The notes below the pieces were generated by a model. It had not been told where the DNA came from, ran no database searches, and was given only the letters and a program-made list of their open reading frames with translations. Below, in pieces: positions 1 to 64,000 of a stretch of 64,000 bases of DNA. This DNA comes from Frigoribacterium endophyticum (GTDB taxonomy: Bacteria; Actinomycetota; Actinomycetes; Actinomycetales; Microbacteriaceae). Each line of letters starts with the position of its first letter. Position 1 is the first letter of the stretch. The stretch is from contig NZ_JAAOYV010000001.1 in the NCBI RefSeq assembly GCF_011759585.1, positions 1,488,001 to 1,552,000 on the forward strand, read 5' to 3'. Position numbers and translations under genes: made by a program.

Positions 1-301
1 TCATGATCGTCTCGTCGTCGCCGTCGCCCTCGCCGGTGAGGTTGTCGCCGGTGTGCCGGGCCGAGCCGTCCTTGCTCGCGAGCTGCTGGAACCAGACGAG
101 GTCGAGCACCGCGCCGTTCGCGTCGAAGAAGATCGCGGAGGCGTCGAGGTCGACGTCGGCCTCCTTCTTGAGGCCGCCGAAGAAGCCCTTCTTGGCCGGC
201 GTCGCGCTGTCCCAGCCGAGGCCGAGGCGCACCTTCGACAGCTGGCCGCCGTCGGCCTTCTTGAGGCTCAGCGACTGGCCCTTCTGCAAGCTCAGACCCA
301 T
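1..301 (-). CDS. TerD-family stress/tellurium-resistance protein (partial)
   Basis: The first 100 residues are present; the carboxyl end runs off the left edge of the window. It begins MGLSLQKGQSLSLKKADGG and continues with LGLGWD and DLDASAIFFD, the hallmark start of TerD/CABP proteins, which are cytoplasmic calcium-binding proteins linked to tellurite and general envelope stress. A GGAGAA ribosome site sits a few bases before the ATG. The next gene on the same strand, encoding a DUF475/TerC-like membrane protein, is a frequent TerD partner. The family call is sure; the exact stress is not visible from sequence. Confidence 0.93.
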   Translation of the reverse strand, partial: MGLSLQKGQSLSLKKADGGQLSKVRLGLGWDSATPAKKGFFGGLKKEADVDLDASAIFFDANGAVLDLVWFQQLASKDGSARHTGDNLTGEGDGDDETIM

Positions 302-478
302 GATGTTCTCCTTCGATGATCGTGGTGGAGAGCTGCCGCGAGGACCGCTCCTCCTGTTCGTTGCCTGTGTGACTGGTGACATCCTGTCCGAACGACCTGG
401 GCTGGTGCTGACCGCGGGCGATGGAGCAGCTGTCGGAGCCCTGTGCCCGAGGAGGCGCGGAACGGCACCCGGAGCCCG

Positions 479-1609
479 CTAGCGGGAGGCGGTGACCGGC
501 GCCTCCGCCGCCTCCTCGCGCGCCACGCGCCGGTTGCGCACCAGCGACGACGCGAACGCGGCGAGGATGAAGACGACCCCGATGAGGCCCGTGACGACCT
601 CGTTGACGTGGACGCTGATCGACACGAGCAGGATCGTGGCCAGCGCGCCGATCGCCCAGTGCGCGCCGTGGTCGAGGTAGACGTAGTCGTCGAGCGTGCC
701 GGCCCGGACGAGGAAGACCGTGAGCGACCGGACGAAGATCGCGCCGATGAGGCCGAGGCCGAGCGCGATGAGGATGGGGTCGCTCGTGATGGCGAACGCG
801 CCGATGACCCCGTCGAACGAGAACGACGCGTCGATGACCTCGAGGTAGAGGAAGAGCAGGAAGGCCGCGCGGCCCACGACCTTGCCGCCGGTGTTGCGCG
901 GGCCGCCGGCGCTGATGCGCTCGGCACGCGCGGCGACCTCCTCCGGGTCGATGTCCTGGTCGTCGTCGTCGTCCGACACGTCGAACAGGGCTCCGAGGCC
1001 CGTGACGAGGAAGTACGCGACCATGCCGAGCGCCCCGGCGACGAGCACGACCGCCTGCTTCTCGCCCGCCGCGAGCGAGGCCACGACGAGGGCGACGAGG
1101 CCGATGACGACGGAGGCGCTGCTGAGCTTGCCGACCCAGGCGAAGGCGAGCTCGGGGATCTTCAGCCAGCGGATGTCGCGGTCCTCGAACATGAAGTCGA
1201 GGAAGAGCATGAGCAGGAAGATCCCACCGAAGGCCGCGATCTGCGGGTGCGCGTCGTTGAGGATGTACGCGTAGGTGCCGGGCTCCTCGATGCTGCCCTG
1301 CTCGAGAGCCAGGCGGATGGCCTCGACCGGGTTCAGCTGCGCCGTGACGGCGACGATCAGCAGCGGGAAGAGGATCCGCATGCCGAGCACGGCGATGAGG
1401 ATGCCCACGGTGAGGAACATCTTCTGCCAGAAGGCGCTCATGCGCTCGAGGATGCGGGCGTTGACCACCGCGTTGTCGAAGCTGAGGCTGATCTCGAGGA
1501 TGCCGAGCACCGCGACCAGGATCAGCGCCTCGACGCCGCCGTACACGAAGCCCACCGCGAGGGCCAGCACCGTGACGACCAGCGACCCCGCGAACGTCTT
1601 GAAGAACAC
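479..1609 (-). CDS. DUF475 (TerC-like) integral membrane protein
   Basis: This 376-residue protein has about nine hydrophobic helices and the conserved acidic membrane motif SLSFDNAVVNA near residue 42, repeated as a related SFDGVIGAF element in the second half. This duplicated layout is typical of the TerC/DUF475 superfamily, thought to move or chelate metal ions with TerD proteins at the membrane. A charged cytoplasmic loop (DDDDDQDIDPEE) separates the halves. The GTG start is preceded by GGGAG. It lies upstream of, and codirectional with, the terD-like gene. The transported ion is unknown. Confidence 0.9.
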   Translation of the reverse strand: MFFKTFAGSLVVTVLALAVGFVYGGVEALILVAVLGILEISLSFDNAVVNARILERMSAFWQKMFLTVGILIAVLGMRILFPLLIVAVTAQLNPVEAIRLALEQGSIEEPGTYAYILNDAHPQIAAFGGIFLLMLFLDFMFEDRDIRWLKIPELAFAWVGKLSSASVVIGLVALVVASLAAGEKQAVVLVAGALGMVAYFLVTGLGALFDVSDDDDDQDIDPEEVAARAERISAGGPRNTGGKVVGRAAFLLFLYLEVIDASFSFDGVIGAFAITSDPILIALGLGLIGAIFVRSLTVFLVRAGTLDDYVYLDHGAHWAIGALATILLVSISVHVNEVVTGLIGVVFILAAFASSLVRNRRVAREEAAEAPVTASR

Positions 1610-1760
1610 CTGGCGACTCCCCCTCGGCCGGTCGTGCCGGCCTGCTCGTGACCGTGCGGGCCCGGGCCCCCACGGGGTGCCCCGGCCGTCGGCCCGGGCA
1701 CCCGCCGAGTATATGGGCGCGCCGCGGGCTCGGCACGGCGGTCGTGCACATCGTGCAGCC

Positions 1761-1783
1761 GGGCCGGGCCGGGCCGGGCGGGG
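1761..1783 (+). repeat. GGGCC tandem repeat, potential G-quadruplex
   Basis: Four to five runs of GGG separated by CC or C occur in the 186-base gap between the DUF475 gene and the reductase gene, just past the reductase stop codon. The pattern fits the G3N2 quadruplex rule on the + strand. Similar but shorter GGGCC runs flank the palindrome near 4.9 kb. No function can be read from it; it may act at the 3' end of the reductase mRNA. Confidence 0.5.
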
Positions 1784-1795
1784 CGGCGCCGGGGC

Positions 1796-2950
1796 CTACG
1801 GGATGAGGCGCGCCTCGCGGTAGCGGGCGAAGAGCCGGGCGAAGGCGGTCTCGGTGCGGACGAAGCCGAGGAAGCCGGCCTCGCGGCTCTTGCCCATGTC
1901 GGTCACGACCTCCATCTCGCGGCCGAGGTCGGCGTCGGTGTGCCACCACGAGGCGACCCGGGAGAGGTCGGCCTCCGCCAGGCCGAGGCGCCCGGCGATC
2001 TCGGCCCAGTCGGCCTCCCGCCCCGCGAACTGCTGCTCGAAGGGGCGCGGCGCCCCCTCGTAGCCCTGCACGAGGGCGGGGTCGACGCCGAGGTGCTCGG
2101 CGAGGCGCGGCCACATCCAGCGCCACCGGAACACGTCGCCGTTGACGACGTTGAACGGCTCGTCGGCGCCGGCCGGGTCGGTGGCGGCCCAGACCATGTG
2201 GTCGGCGAGCAGGCCCGCGTCGGTCATGTCGGTGAGCGAGTTCCACTGTGTCTCGCTGCCGGGGAAGGTGAAGGGCAGGCCGAGCTCTCGGCTGAGCGTG
2301 GCGGCGGCCGCGACGGTCAGGCCCATGTTCATGGCGTTGCCGACGGCGTAGCCGATCACCGTGTGCGAGCGGTGCACCGACCAGGTGAAGCCCTGGCGCT
2401 CGGCGGCCGCGAACAGCTCGTCCTCCTGCGCGTAGTAGAAGTTCGGGGTGTCGAGCCGCGGCTCCTCCTCGTGGAAGGGCGTGTCGGGCATCTCGCCGGC
2501 CGCGTACGCCTCGAACGGCCCGAGGTAGTGCTTGAGGCCGGTGACGAGGGCGACGTGCTGGAGGGGCGCGTGCGCCAGGGCCGCGAGCAGGTCGCGCACC
2601 ATGCCGGCGTTGACGGCGATGTTCTCGGCCTCGGTCTCCTGTCGCGACCACGCCGTGAAGAAGACGTGCGTCGGCCGTTCGTCGCGGAGCGCCTCGGCGA
2701 GGCTCTCCGCGCTGCGCAGGTCGGCGGCGACGCCGCGCACGCCGGGGGCGGAGGAGGCGCGGCGCGAGAGCGCGAGGACCTCCCACCCGTCGCGCGTGAG
2801 CGCCTCGACGAGCGCTGTGCCCGTGATGCCGCTGGCGCCGACGACGAGCGCGGTGCGGTCGGCCTCGCCGGAGGCGCGGGCGGGGCCGGGCCCCGCCTCG
2901 CCCTCGGTCGACGGGCCGGTGGTCGTGGGGGTGGTCGTGTTGTCGGTCAC
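1796..2950 (-). CDS. PRISE-type SDR oxidoreductase (progesterone 5-beta-reductase/iridoid synthase-like)
   Basis: An extended short-chain dehydrogenase with the N-terminal Rossmann motif VVGASGITG. It has the atypical active site of the PRISE family: the lysine in TGLKHYLGP and the tyrosine in PNFYYAQED replace the usual YxxxK. Such enzymes reduce activated C=C bonds of enones with NADPH; the bacterial substrate is not known. The chosen GTG start (VTDNTTTP) precedes a low-complexity Thr/Pro/Gly leader of about 30 residues. An upstream in-frame start at 3028 is possible but adds only Arg-rich sequence. Confidence 0.85.
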   Translation of the reverse strand: MTDNTTTPTTTGPSTEGEAGPGPARASGEADRTALVVGASGITGTALVEALTRDGWEVLALSRRASSAPGVRGVAADLRSAESLAEALRDERPTHVFFTAWSRQETEAENIAVNAGMVRDLLAALAHAPLQHVALVTGLKHYLGPFEAYAAGEMPDTPFHEEEPRLDTPNFYYAQEDELFAAAERQGFTWSVHRSHTVIGYAVGNAMNMGLTVAAAATLSRELGLPFTFPGSETQWNSLTDMTDAGLLADHMVWAATDPAGADEPFNVVNGDVFRWRWMWPRLAEHLGVDPALVQGYEGAPRPFEQQFAGREADWAEIAGRLGLAEADLSRVASWWHTDADLGREMEVVTDMGKSREAGFLGFVRTETAFARLFARYREARLIP

Positions 2951-3202
2951 GTGTCGTGAAAGTACGCGGCGCCGCTCCGTGTTCCCCCACAGCCCCGCCC
3001 GGGCGCGTCGCCCGACCGGCCGCCCCACGGTCCACGGGCCGTCCCCCGGTCGCGCTTACAGTGGAGGGACGCCCCCGGGCCGACCCGCCAGACCGATCCG
3101 CTCGGTCGCCCGACCGAACGGAGCGCTGATCGCGCTGAGCACCACCTCGACGACCCTCGCCGGCCTCGGCGGCCCGACCCGCGCCTCCTCGGGGGCCCGG
3201 CC

Positions 3203-4831
3203 GTGAGCGACGGCCCCCGCGCGTACGACCCGCCGCCGCGGCCGGTCGCGCCCGAGACGACCGCACCCTCGCCCACGACCGCGGTGACCCCGGCCGCGGG
3301 CGCGCCGCTCCGCGACCCGTCGGCGCCGCCGCCTCCGCGCCGCGAGGCCGCCTCACCCGCGGGCAAGCCCGCCGCCCGCCCGGCCCGCCAGCGCCGCCGC
3401 CGGGTCAACCCGCAGGAGATGCGCGACGTCCGTGCCCGCCTCCGCGGCACCATCTACGAGGGCACGACCCCGCAGCACGGCCGGCTCGGCGACCTCTACT
3501 CGCCCCGCCAGATCGTCGACTTCTGCCTCGACCTCGGCGAGGTGATGCTCGCCTCCGGCGCCGACGTCCGCACGGTCGAGGTGGCCATCGTCGCCGTGAG
3601 CACGAAGTGGAACCTCGCCCCGCTCGAGCTCGACATCACGGGCACCGCGATCACGCTGCAGTACGCCCCGGCCGAGGGCCCGCCGCTCGTCAAGATGCGC
3701 GTGGTGAGCGCGGAGGGCAGCGACCTGCACCGGCTGTCGCTCGTCTACCAGATCGTCGACGAGCTGCTGCACGACGACCGCGACATGACGAGCGCCGTCG
3801 AGGGCCTGGTCGAGGTGCTGCAGTCGCCGCCTCGGTGGCCGTCGTGGATCACCGACGGGGCCATGGGCCTCTTCGGCGTCTCGGTCTCGCTGCAGGCCGG
3901 CGGCTCCATCGTCGGCGCCGTCGGGGCCTTCGTGCTGATGATCGGCGTCATGACGCTGGGCCGCTGGCTCGCCCGCAAGGGGATCCCGCAGTTCTTCGCG
4001 GTCGTGCTGCAGTCGGCCTGCGTCGCCGCCCTCGGCACCCTCGCGATCTGGGCGGGGGCGATGCCCGCGGGCAGCGCGGCGGCGATGGTGGCCGCGGTGG
4101 TCGTGCTCATCCTGCCCCACGTGACGATCGTCACCTGGGCGCAGGACGCCATCTCGGGGTTCCGGGCCATGGCCGTGTCGCGAGCGCTCGTGATCGTGCT
4201 GATCGTGGCGGGCATCGTCGTGGGGATCCCCGGCGGCCTCGCGCTCACCTCGGGCGTCGCGCTCGAGGTCGACCCGACCGACATCACCCTGCGGTCGCTG
4301 CCGATCTGGCTGCTGCTCATCACCACCTTCTTCGCCGCCGCGGCCACGGCCGTGACGCAGGGCGCCAACGCGCGCGTGATGCCGGTGGCGATCGGGGTCG
4401 CGATCGTCGGCACCGTGTCGCTCTGGGGGCTGAAGCAGCTCGGGCTGCCGCTGCTCGGCGCGACCTTCCTCGTCGCGGTGCTGCTCGGGGCGCTCAGCAC
4501 GGTGGTCGCGGCGCGGCTGCGGGTCTCGGCGACGGCGATCGCGGTGCCGGCGTTCTGCGGCTCGCTGCTGCCCTCGCTGGCGGTGGCGTCGGCGCTGCTC
4601 AACTTCATGGCGGGCACCGACGGCGCGGCGGTCGACTTCGTCGCCTCGATGTCGACGACGCTCGCGATCGGCGCCGGGCTCGTGCTCGGCAGCCTCCTCG
4701 CGACGCCCGGCGCGCGCCGCTACCTGCGCCGTCGCACGAAGCGCGTCGTCGTGCAGTCGCAGCGGCTCGACACGTCGCCGATCGCGATCGTGCCGCCGGC
4801 GCCGGCCGTGCCGCCCGTCCCGCCGACCTGA
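3203..4831 (+). CDS. Threonine/serine exporter family protein (ThrE-like)
   Basis: A 542-residue membrane protein. After a Pro-rich disordered leader of about 65 residues comes the cytoplasmic ThrE N domain (CLDLGEVMLASGADVRTVE, then VVSAEGSDLHRLSLV), followed by about ten membrane helices in two blocks, ending in a basic tail (RRYLRRRTKR). This is the full-length single-chain form known from Corynebacterium ThrE, which exports L-threonine and L-serine by proton antiport. The GTG start has only a weak GGGGG ribosome site. It appears monocistronic. Confidence 0.9.
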   Translation: MSDGPRAYDPPPRPVAPETTAPSPTTAVTPAAGAPLRDPSAPPPPRREAASPAGKPAARPARQRRRRVNPQEMRDVRARLRGTIYEGTTPQHGRLGDLYSPRQIVDFCLDLGEVMLASGADVRTVEVAIVAVSTKWNLAPLELDITGTAITLQYAPAEGPPLVKMRVVSAEGSDLHRLSLVYQIVDELLHDDRDMTSAVEGLVEVLQSPPRWPSWITDGAMGLFGVSVSLQAGGSIVGAVGAFVLMIGVMTLGRWLARKGIPQFFAVVLQSACVAALGTLAIWAGAMPAGSAAAMVAAVVVLILPHVTIVTWAQDAISGFRAMAVSRALVIVLIVAGIVVGIPGGLALTSGVALEVDPTDITLRSLPIWLLLITTFFAAAATAVTQGANARVMPVAIGVAIVGTVSLWGLKQLGLPLLGATFLVAVLLGALSTVVAARLRVSATAIAVPAFCGSLLPSLAVASALLNFMAGTDGAAVDFVASMSTTLAIGAGLVLGSLLATPGARRYLRRRTKRVVVQSQRLDTSPIAIVPPAPAVPPVPPT

Positions 4832-4900
4832 GCGCGCGGCGCGACGCCCGGCGGCAGCGGCAGCCCGCGGGCAAGCGGGCCGGGCCGGGCTGGTCGTCAG

Positions 4901-4960
4901 GCACCACGTCCTCGCCTCCGAACCACGCCGCGGCGTGGTTCCCCTGCGACGACGTGGTTC
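4901..4960. repeat. 58-base-class palindromic repeat, copy 1 (intergenic)
   Basis: A perfect 20-base palindrome (4921-4940) whose core reads AACCACGCCG and its complement, extended outward by further paired blocks (ACCACGTC/GACGTGGT and TCGC/GCGA) with a few mismatches. Related elements occur at 13921, 14016 and 53222. It lies between the exporter and acetyltransferase genes and could fold into a long hairpin on either strand. It resembles REP-type elements in size and placement. Confidence 0.85.
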
Positions 4961-5056
4961 CTCCTGCTCGGGCCGGGCCCGGCCGGGCCGGGCAGCGGGG
5001 TCGCTAGCCTGGCGACGGTCGTGCACCGCGGCGCGGCCGGACCCCAGGAGGCGCCC

Positions 5057-5548
5057 GTGACCACCCAGCTCCGTGCCGCGACGGCCGACGACGCCGAGTT
5101 CCTGGCCGAGGTGCTGTTCCAGGCCTTCACCTGGCGGGGCCAGCCCGACGGCCTCGACCGCGCCGGCCTCCGTCAGAGGCCCGAGATCTGGCACTACGTC
5201 GCGGGCTGGCCGCGGGCCGGTGACGCCGGGCGCGTGGCGGTCGTGGACGGGCACCCTGCCGGTGCCGCCTGGTGGCGGACCTTCGACGAGCGCGACCGCG
5301 GCTACGGCTGGGTCGCCGACGACGTGCCCGAGCTCAGCATGGGCGTGGCGCCCGCGCACCGTGGTCGCGGTCTCGGCGGGCAGCTGCTCGACGTCCTCGT
5401 CGCCGACGCGCGCGAGGCTGGCCTGCCCGGCCTGAGCCTCTCGGTCGAGGACGGCAACGACCCGGCGCGTGCCCTCTACGAGCACCGCGGCTTCGTCCCC
5501 GCCGGCCGCGACGGCGACTCCGACACCCTGCTGCTGCGCATGCGGTGA
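5057..5548 (+). CDS. GNAT-family N-acetyltransferase
   Basis: A 163-residue protein with the acetyl-CoA site in VAPAHRGRGLGGQLLDVLV (about residues 98-116) and the C-terminal GNAT pattern GNDPARALYEHRGFVPAGR. The GTG start is set by an AGGAGG ribosome site six bases upstream; an earlier in-frame start at 5021 lacks one. It ends just before a strong terminator hairpin, so it is probably a single-gene unit. The acceptor substrate cannot be told. Confidence 0.9.
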   Translation: MTTQLRAATADDAEFLAEVLFQAFTWRGQPDGLDRAGLRQRPEIWHYVAGWPRAGDAGRVAVVDGHPAGAAWWRTFDERDRGYGWVADDVPELSMGVAPAHRGRGLGGQLLDVLVADAREAGLPGLSLSVEDGNDPARALYEHRGFVPAGRDGDSDTLLLRMR

Positions 5549-5551
5549 TCG

Positions 5552-5576
5552 CGGAGGCCCGCCGAGCGGGCCTCCG
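5552..5576 (+). terminator. Hairpin terminator after the acetyltransferase gene
   Basis: A perfect 11-base-pair GC stem (CGGAGGCCCGC and its complement) with a 3-base loop begins four bases after the stop codon. There is no U-run, as is usual in GC-rich actinobacteria. Confidence 0.75.
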
Positions 5577-5689
5577 TGCGCCCGACCGGGCCCGCCCGGG
5601 CCGCGGATCGGGGCGCTGGAGTACAGTCCGCCCCGATCTCCCGGCACGCCCCGGTGTCGATCAGGACGTCGACCCTCTACCCTTGCAGG

Positions 5690-7492
5690 ATGAGCCCCAC
5701 CGATACGCGCGACGAGATCGACGCCGACACCCCCGACTCTGCGCCGACCTTCTCCGACCTGGGGCTCAGCGATGCCGTCCTCAAGGCCGTGAAGGAGATC
5801 GGCTACGAGACCCCCTCCGCCATCCAGGCGGCCACCATCCCCACCCTCCTGTCGGGTCGCGACGTCGTCGGGCTCGCCCAGACGGGCACCGGCAAGACGG
5901 CGGCCTTCGCGCTGCCGATCCTCAGCCGCCTCGACGTCTCGGCCAAGAAGCCGCAGGCGCTCGTGCTCTCCCCCACCCGTGAGCTCGCGCTCCAGGTGTG
6001 CGAGGCGTTCGAGCAGTTCGCCTCCGGCATGCGCGGCGTCCACGTGCTCCCCGTCTACGGCGGCCAGGCCTACGGCGTCCAGCTGAGCGCGCTCCGTCGC
6101 GGCGTCCACGTCGTCGTCGGCACGCCCGGCCGCATCATGGACCACCTCGCGAAGGGCACGCTCGACCTCTCCGAGCTCAAGTACCTCGTGCTCGACGAGG
6201 CCGACGAGATGCTCAAGATGGGCTTCGCGGAGGACGTCGAGACGATCCTCGCCGACACCCCCGACGACAAGCAGGTCGCGCTCTTCTCCGCGACGATGCC
6301 GCCCCAGATCCGTCGCATCTCGAAGCAGTACCTCAACGACGCCGAAGAGATCACGGTCAAGCAGAAGACCACGACCTCGGCGAACACCACCCAGCGCTAC
6401 CTGATGGTGTCGTACCCGCAGAAGGTCGACGCCCTCACGCGCATCCTCGAGGTCGAGAACTTCGAGGGCATGATCATCTTCGTCCGCACGAAGAACGAGA
6501 CCGAGACCCTCGCCGAGAAGCTGCGCGCCCGCGGCTACTCCGCCGCCGCCATCAGCGGCGACGTGGCGCAGGCCCAGCGCGAGCGCACGGTCAACCAGCT
6601 CAAGAGCGGCAAGCTCGACATCCTCGTCGCGACCGACGTCGCGGCCCGCGGCCTCGACGTCGACCGCATCAGCCACGTCGTCAACTACGACCTGCCGATC
6701 GACACCGAGTCGTACGTGCACCGCATCGGCCGCACCGGCCGTGCCGGCCGCAGCGGCGCGGCGATCAGCTTCGTCACGCCCCGCGAGCGTCGCCTGCTCG
6801 GCGCGATCGAGAAGGCCACGCGTCAGCCGCTGACGCAGATGCAGCTGCCCACGCTGGAGGACGTCAACGTCACGCGCCTCGCGCGCTTCGACGACCAGAT
6901 CACGGAGGCGCTGGCCCAGGAGAGCCGGATCGCCGCCTTCCGCGACATCATCGGCCACTACGTCGAGCACCACGACGTGCCGGAGGCCGACGTGGCCGCC
7001 GCCCTCGCCGTGGTCGCCCAGGGCGAGACGCCGCTGCTGCTCGACCCGAAAGACGAGCGACCGGCCCGGCGCGAGCGTGACGACCGTCCCGCCCGTGACG
7101 ACCGCGGCGGCGACGACCGGGGCGGCCGCTTCGACCGCGACGACCGTGGCTCGCGCCCCGAGCGCGACCGCGGCCCCCGCACGTCGAAGCCGATGACGGC
7201 CTACCGCATCGAGGTCGGTCGTCGTCAGCGCGTCGAGCCCCGCCAGATCGTCGGCGCCCTCGCCAACGAGGGCGGCCTCAGCCGTGACGACTTCGGCGCG
7301 ATCCAGATCCGCCCCGACTTCTCCGTCGTCGAGCTCGCCTCGGACGTCAGCAAGGAGATGCTCGACCGTCTCGTCGACACCCGCATCAGCGGCGTGCTCA
7401 TCGAGATCAAGCCCGACCGCCGTGGCGGCGGCTCCGGTGCGCCCCGTCGCGACGACCGCGACGAGCGCCCCCGCAAGCCGCGTCACTCGTAG
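5690..7492 (+). CDS. deaD: DEAD-box RNA helicase (DeaD/CsdA type)
   Basis: A 600-residue helicase with Walker A AQTGTGKT (63-70), PTRELALQ, TPGR, DEAD near residue 168, SAT, and the C-terminal RecA motif HRIGRTGRAGR. A basic DDR-rich linker leads to a DbpA/CsdA-type RNA-binding domain (about 505-580) and an Arg-rich tail. Proteins of this type unwind RNA during ribosome assembly and at low temperature. The ATG at 5690 was chosen because the conserved region starts soon after it; the stretch upstream (from 5576) looks noncoding. A strong hairpin follows the gene. Confidence 0.94.
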   Translation: MSPTDTRDEIDADTPDSAPTFSDLGLSDAVLKAVKEIGYETPSAIQAATIPTLLSGRDVVGLAQTGTGKTAAFALPILSRLDVSAKKPQALVLSPTRELALQVCEAFEQFASGMRGVHVLPVYGGQAYGVQLSALRRGVHVVVGTPGRIMDHLAKGTLDLSELKYLVLDEADEMLKMGFAEDVETILADTPDDKQVALFSATMPPQIRRISKQYLNDAEEITVKQKTTTSANTTQRYLMVSYPQKVDALTRILEVENFEGMIIFVRTKNETETLAEKLRARGYSAAAISGDVAQAQRERTVNQLKSGKLDILVATDVAARGLDVDRISHVVNYDLPIDTESYVHRIGRTGRAGRSGAAISFVTPRERRLLGAIEKATRQPLTQMQLPTLEDVNVTRLARFDDQITEALAQESRIAAFRDIIGHYVEHHDVPEADVAAALAVVAQGETPLLLDPKDERPARRERDDRPARDDRGGDDRGGRFDRDDRGSRPERDRGPRTSKPMTAYRIEVGRRQRVEPRQIVGALANEGGLSRDDFGAIQIRPDFSVVELASDVSKEMLDRLVDTRISGVLIEIKPDRRGGGSGAPRRDDRDERPRKPRHS

Positions 7493-7510
7493 GCCCGGCT
7501 CCGCCTCCCC

Positions 7511-7551
7511 GGACGGCGCCCGCTCGCAGGTGACTGCGACGGGCGCCGTCC
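7511..7551 (+). terminator. Hairpin terminator after the helicase gene
   Basis: A long stem (GGACGGCGCCCG pairing with CGGGCGCCGTCC, extended inward by CGCAG/CTGCG) with a short GTGA loop, beginning 18 bases after the helicase stop codon. Confidence 0.8.
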
Positions 7552-7603
7552 GTCGTCCCGGCCCCGACCGGCCGTCCGTCCGTCACGTCGCCCTGGAGTA
7601 CCC

Positions 7604-7999
7604 GTGGTCCCCCTCCTCACCGCTGCACCGTCCGGCCCCACCGGCACCGGCGCCCTGTTCGGCGTCGTGCAGACGACGCTCACCATCGGAAGCGTCGTGC
7701 CGCTGCTGCTCGCGGTGGTGGCCCTCGTGCTATGGGCCAGGATGCGCCTCCGTCGCCCCGACCTGGCCGGAGACGACGACGGCGGGCAGCGACGTCACGA
7801 CCTGGGGCGGGTGAGCCTGCTCGGAGCAGCCTTCGCACTGGTGCTGCTCGCGATCGGCGAGGTCGTCGTCGGCTACGGCCGACCGGGCGGCGTCGTCGGG
7901 GCGTTCGGCGACGGCGTCTCGCCGCTCGTGCCGGTCGCGGCGGCCCTCACGGTCGTCGCGGCGGTCGTCTTCGCGATCTCCCCGGCGCCGCGGCGCTGA
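7604..7999 (+). CDS. Small membrane protein, unknown function
   Basis: A 131-residue protein with three predicted membrane helices (about 23-45, 72-90 and 108-127), separated by an Arg/Asp-rich cytoplasmic loop. The GTG start has GGAG upstream. No family was recognised. It converges on another small three-helix protein gene whose stop lies 32 bases away. Confidence 0.65.
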   Translation: MVPLLTAAPSGPTGTGALFGVVQTTLTIGSVVPLLLAVVALVLWARMRLRRPDLAGDDDGGQRRHDLGRVSLLGAAFALVLLAIGEVVVGYGRPGGVVGAFGDGVSPLVPVAAALTVVAAVVFAISPAPRR

Positions 8000-8030
8000 C
8001 GAGCGCCGGCCGACGGCGTCAGCGCCGCCG

Positions 8031-8375
8031 TCAGCCCTGTCGGCGCCCGGTCAGCCGTCGCACGCTCTGCACGACGCCGAGCACGCACATGGCGGGCGCC
8101 AGCCAGATGAGCACGCCGCCGAGCCCGCTCTCGGTCGACCCGAGACCGGCCGGGTCCTGCGTGAGGAGGCGCGACACGACGAGCAGGACGACCCCCGCGA
8201 TCGCGGTGAGCAGCGTGCCGACGGCGGCGAGCCCGAAGACGCGCAGCCCGCGACCGCGGATCATCGCGACGACCCCGTCGATGAGGAACGACGCGACGAG
8301 CGGAACGCCGACCGCGAGGGCGACCAGCCCGGCGATCATGAGGAGGACGGCGAAGAAGCTCTCGGGGTCGAGCAC
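8031..8375 (-). CDS. Small membrane protein, unknown function
   Basis: A 114-residue protein with three hydrophobic segments (about 8-32, 47-68 and 83-103) and a basic carboxyl tail (RRLTGRRQG). A good GGAGG ribosome site precedes the GTG start. No family recognised. A short GACGGCG/CGCCGTC stem at 8012-8032 between this gene and its convergent neighbour may stop transcription from both sides. Confidence 0.7.
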   Translation of the reverse strand: MLDPESFFAVLLMIAGLVALAVGVPLVASFLIDGVVAMIRGRGLRVFGLAAVGTLLTAIAGVVLLVVSRLLTQDPAGLGSTESGLGGVLIWLAPAMCVLGVVQSVRRLTGRRQG

Positions 8376-8509
8376 GGCACACCTCCTTCGTCTCCGTCGA
8401 CGTTAGCGAGGGCGTGCTGGGGGAACGCCCTCGACGAGGCGACGGGTGTCGGCGAGGCGACCCGCGACTCCCCCCGTCCGGCCGCACCGGGCACAGCCCC
8501 GGGGCGAGG

Positions 8510-9433
8510 TCAGCGGTCGGCGAGGGCGCGGAGCTCGCCGGGCGTGACGGCGACGGAGCGCTCCCCCGGCTCGACGACGACGCCGGCGTGCCCCTCGGCG
8601 AGCGCCACGACGGCCAGGTCGGCGAACGAGACCGCCCGGGCCGTGGAGCCGGGCGCCCAGGCCCAGGCGGCCGCCGGGGTGGCGTGGACGACCGACCAGG
8701 TCTCGCCCTGCTCGCCGGTGGCCGTGGCGACGACGGTCGAGGTGGCTTCGCCCTCCGCGTCGCGCTGCTCGACCTCGGCGACGTACAGCGACGGCGAGGT
8801 GCGGAGCAGCTCGAGCATGTCGGGCCAGGCGATGGTGCGCTCGGCGAGCGCCCGCGCGACCGGGACGGAGGCGGTGACGTCGTCGCCGAGGCCGCGTCGG
8901 AGCTCGTCCGAGTAGGCGATGAACTGCGTCTCGGGGGTGCCGGGGTCGAGGGCGAGCCCCTCGTACTCGCGCACGGCCTGGTCGACGACGACGGCCGCGG
9001 GCTGGGCGAACGGCACCGGAGTCTCCCCGTCGCGGTAGCGGGCGAGGCGGTCGGCGCTGGTGAAGGCGAGGAGGAGGCGCTTGCCGGCGTTGTCGGTCTG
9101 GTGCGCGATGGCGACGACGTCGCCGTGCTGGGGCCCGGCGGCGGGGTCGGCGAGGGTCGAGCGGGTGAGGTCGACCAGCAGCTCACCGGCGGTCAGCTCG
9201 GCCATGACGGCGCCCAGCGTGACGGAGTTCTTCTCCCGCCCCCAGCCGGTCAGGGCCTGCTGCAGGGCGGTGTGGACGACGGGCCCCGAGGAGTCGCGGG
9301 TGGGCTGACCAGCCTCGGTCACCTCGGTCTCGGCGCGGCTGGCCTTCGCGGGGCCCACCTCGTCGGCCTGCGGCTCCGTGCTCGGGGGCGCCTCCGCGGG
9401 TCGGACTGACGTGCGGCGCGAGAAGAGACCCAT
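8510..9433 (-). CDS. SseB-family protein
   Basis: A 307-residue soluble protein. After a disordered leader of about 50 residues it carries the SseB N-terminal fold (TALQQALTGWGREKNSVTL, ELLVDLTRSTL, LLAFTSADRL, VVVDQAV). SseB domains are widespread in actinobacteria and often lie beside secretion or toxin genes; their molecular role is unclear. The -10 box TAGGCT lies seven bases before the ATG, suggesting a leaderless transcript separate from the upstream effector operon. Confidence 0.8.
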   Translation of the reverse strand: MGLFSRRTSVRPAEAPPSTEPQADEVGPAKASRAETEVTEAGQPTRDSSGPVVHTALQQALTGWGREKNSVTLGAVMAELTAGELLVDLTRSTLADPAAGPQHGDVVAIAHQTDNAGKRLLLAFTSADRLARYRDGETPVPFAQPAAVVVDQAVREYEGLALDPGTPETQFIAYSDELRRGLGDDVTASVPVARALAERTIAWPDMLELLRTSPSLYVAEVEQRDAEGEATSTVVATATGEQGETWSVVHATPAAAWAWAPGSTARAVSFADLAVVALAEGHAGVVVEPGERSVAVTPGELRALADR

Positions 9434-9440
9434 GGGGACG

Positions 9441-9446
9441 AGCCTA
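9441..9446 (-). promoter_or_regulatory. -10 box of leaderless SseB-family gene
   Basis: TAGGCT on the minus strand, seven bases before the ATG at 9433, leaving no room for a ribosome site. Confidence 0.55.
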
Positions 9447-9469
9447 CGACGGGTGGGCGGCGGCCTCGG

Positions 9470-9991
9470 TCAGTAGGTGTCGAACGAGGTCTCGTCGTCG
9501 CGGAGGAGGAAGCAGCGTGAGGCCGACACCACCGTGAGGTCGCCGTCGTCGTCGACGTCGGCGACGAACGACAGCCCCTCGGGCCCCGACACGACCATGA
9601 GAGGCGTCGTCGAGCCCTCTCGGAGCTCGGCGGAGAAGCCGTCGTCGTCACGGAACCCGGCCCCGACGTCTTCGAGCACGTCACGCCGGTCGCGGCCTCC
9701 CTCGAGCTGGAACGTCGTGCGTCCTGTCCACTGGTACGCCGTCTCCGAGCAGGAGAGGAGCACGCCGTCCGGCTTCTGTTCGGACGACACGACCTCGCCC
9801 TCGGGCAGGCTCTCCGCGACTCCGCTCTCAAGAGCCTGCGTCTCCGCCTTGGCCTCGACGACGGTGAGGGCAGGGTCGGTCTGACCGGCCCCGCCGCCCG
9901 AGCACCCACCGAGGACGACGCAGCAGACCAGAGCGACACCGGCCCCGATCCGCCGGGGAGGCCTCGTCGTCGTGTGTGCGACAGTTGGCAG
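9470..9991 (-). CDS. Tandem-duplicate lipoprotein, copy 2 (non-ATG start)
   Basis: The protein is homologous along its length to the gene immediately upstream: both share VVSSEQ or VLSSEQ, LLSCS, WTGRTTFQLEGG or WAGRITFQLDGS, VSGPEGL or VSGPDGL, and end in SRCF-LRD. Its signal peptide (RRIGAGVALVCCVVLGGC, lipobox LGGC) lies upstream of the first GTG at 9790, and no in-frame ATG, GTG or TTG precedes it. The CTG at 9991, eight bases after an AGG and three bases past the neighbour's stop, gives 173 residues against 174 for the paralogue. I infer a coupled CTG start. A candidate surface immunity or accessory protein. Confidence 0.72.
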   Translation of the reverse strand: MPTVAHTTTRPPRRIGAGVALVCCVVLGGCSGGGAGQTDPALTVVEAKAETQALESGVAESLPEGEVVSSEQKPDGVLLSCSETAYQWTGRTTFQLEGGRDRRDVLEDVGAGFRDDDGFSAELREGSTTPLMVVSGPEGLSFVADVDDDGDLTVVSASRCFLLRDDETSFDTY

Positions 9992-9993
9992 AA

Positions 9994-10518
9994 TCAGTAC
10001 CTGTCGTGGACGGATTCGCCGTCACGGAGCACGAAGCAACGGGACGCCGAGGCGACGGACAGCACGTCGGAGTCGTCGACCCTGGCGACGAAGGCGAGCC
10101 CGTCCGGGCCCGAGACGAGGATGCGTTCGCGTTCACCGTTGTCCTCGGACGTCGAGCGGAAACCGTCCTGCGACGTGAACCCGGTCGCGACGGCCTCCAG
10201 GACGTCGTGCTCGGAGCGACTGCCGTCGAGCTGGAAAGTGATGCGCCCCGCCCACTGGTGGGTGTCGTCACTGCAGGAGAGCAACGTCCCCTCGTCGCGC
10301 TGCTCGGACGAGAGGACTTCACCGTCGCCGAGGAACGAGGCGACGCCCTTCTCAAGCTCCATCGTCTCTGCCTTGGCCTCGGTCACCGTCAGGCCTTCAT
10401 CCACGTCCACGTCTCCTCCTCCGGTCTGTCCAGCCGCACACCCTGTCGAGACGGAGAGGAGAGCCATCACGACCGCAGTCGCGGCGATCCTGGTCGCCGG
10501 TCGTCGCCATCTCATCAT
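9994..10518 (-). CDS. Tandem-duplicate lipoprotein, copy 1
   Basis: A 174-residue predicted lipoprotein: basic start MMRWRRPATR, hydrophobic segment, then a cleavage site at STGC around residue 27. The mature part is small and acidic with two conserved cysteines (LLSCS and SRCF) shared with the downstream copy, suggesting a disulphide. Its ATG overlaps the stop of the large hydrolase gene by four bases, so the two are translated together. No database family was recognised; immunity or chaperone service to the upstream effector is an inference from gene order. Confidence 0.78.
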   Translation of the reverse strand: MMRWRRPATRIAATAVVMALLSVSTGCAAGQTGGGDVDVDEGLTVTEAKAETMELEKGVASFLGDGEVLSSEQRDEGTLLSCSDDTHQWAGRITFQLDGSRSEHDVLEAVATGFTSQDGFRSTSEDNGERERILVSGPDGLAFVARVDDSDVLSVASASRCFVLRDGESVHDRY

Positions 10519-12377
10519 TTGTCCCTGCCCACGCGGATGCGCTCGTAGATCGAGTCCAGCACACCCAGATTCTCCGCTTCCTGTGATGCGATCAGCTCGT
10601 GGTTCCTCTGCGGATGGACCGTGACGTCGAAGCCGGGAGGCGGCTGCAGCGACATCCCCTGCGGGTCACCGTCGGACACGTACCAGGTGAAGTCACCTTC
10701 CCGGGTCAAGATCTCGGAATGGAAGTCGGGGCTCCCACTGGGGTTGTTCCCCCCACCGACCATCCCCGAGTACTGAGCCATCGACAGGAAGTCTCGGTAG
10801 CTCTGGTGGCTGTACTGGGTGTCAGGGCGCGCTTCCCAACCCGGTGGCATGTAGGCGCCGGCCAGCGACTCCACCTGGGCGTAGTGCGCGTTCGCCACTT
10901 CCGAGCCCGTCACGGCTGCGAGACCCCAGGAATGGCCGATGCCGACGTCGTACGTGGTGCCGAGCCACGGGTCGGTGTGCACGACGTCCTGGAAGGACGC
11001 GAGGTCGCGGCCCTTGCGCAACGCGAAGTCGGTCTCATTGGCCTCAGAGAGGCCGTGGGCGATGTTCTCGCCCTCGCTCCCACCCGGGAACTCCCCGTCC
11101 ATCCAGACGAAAGCGACCGTCTCGTCGTCCTGACCACTCAAGTAGTCCGACACCTGCTGCACACCGCCATGGTAGAACGACTGGATGGTCGTGGCCGTGC
11201 CGGGGCTGTACGTGATGGTCGTCGTCGTGTCGCGGCTAGGCGTGCCGAACATCTGCACGATGCGCGCGTGGTCAGGGTCGTAGAGCACGAGCTGCACGGC
11301 GTAGGTCCCGTCCTCCGTCGGGGTCGTCGCCCTCTTCAGGTAATCCACGTCGTCATCGAAGGCCGAGACGGCGGCGCGGAGACGCTCTTCCTCAGGGTCG
11401 TCCACACCATCCCGAGAGTAGATCTCGTGCCGGTCCTCCAGGTATTCGTCCAGAGACTCCTGAGCTCGCTCTTGCCGATCGCGGACACGCGCCAGCTCGT
11501 CCTCTGCGTTGTGGCGGTTGGCTTCCAGACGCACAGGCAGCGGGACTCCCCCCAGCGCACCGATGATCGCGGGCGCTCCGAGCACGAGCGCAGACTGCAC
11601 CGGAGACGTCGCGCCGTCTTCGGCGAGCCCGTTCCACCAGTCGAGCGCCTCCTCCGGCTCGGGCGGGTGCTCGCGCAGGTGGTCGACCCACTCCGGGTGC
11701 TCCTCGACCAGGCGTTCCACGGCTTCGGGGTCAGACAGTGCGAGGCGGTCGAGCACCGCGCGGCCGAGGTCGGCGTCGAACGACGTCTGGGCCGCTGCCC
11801 CCGAGGTGCCGAGGGCGGCCTGGTCCGCGGCTCCCGACAGGGCGGTCAGCCCGGCCGGGTCGGCGAGGGCGGAGAGGTCGGCCGTCGCCTCGTCGACGGC
11901 GGTCTCGATGAGCGTGCGGATCGCCTCCCGTTCGTTGACGAGGTCGAGGTGCCGCTCGTACTGCCCGGGGCCCCAGACGTCGCCGGCGTCGGACTCGTCC
12001 ACCTCCATCAGCTCGGCCTGGTCGGAGCGGTACGACGCGACGGAGGCGCGGAACGGCGGGATCTCCGCCGCGAGCGTCTCGAGGCGCTGCTTCGCCCCGG
12101 CGAGCGCCTCGGCGCAGGTCGACAACGTCGACGCGACGGACGACAGGGACTCGGTGAAGTCGTCACCTGCGGTCCCGACCACCCCCATCTTGCTGATCAG
12201 GGATTCGGTCTCGGGAGCGTCGTAGTGGGAGCCGAGTCGCCCCCAGCGGGCGACGACGTCCTCCGTGGCCGGGGACACGAGGCCGGCCTGCTGCGACAGG
12301 GTCGTCGCGGCGGCGTCTAGCCCGTCGACGTCGACCGTGATCTCGGGCAGCGAGGCCACGGTGATCAGCCCGCTCAT
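10515..12377 (-). CDS. WXG/LXG-like alpha/beta-hydrolase protein, putative secreted effector
   Basis: 620 residues. The first 170 or so form helical, coiled-coil-prone sequence (VDVDGLDAAATTLSQQAG, SSVASTLSTCAEALAGAKQRL) like the N-terminal targeting modules of type VII effectors. A middle Ala/Glu-rich helical part follows. The last 250 residues resemble DUF1023-type alpha/beta hydrolases: nucleophile elbow GIGHSWG, with a candidate catalytic histidine in HPQRNHE. It overlaps the WXG-like gene upstream and the lipoprotein gene downstream by four bases each. No type VII secretion machinery is seen in this window. Lipase or esterase activity is possible but unproven. Confidence 0.75.
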   Translation of the reverse strand: MSGLITVASLPEITVDVDGLDAAATTLSQQAGLVSPATEDVVARWGRLGSHYDAPETESLISKMGVVGTAGDDFTESLSSVASTLSTCAEALAGAKQRLETLAAEIPPFRASVASYRSDQAELMEVDESDAGDVWGPGQYERHLDLVNEREAIRTLIETAVDEATADLSALADPAGLTALSGAADQAALGTSGAAAQTSFDADLGRAVLDRLALSDPEAVERLVEEHPEWVDHLREHPPEPEEALDWWNGLAEDGATSPVQSALVLGAPAIIGALGGVPLPVRLEANRHNAEDELARVRDRQERAQESLDEYLEDRHEIYSRDGVDDPEEERLRAAVSAFDDDVDYLKRATTPTEDGTYAVQLVLYDPDHARIVQMFGTPSRDTTTTITYSPGTATTIQSFYHGGVQQVSDYLSGQDDETVAFVWMDGEFPGGSEGENIAHGLSEANETDFALRKGRDLASFQDVVHTDPWLGTTYDVGIGHSWGLAAVTGSEVANAHYAQVESLAGAYMPPGWEARPDTQYSHQSYRDFLSMAQYSGMVGGGNNPSGSPDFHSEILTREGDFTWYVSDGDPQGMSLQPPPGFDVTVHPQRNHELIASQEAENLGVLDSIYERIRVGRDK

Positions 12378-12727
12378 CGCGGCACCGATCCGAAGCGGCC
12401 CGCGTAGGGGTTGGTCGCGGGCGACGCCTCCTGGGCGGTGGCCGTCGACGCGGCCATGCTCTCGTCGGCCTGCACGTAGAGCACGGCGTTGGCCTGGACC
12501 GTCCTCACGAGCTCCCCGGCACGAGCCACGAGGTTCGGTCCCGTCGTCCGTCGGCCCTCTACCGCTCCGCGCAGGGCTGCGGCGAGCCCGCCCTCGGCGC
12601 TCACCGCCCCCAGGGCGTCGTCGACGGCCGTCAGCGCCCCGTCGATCGCCCCCGAGGCCTCGTCGAGCTCTCCCGTGACGTCGGCGGTGACGTCCGAGAT
12701 GCCCCCCACGTCCATCAAGTACTTCAC
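12374..12727 (-). CDS. WXG100-like small helical protein
   Basis: A helical protein of about 117 residues, rich in Ala, Glu and Thr, without signal peptide, ending in a flexible NPYAGRFGSVPR tail. Size, composition and position before an effector-type gene match WXG100/ESAT-6-like or DUF6507-like partners. The GTG at 12727 was chosen because the -10 box TAGCGT ends seven bases before it; the GTG at 12736 lies within that box. An ATG at 12715 is the alternative. It overlaps the hydrolase gene by four bases (ATGA). Confidence 0.68.
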   Translation of the reverse strand: MKYLMDVGGISDVTADVTGELDEASGAIDGALTAVDDALGAVSAEGGLAAALRGAVEGRRTTGPNLVARAGELVRTVQANAVLYVQADESMAASTATAQEASPATNPYAGRFGSVPR

Positions 12728-12734
12728 GGGCCCC

Positions 12735-12740
12735 ACGCTA
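12735..12740 (-). promoter_or_regulatory. -10 box of the effector operon
   Basis: TAGCGT on the minus strand, seven bases before the GTG at 12727; the mRNA would be leaderless. Confidence 0.5.
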
Positions 12741-12886
12741 ACGGCATCTCGGCCCCAGCGGAACGATCGGTCCGTTTCTCCACCTCACGGCGTACGCGCA
12801 GGTCACCCGCCCCTCCCCCGAGAGGAGTCGCGGGCCTGCACCCACAAGCCGTCCCCGACGCCCCCGGCTCGGCCTCGATCCCGCCC

Positions 12887-12892
12887 TACCGT
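12887..12892 (+). promoter_or_regulatory. -10 box of leaderless gene at 12899
   Basis: TACCGT six bases before the ATG at 12899, with no ribosome site between. Confidence 0.55.
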
Positions 12893-12898
12893 CGCCGC

Positions 12899-13453
12899 AT
12901 GATCATCGAAGCCGGGTACGACCTCCACCAGATCCTCATGCCGACCGTCCACGAGAGCCGGGCACGGGGCGAGCACGGGCCCCACGACAGCCCGCTGTGG
13001 CTGCTCACCCTCGACCGGGACCTGCGGGTGCAGTACCTGGTTCAGGTGACGCCCGACATGCGCGGCCGCCCCGCCGACGAGAGGGAGGCCATCGCCGCGG
13101 CGCTCGACTGCAGCGACCTCTTCGCGGTGAGGTGGCTCGTCTTCGCCTGGTGGTCGCCGACGGTCGCTCCGGTCGACGAGAGCTGGCAGCGCCACCTCGA
13201 CGACGAGGCCCTGAGGGCCGCCCCGGAGCTGGCCGACTACGAGCTGCTCGGCACCGTGGTGTACGACGACGAGGGCTTCGCGTGCACCTTCCCGCGGTTC
13301 AGCTTCTGCGACTACGACGAGGGGCTGCCCGTCGCGGCGGTCATCCACGGCCGGCACCCGCGCGGCTGCGACTGCCTCGCCTGCGAGCAGGCGCGAGTGC
13401 GGCGCGCCGAGCGGGAGGAGCGGCGAGAGGCGGCACATGGGGGCTCGGCCTGA
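12899..13453 (+). CDS. Hypothetical protein with C-terminal Cys cluster
   Basis: 184 residues, no family recognised. The body is acidic and Trp-rich with WLLTLDRDLRVQYLVQV and RWLVFAWWSP. The end carries GCDCLACEQARVRRAERE, a possible CxCxxC metal site followed by a basic helix. The start is supported by a leaderless-type -10 box. Its TGA overlaps the possible CTG start of the Vsr endonuclease gene, so the two are probably one transcript. Confidence 0.7.
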   Translation: MIIEAGYDLHQILMPTVHESRARGEHGPHDSPLWLLTLDRDLRVQYLVQVTPDMRGRPADEREAIAAALDCSDLFAVRWLVFAWWSPTVAPVDESWQRHLDDEALRAAPELADYELLGTVVYDDEGFACTFPRFSFCDYDEGLPVAAVIHGRHPRGCDCLACEQARVRRAEREERREAAHGGSA

Positions 13454-13896
13454 CCAGCCCGCCGCGTCCGGCCGCGGGCGACTTCGACTCTGACGACGAG
13501 ACCCGGCGCCGCATGAGCCGGATCCGCCGTCGTGACACGCGCCCCGAGCTCGCTCTGCGACGGGGGCTGCACGCGAGGGGCTGGCGGTACTTCGTGGACC
13601 GCCCCGTGGCGGGGGTCTCACGGTGTCGCCCCGACCTGCTCTTCCCGCGCCTCCGCGTCGCCGTCTTCGTGGACGGCTGCTTCTGGCACTTCTGCGTCGA
13701 GCACACGCACCTCCCGATCGCGAACGCGGCCTACTGGCACGCCAAGCTGCTCGCCAACCGGCGGCGCGACGCGGCCCACGACCACGAGCTGAGGTCGGCG
13801 GGGTGGGCGGTCGTCCGGGTGTGGGAGCACACGCCCCCGGCCGAGGCGATCGACGCCGTGGAGGCGGTGCTGCGGCGCGCGGTCGCGGGCGTGTGA
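13450..13896 (+). CDS. vsr: Very short patch repair endonuclease (Vsr)
   Basis: The core reads MSRIRRRDTRPELALRR, then PDLLFPRLRVAVFVDGCFWH, and WAVVRVWEH, all typical of Vsr, which nicks DNA 5' of a T:G mismatch produced by deamination of 5-methylcytosine. The catalytic Asp in CRPDLLF and the zinc-type Cys/His residues (GCFWHFC) are present. The first in-frame ATG (13513) lies inside the usual N-terminal helix region. A CTG at 13450 overlapping the previous stop (CTGA) gives the more typical length of 148 residues. No cytosine methyltransferase gene is nearby. Confidence 0.85.
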   Translation: MTSPPRPAAGDFDSDDETRRRMSRIRRRDTRPELALRRGLHARGWRYFVDRPVAGVSRCRPDLLFPRLRVAVFVDGCFWHFCVEHTHLPIANAAYWHAKLLANRRRDAAHDHELRSAGWAVVRVWEHTPPAEAIDAVEAVLRRAVAGV

Positions 13897-13920
13897 CGCG
13901 AGCTCGAGGCCGCGACGACG

Positions 13921-13978
13921 CACCACTTCTTCGCAGGGGAACCAGGCCGCGGCGTGGTTCGGGTGCGAGAACGTGGTG
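13921..13978. repeat. 58-base palindromic repeat, copy 2 (intergenic)
   Basis: An imperfect palindrome with outer arms CACCAC/GTGGTG, inner TCGCA/TGCGA and core GAACCA and CCGCGG. It has the same plan as the copy at 4901 and lies 24 bases after the Vsr stop codon. Confidence 0.85.
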
Positions 13979-14015
13979 CCGCTCGGGCAGGTAGGACGGC
14001 CGCTCGCCGAGATGA

Positions 14016-14071
14016 ACCCCGTTCTCGCAGGGGAACCCTGCCGCGGCGGGGTTCCCGTGCGAGAACGGGGT
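14016..14071. repeat. 56-base palindromic repeat, copy 3 (intergenic)
   Basis: A nearly perfect palindrome: 26 of 28 base pairs match, with arms ACCCCGTTCTCGCA and TGCGAGAACGGGGT around a CCGCGG centre. It sits 37 bases after copy 2, so two elements stand in tandem between the Vsr gene and the 3' end of the convergent helicase gene, where they may also stop transcription. Confidence 0.9.
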
Positions 14072-14162
14072 GTCCCGCGGGCCGGAGCGGCGCGCGCCGC
14101 CCGCGGGACACCCACGGGCCAGCACGGCGCGCGCCGCCGGGCCCACCCGCCTCGCGCGCGCG

Positions 14163-17100
14163 TCAGCGCCGCTCGACCAGCTCGATGAACCGCGACAGCG
14201 TGCCGAGCCCCGCGATCGACGTGGGCATCGAGCTGGCGAGCGCGGGCGAGTGCACGAGGTACGCCGCCCACTGCGCGCGGCTGATGCCGACGTTGAGCCG
14301 GTTGGGCATGAGCAGGAAGTCCAGGCCGCGCGGGATGTCGGCGGCGCTCGACGCGGCCAGCGAGACGATCGCGACCACCGCCTCCCGCCCCTGGAAGAGA
14401 TCGACGGTGCCGACCGTCGTGCCGGTCAGGCCCGCGGCGTCGAGCGCGTCGCGGATCACGGCACCCTGCGCGTTGTACGGCGCGACGACGATCACGTCGT
14501 CGTCCGTCAGCCGACGCGTGCCGTGCTCGTCCGACCACTCCCGACCGACGCCCGACCGGGCGAGGTCGACCACGCGCTCGGCCTCCTCGACCGACGACGT
14601 CGTGTTGCCCGCGTGCTCGACCGGTACGGCGTGCAGCCCGGGTTCGACGCCCTCGAGGTGCCGCTCGGGCGCCCGCGACTCGAGCGCGCCCTCGTACGAG
14701 AGCCGCGACACCGGCGCCGTCACCGCCGGGTGCATCCGGTACGTCCGCGACAGGAAGTAGCCGAGCTCCGGCGGCAGCACGTCGTGCCCGTCGGCGAGCC
14801 AGCCGAGCGACGACGCGTCGACGGGCTCGGGGTGCGAGCCCTGGCTGACCTGAGGCAGCTGCTGCGGGTCGCCGAGCAGCAGCAGGCGCTGCGCGGCGAC
14901 GGCCGACGCGATCGTCGGCGCCAGCGAGAACTGACCGGCCTCGTCGACGACGAGCAGGTCGAGCGAGTGCCGCGCGACGTAGTCCGGGTTGGCGAAGGTC
15001 CAGGCGGTGCCCCCGACGACTCCGCCGGTCTCGCCCGGGCCGGTGAGGAACTCGGCCAGGCCGGCCCCGTTCTTCACGGGCGTCCACGCGGCGGCCTCGA
15101 CCGCCTCCGCGCTCGCTCCGCTCTTCGGCACCTTGACGACCAGCGCGGGGTCGACCCCCTTGCCGACCACCGCCTCCAGGAAGTTCTCCACCACCGCGTG
15201 CGACTGGCCGACGACGCCCACGCGCCAGCCGTGCTCCCGCACCAGCCGCGCCACGACCGTCGACCCGACGTAGGTCTTGCCCGTTCCGGGCGGGCCCTGC
15301 ACGGCGAGGTACGACCGCTCGAGGCCGAGCAGCGTCGCCGTGACGGCGCCCACGGTGTCGTCGCCGACGACGGGCACGACCCCGCCCCGCGGAGGGACGC
15401 GACGCAGCAGGTCGAGCACCGCGTCGTCGACGAAGGCGGGCAGGCCGTCGAGCACCGAGCGACCCCACTCGGAGATCGCCGCGGGCTGCGGGGCCGCGCG
15501 CGGCGGCGCCGCCGGCGTGATCGCGAGCGGGAACGCCTCGTGCGGGTCGGCGCCCCCGGGCAGCGACTCCTTCACGAGCATCACGACGCCGTCGTGGTCG
15601 GCGTCGACGTCGAGCACCGCGACCCGCGACGTCGCGCCGCGCAGGCCCGGCCCCGACGCCGTGATCGAGGGAGGCAGCGGGGCGTCGTAGACGAGGTGCG
15701 GCGCTCCCCCGGGCGTCAGCCGGCTGCCGGGCGCGAGCGAGCCCCTCAGCCGCAGGTCGCGCGACAGGGTGCGGGCGCGCGGCAGCTTCTCCCAGTCGCG
15801 GACCACCTGGGCCTGCTCGACGACGAAGACGTCCCGCGTGTCGGCCCATTCGTCGAGCGGGTCGCGGAGCCGCCCGAAGTGCTCCTGCCAGAACGTCTTC
15901 GCCTCGCGCCGGTGGTAGTCGATCGCGGCCGCGGCGAGCGCGAGGGCCGTCTGGTCGGGCGTGCGGTCGAGCGGGTCGACGTCGGCGAGCAGGGCCGACA
16001 GCTCGACGAACACCGGGTCGGGCTCGGCGCGCACGCGCTCGTCGTCGACGAGGGCGACCGCCTCGTCGGTCGTCGACCCGGGCGGCACGAACGACAGCAG
16101 CCAGTCGCGCAGCCGGAGCGTCGACCGGCAGTCGTACTCGTTGTAGTCGGCGACCTGGTCGAGCCGCGCCTGGCCGGCCGGGTCGCCGGCCCGCACCGCC
16201 GCGATCGCCTCGACGTAGGCGGTGATGCTGTCGGCGCCGTTGAGGACCCCGTCGCCGTCGCGGAGGTCGCCGCCCATGTAGAGCGGCTCCAACTTCTTGA
16301 TCGAGTAGCTGCGCGAGCCGACGACGAGAGCCTTGCGCACCACGGGGTAGAGGTCGACGAGCACGCCGTCGCGCAGCAGGTCGTCGACCTCCTCCTCGCC
16401 GACGCCGTGCCGGGCGGCGAGCGAGAGCAGGTGGGTCCGCTCGTAGGAGGCGTAGTGGTAGACGTGCATGCCCGGGTGCGCCGCCCGTCGCTCCCGCACG
16501 AAGGCCAGGAAGTCGACGAGCGCCTGCCGCTCGGCCCGGAGGTCGTGCGCCCAGAAGGCGGTCGAGCGAGCCTCGACGTCGACCAGCCCGAAGAGGTAGT
16601 CGAGGCCCCAGGTGCCGCCGTCGCCCTCCGTGTACAGCGGGTCGCCCTCGAAGTCGAAGAACACGTCGCCGTCGTCAGGGGCGGGGATCGCCGCGAGCGC
16701 CCCGGGGTCGACGAGGCGCACCTCGGGCACGCCGCCCTCGCTGGCGACCTGCAGCTGCGCCTGGGCGCGCAGCCGCGACAGGGCGGCCCCGCCCACGCCC
16801 GGCACGCCTCCCGTGCTCCGGGCGAGCGCGTCGATGCTGTCGACGCCCGCGGCGATCAGCGCGGCCCGCTGCCCGAGGCTCAGCCCGGCGACGAGCACGA
16901 GGTCGCGGTGCGCCTCGACCTGCGCCGCGCACTGGGAGCACCGGCCGCAGGCCGTCACCCCGGGTGCGCCCCAGGGCAGGGCCGAGGAGGCGCGCTGCCG
17001 TCGTTCGACCGCGTCGCGCAGCCGAGACCGCTGGGCCCGGTGCACGGGGGCGATGTCGGCGAGCTCGTGCGTCGACCGCGACCCGTCGCCCAGCACCAGG

Positions 17101-17594
17101 TGCACCTGCGCCCCCACCGGCACCCCGAGCGCCGCGATCTGCTCGGCGTAGGCCGCGAGCTGGAGGAGGGCGGGGATCTTCGCGTGCCGGGCGAGCTTGG
17201 TGTCGTAGACCTCGTACTCGCCGGCGTCGTTGCGCACGAGGAAGTCGGAGAAGCCGATGAAGGTCGGGTCGTGGAACGTCGCCTGGTAGAGCACCGGCAC
17301 GCCGTCGCGCATCGCCTGCTCCGCGGCGGCCGCCGCCGCCGGGTACCCCTCCCGGGACGGGCGCTCGAACTCGACCACCTCGTGGCTCGCGCGCAGCTGC
17401 TCGAGGAAGCGCACCTCGTGGTCGTCGCCCATCCGCGCCGTCCGGTCGAGCATGGCGTCCGACACGGCGTCGATCCGGTCGATGCGCCCCAGGGCGGCGT
17501 CGAGCCGCCGGAGGAACGCCCACTCGCACGCCGCCCAGGTGGTGAGGTCGGACGGGCTGGTGACGACGAGGTCGGTGTCGGGGTCGATGTAGAT
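14163..17594 (-). CDS. TM0106-family RecB-like nuclease fused to Upf1-type helicase
   Basis: About 1143 residues. The N-terminal third matches RecB/Cas4-like nucleases (VYDTKLARHAKIPALLQLAAYAEQ core) with a Cys cluster CGRCSQC. The middle is an RNase H-like domain (DVFFDFEGDPLY). The last 430 residues are a superfamily 1B helicase with Walker A GPPGTGKT (near 768), DEAGQF (near 883), GDPQQLPQ and DLFQGREA. Such proteins are predicted DNA repair or defence nuclease-helicases. No in-frame ATG, GTG or TTG precedes the conserved start; a GAGGAGG site stands five bases before ATC at 17594, used here as the tentative start. Confidence 0.82.
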   Translation of the reverse strand: MYIDPDTDLVVTSPSDLTTWAACEWAFLRRLDAALGRIDRIDAVSDAMLDRTARMGDDHEVRFLEQLRASHEVVEFERPSREGYPAAAAAAEQAMRDGVPVLYQATFHDPTFIGFSDFLVRNDAGEYEVYDTKLARHAKIPALLQLAAYAEQIAALGVPVGAQVHLVLGDGSRSTHELADIAPVHRAQRSRLRDAVERRQRASSALPWGAPGVTACGRCSQCAAQVEAHRDLVLVAGLSLGQRAALIAAGVDSIDALARSTGGVPGVGGAALSRLRAQAQLQVASEGGVPEVRLVDPGALAAIPAPDDGDVFFDFEGDPLYTEGDGGTWGLDYLFGLVDVEARSTAFWAHDLRAERQALVDFLAFVRERRAAHPGMHVYHYASYERTHLLSLAARHGVGEEEVDDLLRDGVLVDLYPVVRKALVVGSRSYSIKKLEPLYMGGDLRDGDGVLNGADSITAYVEAIAAVRAGDPAGQARLDQVADYNEYDCRSTLRLRDWLLSFVPPGSTTDEAVALVDDERVRAEPDPVFVELSALLADVDPLDRTPDQTALALAAAAIDYHRREAKTFWQEHFGRLRDPLDEWADTRDVFVVEQAQVVRDWEKLPRARTLSRDLRLRGSLAPGSRLTPGGAPHLVYDAPLPPSITASGPGLRGATSRVAVLDVDADHDGVVMLVKESLPGGADPHEAFPLAITPAAPPRAAPQPAAISEWGRSVLDGLPAFVDDAVLDLLRRVPPRGGVVPVVGDDTVGAVTATLLGLERSYLAVQGPPGTGKTYVGSTVVARLVREHGWRVGVVGQSHAVVENFLEAVVGKGVDPALVVKVPKSGASAEAVEAAAWTPVKNGAGLAEFLTGPGETGGVVGGTAWTFANPDYVARHSLDLLVVDEAGQFSLAPTIASAVAAQRLLLLGDPQQLPQVSQGSHPEPVDASSLGWLADGHDVLPPELGYFLSRTYRMHPAVTAPVSRLSYEGALESRAPERHLEGVEPGLHAVPVEHAGNTTSSVEEAERVVDLARSGVGREWSDEHGTRRLTDDDVIVVAPYNAQGAVIRDALDAAGLTGTTVGTVDLFQGREAVVAIVSLAASSAADIPRGLDFLLMPNRLNVGISRAQWAAYLVHSPALASSMPTSIAGLGTLSRFIELVERR

Positions 17595-17694
17595 GGCGGC
17601 CTCCTCGGCGGGCGGTGCGGGCGGTGCGGGCGGTGCGGTGCGGGGCGGTGCTGACGCGCACGTCGGGCCCGGGCGGCGACCCGGCCGTGCTCGA

Positions 17695-17700
17695 ACGCTA
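17695..17700 (-). promoter_or_regulatory. Probable -10 box upstream of the nuclease-helicase gene
   Basis: TAGCGT on the minus strand in the gap after the LacI gene, about 100 bases before the tentative start. It suggests the helicase gene has its own promoter. Confidence 0.4.
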
Positions 17701-17751
17701 GCGGGCGCGACCGACAGCGGGGGCGACTCCCCCGGGCTCCCGGAGCCGCGG

Positions 17752-18774
17752 TCAGCGCGTCGAGCGTCCGTGCAACAGCCGGGGCGCGAGCGTGACGCGG
17801 CGGGCGCCGCCGGAGTCGTCGCGGTCGCCGCTCGCCAGGGCGTCGAGCAGCAGCCGCACGGCCTCCCGGCCCATGGCGGGCCACGGGTGGCGGAGGGTCG
17901 TGATCTCGCGCTCGTCGTCGCCCTCGACCGACGACACGTCGAGCAGGCTCGCGACCTGCACGGCCCCCGGCACGTCGACGCCGTTGAGGCGGAGCACCGT
18001 GACCAGGCCGTGCGCCACGTCGTCGTTGGCGCAGACGATCGCGTCGAGCCGCGCGAGGTCGCCGCTCGCGACGAGCTCGTTCGCGGCGGCGACACCGCCG
18101 GCGAGCTCGGCCCCGGCCGGTCGCGCGCCGTCGAACCGCACGCCGCGCAGCTCGCACGAGGCCCGCACGGCCGCGATGCGGCGGGCGTCGGCGGGGTCGG
18201 CCGGCGACAGGCCGACGGTCACGAGCTCCGTCGCCCCGCCGTCCGCGAGGGCGCCGACGAGCAGGTCGGTCGCCCGGTTGTCGTCGAGGCCCACCGAGTC
18301 GGTGCCGTCGCCGAAGATGTGGCGGCCCACCTGCACGACGGGCACGCGGTCGGCGGCCGCGACGGCGTCACGGCTGACCTCCTCCGTCGGGGGGCAGATG
18401 ACGAGGCCGTCGACGCGGCGGCTGAGGAGCGACTCGACCGTGCGGGCGTCGTGGTCGTCGCCCTCCGCGGAGTACCGCAGCACCAGCGAGAGCCCGGCGT
18501 CGTCGAGGGCCTCGCTGACCGACTCGATCAGGGCGGAGAGGAAGCCCGTCGTGTACCGGGGCAGGATGAGCCCGACGGTCTCGGTGCGCTGGCTCCGCAG
18601 GGCGCTGGCGACGGCGTTGTGCCGGTAGCCGAGCTCGGTGATGGCCTTCCGCACCGCGCGGGCCCGGGCCTCCGAGACGTGCTGGGCCCCGGAGAGCACG
18701 CGTGAGGCGGTCGCGATCGACACCCCGGCCTCCCGGGCCACGTCGACCAGGGTGGGGACGGACGTCGGGCTCAC
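17752..18774 (-). CDS. LacI-family transcriptional regulator
   Basis: 340 residues with the N-terminal helix-turn-helix TLVDVAREAGVSIATASRVLSG, hinge helix NAVASALRSQRTETVG and a periplasmic-binding-type sensor domain. Its GTG start overlaps the stop of the creatininase-family gene by four bases, so it is the last gene of a three-gene operon. LacI-type operator sequences lie before that operon and before the divergent BMP-importer operon, so it probably represses both until the substrate binds. Confidence 0.93.
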   Translation of the reverse strand: MSPTSVPTLVDVAREAGVSIATASRVLSGAQHVSEARARAVRKAITELGYRHNAVASALRSQRTETVGLILPRYTTGFLSALIESVSEALDDAGLSLVLRYSAEGDDHDARTVESLLSRRVDGLVICPPTEEVSRDAVAAADRVPVVQVGRHIFGDGTDSVGLDDNRATDLLVGALADGGATELVTVGLSPADPADARRIAAVRASCELRGVRFDGARPAGAELAGGVAAANELVASGDLARLDAIVCANDDVAHGLVTVLRLNGVDVPGAVQVASLLDVSSVEGDDEREITTLRHPWPAMGREAVRLLLDALASGDRDDSGGARRVTLAPRLLHGRSTR

Positions 18775-19526
18775 CGCGCCTCCGCCCGGCCCGCGAGCAC
18801 GCCGGCGACGAAGTCGTCGAGCACGGCGAGGCACCCCTCCACGGTGGCCGCGAGCAGCCGCTCGCCCTTCTCGGCGGTCGCGAGGGCGGGGTCGCCGAAC
18901 ACGCCGCTGGGCGAGAACGGGTGCAGCGGCATCGGCGCGGTGCCGAAGTGCGACGGGAACACCGGGTAGCAGGCCTCGTACCGGTCGGGGTGGACGTCAC
19001 CCGGCGCGAGGCGCAGCATGATCGAGGTCTCGACCTCCTCCGCGTGGGCCAGGCCGGGCGCCGCGGGGGCGCTCTCGCGCACCTCGTCGATCGCCTCGGC
19101 CATGCCGGGGTGGTCGAGCGTGACGACGGGCAGCACGCCCTCCTCCGTGAGCTGCTGGGCCGCGACGAGCAGCGGCGCCCGGTTGCCCCAGTCGCCGTTC
19201 ACGACGACGAGGCCGCCCGCGCCCGACGCGGCGAGCGCCCGCCCCAGGTCGACGACGATCGCGGTGACCGTCGCGGCCGAGAGCGAGAGCGTGCCCGGCC
19301 AGCCCGAGGTGCCCCAGGTCGCGCCGTAGTGCACCGGGGGCAGCAGCACGGCGTCGAGGCGCTCGGCCAGGCGGCGGGCGACCTCGACGGCGGTGGCCGT
19401 GTCGGTGCCCAGGGGCAGGTGCGGCCCGTGCTGCTCGTGCGCGCCGACGGGCAGCACGGCGAGGCCGGCTCCGCGGCGGTGGGCGGCGGCCACGTCGGGC
19501 CAGGGCGTGTGGTCGGCGTCGATCAT
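18771..19526 (-). CDS. Creatininase-family amidohydrolase with altered metal site
   Basis: 251 residues. The metal-binding motif GAHEQHGPHLPLGTDT (E31, H33, D42) and HAEEVETS (161-168) place it in the creatininase/FAPy-hydrolase family of cyclic amide hydrolases. The usual NGHGGN motif is NGDWGN here (110-115): the His known as a zinc ligand in creatininase is Asp. The protein is otherwise complete, so altered metal use or substrate is likelier than decay. It follows the deaminase gene within three bases and overlaps the LacI gene. An alternative GTG start lies at 19529. Confidence 0.88.
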   Translation of the reverse strand: MIDADHTPWPDVAAAHRRGAGLAVLPVGAHEQHGPHLPLGTDTATAVEVARRLAERLDAVLLPPVHYGATWGTSGWPGTLSLSAATVTAIVVDLGRALAASGAGGLVVVNGDWGNRAPLLVAAQQLTEEGVLPVVTLDHPGMAEAIDEVRESAPAAPGLAHAEEVETSIMLRLAPGDVHPDRYEACYPVFPSHFGTAPMPLHPFSPSGVFGDPALATAEKGERLLAATVEGCLAVLDDFVAGVLAGRAEAR

Positions 19527-19528
19527 CA

Positions 19529-20953
19529 CTAGGGAGCGTACGTCTGCACGGTGCGGCCGTGCGACCGGTCGGTGAGCCCGGGCAGGCGCTCGTTCATCTC
19601 GGTCATCAGCGGCCCGAGGTCGACGTCGACGAGGCGGCCGTGCTCGACGACGACCCGGCCGGCGACGATCACCGTCTCGACGTCGCTCGCCCGCACGCTG
19701 AGCACGAGGGCGGCGGCGAGGTCGTTCATCGGCTGGAGGTGCGGCTTCCAGGGGTCGATCAGCACTATGTCCGCGGCGAACCCGGGCGCGAGCGACCCGA
19801 GGTCGTGCTCGCGCCCGATGACGGCGGCGCCCTGGCGGGTCATGAGGTCGAGGGCGTGGGCGCTCGTCATCCAGGTGGCGTCGCCCGTGTGGGCCTTCTG
19901 CACGAGGGCCATCGTGCGGGTGCTCTCGAGCACGTCGAGGGTGTTGCCCGACGCGCAGCCGTCCGTGCCGATCCCCACCGGCACGCCCGCGTCGTGCAGC
20001 AGGCGGATCGGAGTGGGCCCGTGCGTGTGCTTCTGGTAGACCTTCGCGCAGCACGCGACGCCGACCCGGTCGGCGACGGGCGTCAGCCACTCCAGGTCGC
20101 TCTCGACGATGCCCGTCCCGTGCGCGATCAGGGCTCCCGCGTCGAGCACGCCGGTGTCGTGCAGCACCTGGATCGGCGTCGCCCCGCGCCGGGCGAGCGA
20201 CGACTCCGTCTGGTGCATGGTCTCCGACGCGTGGATGTGCGTCCGCACCCCGATCGACCGGGCGGCCTCGGCCGTGCGGGCCAGGTCGGCGTCGTCGACG
20301 GTGTAGACGGCGTGCGGCCCGAGCATCGTGGTGATGCGCCCGCCGGCCGCGCCGTCCCACTCGGCCGCGAAGGAGGCGCTCCGGTCGAGGCCCTCCGCGC
20401 CCTGCGACGAGAAGAAGGTGCGGGCGAGCACGGCCCGCATGCCGCCCTCGTCGACCGCCGTGGCGATCTGCTCGGTCGAGAAGTAGTGGTCGGCCACCGT
20501 GGTCACGCCCGCGAGCAGCATCTCGGCGACCGCGAGGCGCGCGCCGAGCAGCACGTCGCGGTCGGTGAGGTTGACCTCCATCGGCCAGATGTGGTCGTTG
20601 AACCAGGAGGCGGTGGGCACGTCCTCCGCGGAGCCCCGGAAGAAGGTCATCGACGAGTGGCTGTGGGCGTTGACCAGGCCGGGGATCGCGACGCGGCCCG
20701 GCGCGTCGACCACCCGGGCGCCGGCGAGGTCGGCCGGGCCGAGGTCGGCGTCGGGCACGATCCAGGCGATGACGCCGCCCGCGACGCCGATCGCCTGGTC
20801 GGCCACGAACACGGCCGGGGCCGGTCGCCCGGGGTCGCCGGGGTCGAGGTCGGTATACCCGACCGGTGGCCGGACGGTCGGCGCGAGCACGGTCACGCGA
20901 CGGACGACGAGGTCGACGGGCACCGGAGCGGCGCCGGGAGCTGCGGGGGTCAT
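19529..20953 (-). CDS. Chlorohydrolase/SAH-deaminase-type amidohydrolase
   Basis: 474 residues of the AtzA/TrzN, MTA/SAH-deaminase branch: metal motif NAHSHSSM (95-102), HIHASET, HGTGI, and GTDGCASGN. These enzymes remove amino or chloro groups from purine-like or triazine rings using one metal ion. It is the first gene of the leftward operon shared with the creatininase-type enzyme and LacI regulator, divergent from the BMP importer. The substrate is not fixed by sequence; an amino-substituted N-heterocycle or nucleoside is expected. The ATG at 20953 is preferred over upstream starts that would run through the operator region. Confidence 0.9.
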   Translation of the reverse strand: MTPAAPGAAPVPVDLVVRRVTVLAPTVRPPVGYTDLDPGDPGRPAPAVFVADQAIGVAGGVIAWIVPDADLGPADLAGARVVDAPGRVAIPGLVNAHSHSSMTFFRGSAEDVPTASWFNDHIWPMEVNLTDRDVLLGARLAVAEMLLAGVTTVADHYFSTEQIATAVDEGGMRAVLARTFFSSQGAEGLDRSASFAAEWDGAAGGRITTMLGPHAVYTVDDADLARTAEAARSIGVRTHIHASETMHQTESSLARRGATPIQVLHDTGVLDAGALIAHGTGIVESDLEWLTPVADRVGVACCAKVYQKHTHGPTPIRLLHDAGVPVGIGTDGCASGNTLDVLESTRTMALVQKAHTGDATWMTSAHALDLMTRQGAAVIGREHDLGSLAPGFAADIVLIDPWKPHLQPMNDLAAALVLSVRASDVETVIVAGRVVVEHGRLVDVDLGPLMTEMNERLPGLTDRSHGRTVQTYAP

Positions 20954-20984
20954 GTCGCCAGCGTGCCACGGACGCGGGAGTCGC

Positions 20985-20998
20985 TGAGAACGTTTACC
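20985..20998. promoter_or_regulatory. LacI-type operator 1
   Basis: The sequence GAGAACGTTTACC is close to the LacI-family consensus with central ACGT. It lies 32 bases before the deaminase ATG on the side of the leftward operon. Confidence 0.6.
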
Positions 20999-21105
20999 CG
21001 ACTCCTTACGTCCCCGAAACACGTCGGTAACACGAGCCGGTCTACGGTTGTGGCACCCCTGCACCCCCTCGGAGCCGATCCTGCGAGCGCCCGAGGCCAC
21101 CTGCC

Positions 21106-21119
21106 GTGAAAACGTTCAC
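21106..21119. promoter_or_regulatory. LacI-type operator 2
   Basis: GTGAAAACGTTCAC is a near-palindrome with the AACGTT centre typical of LacI-family operators, 17 bases before the ATG of the BMP-type binding protein. With operator 1, 121 bases away, it could support DNA looping. Confidence 0.7.
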
Positions 21120-21135
21120 AGAACCGGAGCACCCC

Positions 21136-22179
21136 ATGCCCCTGCGCCGCCCCCGTCGCCTCCTGATCGTCTCGGGAGCCGCGCTCAGCGCCACGCTCCT
21201 CCTCGCCTCCTGCTCGGGCCAGACGGCCGCGACGGCCCCCTCGGCCGACCCCGACGCCGCGACGGTCGCGCTGCTCTACGGCACGACGGGCGACTACTCG
21301 ATCATGGACGGCGGCTACGCCGGCTTCACCGCGGCGCAGGAGGACCTGGGCTTCAACCCCCTCGAGCTGTCGAGCCCGAACACCGACGACTACCAGGACC
21401 GCCTCGACCTCGCCGTCTCGCAGGGCGCCGACCTCGCCGTCGGCATCGGCTTCCAGTTCGCCCAGCCGATGGGCGACACCGAGCACCCCGACACCGCGTT
21501 CGTCGACGTCGACACCGACATCGGCACCGAGATCGACGGCGTGACGACCATCTCGTTCGCCGCGAACGAGTCGTCGTACCTCGTCGGGGTGGCCGCCGCG
21601 CTGACCTCGACCACCGGCCACATCGGCTTCGTGGGCGGCGTCGACCAGCCGTCGATCCAGAACTTCTTCGTCGGCTACGAGGCCGGGGCGAAGAGCGTCG
21701 ACCCCGACGTCGTCGTCGACTCCACCTACCTGTCGCCGCTCGGCGACTTCACCGGGTTCTCCGACCCGACCAAGGGCAAGGAGGCCGCCGCCTCGATGTA
21801 CGCGGGCGGCGCCGACGTCGTCTACGCGGCCGCCGGCGGCTCGGGCCAGGGCGTCTACGAGCAGGCCGCGGCCGCGAGCACCGACTCCGCCAAGGTCTGG
21901 GCGATCGGCGTCGACGGCGACGCGTACGCGCAGGTCGACGACGACATCAAGCCGTTCATCCTCACCTCGGCGCTGAAGAACGTCGACGTGGCCGTCCAGG
22001 ACGTCATCACCTCCTTCGACGAGGGCAGCCTCGAGCCCGGCGAGCAGGTCTTCGACCTGGAGACCGGCGGCGTCGGCTACTCGACCAGCGGCGGCTTCGT
22101 CGACGGCATCGCCGACCAGCTCGAGGCGGCGAAGACGGCCGTCGTCGACGGCGACGTCACCGTCCCGACGGCACTCTGA
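21136..22179 (+). CDS. BMP-family ABC transporter substrate-binding lipoprotein
   Basis: 347 residues: lipoprotein signal RRPRRLLIVSGAALSATLLLASC, then a basic-membrane-protein (BMP/PnrA) fold with VALLYGTTGDYSIMDGGY and AAGGSGQGVYEQA. BMP proteins bind nucleosides or related heterocycles outside the membrane. The ATG at 21136 has GGAG upstream; a GTG at 21106 lies inside the operator and is rejected. It heads the operon with an ATPase and two permeases. Substrate inferred only from the family and neighbouring deaminase. Confidence 0.9.
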   Translation: MPLRRPRRLLIVSGAALSATLLLASCSGQTAATAPSADPDAATVALLYGTTGDYSIMDGGYAGFTAAQEDLGFNPLELSSPNTDDYQDRLDLAVSQGADLAVGIGFQFAQPMGDTEHPDTAFVDVDTDIGTEIDGVTTISFAANESSYLVGVAAALTSTTGHIGFVGGVDQPSIQNFFVGYEAGAKSVDPDVVVDSTYLSPLGDFTGFSDPTKGKEAAASMYAGGADVVYAAAGGSGQGVYEQAAAASTDSAKVWAIGVDGDAYAQVDDDIKPFILTSALKNVDVAVQDVITSFDEGSLEPGEQVFDLETGGVGYSTSGGFVDGIADQLEAAKTAVVDGDVTVPTAL

Positions 22180-22183
22180 CACC

Positions 22184-23719
22184 GTGGGGGCGCAGGAGGC
22201 GGCGGTCCGGCTGACCGGGATCGTCAAGCGCTTCGGGACGTTCACCGCGAACGACCGGATCGACGTCCTCGTGCGCCCCGGCACGGTGCACGCCGTCGTC
22301 GGCGAGAACGGGGCCGGCAAGTCGACCCTGATGAAGGTGCTCGCCGGCGAGGAGCGCCCCGACGAGGGCACGGTCGAGGTCGAGGGAGTCGCGCACGACT
22401 TCCGCTCGCCGCGCCAGGCCCAGCAGGCCGGCGTGGGCATCGTCCACCAGCACTTCCTCCTCGCGGGCGCCCTCCGCGTCTGGGAGAACGTCGTCCTCGC
22501 CGACGAGCCCGGCTCGGCCTGGCGCATCGACGCCGCCGCTGCTCGCCGGCGCGTCGGCGAGCTGGCGTCGGCCAACGGCTTCGACGTCGACCCCGAGGCG
22601 TTCGTGTCCGACCTCGGCGTCGGCGACCGGCAGCGGGTCGAGATCCTCAAGGTGCTCTGGCGCGAGGCCCGCGTCATCATCCTCGACGAGCCCACGGCGG
22701 TGCTCGTGCCGTCGGAGGCGACCGCCCTCTTCGCGTCGATCCGCGCACTCACCGCGAGGGGCGCCTCCGTCGTCTTCATCTCGCACAAGCTCGACGAGGT
22801 CCTCGCCTTCGCCGACGACATCACGGTCATCCGGGCGGGGCGCGTGGTGGGGCGCACGACGGCCGCCGAGACCACGCCGCGGGAGCTGGCCGGGCTGATG
22901 GTCGAGGTCGCGATGCCGACCGTGGAGCCGCGCAGCACGCCGCCGGGCGACGACGTCGTGCTCGCGGTCGAGGGGCTCACCGTCGGCCGACCCGGCGAGC
23001 GCCCGCTGGTCGACGACCTGTCGCTCACCGTGCGCCGGGGCGAGGTCGTCGGCGTCGCGGGCGTCGAGGGCAACGGCCAGTCGGAGCTGCTGGCCGCGCT
23101 GCTCGGGCGGGTCGAGCACACGGGCAGCGTGTCGCTCGGCGGGCGCGTCATCGACGACCTGCCCACCCGCGAGCGCCGCGCGCTCGGGCTCGCGTACATC
23201 CCGGAGGACCGCCACCGCGACGGGGTCGTGCTCGACCTGAGCCTCGCCGAGAACGCCGCGCTCGGCTACCAGGGCCGGGCACCGATCCGTCGGGGCTGGT
23301 GGTTCAGCCGCTCGGCCGCCACGGCGGCGGCCGCAGAGATCATCCGGCGCTTCGACGTGCGGGGCGGCACCCCGTCGACCCGCGCCCGGGCGCTCTCCGG
23401 CGGCAACCAGCAGAAGTTCATCATCGGCCGCGAGCTCGGCTCCGACCCGACGGTGCTGGTCGCGGCGCACCCGACCCGCGGCGTCGACGTCGGCGCGCAG
23501 AGCGCCGTCTGGCGCGAGCTCGTCGAGGCCCGCGACGCCGGCCTCGGCACGCTGCTCGTCTCGGCCGACCTCGACGAGCTGCTCGCCCTGAGCGACCGGC
23601 TGCTCGTCATGTACGGCGGCCGCGTCGTCGCCGAGCTCGACCCCCGACACGTCACCGCCCTCGACCTGGGAGAACACATGACCGGCGCCCACGCCCCCGC
23701 GACGGGAGGGGCGAGCTGA
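22184..23719 (+). CDS. BMP-type ABC transporter ATP-binding protein (double domain)
   Basis: 511 residues with two ABC modules, as in the YufO/NupA group. The first has Walker A GENGAGKST and Walker B VIILDEPT. The second has a degenerate nucleotide site (GVEGNGQSE) but keeps LSGGNQQK; its Walker B region reads VLVAAHPTRG, lacking the usual LDEP acid residues. This asymmetry is common in the family. The GTG start follows four bases after the binding-protein stop; the stop overlaps the next start. Confidence 0.92.
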   Translation: MGAQEAAVRLTGIVKRFGTFTANDRIDVLVRPGTVHAVVGENGAGKSTLMKVLAGEERPDEGTVEVEGVAHDFRSPRQAQQAGVGIVHQHFLLAGALRVWENVVLADEPGSAWRIDAAAARRRVGELASANGFDVDPEAFVSDLGVGDRQRVEILKVLWREARVIILDEPTAVLVPSEATALFASIRALTARGASVVFISHKLDEVLAFADDITVIRAGRVVGRTTAAETTPRELAGLMVEVAMPTVEPRSTPPGDDVVLAVEGLTVGRPGERPLVDDLSLTVRRGEVVGVAGVEGNGQSELLAALLGRVEHTGSVSLGGRVIDDLPTRERRALGLAYIPEDRHRDGVVLDLSLAENAALGYQGRAPIRRGWWFSRSAATAAAAEIIRRFDVRGGTPSTRARALSGGNQQKFIIGRELGSDPTVLVAAHPTRGVDVGAQSAVWRELVEARDAGLGTLLVSADLDELLALSDRLLVMYGGRVVAELDPRHVTALDLGEHMTGAHAPATGGAS

Positions 23720-24822
23720 TGCGCCGCGTCGTCGTCACCGCGGCCGGGCCCGTCGTCTCGGTGCTGCTGGCCCTCGCCGTCACCGCCCTCTTCCTCACCG
23801 TCGGCGGCTACAGCGCGTCGAGCGCCTTCTCGGTGATGTGGTCGTACGGCACGCAGCCGTCGTCGCTCGTCGCGAGCCTCGACTCGGCCGTGCCGCTCTA
23901 CCTCGCCGCGGTCGCGGGCGCCTTCGCGGTGCGGATGGGCCTCTTCAACATCGGCGTCGACGGGCAGTACCGCATGGCGGCCCTGGCCGGCGCGGTGGCC
24001 GCCGCGTCGCTGCCGTTCCCCCTCGCCGTGCGCCTGCCGCTGACCCTGCTGATCTCGTGCGCCGTGGGCGCCGGCTGGGCCCTCATCCCCGCCCTGCTCA
24101 AGATCCACCGCGGCGTCAACGAGGTCATCACCTCCATCCTCCTCAACGCGGTCGCGACCACCGTCGTCGCCGTGCTGCTCAGCGGCGTCTTCCGGTCGGG
24201 CGGCGGGCAGAACACCGGCACGGCGATGATCGACGCCGGGGGGCTCATGCCCGCGCTGCCCGGCACGGGCAGCGGGCAGGGAGCCGTCTCGAGCTTCGTC
24301 GTCGTCGCCGTGCTGGTCGGCGTCGTGTACCACCTCGTCGTCGACCGCAGCCTCTTCGGCTACGGCCTCCGGGTCGCGGCCCGGTCGCCCGAGGCGGCGG
24401 AGTCGGCCGGCATCCGGGTCGACCGCAAGATCGTCCAGGCGATGCTCGTCAGCGGCGCCGTCGCCGGGCTCGTCGGGCTGCCCCACGTGCTCTCGGTCGC
24501 CGGCCGCTTCGACGGCACGCTGCCGACCGACCTCATGTTCACCGGGCTGGCCGCGACCCTCCTCGGCCGTCAGCACCCGGTCGGCATGGCGCTCGGGGCG
24601 TTCGTGCTCGCCTTCGTCGAGCGCAGCAGCCAGGTGCTCGGCCTCGTGCAGCTGCCGACCGAGGTGGGCCAGGTCTTCCTCGCCGTCGTGCTGCTCTCGT
24701 CGGCCGTCGGGTACTGGCTCACCGAGCGCGTCGACCAGCGCGTCGCCCTCGCCGCCGCCGTGCGCCGCCGCCTCCGGGCCGCCCGCACCCCCGACGCCGC
24801 CCCGACCGGAGGAGCCTCCTGA
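23719..24822 (+). CDS. BMP-type ABC transporter permease 1
   Basis: 367 residues with about nine membrane helices and the family motifs MGLFNIGVDGQ and RGVNEVITSILLN. The ATG overlaps the ATPase stop (TGATG), and its own stop overlaps the start of permease 2. It forms one half of the membrane channel for the substrate bound by the 21136 protein. Confidence 0.92.
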   Translation: MRRVVVTAAGPVVSVLLALAVTALFLTVGGYSASSAFSVMWSYGTQPSSLVASLDSAVPLYLAAVAGAFAVRMGLFNIGVDGQYRMAALAGAVAAASLPFPLAVRLPLTLLISCAVGAGWALIPALLKIHRGVNEVITSILLNAVATTVVAVLLSGVFRSGGGQNTGTAMIDAGGLMPALPGTGSGQGAVSSFVVVAVLVGVVYHLVVDRSLFGYGLRVAARSPEAAESAGIRVDRKIVQAMLVSGAVAGLVGLPHVLSVAGRFDGTLPTDLMFTGLAATLLGRQHPVGMALGAFVLAFVERSSQVLGLVQLPTEVGQVFLAVVLLSSAVGYWLTERVDQRVALAAAVRRRLRAARTPDAAPTGGAS

Positions 24823-26141
24823 TGAGCACCGGCACCGATCCCCTCGCCGCGGTGACCCCCTCGGGGGCCGGGCCCGCCCGCGCCTCCGTCGACCGCCTCC
24901 GCCCGTCCGCCCGCCACGTGCGCGCCGCGCTCCGCTGGGCCCTGATCGGCCTGGGCCTGCTCATCCTCGCCCGCTACCTGGCCGACGCCCCCGGCATCAC
25001 GGCGTCGGCGACCTGGGGCTCGGCCCTCCGGCTGACCGTGCCGATCGCCGTCGTCGCGATGGGCGGCCTCCTCTCCGAGCGCTCGGGCGTCATCAACGTC
25101 GGCCTCGAGGGCATGATGATCGGCGGCACCTGGACGGCCGGCCTGCTCGGCGCCGTCGCGGGCCCGTGGGCCGCCCTGGTCGGCGGCGTCGCCGGAGGGC
25201 TGGTCTTCGGGGTGCTGATGGCGGTGCTCTGCATCGAGATGGGCATCAACCAGCTGATCGTCGGCGTCTCGATCAACGTCATCGCGGCGGCTGTCGCGCG
25301 CTTCGCCTCCGACATCGTCTTCAGCGGGATGGACGGCGGCACCATCGCGCGCTCGCCCCGCATCGGCGCGGACGTGCCGCACCTGTCGCTGCCGTTCGTC
25401 AGCGGCGGCCTCGGCACGCCCGACCTGAGCCGCACGATGGAGGCCTCGGAGCTGCCCGTCGTCGCCCAGGTCGGCGGCCTCGTCGGGGGCCTGACCCGCG
25501 ACGTCTCGCTCGCCGCGGTGATCGGCCTGCTGATCATCCCCGTCATCGCGTGGGTGCTCTGGAAGACGCCGTTCGGCCTGCGCTGGCGCGCCGCCGGCGA
25601 GGAGCCCGCCGCCCTGCAGGCCCTCGGCGGCAGCGTGCACCGCACGCGCTGGATCGCGGTGCTCGTCGGCTCGGGGCTCGCGGGCTTCGCGGGGGGCTAC
25701 CTCACCCTCATCTCGCAGGGCTACATCGAGAACCAGACCGCCGGCCGCGGCTTCATCGGCCTCGCCACGCTGATCTTCGGCAACTGGACGCCGTCGGGCG
25801 TGTTCTTCGGCGCCGCCCTCTTCGGCGTCAGCGACGCCGTCGGCATCGGCCGGCCGGAGACGCTGCGGGCGCTCGTGCTCGTGCTCGCCGTCGTCTTCAC
25901 GGCCCTCGGCCTGCTCCGGCTGCGCCGCACGGTGCCCGGCCGGAAGCTGCGCGAGGGCCTGCCGCCCCTGGTCGTGGGCGTCGTGCTGCTCGTCGTGTTC
26001 GTCGCGGTGCCGCTGCCCGCCGCGGTCTCCAGCGCGACCCCGTACGTCGTGACGCTGGCGGTGCTGGTCGTCGCCTGCACCCGCATGCGGCCCCCGGCGG
26101 CGCTCGGGCGGCTGGTGCCGCGACGCACGCGCCGCAGCTGA
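24822..26141 (+). CDS. BMP-type ABC transporter permease 2
   Basis: 439 residues, second channel subunit, with GLLSERSGVINVGLEGMM and GINQLIVGVSINV motifs and about ten helices. The carboxyl end has an additional pair of hydrophobic segments and a basic tail (RLVPRRTRRS), somewhat longer than usual. Its start overlaps the preceding stop by one base. Confidence 0.92.
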   Translation: MSTGTDPLAAVTPSGAGPARASVDRLRPSARHVRAALRWALIGLGLLILARYLADAPGITASATWGSALRLTVPIAVVAMGGLLSERSGVINVGLEGMMIGGTWTAGLLGAVAGPWAALVGGVAGGLVFGVLMAVLCIEMGINQLIVGVSINVIAAAVARFASDIVFSGMDGGTIARSPRIGADVPHLSLPFVSGGLGTPDLSRTMEASELPVVAQVGGLVGGLTRDVSLAAVIGLLIIPVIAWVLWKTPFGLRWRAAGEEPAALQALGGSVHRTRWIAVLVGSGLAGFAGGYLTLISQGYIENQTAGRGFIGLATLIFGNWTPSGVFFGAALFGVSDAVGIGRPETLRALVLVLAVVFTALGLLRLRRTVPGRKLREGLPPLVVGVVLLVVFVAVPLPAAVSSATPYVVTLAVLVVACTRMRPPAALGRLVPRRTRRS

Positions 26142-26174
26142 CACCGCTCGGCCCGTCCTGCCCCTGCCACTGCC

Positions 26175-26218
<44 letters not shown>

Positions 26219-26240
26219 CCCGACCTCTCGAGGACCCACC

Positions 26241-27488
26241 GTGCTCCACCATGCCTCCCCCACCTCCCTCGCCGGCGTCGACGTCTGGGACGGCCACGGC
26301 GCGCTCGGCCCGAGCACCGTCAGCTGGGGCCCCGCGCGGCCCGGCGTCGAGACGGACGCTGTGGTCACCGCGGTGGAGCCCGCCGAGCCGTCGGCCCGCT
26401 TCGAGGGGCTGTCGCTCGTGCCCGGTCTCGTCGACACCCACGTCCACCTGATCGGGAACGCGGGAGGCGCCTCCTCGGGGTTCCTGACCTGGCCGCTCGT
26501 CACGCCCCCCACCGAGCAGGTGCTGCACGGCCTGGCCCACGCCCGGCGTGCCCTGGCCGGCGGGGTCACCACCCTGCGCGACCTGTCGGCCGACGAGGTG
26601 CAGTTCTCGCTGGCGCGCGCCGTGGAGGCGGGGCTCGTCGAGGCGCCGCGGATCCTCGCGCACGGCATGGTGAGCATGACGGGAGGGCACGGCGACATGT
26701 TCGTGCCCCCGGGCGTCGACCCGCGCCTCCGGAAGCCCACCGCCGACGGCGTCGACGCCTGCCGCGCCCTGGTGCGGACGCACGCGCGCGCGGGGGCGAC
26801 GGGCATCAAGATCGCGACGAGCGGCGGGCTGCTCTCCGAGGGCGACGCCCCCTCCTGGCGCAACCACACGAGCGCCGAGATCGACGCGATCGTCGACGAG
26901 GCGCACGCGCTCGGCCTGCTCGTCGCGGCCCACGCCCACACCGCCGAGGGCATCCGCGTGGCCCTCCGCGCGGGCGTCGACTCGATCGAGCACGCCACGC
27001 AGCTCGACGGCGACCTCGCCCGGCAGGTCGTGGCGGCCGGGCTGCCCGTCGCCCCCACGCTGCTGATCAACGACGCCATCGCCGAGGGCTCGGTGCCCGT
27101 CTCGGCCGAGCAGCGCGAGACGGCGGCCGCGCTCGTCGCGACCCGCGACCCCGCGTTCCGCGCCGCCGCCCAGGCCGGCGTCGACTTCGTGCTCGGCACC
27201 GACGCCAACGGGTTCCACGTCGCGTTCGGCGACCAGATGCGCGAGCTGCGGCGGATGGGCGACGTCTTCGGCTGGTCGCCCGAGCGGGTGCTCCGGGCGG
27301 GCACGTCGCGCGCGGCGGCGGCGATCGGCCGGTCGACGCAGCTCGGCCGCGTGGCCGTCGGGGCCGCCGCCGACTTCGTGCTGCTGCGCGGGCGCCCGTG
27401 GGAGGACGCGGCCGCGCTCGACCGTGACGCGATCGTCGCGGTCGTGGCCCGCGGGCGGGTGGTCGCGGGGGCGCTGCCCGCGGCCTGA
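26241..27488 (+). CDS. Amidohydrolase (imidazolonepropionase/prolidase-like)
   Basis: 415 residues: metal motif VDTHVHL, candidate carbamylated lysine in GIKIATSGG, AHAHT, SIEHAT, and final Asp in GTDAN. These are the marks of binuclear amidohydrolases of the imidazolonepropionase-like and Xaa-Pro dipeptidase-like group, which cut cyclic or peptide amide bonds. It is the fifth gene of the importer operon and thus a likely intracellular enzyme acting on the imported substrate. The GTG start has a weak GAGGA site. Confidence 0.87.
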   Translation: MLHHASPTSLAGVDVWDGHGALGPSTVSWGPARPGVETDAVVTAVEPAEPSARFEGLSLVPGLVDTHVHLIGNAGGASSGFLTWPLVTPPTEQVLHGLAHARRALAGGVTTLRDLSADEVQFSLARAVEAGLVEAPRILAHGMVSMTGGHGDMFVPPGVDPRLRKPTADGVDACRALVRTHARAGATGIKIATSGGLLSEGDAPSWRNHTSAEIDAIVDEAHALGLLVAAHAHTAEGIRVALRAGVDSIEHATQLDGDLARQVVAAGLPVAPTLLINDAIAEGSVPVSAEQRETAAALVATRDPAFRAAAQAGVDFVLGTDANGFHVAFGDQMRELRRMGDVFGWSPERVLRAGTSRAAAAIGRSTQLGRVAVGAAADFVLLRGRPWEDAAALDRDAIVAVVARGRVVAGALPAA

Positions 27489-27563
27489 GGACGGTGCTGC
27501 CCGCGGCGCGAGGACGGCGCGGCCCGCCAGCGCCGCCCGACCAGGCCCCGTCCGGCCCTGACC

Positions 27564-28430
27564 TCAGCCCTTCCGCTGCGCCCGGTACCCCACCGGCGTC
27601 GACCCGTGCACCGCCTTGAACTGGCGCGAGAAGTAGAAGGGGTCGACGTAGCCCACCCGCTCCGCCACGAGCCCGACCGGCAGGTCGGTGGTGTCGAGCA
27701 GCTCCCGGGCCCGCGCCATGCGCAGCTGCGTCTGGTACCGCAGCGGGGTCGACCCGGTCTCCGCCTTGAAGCGCGCCGCGAAGTGCGACGGGCTGAGCCG
27801 GGCGAGGGCCGCGAGCTCCTCGACCGAGACGCGGTCGGTGACGTGCTTGCGCAGGTAGTCCTGCGCCTGCTCGACCGCCGACTCCCGCGGGCTGCCGACC
27901 CGCCGCTCCGAGCAGAGCAGGGCCATGAGGTGCCACGCGGCGCCCGACGCGGCGAGCACGCTGGCGAAGGTCTGGTCGCGCTCCATCGCCTGCACGACCT
28001 CCTCGATCAGCGCGACGACGCGGTAGACGTCGGTGAGCTGCCGCACCGGCGCCGACGCGGTCAGGCCGGCGACGCGGAGGAACTCGGCGAGGTCGCGCCC
28101 GTCGAGGTGCAGCCACCAGAGCGTCCAGGGCGCCGCGTCGTCCGAGCCGTACTCGTGCGCCGTCTCGGGCGGCACGACGACGACCTGCCCGGCGCTGACG
28201 ACGTGCCGCACGCCGCCGACCTCGCACCAGCCGCCGCCGCGCACGCAGACGAGCACGACGCTCTGCGGCACCCCGGCGGGGCGGGCCATGCCGTGCGCCC
28301 GGGCCTCGGGGAAGTACCCCGCGTCGGTCACGACCAGGTGCGACGTGCCCGGCTGCGTGAGGGCGGTGCGCACCGCCTGGCGGGGCATGACGAGCAGCCG
28401 CTGCCCGGGGAAGCCGTCCTCGATGGTCAT
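27564..28430 (-). CDS. AraC-family transcriptional regulator
   Basis: 288 residues: a cupin-like effector domain (VVLVCVRGGGWCEVGG, VVVPPETAHEYGSD) followed by the double helix-turn-helix (SVEELAALARLSPSHFAARFKAETG and VAERVGYVDPFYFSRQFK). The ATG is 92 bases from the divergent DUF5107 gene, so it probably activates the sugar operon in response to its substrate. Confidence 0.93.
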   Translation of the reverse strand: MTIEDGFPGQRLLVMPRQAVRTALTQPGTSHLVVTDAGYFPEARAHGMARPAGVPQSVVLVCVRGGGWCEVGGVRHVVSAGQVVVVPPETAHEYGSDDAAPWTLWWLHLDGRDLAEFLRVAGLTASAPVRQLTDVYRVVALIEEVVQAMERDQTFASVLAASGAAWHLMALLCSERRVGSPRESAVEQAQDYLRKHVTDRVSVEELAALARLSPSHFAARFKAETGSTPLRYQTQLRMARARELLDTTDLPVGLVAERVGYVDPFYFSRQFKAVHGSTPVGYRAQRKG

Positions 28431-28510
28431 GGGTCGATGATGGCGGGCGATCGTCGTTTCGTCCAGGGACGCCGGTGGATCGGGCGTTCCGGAGGCGCGG
28501 GTCGGCTCCG

Positions 28511-28516
28511 TACGCT
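28511..28516 (+). promoter_or_regulatory. -10 box of leaderless DUF5107 operon
   Basis: TACGCT six bases before the ATG at 28523; the 92-base gap to the AraC gene would hold its binding sites. Confidence 0.55.
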
Positions 28517-28522
28517 GGCCCC

Positions 28523-31500
28523 ATGCTCACCGCCGAGTCGAGGTTGACTCTTCCCCCCGTGCCCGCTGACCAGGCCTCGGCAGGCGTCGCCGCCTGGTCG
28601 GAACCCCTCGTCGTCGACACCTACCTGCCGGGCGAGCCCGACAGGTACCCGGCCTTCCTCGACTCCCGGGTCTACCAAGGATCGTCCGGGCGGGTCTTCC
28701 CGCTGCCGTTCCACGAGCGCATCGAGGCCGAGAAGCGGCCCCACGCGTGGGACGCCGTGCACCTCGAGAACGAGTGGCTGCGCCTCGTCGTCCTGCCGCA
28801 GCTCGGCGGCCGCATCCACGTGGCCTACGACAAGACGGCCGACTACGACATCTTCTACCGCAACAACGTCGTCAAGCCCGCGCTCGTCGGCCTCGCCGGG
28901 CCCTGGATCTCCGGCGGCGTCGAGTTCAACTGGCCCCAGCACCACCGCCCCGCGACGTTCCTCCCCACCGACGTGTCGATCGAGCGCGAGGCCGACGGGG
29001 CCGTCACCGTGTGGTGCTCCGACCACGACCCCTTCGCGCGGATGAAGGGCATGCACGGCATCCGCCTGCGGCCCGGCTCTTCCCTGATCGAGGCCCGCGT
29101 GCGGCTCTTCAACCGCAGCGACGAGACGCAGACCTTCCTCTGGTGGGCGAACGTCGCCGCCGCGGTCAACGACGACTACCAGTCGTTCTTCCCGACCGAC
29201 GTCCGGCACGTGGCCGACCACGCGAAGCGCGCCGTCGTCGACTTCCCCCGGGTCGCCGGCGAGTACTACGGCGTCGACTACCCCGCGCGCGTCGACGCCG
29301 ACCACCCCGACGGCGACCGGCTCGACTGGTACCGCAACATCCCGGTGCCGACCTCGTACATGGTCACGCACACCGACGACGACTTCTTCGGCGGCTACGA
29401 CCACGGCCGTCGGGCGGGCTTCGTCCACTGGGCCGACCGGGCGATCTCCCCCGGCAAGAAGCAGTGGACGTGGGGCGACGCTCCCTTCGGCTGGGCCTGG
29501 GACGACAACCTCACCGACGGCGACGGCCCCTACGTCGAGCTCATGGCCGGCGTGTACACCGACAACCAGCCCGACTTCTCCTTCCTCACGCCCGGCGAGA
29601 CGAAGACCTTCAGCCAGTTCTGGTACCCGATCACCGAGATCGGCCCGGCTCATCAGGCGACGCGCGACGCCGCGCTGCGTGTCGACCTGCCCGAGGAGGG
29701 GCCCGCGGTGCTCCGCGTCGGCCTCGCCGTGACGCACGCCCACCCCGCCGTCGACGTCGTCGTCCGGGCCCGCGACGGCCGGGTGCTCGACCAGCACCGC
29801 GTCGCCGTCGCGCCCGGCTCGCCCGCGGTGCTCGACCGCCCGCTGCCCGAGGGCACGGTGCTCGACGACGTCCTGGTGGAGGCGCGGGCCGAGGGGCGCG
29901 TGCTCGTCGCGGTCGACGGCCGCAGCGTGGCCGCCCAGCTCGACGCCGAGGCCGGCGCGGACGGCACCGGCGGCCCCGACGGCACCGGCACCGTCGACGC
30001 CCCGGCCGCCGCGGTCGCTCCGCCGGCCCCCGCCGACGTCGCCACCGTCGACGAGCTCTTCCTCGTCGGCCAGTACCTGCAGCAGTACCGCCACGCGACC
30101 CGGTCGCCCGAGCCGTACTGGCGGGAGGCGCTCCGTCGCGATCCCGGAGACGTGCGGGTCAACGTCGCGCTGGCGACGCTCCTGCACGACTCCGCCCGCT
30201 GGGGCGAGGCGCTCGACCTGCTGCGCACGGCCGTGACGCGCCAGCTGGCCTGGGCACCGAACCCCGCCGACGGCGAGCCGCTCTACCGGCTCGGCCTCGC
30301 CCTCACCCGTCTCGGCCGCGGGGCGGAGGCGCAGGAGGCGCTGGCGAAGTCCGCCTGGAACGCCGCCTGGGCCGGGCCCGCCTCGCTGGCCCGCGCGCGC
30401 CTCCTCGGCCGCTCCGACCCCGCCGCCGCGGAGCAGCTGCTCCGCGCGGTGCTGCGCCGCGACGCCGACAACCTGCAGGCCCGCGACCTCCTCGTCCTGA
30501 CCCTCCGCGACCTCGACCGACGCGAGGAGGCCGACGACCTGCTGCACGAGACGCTGGCCCTCGACCCGCTCGACCAGTGGGCCCGGCACCTCGCCGGCCG
30601 GGTCCTCTCCGACGACTCCCCCACCCTGCTCGACGTCGCCCTCGAGTACGGCTCGGCGGGGTACCTCGACGAGGCCCTCTCGGTGCTCGACCTCGCCCAG
30701 GCGCAGCTCCCCCGCGCCGCGCAGGGTCAGGTGAACGTGGGCCCCCTGCTCGGCTACCATCGCGCCTCCCTGCTGGCCCGGGCCGGCCGCACGGCCGAGG
30801 CCCGCCGCGCCCTCGTCTCGCTGCACGCCGTCGACGCCACCCGCTGCCTGCCCTCGCGGCTCGACGACGTCACCGTGCTGCTCGAGGCCGTGCAGGTGGT
30901 GCCGGCCGACGGCCTCGCCTGGTCGCTGCTCGGCAGCTGGTACTACGCCCACGGCCGCGGCGCCGACGCCGCCGACGCGTGGCGTCGGGCCCTCCAGGGC
31001 GACCTCGACGACGCCCAGGCCGCGGTCGTCGAGCGCAACCTCGGCGTGGCCGCCTACAACGTCGCCCACGACCCCGAGGCGGCGGCCGAGCACTACGCCG
31101 CGGCCCGCCAGCTCCGGCCCGACGACTCGCGCCTGCTCTTCGAGAGCGACCAGCTCGCCGAGCGCCGTGGGGTGCCCGCGGCCGAGCGACTCGACGCCCT
31201 CGAACGGCAGTCGGCCCTCGTGCTCGAGCGCGACGACCTCAGCGTCGTCCGCGCCCGGCTGCTCACCGCCGTCGGCCGTCACGACGACGCCCTCGCCGCG
31301 GTGCGCGCTCGTCGGTTCCAGCCCTGGGAGGGCGGCGAGGGCCAGGTGCTCGGCGCCTGGGAGGCCGCCTCGCTGGCGGCCGCCCGCGCGGCGCTCGCCG
31401 CGGGCGACGCCGACACGGCGCACGACCACGTCGTCGCCGCGCTCGAGCCCCCGACGACCCTGGGCGAGGCCCGCCACCCCCTGCAGACGACGGCGGAGCT

Positions 31501-31945
31501 CCACCTCGCCCTCGGCGACGCCCTCGCCGCTCGCGGCGACGACGACGCCGCCCGGTGGGCCTGGCGGCAGGCGGCCGACGCCACGGGCGACTTCGCCGGC
31601 ATGGCCGCCCAGGCCTTCACCGAGCGGAGCGCCGCGTCGGTCACCGCCCTGACCAGGCTCGGCGCCGACGACGAGGCGCGGGCCCTGCTCCGCCGGTTCG
31701 ACGCGTTCGTCGACGAGCTGGCCGCCGCCCCGGCCGAGGTCGACTACTTCGCCACCTCGCTGCCCACGATGCTGCTCTTCCAGGACGACCCGCAGCAGGG
31801 GCGCGACGCCGAGGTCACCCGGCTGCGCCACGTGGTCGCCGAGCTGTGGACGGGGCTGGGCCACGAGCCCTCCCCCGTCGACCCCACCACCCCCGACCCG
31901 ACCGCCCCCGCGGTCACGTCCGGCGACGACGCCGGGCGCCCCTAG
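28523..31945 (+). CDS. DUF5107 and TPR-repeat protein of a sugar-use operon
   Basis: 1140 residues without signal peptide. The first 390 residues carry the DUF5107 beta-sandwich (LENEWLRLVVLPQLGGRIHVAYDK, ISGGVEFNWPQHHRP), related to galactose-mutarotase and glycosidase-associated folds. The remaining 600 or so are TPR-like helical repeats (REALRRDPGDVRVNVALATLLHDSARWGEAL and later units). DUF5107-TPR proteins recur beside sugar ABC importers in actinobacteria; a sugar-epimerising or glycan-handling role is inferred, not shown. It is first in the operon and divergent from an AraC regulator. Confidence 0.85.
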   Translation: MLTAESRLTLPPVPADQASAGVAAWSEPLVVDTYLPGEPDRYPAFLDSRVYQGSSGRVFPLPFHERIEAEKRPHAWDAVHLENEWLRLVVLPQLGGRIHVAYDKTADYDIFYRNNVVKPALVGLAGPWISGGVEFNWPQHHRPATFLPTDVSIEREADGAVTVWCSDHDPFARMKGMHGIRLRPGSSLIEARVRLFNRSDETQTFLWWANVAAAVNDDYQSFFPTDVRHVADHAKRAVVDFPRVAGEYYGVDYPARVDADHPDGDRLDWYRNIPVPTSYMVTHTDDDFFGGYDHGRRAGFVHWADRAISPGKKQWTWGDAPFGWAWDDNLTDGDGPYVELMAGVYTDNQPDFSFLTPGETKTFSQFWYPITEIGPAHQATRDAALRVDLPEEGPAVLRVGLAVTHAHPAVDVVVRARDGRVLDQHRVAVAPGSPAVLDRPLPEGTVLDDVLVEARAEGRVLVAVDGRSVAAQLDAEAGADGTGGPDGTGTVDAPAAAVAPPAPADVATVDELFLVGQYLQQYRHATRSPEPYWREALRRDPGDVRVNVALATLLHDSARWGEALDLLRTAVTRQLAWAPNPADGEPLYRLGLALTRLGRGAEAQEALAKSAWNAAWAGPASLARARLLGRSDPAAAEQLLRAVLRRDADNLQARDLLVLTLRDLDRREEADDLLHETLALDPLDQWARHLAGRVLSDDSPTLLDVALEYGSAGYLDEALSVLDLAQAQLPRAAQGQVNVGPLLGYHRASLLARAGRTAEARRALVSLHAVDATRCLPSRLDDVTVLLEAVQVVPADGLAWSLLGSWYYAHGRGADAADAWRRALQGDLDDAQAAVVERNLGVAAYNVAHDPEAAAEHYAAARQLRPDDSRLLFESDQLAERRGVPAAERLDALERQSALVLERDDLSVVRARLLTAVGRHDDALAAVRARRFQPWEGGEGQVLGAWEAASLAAARAALAAGDADTAHDHVVAALEPPTTLGEARHPLQTTAELHLALGDALAARGDDDAARWAWRQAADATGDFAGMAAQAFTERSAASVTALTRLGADDEARALLRRFDAFVDELAAAPAEVDYFATSLPTMLLFQDDPQQGRDAEVTRLRHVVAELWTGLGHEPSPVDPTTPDPTAPAVTSGDDAGRP

Positions 31946-31954
31946 GAAGGAACC

Positions 31955-32977
31955 ATGACCACCATGTCGACACCGATCAGGCCGAGGGCGCGACGCCGCG
32001 TCCTCTCCGCCGCCGCGCTCCTCGCGGCGGCCGCCGCCCTCGCGGGCTGCTCCATCCCCAGCGCCGACGGCGGCGAGGGCGGCGCCGAGCGCATCGGCGC
32101 CCTCTACCTCGACTCGCAGGGCTTCTACGGCGGCGTCAAGAAGGGCGTCCAGGACGCGGCGGACGCCGACTCGAAGAAGGTCGACTTCCTCGAGTCGACC
32201 TCGGCGGGCGACGTCTCGAAAGAGAGCTCGTTCATGAACACGCTCACCTCCTCCGGCGTCAGCGCGATCATCATGTCGGCGGTCTCGACCGACGGCAGCG
32301 TGCCCGCGGTGCGCCAGGCCAGCGAGGCCGGGATCCCGGTCATCTGCTACAACACCTGCGTCAGCGACGACGCCGTCGACCAGTACGTCACGGCCTGGGT
32401 GCTGGGCGACCCGCTGAAGTTCGGCGGCGACCTCGGCACGCAGGCGGCGGCGTACTTCACCGAGGCCGGCATCACGGCCCCGAAGATGGGCGTCATCAAC
32501 TGCGAGCAGTACGAGGTCTGCCAGCAGCGCTTCAGGGGCTTCTCCGAGGCCCTGACCGCAGCGCTGCCCGGCACGGTCTTCGTCGCGAACCAGGAGGGCG
32601 CCGAGGTCGACCAGGCGGTCTCGACCGCCGAGCAGATGCTCAGCGCGAACCCCGACCTCGACGGGCTCTACGGCGAGGCCGGCGGCGCGACGGTCGGGGC
32701 CTACAAGGCCGTCCAGACCCGCGGCCTCACCGGCCAGGTCGCCGTCTTCGGCTCCGACATGACGTCCGACATCGCGGCCGAGCTCGCCGACGGCTCCGTG
32801 CTCAAGGCCGTCGTCGACATCAGCGGCATCGAGGCGGGCAAGCTCGCCTTCGCCGCCGCGCAGGACGCCATCGACGGGAAGACCCCCGACGAGAAGGTCG
32901 TCGCGGCGCCGATCGACCTCTACCTGCCCGCCGACGCGGCCGGGTGGACCGAGACCCACCCCGACGGTCTCCCGTGA
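31955..32977 (+). CDS. Sugar ABC transporter substrate-binding lipoprotein (RbsB-like)
   Basis: 340 residues: twin-Arg-like start and lipoprotein signal ending LAGCS, then a type I periplasmic-binding fold (GALYLDSQGFYGGVKKGVQDAAD, SAVSTDGSVPAVRQASEAGIPVICYN). AGGAAGG precedes the ATG, ten bases after the DUF5107 stop. It should bind a monosaccharide outside the membrane. A strong hairpin follows, probably limiting read-through so that binding protein exceeds transporter. Confidence 0.9.
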   Translation: MTTMSTPIRPRARRRVLSAAALLAAAAALAGCSIPSADGGEGGAERIGALYLDSQGFYGGVKKGVQDAADADSKKVDFLESTSAGDVSKESSFMNTLTSSGVSAIIMSAVSTDGSVPAVRQASEAGIPVICYNTCVSDDAVDQYVTAWVLGDPLKFGGDLGTQAAAYFTEAGITAPKMGVINCEQYEVCQQRFRGFSEALTAALPGTVFVANQEGAEVDQAVSTAEQMLSANPDLDGLYGEAGGATVGAYKAVQTRGLTGQVAVFGSDMTSDIAAELADGSVLKAVVDISGIEAGKLAFAAAQDAIDGKTPDEKVVAAPIDLYLPADAAGWTETHPDGLP

Positions 32978-32982
32978 TCGGC

Positions 32983-33014
32983 ACGGTGAGCCCGGCCCCC
33001 GCCGGGCTCACCGT
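32983..33014 (+). terminator. Intra-operon attenuator/stabilising hairpin
   Basis: A perfect 14-base-pair stem (ACGGTGAGCCCGGC and complement) with a CCCC loop lies between the binding-protein and ATPase genes. Such placement usually gives a high binding-protein to transporter ratio. Confidence 0.7.
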
Positions 33015-33056
33015 CGCCCCTCTCATCCACCACCACCCGATCCCCGGAGGATCCCC

Positions 33057-34601
33057 TTGTCAGAGTCGACAGCCGACACCCCGATCGCGCCGCTCGATCC
33101 CGCCCGCGACCGCGGCGCCCCCATCGCCGAGGCCCGCGGCGTCAGCCAGGTCTACCCCGGCGTCACCGCCCTCGACGGGGTCGACTTCACCGTCCACGCC
33201 GGCGAGGTCCGCGCCCTGCTCGGCCAGAACGGCGCCGGCAAGTCGACGCTGATCCGCCTGCTCAGCGGCGTCGAGACCCCCAGCGCCGGTGAGGTCCTGC
33301 TCGGCGGGCAGCCGCTCGGCAACGGCGGCGTCACCGCCGCCTCCGCCGCGGGCGTCGCCACGTGCTACCAGGAGCTCAGCCTCGTGCCCGGCGTCACCGT
33401 CGCCGAGAACCTCGCCATGGGCCGCTGGCCCCGCGGCCGGTTCGGCATCGACACCCGCGCGATGGTCGAGCGGGCCCGCGCGACCTTCGAGCGCCTCGGG
33501 GCCGACATCGACGTGCACGCCGAGGTCGCCGGGCTCACGCTCGCCCAGCAGCAGATCGTCGAGATCGGCCGTGCCCTGCAGGACGACCCGCGCCTGCTCA
33601 TCCTCGACGAGCCGACGAGCGCGCTCGCGGCGGCGGAGGTCGACCTCGTGCTCGACACCGTCAAGCGGCTCGCCGCCCAGGGCGTCGCGGTGCTCTACGT
33701 CAGCCACCGGATGGACGAGATCCGTCAGATCGCCGACACCGCGACCGTGATGCGCAACGGCAAGGTCGTCGAGACCGTCTCCATCGCGGGCAGCGACACC
33801 GCCCACATCATCGAGCTGATGATCGGCGCCGACCCCGAGCAGCGGGCCGTCGCCACGCGACCCGTCACCTCGGGCGAGGTGCTCCTCCGCGTCGACGACC
33901 TCGACGTGGCCCCGAAGCTCCGGGGCGTCAGCTTCGAGGGCCGGGCCGGCGAGGTGCTCGGCATCGCGGGGCTCCTCGGCTCCGGGCGCACCGAGCTGCT
34001 GCAGGCGATCGCGGGCTTCCGGCCGGCGACGGGCGGCACCGTCTCGATCGCGGGCTCCGTCGTCGACCGGCCGACCGCCTCCCGCATGCTGGCCCTCGGG
34101 GTCGGCATGACCCCGGAGGACCGCAAGGGCCGCGGCGTCGTGCCCGGCCTCGGCATCGACGAGAACATCGTCATGAGCGACTTCGGCCGGGTCACCCGGG
34201 GAGGCGCGCTGTCGGCCGGTGCGATCGCCACCGCCACGAAGGCGCTCGCCGACCGGCTCAGCATCAAGGCGCACGACCTCTCGCGCCCGATCAGCACCCT
34301 CAGCGGCGGCAACCAGCAGAAGGCGGTCATCGCCCGCTGGCTGCACGCCGACAGCCGGGTGCTCCTCCTCGACGAGCCCACCCGCGGCGTCGACGTCGAG
34401 GCGAAGGCGCAGATCTACGAGATCATGCGCGCCGTCGCCGACACCGGCAAGCTCGTCGTCTTCGTCTCGAGCGAGATCGAGGAGCTGCCCCTGGCCTGCG
34501 ACCGCGTGCTCGTCCTCCGAGACGGCGGCCTCCGCGAGGAGTACCGCGCCCCCGACATCTCCCTGCCCGTGCTGCTCCAGGCCTCCATGGTCTCGAGCTG
34601 A
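33057..34601 (+). CDS. Sugar ABC transporter ATP-binding protein (RbsA-like)
   Basis: 514 residues with two ABC modules: Walker A GQNGAGKST and LILDEPTSAL in the first; GLLGSGRTE, LSGGNQQKAVIARWL and LLLDEPTRG in the second. This matches the ribose/xylose-type CUT2 ATPases. The TTG start (SESTADTP) is set by GGAGG seven bases upstream. Confidence 0.93.
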   Translation: MSESTADTPIAPLDPARDRGAPIAEARGVSQVYPGVTALDGVDFTVHAGEVRALLGQNGAGKSTLIRLLSGVETPSAGEVLLGGQPLGNGGVTAASAAGVATCYQELSLVPGVTVAENLAMGRWPRGRFGIDTRAMVERARATFERLGADIDVHAEVAGLTLAQQQIVEIGRALQDDPRLLILDEPTSALAAAEVDLVLDTVKRLAAQGVAVLYVSHRMDEIRQIADTATVMRNGKVVETVSIAGSDTAHIIELMIGADPEQRAVATRPVTSGEVLLRVDDLDVAPKLRGVSFEGRAGEVLGIAGLLGSGRTELLQAIAGFRPATGGTVSIAGSVVDRPTASRMLALGVGMTPEDRKGRGVVPGLGIDENIVMSDFGRVTRGGALSAGAIATATKALADRLSIKAHDLSRPISTLSGGNQQKAVIARWLHADSRVLLLDEPTRGVDVEAKAQIYEIMRAVADTGKLVVFVSSEIEELPLACDRVLVLRDGGLREEYRAPDISLPVLLQASMVSS

Positions 34602-34615
34602 AGAAGGACGACCCG

Positions 34616-35662
34616 ATGACCTCCACGCTCGACCCCACCACCACCTCGGCCACGCCCGGCGATCGCCCCCGCGGCGGCGCCGTCGGCCGCGTCCGCGACG
34701 CGTTCCGTCGCAACACGACCCTCGTCAACATCGTCGGCCTGCTGGTCGCGATCGTCGCGCTGTACCTCTACCTGATGTTCAACGCGGTGGGCTTCTTCAC
34801 CGTCGCCAACCAGAGCGGGCTGCTCCGCGACGCCGCGCTGATCGGCATCGCCGCGACGGGCATGACCCTCGTGATCATCGCCGGCGAGATCGACGTGAGC
34901 ACCGGCCCGGCCGTCGCCCTGTCGTCGGTCATCGTCGCCGTGGCGATGACGCAGTGGGGGCTGCCCGCGCTGCTCGCCATCCTGATCACCCTCGTGGTCG
35001 GGGCGGGCTGGGGCGCCCTCGCCGGCGTGCTGCGGGCCCGCTTCCTCGTGCCGTCGTTCATCGCGACGCTCGGGCTCTGGAGCGTGCTGCGCGGCCTCGG
35101 CCAGTTCAGCACCGACGCGCTGCCCGTGCCGCTGCCCCTCGACGAGCCGGTCATGCCGTTCCTCACCGGCACCGTGCTCGGCGTGCCGACCCCGGCCGTC
35201 ATCATGATCGTCGCCTTCCTGGTCTTCGCCTTCGTCGCCCGCAAGACGGCCTTCGGCCGCTCGGTCTTCGCCATCGGCGGCAACGCCGCGGCGGCCCGGC
35301 TCGCGGGCATCAAGGTCGCCCGCGTGCGGGTGCTGCTCTTCGCGATCATGGGCATGCTCGGCGCCCTGAGCGGCGTGCTGCTCGCCGCCCGCCTCGGCTC
35401 GGGCAACGCCGGTGCGGCCAACGGCCTCGAGTTCGACGTCATCGCCGCGGTCGTGATCGGCGGCACCGCGATGTCGGGCGGGCGCGGCAGCCTCGTCGGC
35501 ACCTTCCTCGGCGTGATCTTCATCACGCTGATCGGCAACGGGCTCGTGCTGCTCGGCGTCGACTCCTTCCTCCAGAGCGTCGTGCGCGGTGTGATCATCG
35601 TGCTCGCCGTCCTGCTCAACGTCACCCTCTCCCGCAAGCGCGGGTCGATCGAAGAGAGCTAG
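34616..35662 (+). CDS. Sugar ABC transporter permease (RbsC-like)
   Basis: 348 residues, about nine helices, with the CUT2 permease motifs GMTLVIIAGEIDVS and GGTAMSGGRGSLVGTFLG. It follows the ATPase gene by 14 bases with an AAGGA ribosome site. Only one permease gene is present, as in ribose systems, where it works as a homodimer. Confidence 0.93.
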   Translation: MTSTLDPTTTSATPGDRPRGGAVGRVRDAFRRNTTLVNIVGLLVAIVALYLYLMFNAVGFFTVANQSGLLRDAALIGIAATGMTLVIIAGEIDVSTGPAVALSSVIVAVAMTQWGLPALLAILITLVVGAGWGALAGVLRARFLVPSFIATLGLWSVLRGLGQFSTDALPVPLPLDEPVMPFLTGTVLGVPTPAVIMIVAFLVFAFVARKTAFGRSVFAIGGNAAAARLAGIKVARVRVLLFAIMGMLGALSGVLLAARLGSGNAGAANGLEFDVIAAVVIGGTAMSGGRGSLVGTFLGVIFITLIGNGLVLLGVDSFLQSVVRGVIIVLAVLLNVTLSRKRGSIEES

Positions 35663-35665
35663 GCC

Positions 35666-36838
35666 ATGACCACCACCGTCCCCTCCCCCGAGGCCGCGAC
35701 CCGCGCCTCCTCGCCCGCCGGCACCATGCAGGGCGTGTTCCTGCCCGGCGACGGCACCGCCGAGCTGCGCACGCATGACGTGCCGACGCCCGGCCCCGGT
35801 CAGGTGCTCGTGCAAGTGGGCGCGAGCGGCATCTGCGGCAGCGACATCGGCTTCATCTACAACGGCTACAAGACGCACAAGGGCCTCGACGGGGCGCCCG
35901 CCTACAAGGGCGTCGTCGCGGGCCACGAGCCGTGCGGGCGCATCGTGTCGTCGGGGCCCGGGGTCACCCGCTTCGGCGTCGGCGACGACGTCATCGTGTA
36001 CCACATCCAGGGCTGCGGCCGGTGCCGCAACTGCCGGGCGGGCTACTTCATCAGCTGCACCGACCAGCCGCACAAGGCGTCGTACGGCTGGCAGCGCGAC
36101 GGCGGCCACGCGGAGTACGTGCTGGTCGACGAGTCGACCTGCGTGCCCCTGCCCGACGGGCTGTCGTACGTCGACGGCGCGCTGATCGCCTGCGGCTTCG
36201 GAACGGCCTACGAGGGCCTCCGCCGCACGGGCATCCACGGCGGAGAAGACCTGCTCGTCGTCGGCCTGGGCCCGGTCGGCCTCGCCGCCGCCATGCTCGG
36301 CCGGATGCTCGGCGCCCGCCGCGTGATCGGGGTCGAGCGGTCGGCGGAGCGCATCGAGTTCGTCCGCGCGACCGGCCTCGTCGACGACGTCGTGCTGGCC
36401 GACGGCGACGCCGTCGAGAACGTGCTCGCGCTCACCGACGGCGTGGGCTGCCAGGTCACGGTCGACTGCTCGGGCAGCACGCCGGGCCGCCTCACCGCGG
36501 TCGAGGCCGCGGCGGAGTGGGGCCGGGTGGGGCTGCTCGGCGAGGGCGGCCGGCTCGAGACCGAGGTCTCCGACACGCTCCTGCACAAACAGCTCACGAT
36601 CACCGCGTCGTGGGTGACGTCGCTCCAGGGCATGGAGGACGTCGCGCGCATGATCGCCGAGGGCGGCCTCAGCCCCCAGATCGTCGTCTCGCACACGCTG
36701 CCGCTCACCGACGCCGACGAGGCGTACCGGATCGCGGCGGCCGGCGCCACCGGCAAGGTCGTGCTCGTGCCGGCCGGCGCCCCGGTGCGCGAGGAGCCCG
36801 CCGCCCGGGCCACGACGATCGGGCACCCGGCCTCGTGA
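35666..36838 (+). CDS. Zinc-dependent medium-chain dehydrogenase
   Basis: 390 residues: catalytic zinc residues in GASGICGSD and AGHEPCG, structural zinc lobe CGRCRNCRAGYFISC, and NAD site VGLGPVGLAAA. Similar enzymes oxidise sugar alcohols or aldoses. It follows the permease by three bases and overlaps the mutarotase-like gene by four, so oxidation of the imported sugar or polyol is its likely job. Confidence 0.9.
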   Translation: MTTTVPSPEAATRASSPAGTMQGVFLPGDGTAELRTHDVPTPGPGQVLVQVGASGICGSDIGFIYNGYKTHKGLDGAPAYKGVVAGHEPCGRIVSSGPGVTRFGVGDDVIVYHIQGCGRCRNCRAGYFISCTDQPHKASYGWQRDGGHAEYVLVDESTCVPLPDGLSYVDGALIACGFGTAYEGLRRTGIHGGEDLLVVGLGPVGLAAAMLGRMLGARRVIGVERSAERIEFVRATGLVDDVVLADGDAVENVLALTDGVGCQVTVDCSGSTPGRLTAVEAAAEWGRVGLLGEGGRLETEVSDTLLHKQLTITASWVTSLQGMEDVARMIAEGGLSPQIVVSHTLPLTDADEAYRIAAAGATGKVVLVPAGAPVREEPAARATTIGHPAS

Positions 36839-37806
36839 CGGTGCGGGTCGAGTCGGTCGGGGCTGGCGAGGCCGACGGCCTCCCTCTGATCAGGGTCGTG
36901 ACCGACGAGCTGGCGCTCGCGTTCGCGCCGACCCGCGGGGGGCGCCTCCTCTCGCTCGTGCACGCGGGTCGAGAGCTGCTCTGGCGCGACCCCGCCCTGC
37001 TCGACGGCTCGCTGCGGCCGGTCACGCCGGTCTCGGCCTGGCCGGCCGGCGACGGCGGCATGTCGACCTGGGCGAACGTGGGCGGGTCGAAGACCTGGCC
37101 CGCCCCCCAGGGCTGGTCAGGGCCCGACGAGTGGGCCGGGCCGCCCGACCCCGTGCTCGACTCGGGCACCTGGTCGGCGTCGTGCACGGTCGACGAGTCC
37201 GTCGCCGTGGTCACGCTCACCAGCCCCGACGACCCGCGCTCGGGCCTGCGGGTCACGCGCCGGTTCACCGTGCGTGACGCGTCGACGCGCCTCGACCAGC
37301 ACGTCACCTTCGAGAACGTGTCGTCGACGACCCGGCGATGGGCGATCTGGGAGGTCTGCCAGGCCGACACGGCCGACGGCGCCGCCTCCCCCTCCGCCGG
37401 GTCGTCGGTGGTCGTGCCCCACGACCGGGTCGCCGACGAGCTCGACCTCGGCACCTACGAGGGCGAGCTGCCCAGCGGCCGACGCGGCCACGACGTCGTC
37501 CTGCCCCTCGGCACCGGCGTCGCCAAGCGGGGCTACCCCGGAGCCTCGGGGTCGGTCGCCCTGCACGACGAGGGCGGGCCCGTGCTCGCGCTGTCGACGA
37601 CACCCGCGCCCGCGGGCACCTGGCCCGACGGCGGCGCGAAGGTCGAGGTCTGGCTGCAGCGCCCGACGGCCGAGCCGATCGCGTCGCTGGAGGGGCTCCA
37701 CCCCTCGGCCCACCTCGTCGAGCTGGAGGTGCTCGGGCCGCTCGAGACCCTGCAGCCGGGCGACGCGTCGACGCTCGAGATCGAGTGGCGGGTCGGGCCG
37801 GCGTAG
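36835..37806 (+). CDS. Mutarotase-like beta-sandwich protein (DUF4380-like)
   Basis: 323 residues with features of aldose-1-epimerase-like folds: FAPTRGGRLLSLVHAGRELLW at the start, WPAPQGW, RRFTVRDASTRLDQHVTFENVSS. The GTG overlaps the dehydrogenase stop (GTGA). It may interconvert anomers of the operon's sugar. Assignment to DUF4380 is from memory of the pattern and less sure than the fold. Confidence 0.72.
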   Translation: MTVRVESVGAGEADGLPLIRVVTDELALAFAPTRGGRLLSLVHAGRELLWRDPALLDGSLRPVTPVSAWPAGDGGMSTWANVGGSKTWPAPQGWSGPDEWAGPPDPVLDSGTWSASCTVDESVAVVTLTSPDDPRSGLRVTRRFTVRDASTRLDQHVTFENVSSTTRRWAIWEVCQADTADGAASPSAGSSVVVPHDRVADELDLGTYEGELPSGRRGHDVVLPLGTGVAKRGYPGASGSVALHDEGGPVLALSTTPAPAGTWPDGGAKVEVWLQRPTAEPIASLEGLHPSAHLVELEVLGPLETLQPGDASTLEIEWRVGPA

Positions 37807-37879
37807 CCGGAGCGAGCCGGAGCCGGCTGGGCCGGGCAGATGCGCGACCTCGAGCCGTGCGGCGGGTCCCCGTCCCTCC

Positions 37880-37903
37880 GGGCGGGTCGGCGCCGACCCG
37901 CCC
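37880..37903. terminator. Palindromic hairpin at end of sugar operon
   Basis: A perfect 24-base palindrome with arms GGGCGGGTCGGC and complement, 73 bases after the last sugar gene and before the Wadjet operon. The rest of the 254-base gap shows only GC-rich sequence and, near its end, a TATCGT box. Confidence 0.65.
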
Positions 37904-38025
37904 AGGAGGACACCGACCCGCCGCACCCTCGGGCCGCGCCCCGCCGCACCCCACGACGAGCACCCGAGGGCCCCGTGACGGCACCGACCGGGCCGCCTGC
38001 GTCCGGCGCTACGCCGCCCCCGCGG

Positions 38026-38031
38026 TATCGT
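38026..38031 (+). promoter_or_regulatory. Probable -10 box of the Wadjet operon
   Basis: TATCGT 29 bases before the jetA GTG, leaving room for the AGGGAGG ribosome site. A -35 box is not clear. Confidence 0.4.
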
Positions 38032-38060
38032 CGTCCGTCGACGATCAGGGAGGCTGGGCA

Positions 38061-39758
38061 GTGGAAGAACCGTCGGGGCACGACGCCCTCAGCCGCGACG
38101 GCGTGCGCGAGGTGTTCGGCACCGACCCCACCTGGGCCCTGCTGCGCAGCTCGAACAGCCGCTGGATCCTCCCCCTCTTCTCCCGCCACCTCGAGCGCGC
38201 CGAGGGCCCCGTCTCGGCCGACTGGTTCCACCAGGCCGTCGCGGAGGCGCTGGCCGAGAACGCCGCGGAGGCCGCGGCCGGCGAGACGGCGAGCGCCGAC
38301 GCCACCGCCACGACCACGACCCCCACCACGGACACCACCCCCGGGGAGGCGCCCGCCGGCCCCGCAGAGACGGCCGACCTCCCCGAGGCCAAGACCCCGG
38401 CCGACTACTGCCGCGGCTGGGTCGACAGCCGGTGGCTGATCCGCACCCGCGCCTCCGGCGAGGAGGACGGCCAGGCCGCCCGGGCCCGCTACCGCCTCTC
38501 GCCGCACGCCCTCAAGGCGCTGCGCATCGTCCGCGAGCTGGCCGAGGCCGACAACGCCGTCTCCGAGGCCCGCTTCGGCAGCATCGCGCACGCCGTCCGC
38601 CAGCTCGCCGGCCTCGCCGACCCCGACCCGGCGTCGCAGGTCGCCCGGCTCGACGAGCAGATCGCCGAGCTGCAGCGCCGCCGCGACGAGGTCGAGCGGC
38701 ACGGCCCCGTCCCGGCGACCGCCGACGTCGTGTCGCGCCAGGTGCGCGAGGTCGTGCGGCTGACGGCGTCGCTGCCCGAGGACTTCCGCCAGCTCAGCGC
38801 CATGGTCGAGCAGCGCCACCGCGAGGTCGCCCGCCGTGCGACCCACGAGCACGTCGGCAAGGGCGCGCTCGTCGAGCAGTACCTCCGCGAGAACGACCTG
38901 CTCGAGCAGACGCCCGAGGGCCGTGCCTACCGCGGCTTCGCCCAGATGCTCTCGTCGCGCGAGATCGACGTGATGCGCGCCGACATCGACAAGGTGCTCT
39001 CGCAGCCCGGCGCCGCCGAGCACCTCACCGAGCGGCAGCGCGAGCAGCTCGAGCAGCTGATCTCGTCGCTGCTCGCCGAGGAGCAGTCCGTGCAGGAGAC
39101 GTACGGGCGTTGGACGTCGTCGCTCCGCCGCTTCCTCAGCCGGTCGGGCGCCGAGAAGCACCAGCGCCTGCTCACCCTCGCCGAGCGCGCCCTGCACGCC
39201 GGCGCCGCCTGGGCCGAGCGTCGCCCCGGCGCCGCGGTGCTGCCCGAGGACGTGCTCGGCCTCGGCCCCGTCGACGTCGTCGACGTCAGCCAGGTGCAGC
39301 TCTGGAGCGAGCGCGGCCGCCCCACCGTCGAGGTGCGCGTGGCCGAGGGCGACGCCGCCCTGCCCGCCGCCGACCGCGCCGCGCTCCGCCTCACCGCGGG
39401 CACCAGCCCCGCCGCGGTCGCCGCGACGATCGACCGCCTGCTCGACGAGGGCGACGGCCGTGACGAGGTGACGAGCGCCGACGTCTACCGCGCCACCGAG
39501 CCCGAGTTCCGTCGCCTCACGCTCGTGCTGAGCATGCTCGACCTCGCCGTCGAGCGCGGCGTCGTCACCGACGAGACCGAGTCCGTCGTCCTCACCCCCG
39601 ACGACCCGTCCGGCACCGGGGCCGGAGCACCCCGAGGAGGCGCCCCCCGCGAGGTCACGCTGCCCCGGTTGGTCTTCACCCGGGACGCACCCCCGCCCGG
39701 CGCCGACTCCGCCGCACCCGCCGCCCCCGCCCGCACCCTCCAGGGAGACCCCGCATGA
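38061..39758 (+). CDS. jetA: Wadjet subunit JetA (DUF3375, MukF-like kleisin)
   Basis: 565 residues of the DUF3375 family: YRLSPHALKALRIVREL, the coiled stretch QVARLDEQIAELQRRRDEVER, and LSSREIDVMRADIDKVL. In Wadjet/MksBEF complexes this kleisin bridges the SMC heads. A Thr/Ala-rich insert (about 70-110) is unusually long, and a Pro/Ala-rich tail follows. The GTG is supported by AGGGAGG. Its stop overlaps the jetB start by four bases. Confidence 0.92.
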   Translation: MEEPSGHDALSRDGVREVFGTDPTWALLRSSNSRWILPLFSRHLERAEGPVSADWFHQAVAEALAENAAEAAAGETASADATATTTTPTTDTTPGEAPAGPAETADLPEAKTPADYCRGWVDSRWLIRTRASGEEDGQAARARYRLSPHALKALRIVRELAEADNAVSEARFGSIAHAVRQLAGLADPDPASQVARLDEQIAELQRRRDEVERHGPVPATADVVSRQVREVVRLTASLPEDFRQLSAMVEQRHREVARRATHEHVGKGALVEQYLRENDLLEQTPEGRAYRGFAQMLSSREIDVMRADIDKVLSQPGAAEHLTERQREQLEQLISSLLAEEQSVQETYGRWTSSLRRFLSRSGAEKHQRLLTLAERALHAGAAWAERRPGAAVLPEDVLGLGPVDVVDVSQVQLWSERGRPTVEVRVAEGDAALPAADRAALRLTAGTSPAAVAATIDRLLDEGDGRDEVTSADVYRATEPEFRRLTLVLSMLDLAVERGVVTDETESVVLTPDDPSGTGAGAPRGGAPREVTLPRLVFTRDAPPPGADSAAPAAPARTLQGDPA

Positions 39759-40660
39759 CCGCCGCCCCGACCGACGACCTCCGCCCGGCCGACGCAGCGG
39801 CCGACGCGACGCCCGATACGACGGCCGACGTGGCGCTCGACGCCGACGACGCCCCCGCCCGCCCCGTCTCCGACGAGCTCCCCCTCGCCGGCCGCAAGGC
39901 CCTGGTCACGCTGATGACGCACCGCTTCATCAGCCGGGCCAAGCAGAAGGAGGCGTGGGCCGGCCTCCTGGCGCACGAGCCGGAGATCCGCGCCCGCCTC
40001 GCCGAGATGTTCCTCGAGCTCGAGGTCGACCGCGGCTACGAGGTCGCCTTCAAGCGACAGGCCGGCGGCGACGACGCCCCCGTGCTGCTGCGGCGCGAGA
40101 AGCCGCTGTCGCGCGACGCGTCGTTCCTGCTGATCTTCCTGCGCCGCGAGCACGCCTACGCCGACGGAGACGACGACGCGGTCGTGGTGTCGCGCGACCA
40201 GGTCGCCGAGTTCCTCGGCCGGTTCCACGACGACACCGCCCACGACGAGGTCCGCGCCCTGCGGCGCGTCGACGCCGCGATCGCCGCGATGATCGCCCGC
40301 GACCTGCTCGAGCCCGAGCCCGACGACCCGTCGCTCTTCGTCGTCGCCCCCGCGATCGTGCCGCTCGTCCGCCCCGAGCAGCTGCGGCACTTCGAGCGCC
40401 TGTACCTCGAGGCCGCGGGCGCCGAGCCGGAGGTCGGCGCGTCCGCGGCGAGCGCCGGAGCACCGGGCGAGCTGGACGAGCCCGACGAGCTGACCGACTT
40501 CGACCCCGAGCTCGACGCGGGTGACGACCTGACCGAGCTCGACCCCGACGCCGAGCCCGACGACGGCGCGCCCGCCCCCGCCGACGCGCCCCGCGCCTCC
40601 GACACGGCCCTCGACCTGCCGCTCGACCTCCCCCTCGACCCGGAAGCAGACCAGGCATGA
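39755..40660 (+). CDS. jetB: Wadjet subunit JetB (DUF4194, MukE-like)
   Basis: 301 residues with the DUF4194 winged-helix core (LVTLMTHRFISRAKQKEAWAG, FLLIFLRREHAYADGDDDAV). It binds the kleisin in the SMC complex. The last 75 residues are an acidic, Asp/Glu/Pro-rich tail not usual in the family. Overlaps both neighbours by four bases. Confidence 0.92.
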   Translation: MTAAPTDDLRPADAAADATPDTTADVALDADDAPARPVSDELPLAGRKALVTLMTHRFISRAKQKEAWAGLLAHEPEIRARLAEMFLELEVDRGYEVAFKRQAGGDDAPVLLRREKPLSRDASFLLIFLRREHAYADGDDDAVVVSRDQVAEFLGRFHDDTAHDEVRALRRVDAAIAAMIARDLLEPEPDDPSLFVVAPAIVPLVRPEQLRHFERLYLEAAGAEPEVGASAASAGAPGELDEPDELTDFDPELDAGDDLTELDPDAEPDDGAPAPADAPRASDTALDLPLDLPLDPEADQA

Positions 40661-43600
40661 CCCCCGCCTCCCCCGCCGACGCGCCCCGCGCCTCCCGCAC
40701 GCCCGTCGAGACCGGCGCCGAGTCCGCCGCCCCCGCGGCCCGCCCCGCGACCGCCGCCGACGTGACAACCTCCACCACGCCCACGCCCCCCGTCACCCCC
40801 GCGCTCGACGTCGACGTCGAGCCCGAAGACGCGCCCGACCTCGGCATGTTCCACTCGGGCCAGTACCGCATCGAGCTCGTGCAGCTGCTCAACTGGGGCA
40901 GCTACGCGGGCCTGCACCGCATGCCCGTCGGGCGGGGCGGCATCGCCATCCTCGGCCCGACCGGGCGGGGCAAGTCGACCGTGCTCGACGCGATGGCCGC
41001 GGTCATCATGCCGAACCCGCAGGAGTTCAACCGGGCCGCCCGCGACGACTCGCGCCAGCGCTCCGAGCGCACCGTCTACAGCTACGCGCGCGGCAAGACC
41101 GACGAGGTGCGCGACGCCGACTCCGACCGCACGACGACGCGGTTCCTGCGCCCGCTGGGCGAGTCGTTCGCGAGCGGCGCCGCGATCACCTGGAGCACCG
41201 AGCTCGGCGAGACCCTCACCGCCGTGCGCCTCGCCTGGATCGGCCCCGACACCGCCAGCCAGGACGACGTCACGCAGGCGAGCGTCTACCTGCTCGTGCG
41301 GGGGCGCTTCGACCTCAGCCGGCTGACCGACGTCCGCCGCGACGAGACGAGCACGTCGCCACTGACGAAGAGCTCGCTGACGCGGCTCGTCGACCCGGCG
41401 CACGACCTCGTCACCTACTCGCAGCCCGAGCTCCGCGTGCAGCTCTGCGCGCGGCTCGGCATCGGCGGCAGCGACGAGTCGCAGCTGAAGGCCCTGACGC
41501 TGCTGCGGCGGGCGCAGGCGTCGAAGGGCGTCTTCTCGATCGACGAGCTGTTCAAGCAGTTCGTGCTGACGCAGCCGAAGGCGCTCTCCCGGTGGGAGAC
41601 CACGCTGGCGACCTACCGCGAGGCGTCGCAGCTCTACGACGTGTTCGAGACGACGCGGCGGAAGCTCGACGTGCTCGAGCCGGTGCCCGGCCTCGCCGAG
41701 CGCTGGCGCAGCGCGGGCGACGACGCGACCGCGAAGCGCCGCCTGCTGGCCGGCGGCGACGACGAGCCGCGTCGGCTCGACGTCTGGCTGGCCGAGGCGG
41801 TCGGCAGCTGGGTCGGCGGCGAGGTCGACCGGGTGCAGACCGAGAAGCGCGGCCACGTCGAGACGAGGAGGCGCGCCGCCGAGGCCGCGGAGGCCGCCCT
41901 CCGTGCCCGTGAGCAGGCCCTGGCGCAGATCGCCGACCTCGGCGGCGACCCCTCGCACTCGCTCCGGGAGCAGGTGCGCTGGGCCGGGGAGGCGCTCGGA
42001 CGCGTCGAGAAGGAGCACCGCCGGTTCGCCGCCCCGCTCGAGGGCGTCGGCGAGCCGGTGCCCACGACCGCGGACGAGCTGGAGTCGCTGCGCACGCGGG
42101 CGACGGAGCTCGCGGCCGAGGAGGCGGCGGCCCGCCGCGAGCACGACGAGCTGCGCGGCGACCTCGCGGCCCGGATCGCCGAGACGCGGCGGTCGGTCGG
42201 CGAGCGCCAGCGCGAGAAGGAGTCGTTCGAGCGGCGCCGCAGCAACGTGCCCGACGACGCGGTCGAGCGACGTCGGCGCATCGCCGACGGCACGGGCGTG
42301 CCGGTCGCCCGGCTGCCCTACGCGGGCGAGCTGTTCGAGGTCGCCACGGAGCACCGCGACTGGACGACCGCGATCGAGAGGGTGCTCGGCGACCTGGCCA
42401 CGCACCTCCTCGTCGACCCCGATGACTTCGACGCCGTGCGCCGCTTCGTCGACCGGGAGGACATGCGCGGCCGCGTCACCCTCGTGCCCGCGACGCCGGG
42501 CCTGACGCCGACGCGCACGCCGCTCGCGCGCACCGTGCCGTCGATGCTCGTGTTCGACGAGGCGAGCCCGTTCGTGGGCTGGCTGCGCGACGAGGTCGTC
42601 GACGACCGCAGCGTGCTCTGCGTCGACGACGCGTCGGCGCTCGACGACCCGCTGCCCGTCGGCGCGAGGGGCGCCGTGACGCGCTCGGGCCTCCGCACCG
42701 GCTCGCGTCGTCGGGTGACGAAGGACGACCGGCGGGTCCGCTCCTGGATCGGCCTCGACAACACCGGCCGGGTCGCCGAGCTGACGGCCGAGATCACCGC
42801 CCTGACGGAGTCGCTCGACGCGGCGCGCGCGGAGTGGGACGCCGCCGAGACGGTCGCCAGCGCCCGCCGCACGGTCGTCGAGACCGTGGCGCGCGCCGCC
42901 GCCGTGGAGTGGTCGGACGTCGACCCCGCTCCGGCGCGGGCCCGCCTCGCCGACCTGCAGGCGCAGCTCGAGCGGGTCGCCGTCGAGCGCCCCGAGGTGA
43001 CGGCGCTGCAGGCCGAGGCCGCGGCGCAGGACGAGGCGCGGCTCGAGGCCGTGCGTCGCGGGGCCGAGGTGCAGCAGGTGCTCGACCAGCTCGAGGCGAC
43101 GCACGCGACGCTGGTCGACATCGAGGACGCGTTCAGCGACGCCTCGGGCGCCGACCCGCTGACCGACGACGAGCGGGTGCTGCTCGCGCCGCTGCCGTTC
43201 GCGGCGCCGCGCGAGGTGGCCGACGTCGAGCGCACGCGCCGTGAGGCGGCCGCGCAGCTGCGGGCGCAGGTCGACGCGCACGACCGTGAGCGGACGCAGC
43301 ACGAGCTCACGCTCGAGCTCGTCTTCACGCGCTACCTCGAGCTCGACCCGAACGCCGGCTTCGACGCGTCGATCGAGAGCCTGCCGGCCGTGCTGGCGAT
43401 CCACCGCACGCTGGTCGACGACGACCTGCCCCACGCGAAGCAGCGCTGGCTGGCGAAGGCCGGGGCGAGCGTGGGCGACAGCCTGCGGGCGCTGCTGGTG
43501 CAGATCGAGGAGGACGGGCACGTCATCCGTCGTGGCGTCCGGCCGATCTCGCAGGCGCTGGCCGCGATCGAGTTCCGGCAGGGGTCGACGCTCGACATCG

Positions 43601-44274
43601 AGCCGCGGCCGGTGTCGAACAGCGACCTGGCGGAGTTCAAGCGGACGCTGCGCGAGCACACGGGCGGCGGTGCCGGCGGCGGTTCTGCGGCTGGCGCGGG
43701 CGGCTCTGCGGCCTCGGCCGTCGATCCACGTGACCCCGCCGAGATCGAGCGCCGCTTCCTGCGTCTGCGGCGCGACCTGGCCAGCCTCGAGGAGCGCTCG
43801 AAGTCGGGTGAGGCCTGGCGTCGCCGGGTGCTCGACGCGCGCGAGCACTACCAGTTCCGGGCGATCGAGACGAGGCGTGACGGCACGCAGATCGTGCACG
43901 AGGGAGTCGCGGGCAAGTCAGGCGGGGAGGGCCAGGAGCTGATCGCGTTCGTGCTCGGCGCCGCGCTGCGCTTCCGGCTCGGCGACGGCACCGACCGGGT
44001 GCCGACCTACGCGCCGATCGTGCTCGACGAGGGCTTCGTGAAGGCCGACACGGAGTACACCGGCCGGGCGCTCTCGGCGCTGCGGTCGCTGGGCTTCCAG
44101 CTGGTCGTCGGGGCCCCGCGAGACAAGGTGAACGCGTTCGAGCAGCACGTCGAGAGCGTCGCCTACATCTCGAGCGATCCGGTGAACCCCGAGCTGTCGC
44201 GCATCTACCCCCTCACGATCCGCGAGGCGATGGAGGTCGAGCGCCACGGCCTCGACCCCGCCGCGCTCGGCTAG
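40657..44274 (+). CDS. jetC: Wadjet subunit JetC (SMC-like, MukB/SbcC-type ATPase)
   Basis: 1205 residues. A disordered leader of about 60 residues precedes Walker A GPTGRGKST (near 100). Long coiled coils (about 370-500 and 700-870) surround a hinge-like region. The C-terminal head has the signature SGGEGQE (near 1087) and Walker B IVLDEGF (near 1121). JetC loops and extrudes DNA; in complete Wadjet the JetD TOPRIM nuclease then cuts small circular plasmids. No jetD follows. Confidence 0.93.
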   Translation: MTPASPADAPRASRTPVETGAESAAPAARPATAADVTTSTTPTPPVTPALDVDVEPEDAPDLGMFHSGQYRIELVQLLNWGSYAGLHRMPVGRGGIAILGPTGRGKSTVLDAMAAVIMPNPQEFNRAARDDSRQRSERTVYSYARGKTDEVRDADSDRTTTRFLRPLGESFASGAAITWSTELGETLTAVRLAWIGPDTASQDDVTQASVYLLVRGRFDLSRLTDVRRDETSTSPLTKSSLTRLVDPAHDLVTYSQPELRVQLCARLGIGGSDESQLKALTLLRRAQASKGVFSIDELFKQFVLTQPKALSRWETTLATYREASQLYDVFETTRRKLDVLEPVPGLAERWRSAGDDATAKRRLLAGGDDEPRRLDVWLAEAVGSWVGGEVDRVQTEKRGHVETRRRAAEAAEAALRAREQALAQIADLGGDPSHSLREQVRWAGEALGRVEKEHRRFAAPLEGVGEPVPTTADELESLRTRATELAAEEAAARREHDELRGDLAARIAETRRSVGERQREKESFERRRSNVPDDAVERRRRIADGTGVPVARLPYAGELFEVATEHRDWTTAIERVLGDLATHLLVDPDDFDAVRRFVDREDMRGRVTLVPATPGLTPTRTPLARTVPSMLVFDEASPFVGWLRDEVVDDRSVLCVDDASALDDPLPVGARGAVTRSGLRTGSRRRVTKDDRRVRSWIGLDNTGRVAELTAEITALTESLDAARAEWDAAETVASARRTVVETVARAAAVEWSDVDPAPARARLADLQAQLERVAVERPEVTALQAEAAAQDEARLEAVRRGAEVQQVLDQLEATHATLVDIEDAFSDASGADPLTDDERVLLAPLPFAAPREVADVERTRREAAAQLRAQVDAHDRERTQHELTLELVFTRYLELDPNAGFDASIESLPAVLAIHRTLVDDDLPHAKQRWLAKAGASVGDSLRALLVQIEEDGHVIRRGVRPISQALAAIEFRQGSTLDIEPRPVSNSDLAEFKRTLREHTGGGAGGGSAAGAGGSAASAVDPRDPAEIERRFLRLRRDLASLEERSKSGEAWRRRVLDAREHYQFRAIETRRDGTQIVHEGVAGKSGGEGQELIAFVLGAALRFRLGDGTDRVPTYAPIVLDEGFVKADTEYTGRALSALRSLGFQLVVGAPRDKVNAFEQHVESVAYISSDPVNPELSRIYPLTIREAMEVERHGLDPAALG

Positions 44275-44361
44275 CCCGCCGAGTGGTCGCCATCCGCGCC
44301 TCCCGCCCCTCTGGAGCCGCAGTTCGCGCCCACTCGCCCCGCGCCTCCCCTGTCCTCTCCC

Positions 44362-44489
44362 AATTTGAGAGAGATCTGTCCGCCAAGTGAACAGGCGTCC
44401 CGTCCCCTCCGAATTTGAGAGGGATCAGCGCCTGACGCACCGGTGAGCCTGAAGGAGTCGCGGGTCGGCACCCGGATCCCTCTCACTTT
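44362..44489. promoter_or_regulatory. Three copies of a 15-base motif before the 44512 gene
   Basis: AATTTGAGAGAGATC (44362-44376), AATTTGAGAGGGATC (44412-44426) and, inverted, the complement of AAAGTGAGAGGGATC (44475-44489). The third copy ends ten bases before the -10 box. The AT-rich core stands out in GC-rich DNA. Probably a repressor or activator binding array. Confidence 0.65.
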
Positions 44490-44499
44490 CCCGAGACCC

Positions 44500-44505
44500 T
44501 AGGCT
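44500..44505 (+). promoter_or_regulatory. -10 box of leaderless gene at 44512
   Basis: TAGGCT six bases before the GTG at 44512, next to the third copy of the 15-base motif. Confidence 0.6.
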
Positions 44506-44511
44506 CGGCCC

Positions 44512-44943
44512 GTGCTCTTCTCCCCGCCGCCGGAACCCCCGCCGTCCGACCCGGCGCTGGTGGCGCCGGGCCTCTTCCGAATGACCGTCCCGGGTGTGCC
44601 GGACGCCGTGAGGGGCTGGCTCTCGATCAGGCGGTCGTGGGAGTGGACCGTCGAGGGCCCCTGGTGGAGGCGACGCGACGTGCGGCCGGAGGTCAGGGCG
44701 GAGTTCGACGTCGTCTGGAACGGCGACTTCACGACCCTCGACCTCTTCCCCGGTGACGACGCCGACCACTGGTTCGACGGAGGCGGCGACGAGCTCGCGG
44801 CTGACGAGCTCGCCGAGATCGAGCAGGGAACGTTCACGATGAGGGGTGTCGTCTTCGACCTCGAGTTCGTCGACCCCCGGGATGATCCCGAGGCCTGGAT
44901 CCGCTGGTGGTACTTCCTGCCCCGTGCGACCCCCGCCGCCTGA
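44512..44943 (+). CDS. Hypothetical acidic, Trp-rich protein
   Basis: 143 residues, no signal or membrane segment, no family recognised. It is rich in Trp, Asp and Pro (WEWTVEGPWWRRRD, DADHWFDGGGDE, DPEAWIRWWYFLP). The leaderless promoter and three upstream motif copies imply tight control. It is codirectional with the Wadjet genes but has its own promoter; it shows none of the JetD TOPRIM motifs. Confidence 0.7.
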   Translation: MLFSPPPEPPPSDPALVAPGLFRMTVPGVPDAVRGWLSIRRSWEWTVEGPWWRRRDVRPEVRAEFDVVWNGDFTTLDLFPGDDADHWFDGGGDELAADELAEIEQGTFTMRGVVFDLEFVDPRDDPEAWIRWWYFLPRATPAA

Positions 44944-44964
44944 CGCTGTGCCCCTCGAATCACC

Positions 44965-45327
44965 TCAGCCCCCGGCGACCTCGGCGTCCCGCTCGACGCG
45001 CCCCGCCGCCCGGTGCGCGGCGACCCCGCCCACGGCTGTCCCGGCGAGCAGCGCTCCGCACGCGGCGAGGATGCTCGCCGCCGCCTCCCCGTCGGTCCAC
45101 CCCGTGACGAGCGGGAGCACCGAGGCGACCGTCGCGACGGCGCACCCGACGACGACCGCCGGCAGGGCGGCGCGGTGCCCGGCCTGCCAGGTAGCCGTGG
45201 ACTCCATGACGGAGGGGATGCGCAGCCCGGCCAGGGCGTTCGGGGCGAGGCGCCCGCGGGCCGCGGCGGCGACGACCGCCACGACGAGGACGTTGCTGAG
45301 GACGAGGATGACGACGGCGACCAGCAT
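44965..45327 (-). CDS. SdpI-family small membrane protein
   Basis: 120 residues with three or four helices and the SdpI-type loop LAGLRIPSVMESTATWQAGHRA. SdpI proteins are membrane sensors or immunity factors against toxic peptides in Bacillus; the role here is open. A -10 box TAGCCT lies six bases before the ATG. Confidence 0.82.
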   Translation of the reverse strand: MLVAVVILVLSNVLVVAVVAAAARGRLAPNALAGLRIPSVMESTATWQAGHRAALPAVVVGCAVATVASVLPLVTGWTDGEAAASILAACGALLAGTAVGGVAAHRAAGRVERDAEVAGG

Positions 45328-45333
45328 CGCTCC

Positions 45334-45339
45334 AGGCTA
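45334..45339 (-). promoter_or_regulatory. -10 box of leaderless SdpI-family gene
   Basis: TAGCCT on the minus strand six bases before the ATG at 45327. Confidence 0.5.
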
Positions 45340-45418
45340 GGTCCGGTCGCCTCGGCGGCGCCTCCCCCGTGCGGTCGACCGGCGGATCGACGGACCGGCT
45401 GCTGCCGAGCGGCAGGAG

Positions 45419-45655
45419 TCAGCAGGTCGGCATCGGGGCGGCCGCGGCGGACGCGATGCGCTCCTCTGTCCAGTAGGTCGGGCCGTTGACGGGGGCGGCC
45501 GTGGCGACGACGGGGCCGGCCTCGCCGTCGCCGACGGAGCTCGTCGAGCCCCCGCCGCACGACGACCCGCCGAAGACGACGACCAGCACGACGAGCACGA
45601 CGGCGACGACGAGCACGCCTGCGCCCACCCCGGTCACCACGCGCTGCAGCTGCAT
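45419..45655 (-). CDS. Small single-helix membrane protein
   Basis: 78 residues: an N-terminal helix (VVTGVGAGVLVVAVVLVVLVVV), then CGGG and an extracytoplasmic tail ending in Cys. The two cysteines could form a disulphide. The ATG at 45655 is preferred because TAGGCT lies seven bases upstream; a longer form from 45685 would cover that box. No family recognised. Confidence 0.6.
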   Translation of the reverse strand: MQLQRVVTGVGAGVLVVAVVLVVLVVVFGGSSCGGGSTSSVGDGEAGPVVATAAPVNGPTYWTEERIASAAAAPMPTC

Positions 45656-45662
45656 GACGCTG

Positions 45663-45668
45663 AGCCTA
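45663..45668 (-). promoter_or_regulatory. -10 box of leaderless gene at 45655
   Basis: TAGGCT on the minus strand, seven bases before the ATG. Confidence 0.5.
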
Positions 45669-46181
45669 GGCGGCGGGAGCGGCACCGTCGCCCGTGGTGC
45701 TGGTCTGTGGTGTCGTCGCGCGCTTCCCCTGTGACATCCACACCGCCCAGCACGCGGCGGCTGCTCCTCCGACGACGCCGACCACCGTGCACGCGACCGC
45801 CGCGCCTAGAGGAGGCGCCAGCTGCAAGGCCCAGCCCAACCAACCACTGGTGGCGCCTCCGAGCACGCTGGCGACCGTGACCGTCACGACCGCCCGGCCC
45901 CGCGACTCCGGCCGGCCGAGCGTCACGAGGCACGCCGCACCCCACGAGAGCAGAGCGGACGCAGCGCCCACGATGATGCCCGCCATCATGAAGCACCCGA
46001 CGAAGAACGCGGCGGAGCTCACGGCGTAGGAACGGTTGGCGGGGTCCCCGGCGACGTACGTCACGAGGGCGCCGGGCCCGCCCGCGGCGATCAGGGCGAC
46101 GACGAGGGCAGAGGCACCGCCCCCGAGCACCCCGCCCCACACGACGTGGCGCATCCGCAGCGGTCTCAGTCTCGCGCTCAT
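45666..46181 (-). CDS. Four-helix membrane protein, unknown function
   Basis: 171 residues with four Gly/Ala-rich helices (about 12-35, 50-80, 96-118 and 123-147) and a Thr-rich cytoplasmic tail. GGGAG precedes the ATG. No family recognised. Its end touches the promoter of the following small gene. Confidence 0.7.
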   Translation of the reverse strand: MSARLRPLRMRHVVWGGVLGGGASALVVALIAAGGPGALVTYVAGDPANRSYAVSSAAFFVGCFMMAGIIVGAASALLSWGAACLVTLGRPESRGRAVVTVTVASVLGGATSGWLGWALQLAPPLGAAVACTVVGVVGGAAAACWAVWMSQGKRATTPQTSTTGDGAAPAA

Positions 46182-46263
46182 GTCTCCCCCGACCCCGCGC
46201 GTCGATCACATGTCAGGTCGCCGGCAGCGCTGCTCGGCGACCGGTGGCGCAGAGCCATTGGAC

Positions 46264-46623
46264 TCATCGCGAAGGATCGTCCACGGCGAACACCCGCGCA
46301 TAGTCCGCTTGCACAAGTGGCCACACAGAACTTCGACCTGCGCTCGCGCTCACCGCGGCGTCTGCGAGAGGCCCGAACAGCACGAACTCATGCGGGATCA
46401 GCCGACCAGCCCGGTCGCACCTTCCTTCAGGGTCGGAGAATCGCAGGGCGACCACACCGCCGTCGTGCTCACACACCTCCGGCGCATCCCCGACAGCACC
46501 GAAGGCGCGATCATAGGCGACGAGAGGATCGTCAAGATCGGCCGATCTGAGGAAGCGGAAACCCCAACGGGCGCCGCGCGTGGCCCAGATGAACCTGTCT
46601 TGATCCGTTGCAGTCCGATTCAC
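46264..46623 (-). CDS. Small protein coupled to GTPase
   Basis: 119 soluble residues (WATRGARWGFRFLRSADLDDPL, VVALRFSDPEGRCDRAGR, HEFVLFGPLADA). The GTG overlaps the GTPase stop by four bases and AGGAG is placed for it, so it belongs to the same operon and is probably a partner subunit. It recalls adaptors encoded beside TRAFAC-type GTPases in predicted conflict systems, but I cannot name a family. Confidence 0.72.
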   Translation of the reverse strand: MNRTATDQDRFIWATRGARWGFRFLRSADLDDPLVAYDRAFGAVGDAPEVCEHDGGVVALRFSDPEGRCDRAGRLIPHEFVLFGPLADAAVSASAGRSSVWPLVQADYARVFAVDDPSR

Positions 46624-47771
46624 TTGAGACTCCTGGATAGGACGCCCTTGTCCTCCGCCGCGTCGAGGTCGAGCTGGAAGCCAGAGAGCACGGCGGTCAA
46701 GAAGTCGTGACGACTCTTGGCTTGTTCGTGCACGGAGTGGACCTTTCCCTGCGACATGTCGGCGAGCTTGTCGAGAGCACTGGCCCCGGCCACCCTCTGC
46801 AGGAGTCCGAGAGGCCCTGGCAGTGTGATCTTGCCCAAGAACGTCACCGCGAGCGGTGCAGCGACGTAGGTCAACCGCTCGGCGACCTTGCTGCCCTTCG
46901 CGAAGCGGGCAGCCCACCGGATGTGCCGCGAGAAGGGGAGCATCGCCGCTAGCGGCAAGATCAGATCGACACCCACCCTCTTCTCGACGTCGATCGAGCC
47001 CGCGTCGAAGGCAGCGGACGACAGGACGACGAAGTCTTCACCGATTGACATTGCCTCCGGAGCCTCGGCGAATTCCGAGATCGTCTTTCCGAGCTCGACG
47101 AGGTCCTCGCCGCCCTTCTCGATGACGAGATCGCGGAAGTCGGTCACGGTCACGCCCGGGAGAAGATCGGCCTTGGAGAGCGCCACGACCCATATCCGGG
47201 GAAAAGTGACGAGTCGGCCCTTGTCGCCGACGACGTCGTCCCGCAGCTTGATGAGACCGTTGCGCAGGTTGGAGAAGAGCGACTTGAGATACCGCTCCTC
47301 GTGACCGTCGTTCTCGATGAGCTGTTGACCGTCGACCAGGACGAGCGCCACATCCGAATTGAGGAGCGACTTGAAGGTCTCAACCCGCCTCTGCGCCTCT
47401 GTGTCGCCGCTGGGTTCCTGTTCGAACCATTCTCCGGGGTAGTCGTGCCAGATCAGGCGGAGATCTTCCGCGACGCCCGCCTTCTTGGCCTTCGAAGCTC
47501 CGGATTTCTTGCGCTTGATGGAGAACGAGTACGACTCGCCCTTGAAGCGGTTAGCCGGCGGGACTGCGCCCGCCCTCTTCATTCCGAGGTAGTTCTGGTG
47601 CAGACGCAAGCCCTGCGCTGAGTCATCCGCAACGACGTTGAAAAGGCTCTTGCTGATGAACCGTGGTTCCTGACTCGTGCCGTAGAACGACGAGAGCAGG
47701 ACTGTCTTGCCGCTCCCACTGCCCCCGAAGACGGCGATCTGCTGCTCACGAGCCACTTTGTTGAGTTCCAT
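46620..47771 (-). CDS. TRAFAC-type GTPase of a predicted conflict system
   Basis: 383 residues: P-loop GGSGSGKTVLL (16-26), switch element WHDYPGEWFEQ, and a G4-like SKADLL preceded by WVVAL. The C-terminal third has a hydrophobic, possibly membrane-contacting stretch (LTYVAAPLAVTFLGKITLPGP). Such DO-GTPase-like proteins occur in GTPase-associated defence loci. Base composition is lower in GC than in flanking genes, suggesting transfer. The divergent neighbour is an Mrr nuclease. Confidence 0.75.
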   Translation of the reverse strand: MELNKVAREQQIAVFGGSGSGKTVLLSSFYGTSQEPRFISKSLFNVVADDSAQGLRLHQNYLGMKRAGAVPPANRFKGESYSFSIKRKKSGASKAKKAGVAEDLRLIWHDYPGEWFEQEPSGDTEAQRRVETFKSLLNSDVALVLVDGQQLIENDGHEERYLKSLFSNLRNGLIKLRDDVVGDKGRLVTFPRIWVVALSKADLLPGVTVTDFRDLVIEKGGEDLVELGKTISEFAEAPEAMSIGEDFVVLSSAAFDAGSIDVEKRVGVDLILPLAAMLPFSRHIRWAARFAKGSKVAERLTYVAAPLAVTFLGKITLPGPLGLLQRVAGASALDKLADMSQGKVHSVHEQAKSRHDFLTAVLSGFQLDLDAAEDKGVLSRSLK

Positions 47772-47932
47772 GACCTGAACCTATGTCAGGAAGACGACCG
47801 GGCAACGCATCCAGCCAGGGCCCGTCGTCGTCCACGCCGCAGTTGATCTCGCCGACGCAACGTCAACCCTGGGCGCGCGGCGCTACGTCATGCTGTCGGG
47901 TCGCACGCCCGTCAATGCGGCAGAGTACTGAC

Positions 47933-48865
47933 GTGTCCACTTCTGACGATGCTGTCTCTACGGTTCCCATCTGGCCCGAATTCGTCGTGCCTGTGCTCCG
48001 AGTGTTGGAGTCTGGTCGCACCTTGCATCGAAAGGACGTCGTCGAGGCTGCGGCCGACCTGGCTGGCCTCAGCAGCGCTGGACGAGCCGAGATGCTCAAC
48101 TCTGGGGGAACGCGCTACGAGCAGCGAGTGGGTTGGGCGATCAGTCACCTGACGAAGGCGGGGTGGATAAGTCGTCCCGAGCGCGCGCACTACGCCATCA
48201 CGGAGGAGGGTCACCGCGGACTCGCCAAGTACCCCGGCGGCTTCGACTACGCACTCGGCAAGGCGGTCTTCGCGCCGTTCTGGCCTGAGCGCAGAAACTC
48301 TGCGACGGCGCCGGAGCTGCAACCCGATGTGCAGGACGCCGTAGACATCCTGGATCCCATCGAGCAGATCGCCGACGGCATCAGCCGCATCGAGGAAGAG
48401 GTCGGGATAGATCTGCTCGATCGGCTCCGTGAAAGCCACCCCGATTTCTTCGAACAAGCGGTCGTCGATCTGCTCCTCGCCATGGGCTACGGCGGCGCTG
48501 AACAGCGTGGCACGCGCATCGGCGGCTCCGGCGACGCCGGCATCGACGGCATCATCGATCAAGACGCGCTGGGGCTTGACCGCATCTATGTCCAAGCGAA
48601 GCGGTACAAGGAGGGCAACAACATCGGCCGGGAGACCATCCAGGCCTTCGTGGGTGCACTACAGGGCTTTGGGGCAACACGAGGCATCTTCCTGACGACG
48701 AGCGCTTTCACGCCGCTGGCGCAGACATACGTCGAGAACGTGCAGTCACGGGTCATCTTGATCGACGGGAAGAGGCTCGTCGCCCTGATGATCAAGTACC
48801 GCGTCGGCGTGCAGGTCAAGAAGACCTTCACTGCCGTCGAGATCGACGCGGACTTCTTCGACTGA
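47933..48865 (+). CDS. mrr: Mrr-type restriction endonuclease (type IV)
   Basis: 310 residues. The N-terminal winged-helix module (FVVPVLRVLESGRTLHRKD, RYEQRVGWAISHLTKAG) and C-terminal nuclease (MGYGG, GGSGDAGIDGIID, IYVQAKR, RGIFLTTS) align with Escherichia coli Mrr through its whole length, including the catalytic D-QAK residues. It cuts methylated or otherwise modified DNA. The GTG at 47933 was chosen by comparison with Mrr; an ATG at 47915 would add six residues. The region is less GC-rich than the core. Confidence 0.93.
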   Translation: MSTSDDAVSTVPIWPEFVVPVLRVLESGRTLHRKDVVEAAADLAGLSSAGRAEMLNSGGTRYEQRVGWAISHLTKAGWISRPERAHYAITEEGHRGLAKYPGGFDYALGKAVFAPFWPERRNSATAPELQPDVQDAVDILDPIEQIADGISRIEEEVGIDLLDRLRESHPDFFEQAVVDLLLAMGYGGAEQRGTRIGGSGDAGIDGIIDQDALGLDRIYVQAKRYKEGNNIGRETIQAFVGALQGFGATRGIFLTTSAFTPLAQTYVENVQSRVILIDGKRLVALMIKYRVGVQVKKTFTAVEIDADFFD

Positions 48866-48902
48866 CTCGGCGTGGACGAGAGGCGGTGAGCCGGAGTTGT
48901 GT

Positions 48903-49337
48903 TCAGCGTCCGCCGACGCTGACCTCCTGGGCGACGGGCGCGACGACGGTCAGTTCGCTGCGGAGCACGCGGCGCAGCTCGACCCCGTCGGCGGTGACGA
49001 CGTCGTAGCTGCGGACGACGCTGCCCATGTGGCCCTCGTGGGTGACGACGGAGGTGCCCGAGTCGAGCTCCGGGTCGGTGTAGGTCGTGGTGGTGAAGGC
49101 GACGGGCTCGGTGACGTCGACGCGGGTCGTGCTGATGACGGCCCCGGGAGGCGCGGTGGGCGCGGCCGTGGAGGTCGCCTCCGGTGCCGTGGGCACCGTC
49201 TCGGCCTCAGCGCTGGTCTGCGCTCCCATCGTCTCCGCGGTCGCGCTGACCCCGCCGCCGATGACGATGCACGCCGCCAGCACGCCGGCGCTGCGCAGCA
49301 CACGGCTCTTGGTCGTCATGTCGTTCCACCACTGCAT
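48903..49337 (-). CDS. Secreted G5-domain protein
   Basis: 144 residues: short signal or anchor (SRVLRSAGVLAACIVIGGGVSATAE), Thr/Pro/Ala linker, then one G5-like domain (VDVTEPVAFTTTTYTDPELDSG, SYDVVTADGVELRRVLRSE). G5 domains bind cell-wall glycans. A second G5 protein with the same closing VVAPV pattern lies at 58675. The ATG at 49337 has GGAGA upstream. Confidence 0.8.
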   Translation of the reverse strand: MQWWNDMTTKSRVLRSAGVLAACIVIGGGVSATAETMGAQTSAEAETVPTAPEATSTAAPTAPPGAVISTTRVDVTEPVAFTTTTYTDPELDSGTSVVTHEGHMGSVVRSYDVVTADGVELRRVLRSELTVVAPVAQEVSVGGR

Positions 49338-49517
49338 CACTGTCGTTCTCCGAGTATCTGACGACTGTCGGGTAGCCGTCCTCTCGATGCTGGCCGGTAT
49401 GCGCGGCGGGCGGCACACCCCGTTCGGGTCGGGAGGCCGCGGGGCTGGCCCCAGTCCGGGGCAGCCGCGCCCGCGGCGCCGGCCGCACTGCGGCTCCGGC
49501 TCGCGAGGAGGCGGCGC

Positions 49518-50192
49518 TCACCGCCGGAACCGTGCCCCCGTCTCCTGCTCCAGGAACACCCACATCCACTCCAGTGCCCGCCTCGGCGTCAGCCCCGGCG
49601 CCTTCTGCGCGAGCTGCGTCGCCACGCCGTCGCTGTAGGCGGCGAGCTTCAGCGCCAGCTCGGACGCGTCGTCGACGGCGAACGTGCCCGCCTCGGCACC
49701 GCGCCGGAGCGTCCGCGTGAGGCACGCCTCCCACACCCGGATGCGGTCGACGTACTCGGCGGCGACGGCGGGCTTCCGCGCCACGGCCGTCCAGTAGTCC
49801 GACCAGAGACGCCAGTGCTCGTCGGTCGCGTCGGTGTCCTGGAAGAGCGGCTCGACGAGCATCCGCACACCGTGCACCGCGTCGGGCTCGGTGTCGACCG
49901 CCTCGATCACCGCGGCGTAGAAACGAGCGGTCTCGAGCACGACCACCTCGTTGAGGATCTCCGCGACGCTCTCGAAGTGGTAGGTGACCGTGCCCACCGA
50001 GACGCCCGCCTCCGCCGCGATGTCGCGCAGCCGGGTCGCCCCGAGGCCCTCGCGCACGATCACCGCGCGCGCCGCCTCGACGATCAGCGCCCGCCGCTCG
50101 GCCGGCTTCCGCCGCGTCGCCGCGCCGGTCACCGGAGCAGGCCCTGCACCTGCACCCACACCCGCACCCGCACCAGCACCCACCGCGCTCAC
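49518..50192 (-). CDS. TetR-family regulator of the peptide-import operon
   Basis: 224 residues: a Gly/Ala-Val repeat leader of about 15 residues (hexanucleotide-type DNA repeat), helix-turn-helix ATRLRDIAAEAGVSVGTVTYHFE, and a TetR C-terminal sensor. Its GTG overlaps the hydrolase stop by four bases, making it the last gene of the six-gene operon. The palindrome before the first gene is its probable operator, so it would control its own operon. Confidence 0.9.
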   Translation of the reverse strand: MSAVGAGAGAGVGAGAGPAPVTGAATRRKPAERRALIVEAARAVIVREGLGATRLRDIAAEAGVSVGTVTYHFESVAEILNEVVVLETARFYAAVIEAVDTEPDAVHGVRMLVEPLFQDTDATDEHWRLWSDYWTAVARKPAVAAEYVDRIRVWEACLTRTLRRGAEAGTFAVDDASELALKLAAYSDGVATQLAQKAPGLTPRRALEWMWVFLEQETGARFRR

Positions 50193-52300
50193 GCCGACGT
50201 CCTCGGCACGCGGTCCTCGAACCACCGCTCGGCCACGAGCACGACCTCCGCGTCCGGCCCGCCGTCGCGGGCCCACGCCCGCACGTCGTTCTCGACGACG
50301 AACTCCGTCGCCGTCGCGGTCAGCCGCGACGACGTCTCGAGCCACGCCTTCCACTCGGGCTTCTCGAGACCGATCCGCCACTGCGACTCGGCGGTGGCCG
50401 ACAGGGGGTCGCCGTCGACGATGCGGTACGTCTCGCGGCTGTCCTCGGTGAAGACCAGGCCGTCGGGGTACTCGCGCCCGCCGCCGTAGCCGGGGTCGAC
50501 GTCGAGCGTCCACTCCCCCGTCTCGACGTCGTGCGTCACGCTCCGCTGCGGCAGCGACGACGCGGCGGGCAGCCTCCGCACGGCGAGCGGCTCCGCGTGC
50601 GAGGGCGGCGCGAACCGCACGCCGTCGTCGCCGGCCCGCGTCCACACCGGCAGCGTCACCGAGCTCTGCGCCGGGTCGACGACGAGCGTCGCCTCCTCGG
50701 CGCGCGGCCAGACCCAGGGCCAGTAGGTCGACGACAGGGCGATCCGGAGGCGGTGGCCGGCCGGGAAGGAGTGCCCGGTCGAGACCAGGGCGACGCTCAC
50801 CACCTGCTCGACCCCCGCCTCCATCGCCACGGCCCGGTCGCGCCCGTGGCGCGCGTCGAGGTTGAGCACACCGCGGGTGACCAACGTCGAGCTGCCGTCG
50901 GGAGCGACGTCGCAGAGCCGCACGATGACCTGCGCGTGCGGCACGTCGCTCGTGACGGCGAGGTCGACGACGACGTTGCCGAGCACGTCGAGCGGCGCCG
51001 CGCCCGCCCCGACCGGCAGGTCGAAGCACACCGACCGACCGTCCTCCGCCCGCTGGTCGGGCGGCAGGTCCGTCGCGTTGCCGAACGGGAAGAACCGCCC
51101 GGCGTCCATGCCGGTGCTCTGCGGCGAGCGCACGACCACGGTGCCGTCGGCGCCCACGGCGGACGGCGCCGCGAACGACCCCAACGGCACCGCCCGCGCC
51201 TCCGTCGTCGCCGACGGCCACGCCTCCGCGGCAACCCACCGCCCGGTCCGCTCCGCGTAGTACGTCGCGGGAGGCTCGGAGTCGTTGATCCAGGCCCGCA
51301 GCGCCGGCTCGTCCTCGACGCCGTTGGGCTCGTCGAGCAGCCAGCAGTCCCACCAGCGCAGCGTCTCCTCGAGGAACCCGATGCCCGGCCCCGGAGCCAG
51401 CCCGCGGTCCGGGTACTGGTGCGACCACGGCCCGATGATCCCCTTCACCGGCGCGTCGAGGTTCGACACGAGCCGCAGCACCGCGTCCCGGTACGGGTCG
51501 GCCCAGCCGCCGACCGCGAGCACCGCGGCCGTGATCGACGAGTAGTCCTCGCAGACGCTGCCGTGCCGCCAGTAGTCGTCGCGCTCCTGGTGAGCCAGCC
51601 AGGTCGGCGTCATCGGCACGTTGTGCTCGAGCCGTTCACGCCAGCGGGCGATCCAGTCGGGGCCGACGACCTCCGGCCGGGGCGGACGCGAGCCGAACGC
51701 GAACATCGTGCCGCCCCACGACGCCATGTCGATGCCGAGCACCGCGCCGCCGACGTAGTGCACGTCGTTGTCGTAGCGGTCGTCGGTCGAGCACACGGTG
51801 ACGATCGCCTTGAGCGCGGCGGGAGCCCTCCCGGCGAGCTGGAGCGCGTTGAACCCGCCCCACGAGATGCCGAACGCCCCGATCGCGCCCGTCGACCAGG
51901 GCTGCGCGGCGAGCCACTCGATCAGGGCGATGCCGTCGTCGAGCTCCTGCACCGAGTACTCGTCGTCGAACAGGCCGTCCGACGACCCCGTGCCGCGGAT
52001 GTCGACCCGCACCGACGCGTACCCCCGCGCCGCGTACCAGGGGTGCCGCTCGCTGTCGCGCGGAGCCGTCCAGTCGTCCAGCCGGTACGGCAGGTACTCG
52101 AGCAGCACCGGCACCGGGTGCTCGACGACCGGCGCCCAGATGCGCGCGTGCAGCCGCGTCCCGTCCAGCAGCGGCACCCACTCGTCCCGCACGCGGACGT
52201 CGTGCGAGGGGCGCGGGTCCTGCGGGAGGCGCCCGTCCGGTCCCGTGCCGACCCCCGCCTCCTCGCCGGCCGCCGTCCCCGGCAGCCCCGCCCCGCTCAC
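50189..52300 (-). CDS. CocE/NonD-family hydrolase (peptidase S15 type)
   Basis: 703 residues. The alpha/beta-hydrolase part has the nucleophile elbow GAFGISWGGF (Ser146), and GPWSHQYP holds the likely catalytic His near 292; a C-terminal beta domain (DLPVGAGAAPLDVLGN onward) is typical of CocE and Xaa-Pro dipeptidyl peptidases. No signal peptide, so it acts inside the cell, probably on the peptide or ester brought in by the importer encoded upstream. Coupled to both neighbours by 4-base overlaps. Confidence 0.9.
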   Translation of the reverse strand: MSGAGLPGTAAGEEAGVGTGPDGRLPQDPRPSHDVRVRDEWVPLLDGTRLHARIWAPVVEHPVPVLLEYLPYRLDDWTAPRDSERHPWYAARGYASVRVDIRGTGSSDGLFDDEYSVQELDDGIALIEWLAAQPWSTGAIGAFGISWGGFNALQLAGRAPAALKAIVTVCSTDDRYDNDVHYVGGAVLGIDMASWGGTMFAFGSRPPRPEVVGPDWIARWRERLEHNVPMTPTWLAHQERDDYWRHGSVCEDYSSITAAVLAVGGWADPYRDAVLRLVSNLDAPVKGIIGPWSHQYPDRGLAPGPGIGFLEETLRWWDCWLLDEPNGVEDEPALRAWINDSEPPATYYAERTGRWVAAEAWPSATTEARAVPLGSFAAPSAVGADGTVVVRSPQSTGMDAGRFFPFGNATDLPPDQRAEDGRSVCFDLPVGAGAAPLDVLGNVVVDLAVTSDVPHAQVIVRLCDVAPDGSSTLVTRGVLNLDARHGRDRAVAMEAGVEQVVSVALVSTGHSFPAGHRLRIALSSTYWPWVWPRAEEATLVVDPAQSSVTLPVWTRAGDDGVRFAPPSHAEPLAVRRLPAASSLPQRSVTHDVETGEWTLDVDPGYGGGREYPDGLVFTEDSRETYRIVDGDPLSATAESQWRIGLEKPEWKAWLETSSRLTATATEFVVENDVRAWARDGGPDAEVVLVAERWFEDRVPRTSA

Positions 52301-54147
52301 ATCGACTCCCAGCGCGCGACGCGGTGGCCGTCGCCGTGGTCGTCCCACCCGCCGGCGTCGCGCCAGCGCGGCCGGGCGTCGCCGACGGAGGGCAGCTCGG
52401 TGGTGCCCGGGTCGAGCGTCGCCTCGAGCAGCGTGCGTGTGTAGGGATGGTTCGGTCCGCGGAAGACGTCCTCGGTCGAGCCGATCTCGACGATGCGGCC
52501 GCCGGTCATCACGGCGACGCGGTCGGCGACGCCGCGCACGACGGCGAGGTCGTGGCTGATGAAGAGGCAGCTCAGCCCCTTGTCGTCGCGGAGCGTCGTC
52601 AGCAGGTCGAGCACCCCTGCCTGCACCCGCACGTCGAGCGCCGTCGTGATCTCGTCGGCGATGATCAGGTCGGGCCCCGCGGCGAGCGCCCGGGCGATGC
52701 CGACGCGCTGACGCTGCCCGCCCGAGAGCTGGGCCGGCAGCCGCGCCGCGAAGTCGGGCGTGAGGCCGACCTCGACGAGCAGCTCGGCGACCCGCTCGCT
52801 CGTCGCGCTGCCGGTGAAGAGCTTCAGCGGGCGGGCGATCGCCGCGCCCACCGTGCGACGCGGGTTGAGCGAGGTGTCGGCGTTCTGGAAGACGAGCTGC
52901 ACCGACCGGCGCAGGGCGAGCGTGCGCCGAGCGACGGGCTGGGTGAGGTCGCTCTCGACGCCGTCCGAGCCGTGGAACGCGAAGCTGCCCGACTCGGCGG
53001 GGATCAGCCCGGCGAGGGCGGTGGCGAGCGTCGACTTGCCGCTGCCCGACTCCCCCACGACGGCGAGGGTCTCGCGCCGGCCGATGTCGAACGAGACGCC
53101 GTCGACGGCCGCGGGCAGCGAGCGCCCGTACCGCACGACGAGGTCGCGCGCGGCGACGACCGGCGGTGCCGCCGGCGCGAGGTGCGACCCGCCTCCCCTC
53201 GGCTCCTCCGCGTGCCTCCCCAACCACCGACTGATCAACGAACCACGCTTTGACGTGGTTCTTTGATCAGTCGGTGGTTCGGCGCCGGCTGAACCCGCGG
53301 CGGCAGCCCCCGACGCGCGCGGGATGCTCGCGAGCAGCTCCCGCGTGTACTCGTGCCGCGGGTCGGCGAACAGCTCGGCGGTCGGCCGGTGCTCGACGAT
53401 CTCGCCGTCGTGCATCACGGCGATCTCGTCGGCCATCGTCGACACCACGCCCATGTCGTGGCTGACGAGCACGATGGCCATGCCGAGCTCGACGGCGAGG
53501 TCGCGGATCAGCGCGAGCACCGCCGACTGCGTCACCACGTCGAGCGCGGTGGTCGGTTCGTCGAGCACGAGCAGGCGGGGTCGGGCGGCGACGGCCATCG
53601 CGATGGCGATGCGCTGCTGCTGCCCGCCCGAGAGCTGGTGCGGGTAGCGCCGCACGATGGTCTCGGGGTCGGGCAGGCGCACGTGGCGCACGAGCTCGAG
53701 CACGCGGTCGTGGCCGCCGGGCAGGCCGTGGCTCTCGAGCGCCTCGCGCAGCTGCTGGCCGACGCGCATCGAGGGGGTGAGCGCCTGGTCGGCGTTCTGG
53801 GCGACGAGAGCCGCGGTGCCGCCGCGCAGGGCGCGCGTCGCCGCGTCGTCGAGCGCGAACACGTCCTGCCCGTCGACGGTGACGCTGCCGCTGCCGCCGA
53901 CGATGCGTGAGCCGCGCCGCAGGTGGGCGAGCAGCGTGCGGGCGACGGTCGACTTGCCGCTGCCGCTCTCGCCGACGAGGCCGAGGGCGCGGCCCGGCTC
54001 GACGGTGAAGCTGACGCCGCGCACGACGGGCACCTCGCGGCGCCCATCAGCGTACGAGATCGAGAGGTCGTGGACGCTGACGACCGGGTGGGAGGCGGTG
54101 CCGGCGACCCGGCCCGCGCCTCCGACGGTCTGGGGTGCGGTGGTCAC
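52297..54147 (-). CDS. Fused peptide ABC transporter ATP-binding protein (DppD-DppF type)
   Basis: 616 residues carrying two complete oligopeptide-type ATPase modules: GESGSGKSTVARTL, LSGGQQQR and LLVLDEPTTALD in the first; GESGSGKSTLATAL, LSGGQRQR and LIIADEITTALD in the second. Both have peptide-transporter C-terminal elements (HEYTRELL, HPYTRTLL). The linker (about 285-330) contains residues encoded by a 58-base palindromic element. It powers the permeases encoded upstream. Confidence 0.93.
   Translation of the reverse strand: MTTAPQTVGGAGRVAGTASHPVVSVHDLSISYADGRREVPVVRGVSFTVEPGRALGLVGESGSGKSTVARTLLAHLRRGSRIVGGSGSVTVDGQDVFALDDAATRALRGGTAALVAQNADQALTPSMRVGQQLREALESHGLPGGHDRVLELVRHVRLPDPETIVRRYPHQLSGGQQQRIAIAMAVAARPRLLVLDEPTTALDVVTQSAVLALIRDLAVELGMAIVLVSHDMGVVSTMADEIAVMHDGEIVEHRPTAELFADPRHEYTRELLASIPRASGAAAAGSAGAEPPTDQRTTSKRGSLISRWLGRHAEEPRGGGSHLAPAAPPVVAARDLVVRYGRSLPAAVDGVSFDIGRRETLAVVGESGSGKSTLATALAGLIPAESGSFAFHGSDGVESDLTQPVARRTLALRRSVQLVFQNADTSLNPRRTVGAAIARPLKLFTGSATSERVAELLVEVGLTPDFAARLPAQLSGGQRQRVGIARALAAGPDLIIADEITTALDVRVQAGVLDLLTTLRDDKGLSCLFISHDLAVVRGVADRVAVMTGGRIVEIGSTEDVFRGPNHPYTRTLLEATLDPGTTELPSVGDARPRWRDAGGWDDHGDGHRVARWESM
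53222..53279. repeat. 58-base palindromic repeat, copy 4 (inside a coding linker)
   Basis: Arms of 26 bases with one mismatch (AACCACCGACTGATCAA then GAACCACG, and complements) and a 6-base loop. The inner GAACCACG/CGTGGTTC matches the core of the intergenic copies at 4.9 and 13.9 kb. It lies in frame within the interdomain linker of the fused ABC ATPase, coding for part of TDQRTTSKRGSLISRWL. Confidence 0.9.
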
Positions 54148-55142
54148 GAGACGGCTCCCTTCTGGGCCCGGTCGACGCCGAGCGACTTGCTGAGGCCGTC
54201 GGCGCTGAGGTTCAGGCCGATGACGAGGGTGGCGAGCGCCACCACGGGGGCGAGCGTGCCGAGGGGCACGACGGTGAGGGCGGTGCGGTTCTCCTGCACC
54301 ATGAGCCCCCAGTCCGGCGTCGGCGGGTTCGCGCCGAAGCCGAGGAACGACAGCGTCGAGATGAGCAGCACGATCCACGAGGCGCGCATCGCGTACTCGA
54401 CGAGCACGACGTCGGTGACGTTCGGCAGGATCTCGCGGAACACGATGCTCAACGGCTTCTCGCCACGGGCGCGAGCGGCCGTGACGTAGTCCTGCGTGAT
54501 GACCGTGCGGGCGGCGCCGCGCACGACGCGGGTCACGGCCGGGGCGTAGACGACGGTGACGGCGAGCACGATCACCCAGAGCCCCGAGTCGAACACGGTC
54601 ACGACGACGAGCAGCGCGAGGATCGACGGCACGCTGAGCAGCGCGTCGACGATGCGCATGACGACCTCGTCGAACCAGTTGTCGGCGTAGGCCGTGACGC
54701 AGCCGAGCACCGTGCCGATGCCGACCGCGATGGTCGTGGCGAGGAACGTCACGAGCAGGGCGTAGCGACCGCCGTTCAGCGTGCGCGACAGGATGTCGCG
54801 CCCGTACTGGTCGGTGCCGAGCCAGTGCGACCAGCTCGCGCCGGTGAGGGCGGCGGTCGAGTCGGTGGCGACGGGGTCGTGGCCGGCGATCCAGGGCGCG
54901 AGCACCGCGAGCACGACGTGCAGCGCGATGAGGCCGAGCCCCAGGCTGAGGGCGGAGGAGGCGCGGAGGCTGCCGGTCAGGCCGGTCGCGGTGCTGCGCA
55001 GTCGCGTGCCGACCGTGCGCGGGGCGGCGGGCCGAGCGGACGACGCGGCCCGCGCCTCCTCGGTGCCTGCTCCGGTGCCGGTGCCGGTGCCGGTGCCGGT
55101 CCGGGTGCTGATGCTGCGGCCGGTGGTGTCGCGCGGGCTCAT
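54144..55142 (-). CDS. Peptide ABC transporter permease (DppC-like)
   Basis: 332 residues: a Thr-Gly repeat leader (DNA repeat CCGGTG at 55072-55100), an N-terminal helix, then the five-helix permease core with the EAA loop (AARARGEKPLSIVFREILPN). LGTDQYGRDILSR is the classical DppC/OppC motif. Overlaps its neighbours by four bases on both sides. Confidence 0.93.
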   Translation of the reverse strand: MSPRDTTGRSISTRTGTGTGTGTGAGTEEARAASSARPAAPRTVGTRLRSTATGLTGSLRASSALSLGLGLIALHVVLAVLAPWIAGHDPVATDSTAALTGASWSHWLGTDQYGRDILSRTLNGGRYALLVTFLATTIAVGIGTVLGCVTAYADNWFDEVVMRIVDALLSVPSILALLVVVTVFDSGLWVIVLAVTVVYAPAVTRVVRGAARTVITQDYVTAARARGEKPLSIVFREILPNVTDVVLVEYAMRASWIVLLISTLSFLGFGANPPTPDWGLMVQENRTALTVVPLGTLAPVVALATLVIGLNLSADGLSKSLGVDRAQKGAVS

Positions 55143-56215
55143 GAGCGGGCCTTCCGTCGGGTACGGAGCCTCGGGTCGAGCGCGAGGGCGATCAGGTCGG
55201 CCGCGAGGTTGCAGACGACGTAGACGAGCGCACTGACGACGGCGATGGCCTGGATGGTGGGCAGGTCGCGGGTGAAGACCGACTCGAGCATGAGCTTGCC
55301 CATGCCGGGGTAGTTGAAGACGTTCTCGACGACGACGACTCCCCCGAGGAGCCAGGCGACGTTGAGCGCGACGACGTTGAGGGTCGGCAGCATCGCGCTC
55401 GGCACGGCGTGGCGCCAGACGACCTGGCGGGTGGTGAGGCCCTTGAGCTCCGCGGTGGTGACGAACTCGGAGGCCATCACGTCGATGGTCGACGAGCGGG
55501 CAGTGCGCACGATGTAGGCGGCCATGGCGAGGGTGAGCACGATGACGGGCAGCCAGACGGCGGGCAGCAGCTCGGCGACGGTGGCGCTGTCGCCGCGCAG
55601 CACGACGGCGGGGAAGACCGGGATCGCGACGGCGAAGAGCAGCACGAGGATGGTCGCGACCATGAACTCGGGCACGCTCATGACGATCAGGCTGATCAGC
55701 GAGATGGCGTGGTCGCTCGGGCGTCCGCGGCGCACGCCGGCGATGACGCCGAGGGTGAGCGACAGCGTGACGCCGACGAGCATCGCCGGCACGGCGATGA
55801 GCATGCTGTTGCGGAACGCGATGAGCAGGTCGGGGCCGACGGGGGCGCCGCTGACGAGCGAGACGCCGAAGTCGCCGTGGCTCGCGCCGAGCAGCCACTG
55901 GCCGTAGCGGGCCCAGACGTTCTGGTCGAGGCCGAGCGTCTCGCGGAGGGCGGCGACCGCGTCGGGGGTGGCGTCCTGGCCGAGCAGCTGCTGCGCGACG
56001 TCGCCGGGCAGGGCCTGCACCGCGAAGAAGACGAGGAAGGAGGCGAGCAGCACGGTGAGCAGGGCGGTGGCGACCCGGCGGGCGACGAGGGCGAGGGTGG
56101 CGAGGCCGGCCCCGCTGGGTCGGGCGGTGCTGTGGGGCGTGGGGGCGCCTCCTCGGCTCTCAGCGGGCGTGGCACCGGTGCCGGTCTTGTCGGTGCGGGT
56201 GTCGGAGGTGCTCAT
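55139..56215 (-). CDS. Peptide ABC transporter permease (DppB-like)
   Basis: 358 residues: a polar leader of about 40 residues, first helix, the family motif LPGDVAQQLLGQDATP, then EAA loop (TAELKGLTTRQVVWRHAVPSA) and closing helices. With the DppC-like protein it forms the membrane channel. ATGA overlap with the binding-protein gene. Confidence 0.93.
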   Translation of the reverse strand: MSTSDTRTDKTGTGATPAESRGGAPTPHSTARPSGAGLATLALVARRVATALLTVLLASFLVFFAVQALPGDVAQQLLGQDATPDAVAALRETLGLDQNVWARYGQWLLGASHGDFGVSLVSGAPVGPDLLIAFRNSMLIAVPAMLVGVTLSLTLGVIAGVRRGRPSDHAISLISLIVMSVPEFMVATILVLLFAVAIPVFPAVVLRGDSATVAELLPAVWLPVIVLTLAMAAYIVRTARSSTIDVMASEFVTTAELKGLTTRQVVWRHAVPSAMLPTLNVVALNVAWLLGGVVVVENVFNYPGMGKLMLESVFTRDLPTIQAIAVVSALVYVVCNLAADLIALALDPRLRTRRKARS

Positions 56216-57819
56216 GCGCGGAGTCCGATCTGCAGGTAGTCGAACTCGAAGCCGAACTCGCGGTAGTTGACGACGTCGCGGCCGAGGCCGACGAGGCGGT
56301 CGCCGAACATGGGGGTCATGTCGGCGGAGTCGTCGACGATGACGCGCTGGGCGTCCTGGTAGAGCATGCGTCGACGGTCGTCGTTCATCTCGGCGCGGGC
56401 GGAGTCGAGCAGCCCGTCGAAGGTGGGGTTCGACCAGGCGCTCTCGTTGTACGACGAGCCGGTGCGGAAGATCTGGTTGAGCAGCTGGTCGATGGGGCGT
56501 CCGGTGAACCAGTAGCTGACCATGAGCGGCTCTTGCATCCAGATCTGCGTGTAGTACGAGTCGGAGGAGGCGTTGCGCACGACGAGGTCGATGCCTGCCT
56601 GCTTGACCTGGTCGCGGTAGGCGACGGCCATCGGGGTGAAGACCGACTCGTAGCTGGAGGTGTAGATCTCGGTGCGGAGCCCCTCGCGGCCGGCCTGCTT
56701 GAGCAGCGCCCTGGCCTTGTCGGGGTCGTAGGCGCGCTGGTCGTCGAGCCAGACCGCCTGGGTGGGAGGCACGGGGTTGTCCCAGCCGGGGCTGCCGGTC
56801 CCCTGCAGGGCCGTGTCGACGATGGCCTGGGGGTCGTAGGCGAGCTTCATGGCCTGGCGCACGAGGGGGTCGCTGAACTCGGCGGAGGTGTGGAGCATCG
56901 GGATCGTGTACCACTGCGCGTTCGCGGAGCGGGCGACGGTGGCGGTGCTGGAGGCGCTGACGACCTGGGCGGTGGCGAAGTCGAGGTTGGTCTGCGAGAT
57001 GAGGTCGATCTGGCCGGCGAGGAGGGCGTTGACGCGGGCGGTGGTGTCCTGGATCGAGTAGAAGTCGATGCCGTCGAGCACGGGCCGTCCGGCGAAGTGG
57101 TCGTCGAAGGCTTCGACGCTGCCGGTGCCGGCGGGCTCGAAGCTGGAGAGGCGGAACGGGCCGGTGCCGATGCCGGTGGTGCCGATCTCGGCGGCGCTGC
57201 CCTCGGGGATGACGTAGCACTGGTACGCGGTCAGCAGCGAGGGGAACTCGGCGTTGGCGGTGAGCAGCTCGAAGCGCAGGGTGAGCGGGTCGGGGGCGCT
57301 CATGCTGCCCGGGCCGATCATGGCGGCGAGCACCTCGCCCTGGGGCGAGGCGGTCGCGGGGTCGAGGATGTGCTCGATCGAGTAGATGGCGTCGGCGGCG
57401 GTGAAGCGGCGGCCGTCGTGGAAGGTGACGCCCTGGCGCAGGCGGAAGGTCCAGGTGACGCCGTCGGGGGTGGCGGACCACTCCTCGGCGAGGTCGGGGA
57501 CGGTGACGCCCTGCTCGTCGAGCTTGACGAGGCGGTTGTAGAGGGCGCCGAGGTACTCGTAGGCCGAGAGGGAGCTGGCGGAGTCGAGGGTCTCGGCGGC
57601 GCTCGCGGCCGGGCGTGCGATGCGGAGGCGTCCGCCGCTCTTCGCGATGCCCGTGGCGGCGGCCTCGGGGATGGTCGGGGTGCTGCGGGCCGGGGTGCAC
57701 CCGGCGAGGGTGAGCAGGCCGAGCCCGGCGAGGCCGGCGGCGCCGGCGATCACGGAGCGCCGGCTGGGGCCGCGGGCGTCTCTGCTCTCGGGGTGGTGTT
57801 CGGGGACGATCGGTGTCAT
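56212..57819 (-). CDS. Peptide ABC transporter substrate-binding lipoprotein
   Basis: 535 residues of solute-binding family 5. The start PSRRSVIAGAAGLAGLGLLTLAGC suggests a twin-arginine-type signal ending in a lipobox. The mature part has LAEEWSATPDGVTWTFRLRQGVTFHDGRRFTA, the signature of dipeptide and oligopeptide or nickel-binding proteins. The ATG has GGAAGG upstream. First gene of the six-gene operon; the palindromic operator lies 19 bases before the ATG. Confidence 0.92.
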   Translation of the reverse strand: MTPIVPEHHPESRDARGPSRRSVIAGAAGLAGLGLLTLAGCTPARSTPTIPEAAATGIAKSGGRLRIARPAASAAETLDSASSLSAYEYLGALYNRLVKLDEQGVTVPDLAEEWSATPDGVTWTFRLRQGVTFHDGRRFTAADAIYSIEHILDPATASPQGEVLAAMIGPGSMSAPDPLTLRFELLTANAEFPSLLTAYQCYVIPEGSAAEIGTTGIGTGPFRLSSFEPAGTGSVEAFDDHFAGRPVLDGIDFYSIQDTTARVNALLAGQIDLISQTNLDFATAQVVSASSTATVARSANAQWYTIPMLHTSAEFSDPLVRQAMKLAYDPQAIVDTALQGTGSPGWDNPVPPTQAVWLDDQRAYDPDKARALLKQAGREGLRTEIYTSSYESVFTPMAVAYRDQVKQAGIDLVVRNASSDSYYTQIWMQEPLMVSYWFTGRPIDQLLNQIFRTGSSYNESAWSNPTFDGLLDSARAEMNDDRRRMLYQDAQRVIVDDSADMTPMFGDRLVGLGRDVVNYREFGFEFDYLQIGLRA

Positions 57820-57837
57820 TCGGGATGGCCTTCCGTT

Positions 57838-57857
57838 TATCGTTCGGGTGAACGATA
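57838..57857. promoter_or_regulatory. Perfect 8-4-8 palindromic operator (probable TetR site)
   Basis: TATCGTTC-GGGT-GAACGATA is a perfect inverted repeat in the leader of the peptide-import operon, where it would cover the ribosome-site or promoter side. Form and place fit a TetR-family operator; the matching regulator is probably the last gene of the operon. Confidence 0.75.
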
Positions 57858-58002
57858 GGGGAAGGTCGAGCCGGCGGCGAGGCCGCAAGGTCGCAGGAGG
57901 CGCGGGTCGGCTGCGCACTCTGCACCCCGCGATCCCCGCAGGCACGGGCCTCCCGCGGGCCCCGACCCCTCCCCCTCCCGCCCCCGAAGCTTCACGCAGT
58001 CG

Positions 58003-58108
58003 TTACATGCGGGCTCGACACTGCCCGAACGGCCAGGAGATCCCCGACGCCGAGCGGCACCCAGCCAAGAACGACTGGCCGCTCTGTGGCAACTGCGCCC
58101 GCATGTAA
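58003..58108. repeat. Symmetrical inverted repeat (12 + 7 base pairs)
   Basis: Outer arms TTACATGCGGGC (58003-58014) and its complement (58097-58108), inner arms CGGCCAG (58030-58036) and complement (58075-58081). Both gaps between outer and inner arms are exactly 15 bases, so the arms are in register on one axis. It encloses a 33-residue reading frame. Confidence 0.8.
58007..58108 (+). CDS. 33-residue zinc-ribbon-like microprotein (candidate)
   Basis: The frame begins MRARHCPNGQEIPDAERHP and ends PLCGNCARM: one Cys-Pro and a CxxC pair about 20 residues apart, with His between, like a small zinc knuckle. It ends directly before a strong terminator. No clear ribosome site is visible. The complementary strand also holds a frame starting and ending in the same arms, so coding is not certain; the Cys pattern on this strand is the better candidate. 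Confidence 0.45.
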   Translation: MRARHCPNGQEIPDAERHPAKNDWPLCGNCARM

Positions 58109-58110
58109 AG

Positions 58111-58150
58111 GGAGGGGCGGGAGGTGATCTCGCTCACCTCCCGCCCCTCC
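58111..58150. terminator. Strong hairpin terminator
   Basis: A 17-base-pair perfect stem (GGAGGGGCGGGAGGTGA and complement) with a 6-base loop. It starts two bases after the microprotein stop codon and also lies beyond the 3' end of the convergent DUF4234 gene, so it may serve both strands. Confidence 0.85.
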
Positions 58151-58213
58151 ATCGCGGTTCTGTCGCTCATGTCATGAGGACGATTCGCCACGCATGCTCG
58201 CTAGCTCGCTCGA

Positions 58214-58561
58214 CTACACCGTCACGGGTGCGGAGGCGGCAGCTGACACCCCACGACTGGCACCGTTCATCCGGGCCTGCACGACGGTCTGGCCGATGCT
58301 GCCCAGCAGGAGGAGGAGCGCGTAGTTCCCGCCAGTCCCGAGTCCAGTAGCGACCTGGATTCCCTTGGCCAAGGACCACAGGTACCAGAACAGGCCCAGG
58401 GGGCACAGAATCCACCAGGTCGTCATGACCTTCGCGCCGCTCGCGTTCACCTCGCCACGAGTCTTGGCGTACCAGACGATGGAGTAGATACCGAAGGTGA
58501 TGAGAGGAAGGAAGAAGACGGCAGCCGCGGAGCGACGCTGGAGATGAACATTGTTCGACAT
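58214..58561 (-). CDS. DUF4234-domain membrane protein
   Basis: 115 residues: the pattern FFLPLITFGIYSIVWYAKTRGEVNASG is the DUF4234 signature, with three helices in all. Found widely in actinobacteria and firmicutes, function unknown. TACCTT six bases before the ATG suggests a leaderless mRNA. Confidence 0.85.
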   Translation of the reverse strand: MSNNVHLQRRSAAAVFFLPLITFGIYSIVWYAKTRGEVNASGAKVMTTWWILCPLGLFWYLWSLAKGIQVATGLGTGGNYALLLLLGSIGQTVVQARMNGASRGVSAAASAPVTV

Positions 58562-58567
58562 GCGCGA

Positions 58568-58573
58568 AAGGTA
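58568..58573 (-). promoter_or_regulatory. -10 box of leaderless DUF4234 gene
   Basis: TACCTT on the minus strand six bases before the ATG at 58561. Confidence 0.45.
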
Positions 58574-58674
58574 CCGTCAATTCCTACTCTCCCTGGACCC
58601 CCTTTTCGGGGATCGGCAAGGCAACGGACGAGCAGTTGAGAGTCTGCGAGCACGGACCAGAACTCAATGTCGCC

Positions 58675-59295
58675 TCATCGGTCGCACGCGACGCCGTCTC
58701 CATCTCGGTCCAGGTCGTAGACGTCGCTGCCGACGATCGTCACCGGGCCCTGGACGTAGGCCGGTCCGTTTCCACTGCCGCCCGCGCAGTCGACGTCGGA
58801 GGCCACGGGCACACACGCTCCGGAGTAGTTGGCGTCGCAACCTGATGCGGCAGGCGCAGGGGCGGCGACGGGTGCCGGGGCGACGTAGGGAACACGTGTA
58901 CCGACGCTCGTGACCTGCTGCACCGGCGCGACGACGGCGGACTGACCAACGAGGCTTCGTGACGTCTCCACGCCGTCCGTGTACGTCACGTCGTACGTGA
59001 GGACCATCGACCCGTTCTGGCCCGTGACGGTGACAGCATCCTGACCGATGTCGCGAGTCGCGTCGTCGACCGAGACGGCGTCGAACGGCACGACCTCGGT
59101 GACGTCCTCCTGCTCGATCGTGACGACGGGAGTCGGGGAGGGTGACGCCTGGACGACCGAGCCGGCCCGGGCGCTCTCAGCCTGTGCCGCATCGCCGCAT
59201 CCCGTGAGCCCCAAGGCCAGCAAGAGCCCCACTGTCACAGCAGCACCCTGGACCGCGAGCTTCTCCATAGTGGTAGTCGTGCGGCGATGCGTCAT
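58675..59295 (-). CDS. Secreted lipoprotein with G5 and Excalibur domains
   Basis: 206 residues: lipoprotein signal (VTVGLLLALGLTGC), a G5 domain (EDVTEVVPFDAVSVDD, TYDVTYTDGVETSRSL), a Pro/Ala linker and a C-terminal Excalibur calcium-binding motif DLDRDGDGVACDR. Such proteins sit at the cell wall. The ATG at 59295 begins MTHRRTTTT; an internal ATG (MEKLAVQG) is the alternative. Confidence 0.85.
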   Translation of the reverse strand: MTHRRTTTTMEKLAVQGAAVTVGLLLALGLTGCGDAAQAESARAGSVVQASPSPTPVVTIEQEDVTEVVPFDAVSVDDATRDIGQDAVTVTGQNGSMVLTYDVTYTDGVETSRSLVGQSAVVAPVQQVTSVGTRVPYVAPAPVAAPAPAASGCDANYSGACVPVASDVDCAGGSGNGPAYVQGPVTIVGSDVYDLDRDGDGVACDR

Positions 59296-59645
59296 GTAGG
59301 CCCCTGACCTGAGGGACGCCACCATGACGCCCCGAGCGATCCTCACTGACGTAGAGCGGAGGAGAGAACCCCCATTACGGGTCCGGTCACGAAGACCGTC
59401 ACGTCTTCGTTCGACGGGCGCGGTGCAGCAAACACGAAGAGGGAACGGCATCCCGGCTCAGCCCTAAGTCTCGGCATCAAGCCCGAATTCGATGACCACC
59501 GAGAGCCTGTCCAGACGGCGCTGCGTCGAACACTGGTTCCCCCCTCAACTGGGTCCGTACGATCGACCAAGCCCTCGGCGCTCGCATGTGAGCATGGTTC
59601 CGAGGCGGACCCCGACCAGGTTCACCTCGAACATGGGGGAACGAC
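59296..59645. other. 350-base gap without recognisable gene
   Basis: The gap between the divergent G5-Excalibur and NERD-helicase genes. Short open frames exist on both strands but none has a ribosome site, membrane pattern or family motif. Base composition is slightly less GC-rich than the core. It should hold both promoters; I see no clear operator. Confidence 0.5.
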
Positions 59646-61760
59646 ATGGCCGCAGCAGGAGCATCCGCGCGAGAAGAAGCGCATCGTCAACAGGCTTTGG
59701 CCGAAGCGCACGAGCAAGCGGCGGCCGAAGCACGCGACGCCGCCGCCCGCTACGGCCTCGCCGGCATCACCGAGAGCCGCGTCGCCAGCGTCCTCGCCCC
59801 GCTCGCCGCCGTCGGCTACACGCTCCTCCCCGACCGCGCCTGGCCGGGGAGCCGTCGCAGCGGCGCCCAGGTCGATCTCATCGTCGTCGGCCCGTCCGGC
59901 GTGCACATCGTCGACACGAAGGCGTGGAAGGAGGTCTCGATCCGCGGCGGCCGCATCTTCCGAGGCCAGGCCGATGTGTCCGACGACCTCGCGAACATGG
60001 CCGACCTCGCCCACAACACCGAGGCGCTCCTCGCCGAGGTGGGCCTGGCCGCGACCGAGGTGCACGCCCTCGCCGTGCTGGCGGGCCACCGAGGCATCAG
60101 GGAGACGGTCGGTCCCGTGACCGTGATCGGCGAGCACGACGCCCTCCGTCACGTCACCTCGCCCGGCGCCCGCCTCACCTCGTTGCAGGTCGACACGGTG
60201 CTCCGTCGCGTCCTCGACCACTTCCCGGTGTTGCGGACGTCCTCCGCCATCGACGTCACCGTGCCCGAGCCGGTCCTCATTCGACCGACCGATCCCGTCG
60301 ACAAGGCCGAGCTCATCACCGCCGAGGAGGTCAACGCAGCCCTCCTCGACGGGGTCCTCGAGGCTCCCATCGAGACGTGGATGTCGTTCCTCGACCCGGC
60401 ACAGGCCAAGCTCGCCCGCCGCAGCTTCAACGGCCCAGCGCGCATCCGCGGGTCCGCCGGCACCGGCAAGACCGTCGTCGGCCTCCACCGCGCCGCCTAC
60501 CTGGCCCGCGGAGGGCAAGGCAAGGTGCTCTTCACGACTTTCGTCAAGACGCTCCCCGTCGTGCTCGAGAACCTCTTCGCCAGGATGGCTCCCGAGGTCG
60601 CGCATCAGGTCGAGTTCACGAGCATCCACAAGTTGGCGCTCGGCATCCTCAGAGAACGCGGCACGTCTGTCCGCATCGACCCGAAGGCGGCTGATGCTGC
60701 GTTCGCCGAAGCGTGGGCAGGGAGAAGCGAAGGAGGCGCTCTCGGCTCCTCGAGGATGTCCTCCGACTACTGGCGAGACGAGATCACCTACGTCATCAAG
60801 GGCCGTGGCATCCGCACGTTCGAGCAGTACGCGGACCTGGCGCGCGTGGGACGCAGGCACCGCCTGACGGTCGATCAGCGCAGGAGCGTCTGGTCCCTCT
60901 ACGAGCGCTACGACGCGGGACTCCGTCGACGGAAGGCGATCGACTTCGCTGACGTCATCCTGATGGCGCTCTCCAGCGTCAGAACCACGCCGATCACGGG
61001 GTACGGCGCTGTCCTCGTTGATGAGGCGCAGGACCTCACCTGCGCCATGGTCGCCTTCCTCCACAGCCTGGTCGGAAACCGGCCCGATGGTCTTACCCTC
61101 ATCGGCGATGGCCAGCAGACCATCTACCCCGGGGGCTACACGCTCTCCGAGGTCGGGATCTCCCTGAGCGGTCGAGGAGTCGTCCTCGACGTGAACCACC
61201 GGAACACAGCGGAGATCCTCGCCTTCGCGAACGCCGCAGTGCTCGGTGACGAGTACGCGGACATCGAGGGAACGGGCCAGACCATCGACGGTGTCGAGAC
61301 CGTCGCACGTACGGGCCCAGCGCCTGTTCTCTCCAGGCACGAGACCTGGGCCGAGCACGACGCTGCAGTCGTCGAGCGAGTCCGCGATGTGATGCACCTC
61401 GTCGGCGTGAGGCGCGGCGACATCGGCGTCCTGACCGCCACGACCTGGGACGCCACCACCATGAAGGCGTCACTGGTCGCCGCCGGCATCCCCGCCATCG
61501 ATCTCCTCGACTACGACGGTCAGCACACGGACGCCGTCAAGGTCGGAACAGTGAAGCGAGCCAAGGGCCTCGAGTTCAAGCAGGTCCTGGTGGCGCGAGT
61601 CAAGCCGGAGCTGCTGGAGCACGACGCGCCTGCACCCTCCTCGGAGACGGAGCGAGAACGCCGCGAGCTCGACCGGCGGGAGCTGTACGTCGCGATGACC
61701 CGGGCCCGCGACGGCCTCTGGGTCGGTACGCGCACATCAGACGTGTTCCCGAGACCGTGA
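59646..61760 (+). CDS. NERD nuclease-UvrD helicase fusion
   Basis: 704 residues. An N-terminal helical lead is followed by a NERD domain (GAQVDLIVVGPSGVHIVDTKAWK, residues about 72-94; the nuclease acid pair is D-DTK here) and a UvrD/Rep-type helicase: Walker A GSAGTGKT, VDEAQDL, GDGQQTIYPGG, VNHRNT, and KRAKGLEFKQVLV with VAMTRARDGL. Such fusions are predicted defence or repair enzymes. GGGGA precedes the ATG; an upstream ATG at 59633 is out of frame. Convergent with the GIY-YIG gene. Confidence 0.9.
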   Translation: MAAAGASAREEAHRQQALAEAHEQAAAEARDAAARYGLAGITESRVASVLAPLAAVGYTLLPDRAWPGSRRSGAQVDLIVVGPSGVHIVDTKAWKEVSIRGGRIFRGQADVSDDLANMADLAHNTEALLAEVGLAATEVHALAVLAGHRGIRETVGPVTVIGEHDALRHVTSPGARLTSLQVDTVLRRVLDHFPVLRTSSAIDVTVPEPVLIRPTDPVDKAELITAEEVNAALLDGVLEAPIETWMSFLDPAQAKLARRSFNGPARIRGSAGTGKTVVGLHRAAYLARGGQGKVLFTTFVKTLPVVLENLFARMAPEVAHQVEFTSIHKLALGILRERGTSVRIDPKAADAAFAEAWAGRSEGGALGSSRMSSDYWRDEITYVIKGRGIRTFEQYADLARVGRRHRLTVDQRRSVWSLYERYDAGLRRRKAIDFADVILMALSSVRTTPITGYGAVLVDEAQDLTCAMVAFLHSLVGNRPDGLTLIGDGQQTIYPGGYTLSEVGISLSGRGVVLDVNHRNTAEILAFANAAVLGDEYADIEGTGQTIDGVETVARTGPAPVLSRHETWAEHDAAVVERVRDVMHLVGVRRGDIGVLTATTWDATTMKASLVAAGIPAIDLLDYDGQHTDAVKVGTVKRAKGLEFKQVLVARVKPELLEHDAPAPSSETERERRELDRRELYVAMTRARDGLWVGTRTSDVFPRP

Positions 61761-61784
61761 GAGCAAGCGGCCTCAGTGCCTCGC

Positions 61785-63560
61785 TCAGGTCGAGAAGTAA
61801 CGCCTCACGTAGGCACGCATCCCTGCATCGACGGCATAGATGTACGTTCCCCTGATCCCCCGCGTGAGCAGCACTCCATAGATGTTGCTGATGAACTCAC
61901 GCAGCTCACCGTCTGTGTAGGACCGCCCGAGTTGCTTGTTGTTCTCTGCACCCTTGGTGTCGAAATACGAAGCCCGCTCGATGAAGAGTTCGTCGCGGTC
62001 GATGTCGTACCGGAGGTCTCCGCCGATGACGACGCCGGCATAGTTCAGGTCGTAGCCCTGGACGGTGTGGATCGACCCGACCTCCTCCAGCGCTCCGCGC
62101 GAGGCGATCCAGTCCTTGGACGTGCCGTTCCACTTCAGGGCGACGCCGTCGAGCTCGATGTCGGCTGCCTCGGGGGCCTTCCTCGAAGCCCACCGCCAGG
62201 CGTAGCCCGCAACGAGTCGGGCCAGGCCGTGCTCAGCATCACGTGCTCGGATCTCCTCGTGCATCGTCGCCAGGTCGTCGAAGACCCGGAGGTCATAACC
62301 CTCGAAGCTCCTGGGCACGACGTCGCCCGCGGCGTGCCCCACACGAGGAATCCTGAGAACGTCCCGCACGTATCCCACGTAGTCAGCGCCGGCCTGGACG
62401 CGCATCTGCGTCGATAGCCGATAGTGCCGCCCACGGGCGTGCGCGTCGTCGAGAAGCTCGACGACGGACTCCTTCGACAGATCGGCCGGCCGCACGCTCT
62501 GGGCCTCGTCGACGAACAAGATCTGGTGACGGCTCTTGGCTCGGATCCAGTCGAGCTGCGTCTTCGAGAGGTCGTCCGCGCCGTAGAGGCGTTCGTTGAT
62601 CAGCGGGAACTTCGCATTGAGCACGCCCGTCGACTGGTTCGCCCGCTGATTCAGACGATGGGCTTCATCGACCAGGAGCAGGTCCCAGTCACCGTCGGAC
62701 TGACCGACCTCGAACGGCGTCAACACCATGGCTGGGTCGAGCCCAGGCGTCTTGCGGAACACTCGCTTGATCGACTCGCGGAGTGACTGCTGGGGCACGA
62801 CCATGCCGACGCGCAGATCCGCCAACAGAGCCGGGTACTCACCCAAGAAGAAGTCGGCGAAGAGCGAGTCCCCGTCGAAGTCGTCCGAAGGAGGCGTAGA
62901 GCCGATGTCGACGAGCAGCTTGAGCAGGTAGATGGCGACGACGGTCTTGCCCGTGCCCGGGTGCCCCTGGATGACGATCGTGTCGCCCCGCGCTTCGCGG
63001 AGGTCGACGAAGAGGCCTTCGAGGATGTCCTCGAGAGCTGCGGCTTGGTCTTGCGTCAGAGCCTTGAACGGTGACAACTTGAAGAGATCGCTGTTCTCGA
63101 TCTCTGGGATCGGCCGCGTGAAGACTCCCTCGGATCTGAGCTGCTGCACGACGGCCGTGAACACGCCTCGGTACCGCTCACGGTCGTAGTAGTTGGCCGA
63201 GGTGATGCCGTCGTTGCGGTTCAGCACGCTGTAGGCGCCATCGGCTGAGAACAACTGGATGAGCCTCGACTCCAGGTCCAGGCACGCAGACTTGTTGAAG
63301 GTCTCATCGACGACTACTCGGACTGTGTCGAGCTGGCGCTTGTCCGGGCTCGCGAGATGCTGCCTCATCCGACCCGCGCCGTTACGGGTCTCGCCCACGT
63401 AGATGTCTCTCAGCCGTTCGTGCGGGTGCCGGCTGGTCCGGTGGGGCCTGGACTGATCGAGGACGTAGACGACAGGCCAGTCCACGTTGCGCGCATCGGT
63501 CAGGGCCCAGAGGTCGATGGCCTCTCGGTCGAAGGGAACTCGGACGATCTCAGAGGGCAT
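61785..63560 (-). CDS. GIY-YIG nuclease fused to DUF2075 P-loop helicase
   Basis: 591 residues. The first 110 form a GIY-YIG nuclease (VVYVLDQS and RDIYVGETRNGAGRMRQHL, with the arginine and later Glu expected for catalysis). The rest is a DUF2075/Schlafen-type helicase: GHPGTGKTVVAIYLLKLL, LLLVDEAHRLNQ, FVDEAQSVR, STQMRVQAG, HTVQGYDLNYAGVVIG. It overlaps the upstream MazG-like gene by 11 bases. Probably antiviral or a response to foreign nucleic acid. Confidence 0.9.
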   Translation of the reverse strand: MPSEIVRVPFDREAIDLWALTDARNVDWPVVYVLDQSRPHRTSRHPHERLRDIYVGETRNGAGRMRQHLASPDKRQLDTVRVVVDETFNKSACLDLESRLIQLFSADGAYSVLNRNDGITSANYYDRERYRGVFTAVVQQLRSEGVFTRPIPEIENSDLFKLSPFKALTQDQAAALEDILEGLFVDLREARGDTIVIQGHPGTGKTVVAIYLLKLLVDIGSTPPSDDFDGDSLFADFFLGEYPALLADLRVGMVVPQQSLRESIKRVFRKTPGLDPAMVLTPFEVGQSDGDWDLLLVDEAHRLNQRANQSTGVLNAKFPLINERLYGADDLSKTQLDWIRAKSRHQILFVDEAQSVRPADLSKESVVELLDDAHARGRHYRLSTQMRVQAGADYVGYVRDVLRIPRVGHAAGDVVPRSFEGYDLRVFDDLATMHEEIRARDAEHGLARLVAGYAWRWASRKAPEAADIELDGVALKWNGTSKDWIASRGALEEVGSIHTVQGYDLNYAGVVIGGDLRYDIDRDELFIERASYFDTKGAENNKQLGRSYTDGELREFISNIYGVLLTRGIRGTYIYAVDAGMRAYVRRYFST

Positions 63561-63876
63561 CGTATTTCGTGCTCCGACCCCGGGCTTTGTCCACAGGATA
63601 TTTCTCCCGGGTGACGGCGAGTTTCTGCAGAACGATCTGCTCCGGGTCCACGCCGAGCTTGTCAGCGAGGAGCAAGCAATAAGTCAAAACGTCAGCGAGC
63701 TCGTCCTGCACACGGCCAGGATCGAACTCAACTCCCCACTGAAAGCACTGCAGCAGCTCGCCGGCCTCGATTGCGACGCTCTTTGCCAAATTCTCCTCGG
63801 AATGGAACTGCTCCCACTCCCGGTCGGCAGTTATTGCCTTGATAGCCTTCGTCGCTGAGCTCACGAGCATGCGCAT
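63550..63876 (-). CDS. MazG-like nucleotide pyrophosphohydrolase
   Basis: About 108 residues with the metal motif EAGELLQCFQW followed by DELADVLTYCLLLAD, the ExxE-12-28-ExxD pattern of MazG-like dNTP pyrophosphatases. The ATG at 63870 fits a leaderless start after TACTTT (63878-63883); ATG 63876 is equally in frame. It overlaps the GIY-YIG gene, so they form an operon. A longer frame reaching 63978 lacks support. GC content is below the window average. Confidence 0.85.
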   Translation of the reverse strand: MRMLVSSATKAIKAITADREWEQFHSEENLAKSVAIEAGELLQCFQWGVEFDPGRVQDELADVLTYCLLLADKLGVDPEQIVLQKLAVTREKYPVDKARGRSTKYDAL

Positions 63877-63877
63877 A

Positions 63878-63883
63878 AAAGTA
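63878..63883 (-). promoter_or_regulatory. -10 box before the MazG-like gene
   Basis: TACTTT on the minus strand, seven bases before the ATG at 63870. The remaining bases to the window end show nothing recognisable. Confidence 0.5.
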
Positions 63884-64000
63884 TCAGTGGTAGTCGACCA
63901 TGCACACTCCCAAGCCGAGTTGGCCGCGAAAGCCGGCATGTCCAGCTCGACCCAAATCGCGACGGTAGCCGGAAGCACCCTAGATCACTAGATGTCTTGC

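What the first reader, a model, noticed from the sequence alone, without database searches (positions are those of the whole stretch)
38061..44943. Wadjet/Mks SMC operon without the JetD nuclease
jetA, jetB and jetC are intact and coupled by 4-base overlaps, but the next gene is a leaderless acidic Trp-rich protein under its own motif array; no JetD (DUF3322/DUF2220, TOPRIM) is encoded anywhere in the window. Either the nuclease is elsewhere, or this complex works as a MukBEF-like condensin, or another protein such as the 44512 product replaces JetD. JetA has a long Thr/Ala insert and JetB an acidic tail, both unusual.
Basis: partly seen in the sequence, partly recalled or inferred. Interest (0 to 1): 0.72.

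Follow-up and report, generated by a model that had tools for sequence, protein, structure and literature searches.

The report
Wadjet SMC operon that lost JetD
A bacterial anti-plasmid machine has lost its DNA-cutting subunit but kept its DNA-looping motor in all sixteen sampled genomes of one genus, which suggests that the motor now does another job, most likely helping to organise DNA.

Summary
jetA, jetB and jetC are open, overlap by 4 bases, and no jetD lies in the window. The genome holds one JetD, about 34 kb beyond jetC, but it ends a second operon of another lineage.

All 16 sampled genomes of the genus (Frigoribacterium) have this JetD-less operon; 14 have no JetD at all. It lies 47-69 kb from scpB in all 14 genomes where both share a contig.

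The JetC sister group of Leifsonia plus Frigoribacterium (12 rows) carries jetD in 12 of 12. In Leifsonia, 1 of 6 loci has jetD at the orthologous spot. JetD and JetC fall into the same three groups, and a single loss in the Leifsonia/Frigoribacterium clade is rejected. In a class sample, 29 of 51 jetB loci lack a nearby JetD. JetD was lost repeatedly while jetABC was kept.

The 44512 ORF is absent from the 15 other genus loci, so it is no JetD substitute. The JetA insert and JetB tail are genus traits.

Best reading: a JetD-less, MksBEF-like SMC complex, probably an auxiliary condensin beside Smc-ScpAB; a non-cutting plasmid silencer remains possible. JetD-less Wadjet/Mks operons are already described: a new member of a known kind, with good natural JetD+/JetD- pairs.

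The parts
38061..39758 (+). jetA (kleisin, DUF3375; MksF-like), GTG start
38253..38399 (+). Ala/Thr-rich low-complexity insert in JetA (approximate bounds, by eye), variable across the genus
   Evidence: sequence; comparison
39755..40660 (+). jetB (KITE, DUF4194; MksE-like) with acidic tail as in the other genus JetB compared
40657..44274 (+). jetC (SMC ATPase, MksB/MukB-like)
   Evidence: matches solved JetC chains, E 1.5e-57
40954..40980 (+). JetC Walker A, GPTGRGKST (invariant G100, G103, G105, K106, S107 in alignment A1)
43915..43935 (+). JetC ABC signature, KSGGEGQ
44011..44049 (+). JetC Walker B/D-loop, APIVLDEGFVKAD
   Evidence: translation; invariant D1124, E1125
44512..44943 (+). 143-aa acidic Trp-rich ORF; NOT part of the system (no match in 15 other genus jetABC stretches)
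   Evidence: low-confidence model

Best explanation
The operon encodes a complete SMC motor (JetC dimer, JetB KITE, JetA kleisin) that descends from a type I Wadjet JetABCD system and has lost the JetD (MksG) nuclease. Shown here: absence of JetD, retention of open jetABC across the genus in one chromosomal neighbourhood, and several losses in related lineages (by trees). Inferred: JetABC still binds and extrudes DNA in an ATP-dependent way but cannot cut it. It most likely serves as an auxiliary MksBEF-like condensin, helping chromosome organisation or segregation beside Smc-ScpAB, as MksBEF does in Pseudomonas aeruginosa.
For: jetABC is open with ATPase motifs. DUF4194 is found in 16 of 16 genus genomes, JetD in 2 of 16, both in a separate operon. 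The JetD-less jetB lies 46.6-68.9 kb from scpB in 14 of 14 genomes where both are on one contig. ScpB is found in 16 of 16. The 12 JetC rows that are sister to Leifsonia/Frigoribacterium have JetD in 12 of 12. One of the 6 Leifsonia loci in a capped list has jetD at the orthologous spot: 1158 bp against 30 bp in an otherwise collinear locus at 91% DNA identity. A single loss in that clade is rejected (p-AU 3.8e-88). JetD groups W, ii and i are each one clade, as are their JetC. dN/dS is below 1 in 42 of 42 comparisons. No shared neighbour replaces JetD: 8 genus loci share downstream TctA/TctC transporter genes, the next gene is convergent in 13 of 15 genus loci, and the same-strand next genes of D- loci that have a Pfam family belong to unrelated ones. 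Precedent: PMC10586767 (section 7, passages) and PMC7617805 (passages) describe JetD-less Wadjet-group members; PMC7485682 (abstract, passages) describes MksBEF in chromosome segregation.
Against: No functional data. jetABC evolves faster (dN/dS: jetC 0.29-0.50, jetA 0.37-0.57, jetB 0.50-0.70) than most of five control genes (0.11-0.43), which is unlike a typical housekeeping machine. Above genus level the occurrence is patchy: DUF4194 in 33 of 149 family genomes. The characterised actinobacterial complex, MksBEFG of C. glutamicum, which has MksG, does not fold the chromosome (PMC7083940, passages).
Confidence: 0.5

Rival explanations
1. Nuclease-free defence: JetABC still recognises small circular DNA, extrudes it and holds it, silencing or mis-segregating plasmids or phage circles without cutting.
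For: JetABC, not JetD, is held to sense DNA shape and size (PMC10586767, passages). Fast evolution. Patchy occurrence above genus. Some genomes hold a D- operon and a JetD (family 4, class 7 genomes).
Against: In 16 of 16 genus genomes and near scpB in 14 of 14 testable, unlike the accessory JetABCD (2 of 16).
Confidence: 0.25
2. A nuclease in trans completes the system: the JetD of the second operon, or an unrelated nuclease.
For: G000 has one JetD about 34 kb beyond jetC and an Mrr-type endonuclease gene at 47783-48862. One class D- locus (L085) has an SbcD-type nuclease gene right after jetC.
Against: 14 of 16 genus genomes lack PF09983, as do the genomes of 15 of 19 family and 22 of 29 class D- loci. 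JetD tracks its own JetC lineage. No shared neighbour nuclease; the Mrr gene has no homologue in the other genus stretches. A nuclease encoded elsewhere was not searched for.
Confidence: 0.13
3. Decaying remnant of Wadjet with relaxed constraint.
For: Higher dN/dS than most control genes; broken relatives exist (jetB of the second G124 copy; a JetD with only part of jetA in G134).
Against: Open jetC and jetB frames in 15 of 15 other genus loci and jetA in 14 of 14 testable; dN/dS below 1 in 42 of 42 comparisons.
Confidence: 0.07
4. The 44512 protein replaces JetD.
For: It lies 237 bp downstream of jetC on the same strand.
Against: No match in the 15 other genus stretches (best E 4.5); no family hit; the single-sequence model (pLDDT 44.6) is uninformative. 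Not searched elsewhere in those genomes.
Confidence: 0.02

Closest known systems
Wadjet type I, JetABCD / MksBEFG / EptABCD
   Same: JetA, JetB, JetC homology over nearly full length, gene order, ATPase motifs
   Different: No JetD nuclease, the part that cleaves DNA
MksBEF of Pseudomonas aeruginosa
   Same: Three-gene Mks complex thought to come from JetABCD by JetD loss, in a species that also has Smc-ScpAB (PMC10586767 passages; PMC7485682 abstract and passages)
   Different: Separate JetD losses in Actinomycetes; function untested here
MukBEF of E. coli
   Same: Member of the Wadjet group that lacks MksG/JetD (PMC7617805, passages)
   Different: MukBEF is thought to have replaced Smc-ScpAB in its hosts (PMC10586767, passages); here ScpB is present in 16 of 16 genomes

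Membership tests
Wadjet type I (JetABCD) | JetA, JetB and JetC of type I in one operon | tested here: met
Wadjet type I (JetABCD) | JetD nuclease (DUF3322 + JetD_C/TOPRIM) in the operon | tested here: not met
   not filed as a Wadjet defence system for this reason
Wadjet type I (JetABCD) | Plasmid cleavage | not testable with these tools
   needs experiment
MksBEF (JetD-less Mks/MukBEF-like condensin) | SMC, kleisin and KITE genes without MksG | tested here: met
MksBEF (JetD-less Mks/MukBEF-like condensin) | Intact ABC ATPase motifs in the SMC | tested here: met
MksBEF (JetD-less Mks/MukBEF-like condensin) | Descent from a JetABCD ancestor by loss of JetD (proposed for P. aeruginosa MksBEF) | tested here: met
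   (by trees; regain in L. shinshuensis by recombination not excluded)
MksBEF (JetD-less Mks/MukBEF-like condensin) | Role in chromosome organisation or segregation | not testable with these tools
   needs Hi-C and genetics
JetB motif reported to contact JetD (IFDR, PMC10586767 section 7) | Kept with JetD, lost without it | tested here: inconclusive
   I did not identify an IFDR motif. An LFxGDxGxL-like stretch before the first KITE helix is absent in the window genus but also in D+ relatives

The most novel reading that the evidence does not exclude
Leifsonia and Frigoribacterium capture the recent, repeated conversion of a plasmid-cutting defence complex into a nuclease-free SMC machine with a new job, a replay of the proposed origin of MukBEF/MksBEF condensins from defence systems. 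JetD presence or absence segregates between otherwise collinear loci of one genus.
Probability: 0.5. Interest if true: 0.7.

Novelty: new member of a known kind. Interest (0 to 1): 0.45.

Why it matters
Whether MukBEF-like condensins arose from defence systems is an open proposal (PMC10586767, section 7). Here JetD loss is repeated, partly recent and comes with JetD+ sister loci, so the change of function can be tested directly: the same motor with and without nuclease, in culturable actinobacteria. It also warns that JetA/B/C hits alone overcount Wadjet defence: 29 of 51 jetB loci in the class sample have no JetD within 8 kb.

Tried and rejected
Rejected: the 44512 protein as JetD substitute; assembly error; the JetA insert and JetB tail as marks of a new function (genus traits).

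Led nowhere: apparent JetD relics in D- loci came from untrimmed JetD frames that overlap jetC; with trimmed queries (E up to 0.1) one hit remained (E 0.08, over 6 kb from jetC). In the Leifsonia/Frigoribacterium D- loci (E up to 0.5) the two perfect hits, 22 and 14 JetD tail residues in L153 and L154, lie in sequence shared by D+ and D- loci, in L154 inside a convergent frame, so I do not count them as relics; the other hits there (E 0.09-0.21, in L129/L155, L138/L147 and L153) are weak and not counted. The JetB N-terminal motif as a JetD-contact test was inconclusive. The PDB search with JetB gave no relative. I ran no fold search on the 44512 model, whose confidence was too low. The JetB profile built from untrimmed frames was unusable for N-termini and was replaced by start-trimmed sequences.

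Rows dropped: G332 (L099, jetC in two frames) from the class tree and; G025 (L057, no jet gene found in the stretch) and G134 (L073, JetD with part of jetA only) from the JetC trees; 7 class DUF4194 rows below the curated cut-off not examined; the 10 weakest of 34 class JetD rows left out of the pairing; 7 of 22 class D+ loci not fetched; 8 of 16 genus JetC used; L169 (like L163) left out. In one search, L189 and L206 end too soon after jetC to judge JetD.

Full report
What is there. The window (G000:C1:1488001-1552000) carries jetA 38061-39758, jetB 39755-40660 and jetC 40657-44274, with 4-base overlaps, matching DUF3375, DUF4194 and SMC-type ATPase families and PADLOC type I JetA/JetB/JetC models over nearly the whole length. 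JetC matches solved JetC chains (E 1.5e-57) and JetA solved JetA chains. Walker A and the signature are intact. No JetD is in the window.

A JetD elsewhere. The genome has one JetD, at C1:1566061-1567161, about 34 kb beyond the end of jetC. It closes a second operon (L002 10486-17182): jetA split over two frames, jetB, jetC, jetD. The two JetC are 29% identical.

The genus. All 16 genus genomes have DUF4194. JetD occurs in 2 of 16, G000 and G399, each in a separate operon. Besides the window, 15 of 15 genus loci show jetC and jetB and 14 of 14 testable show jetA as open frames (one runs off its contig); none of the 15 has a JetD in its stretch. The operon lies 46.6-68.9 kb from scpB in 14 of 14 genomes where both share a contig (coordinates). 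Genes just upstream in the window are shared at 92-97% with G399 and G391. Downstream, 8 genus loci share TctA- and TctC-type transporter genes, whereas the window has the 44512 ORF and other genes instead; that ORF has no match in the 15 other stretches.

Selection. dN/dS (NG86, window against 14 relatives) is 0.37-0.57 for jetA, 0.50-0.70 for jetB and 0.29-0.50 for jetC. Seventeen comparisons of five control genes in the window give 0.11-0.43; one more failed on a stop codon. So the genes are constrained but evolve fast, which weighs against a strict housekeeping role.

How common. In 149 family genomes, 35 jetB loci above the cut-off were paired with JetD positions: 16 have JetD within 8 kb, 19 do not, and 15 of the 19 lie in genomes with no JetD. 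In 246 class genomes: 51 loci, 22 with, 29 without, 22 of the 29 in genomes with no JetD. Of the 27 further class D- loci fetched, 27 have jetA, jetB and jetC signals and none a JetD in 18-19 kb. A JetC alignment search matched more loci than were kept (519 relatives, best 80 kept); of the 80, 21 have JetD, and two of the other 59 (L189, L206) end too soon to judge.

No shared substitute. By a simple GC3 gene caller, the gene after jetC is convergent in 11 of 19 family, 17 of 27 class and 13 of 15 genus D- loci. Of the 20 same-strand next genes, L099 is a piece of jetC; the window's own has no family; of the other 18, 14 hit a Pfam family: CstA, a transposase, a PIF1-like helicase, AraC, SbcD-like, a carboxylase, GNAT, LacI (two), a carboxylesterase, DUF2231, a HAD hydrolase and CsbD-like (two, below the curated cut-off); 4 have none. 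Only one, SbcD-like in L085, is a nuclease, so I see no recurrent replacement.

History. In the class tree (74 JetC rows) one assemblage of 23 rows has JetD in 22, the other of 51 rows in 7; the root between them is weak. If JetD is ancestral in the second, 17 losses are needed, 14 after collapsing weak forks. The named loci changed the picture around the window. Its JetC falls with Leifsonia (6 loci in the kept list, two of them from MAGs), then with a group from Kibdelosporangium, Micromonospora, Umezawaea, Microbacterium, Agromyces and others, 12 of 12 with JetD. JetD sequences form three clades, W, ii and i (99, 100, 98; 13, 13 and 12 rows). Their JetC form the same groups, including six group-ii rows first assigned by identity and then placed by tree. 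The JetD of Leifsonia shinshuensis may be sister to the other 12 W JetD, as descent with JetC predicts (p-AU 0.50), whereas a single loss in Leifsonia plus Frigoribacterium is rejected (p-AU 3.8e-88). Repeated loss is therefore favoured; one loss with regain by recombination in L. shinshuensis is not excluded.

A natural pair. L. shinshuensis (L152) and Leifsonia sp. TF02-11 (L153) are collinear at 91% DNA identity around jetC, except for 1158 bp holding jetD in the first against 30 bp in the second. L. aquatica (L149) has 46 bp there. Leifsonia sp. Leaf336 (L154) has 1533 bp there with an MFS transporter frame on the other strand. The L. shinshuensis JetD has both Pfam domains and keeps the acidic positions shared by at least 15 of the 16 other JetD compared, with changes at four other shared positions, so it looks intact.

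What it does. JetABC is the extruding and sensing part and JetD the cutter (PMC10586767, passages and section 7; PMC10123090, passages, where MksG links to MksF). Without JetD, cleavage by the known route is not possible. Presence throughout the sampled genus, a stable neighbourhood and the lack of a shared substitute partner fit an MksBEF-like auxiliary condensin beside Smc-ScpAB (ScpB in 16 of 16). Fast evolution and patchiness above the genus keep a non-cutting plasmid silencer alive. I put about 0.5 on the first and 0.25 on the second.

Known or new. PMC7617805 (passages) states that MukBEF and several other Wadjet-group members lack MksG/JetD and that the authors surveyed such operons; its supplement could not be read here, so whether it lists these loci is unknown. 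PMC10586767 suggests that P. aeruginosa MksBEF came from JetABCD by JetD loss. So the kind is known. Searches for Frigoribacterium with Wadjet (0 papers) and for phrases about JetD or MksG loss (1 and 2 papers listed) showed no paper on this case in the held library. Papers: PMC10586767 section 7 and passages; PMC10123090, PMC7083940, PMC10512200, PMC7617805, PMC12287153 and PMC10406323 passages only; PMC7485682 abstract and passages.

Noticed in passing
window 44362-44489: Two perfect copies of AATTTGAGAGRGATC 50 bp apart plus an inverted copy with 2 mismatches, just upstream of the 44512 ORF; 0 expected in shuffles, no perfect copy in the 222 loci fetched. Looks like a regulator site array.
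   Followed up: partly
L002 10486-17182 (G000:C1:1560486-1567182): Second operon jetABCD whose jetA is split over two overlapping frames; the relative in G399 (L141) has one open jetA frame. Damage or sequencing error not resolved.
   Followed up: partly
window 46620-48862: A DO-GTPase2 family gene (46620-47771, minus) and an Mrr-type restriction endonuclease gene (47783-48862, plus) between the two jet operons; neither has a homologue in the other genus stretches.
   Followed up: partly
window 14166-18095 (minus) and L130 2500-6333: RNase_H_2 plus AAA helicase protein; its homologue lies upstream of jetA on the other strand in 5 genus loci but about 20 kb away in the window.
   Followed up: no
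L077 (G353) 785-18428: jetA, jetB and jetC separated by about 5-6 kb each, without JetD; the only D- row in JetC group i of the class tree.
   Followed up: no
L073 (G134) 8402-10228: A jetD with only part of a jetA beside it and no jetB or jetC: the opposite kind of decay.
   Followed up: no
L085 (G227) 12027-13343: An SbcD-type nuclease gene begins within the end of jetC in one JetD-less locus, with a weak SMC-like match in the next frame, probably an sbcDC pair; seen in one locus only.
   Followed up: partly
L154 11402-12934: In Leifsonia sp. Leaf336 the place of jetD holds an MFS transporter frame on the other strand.
   Followed up: yes
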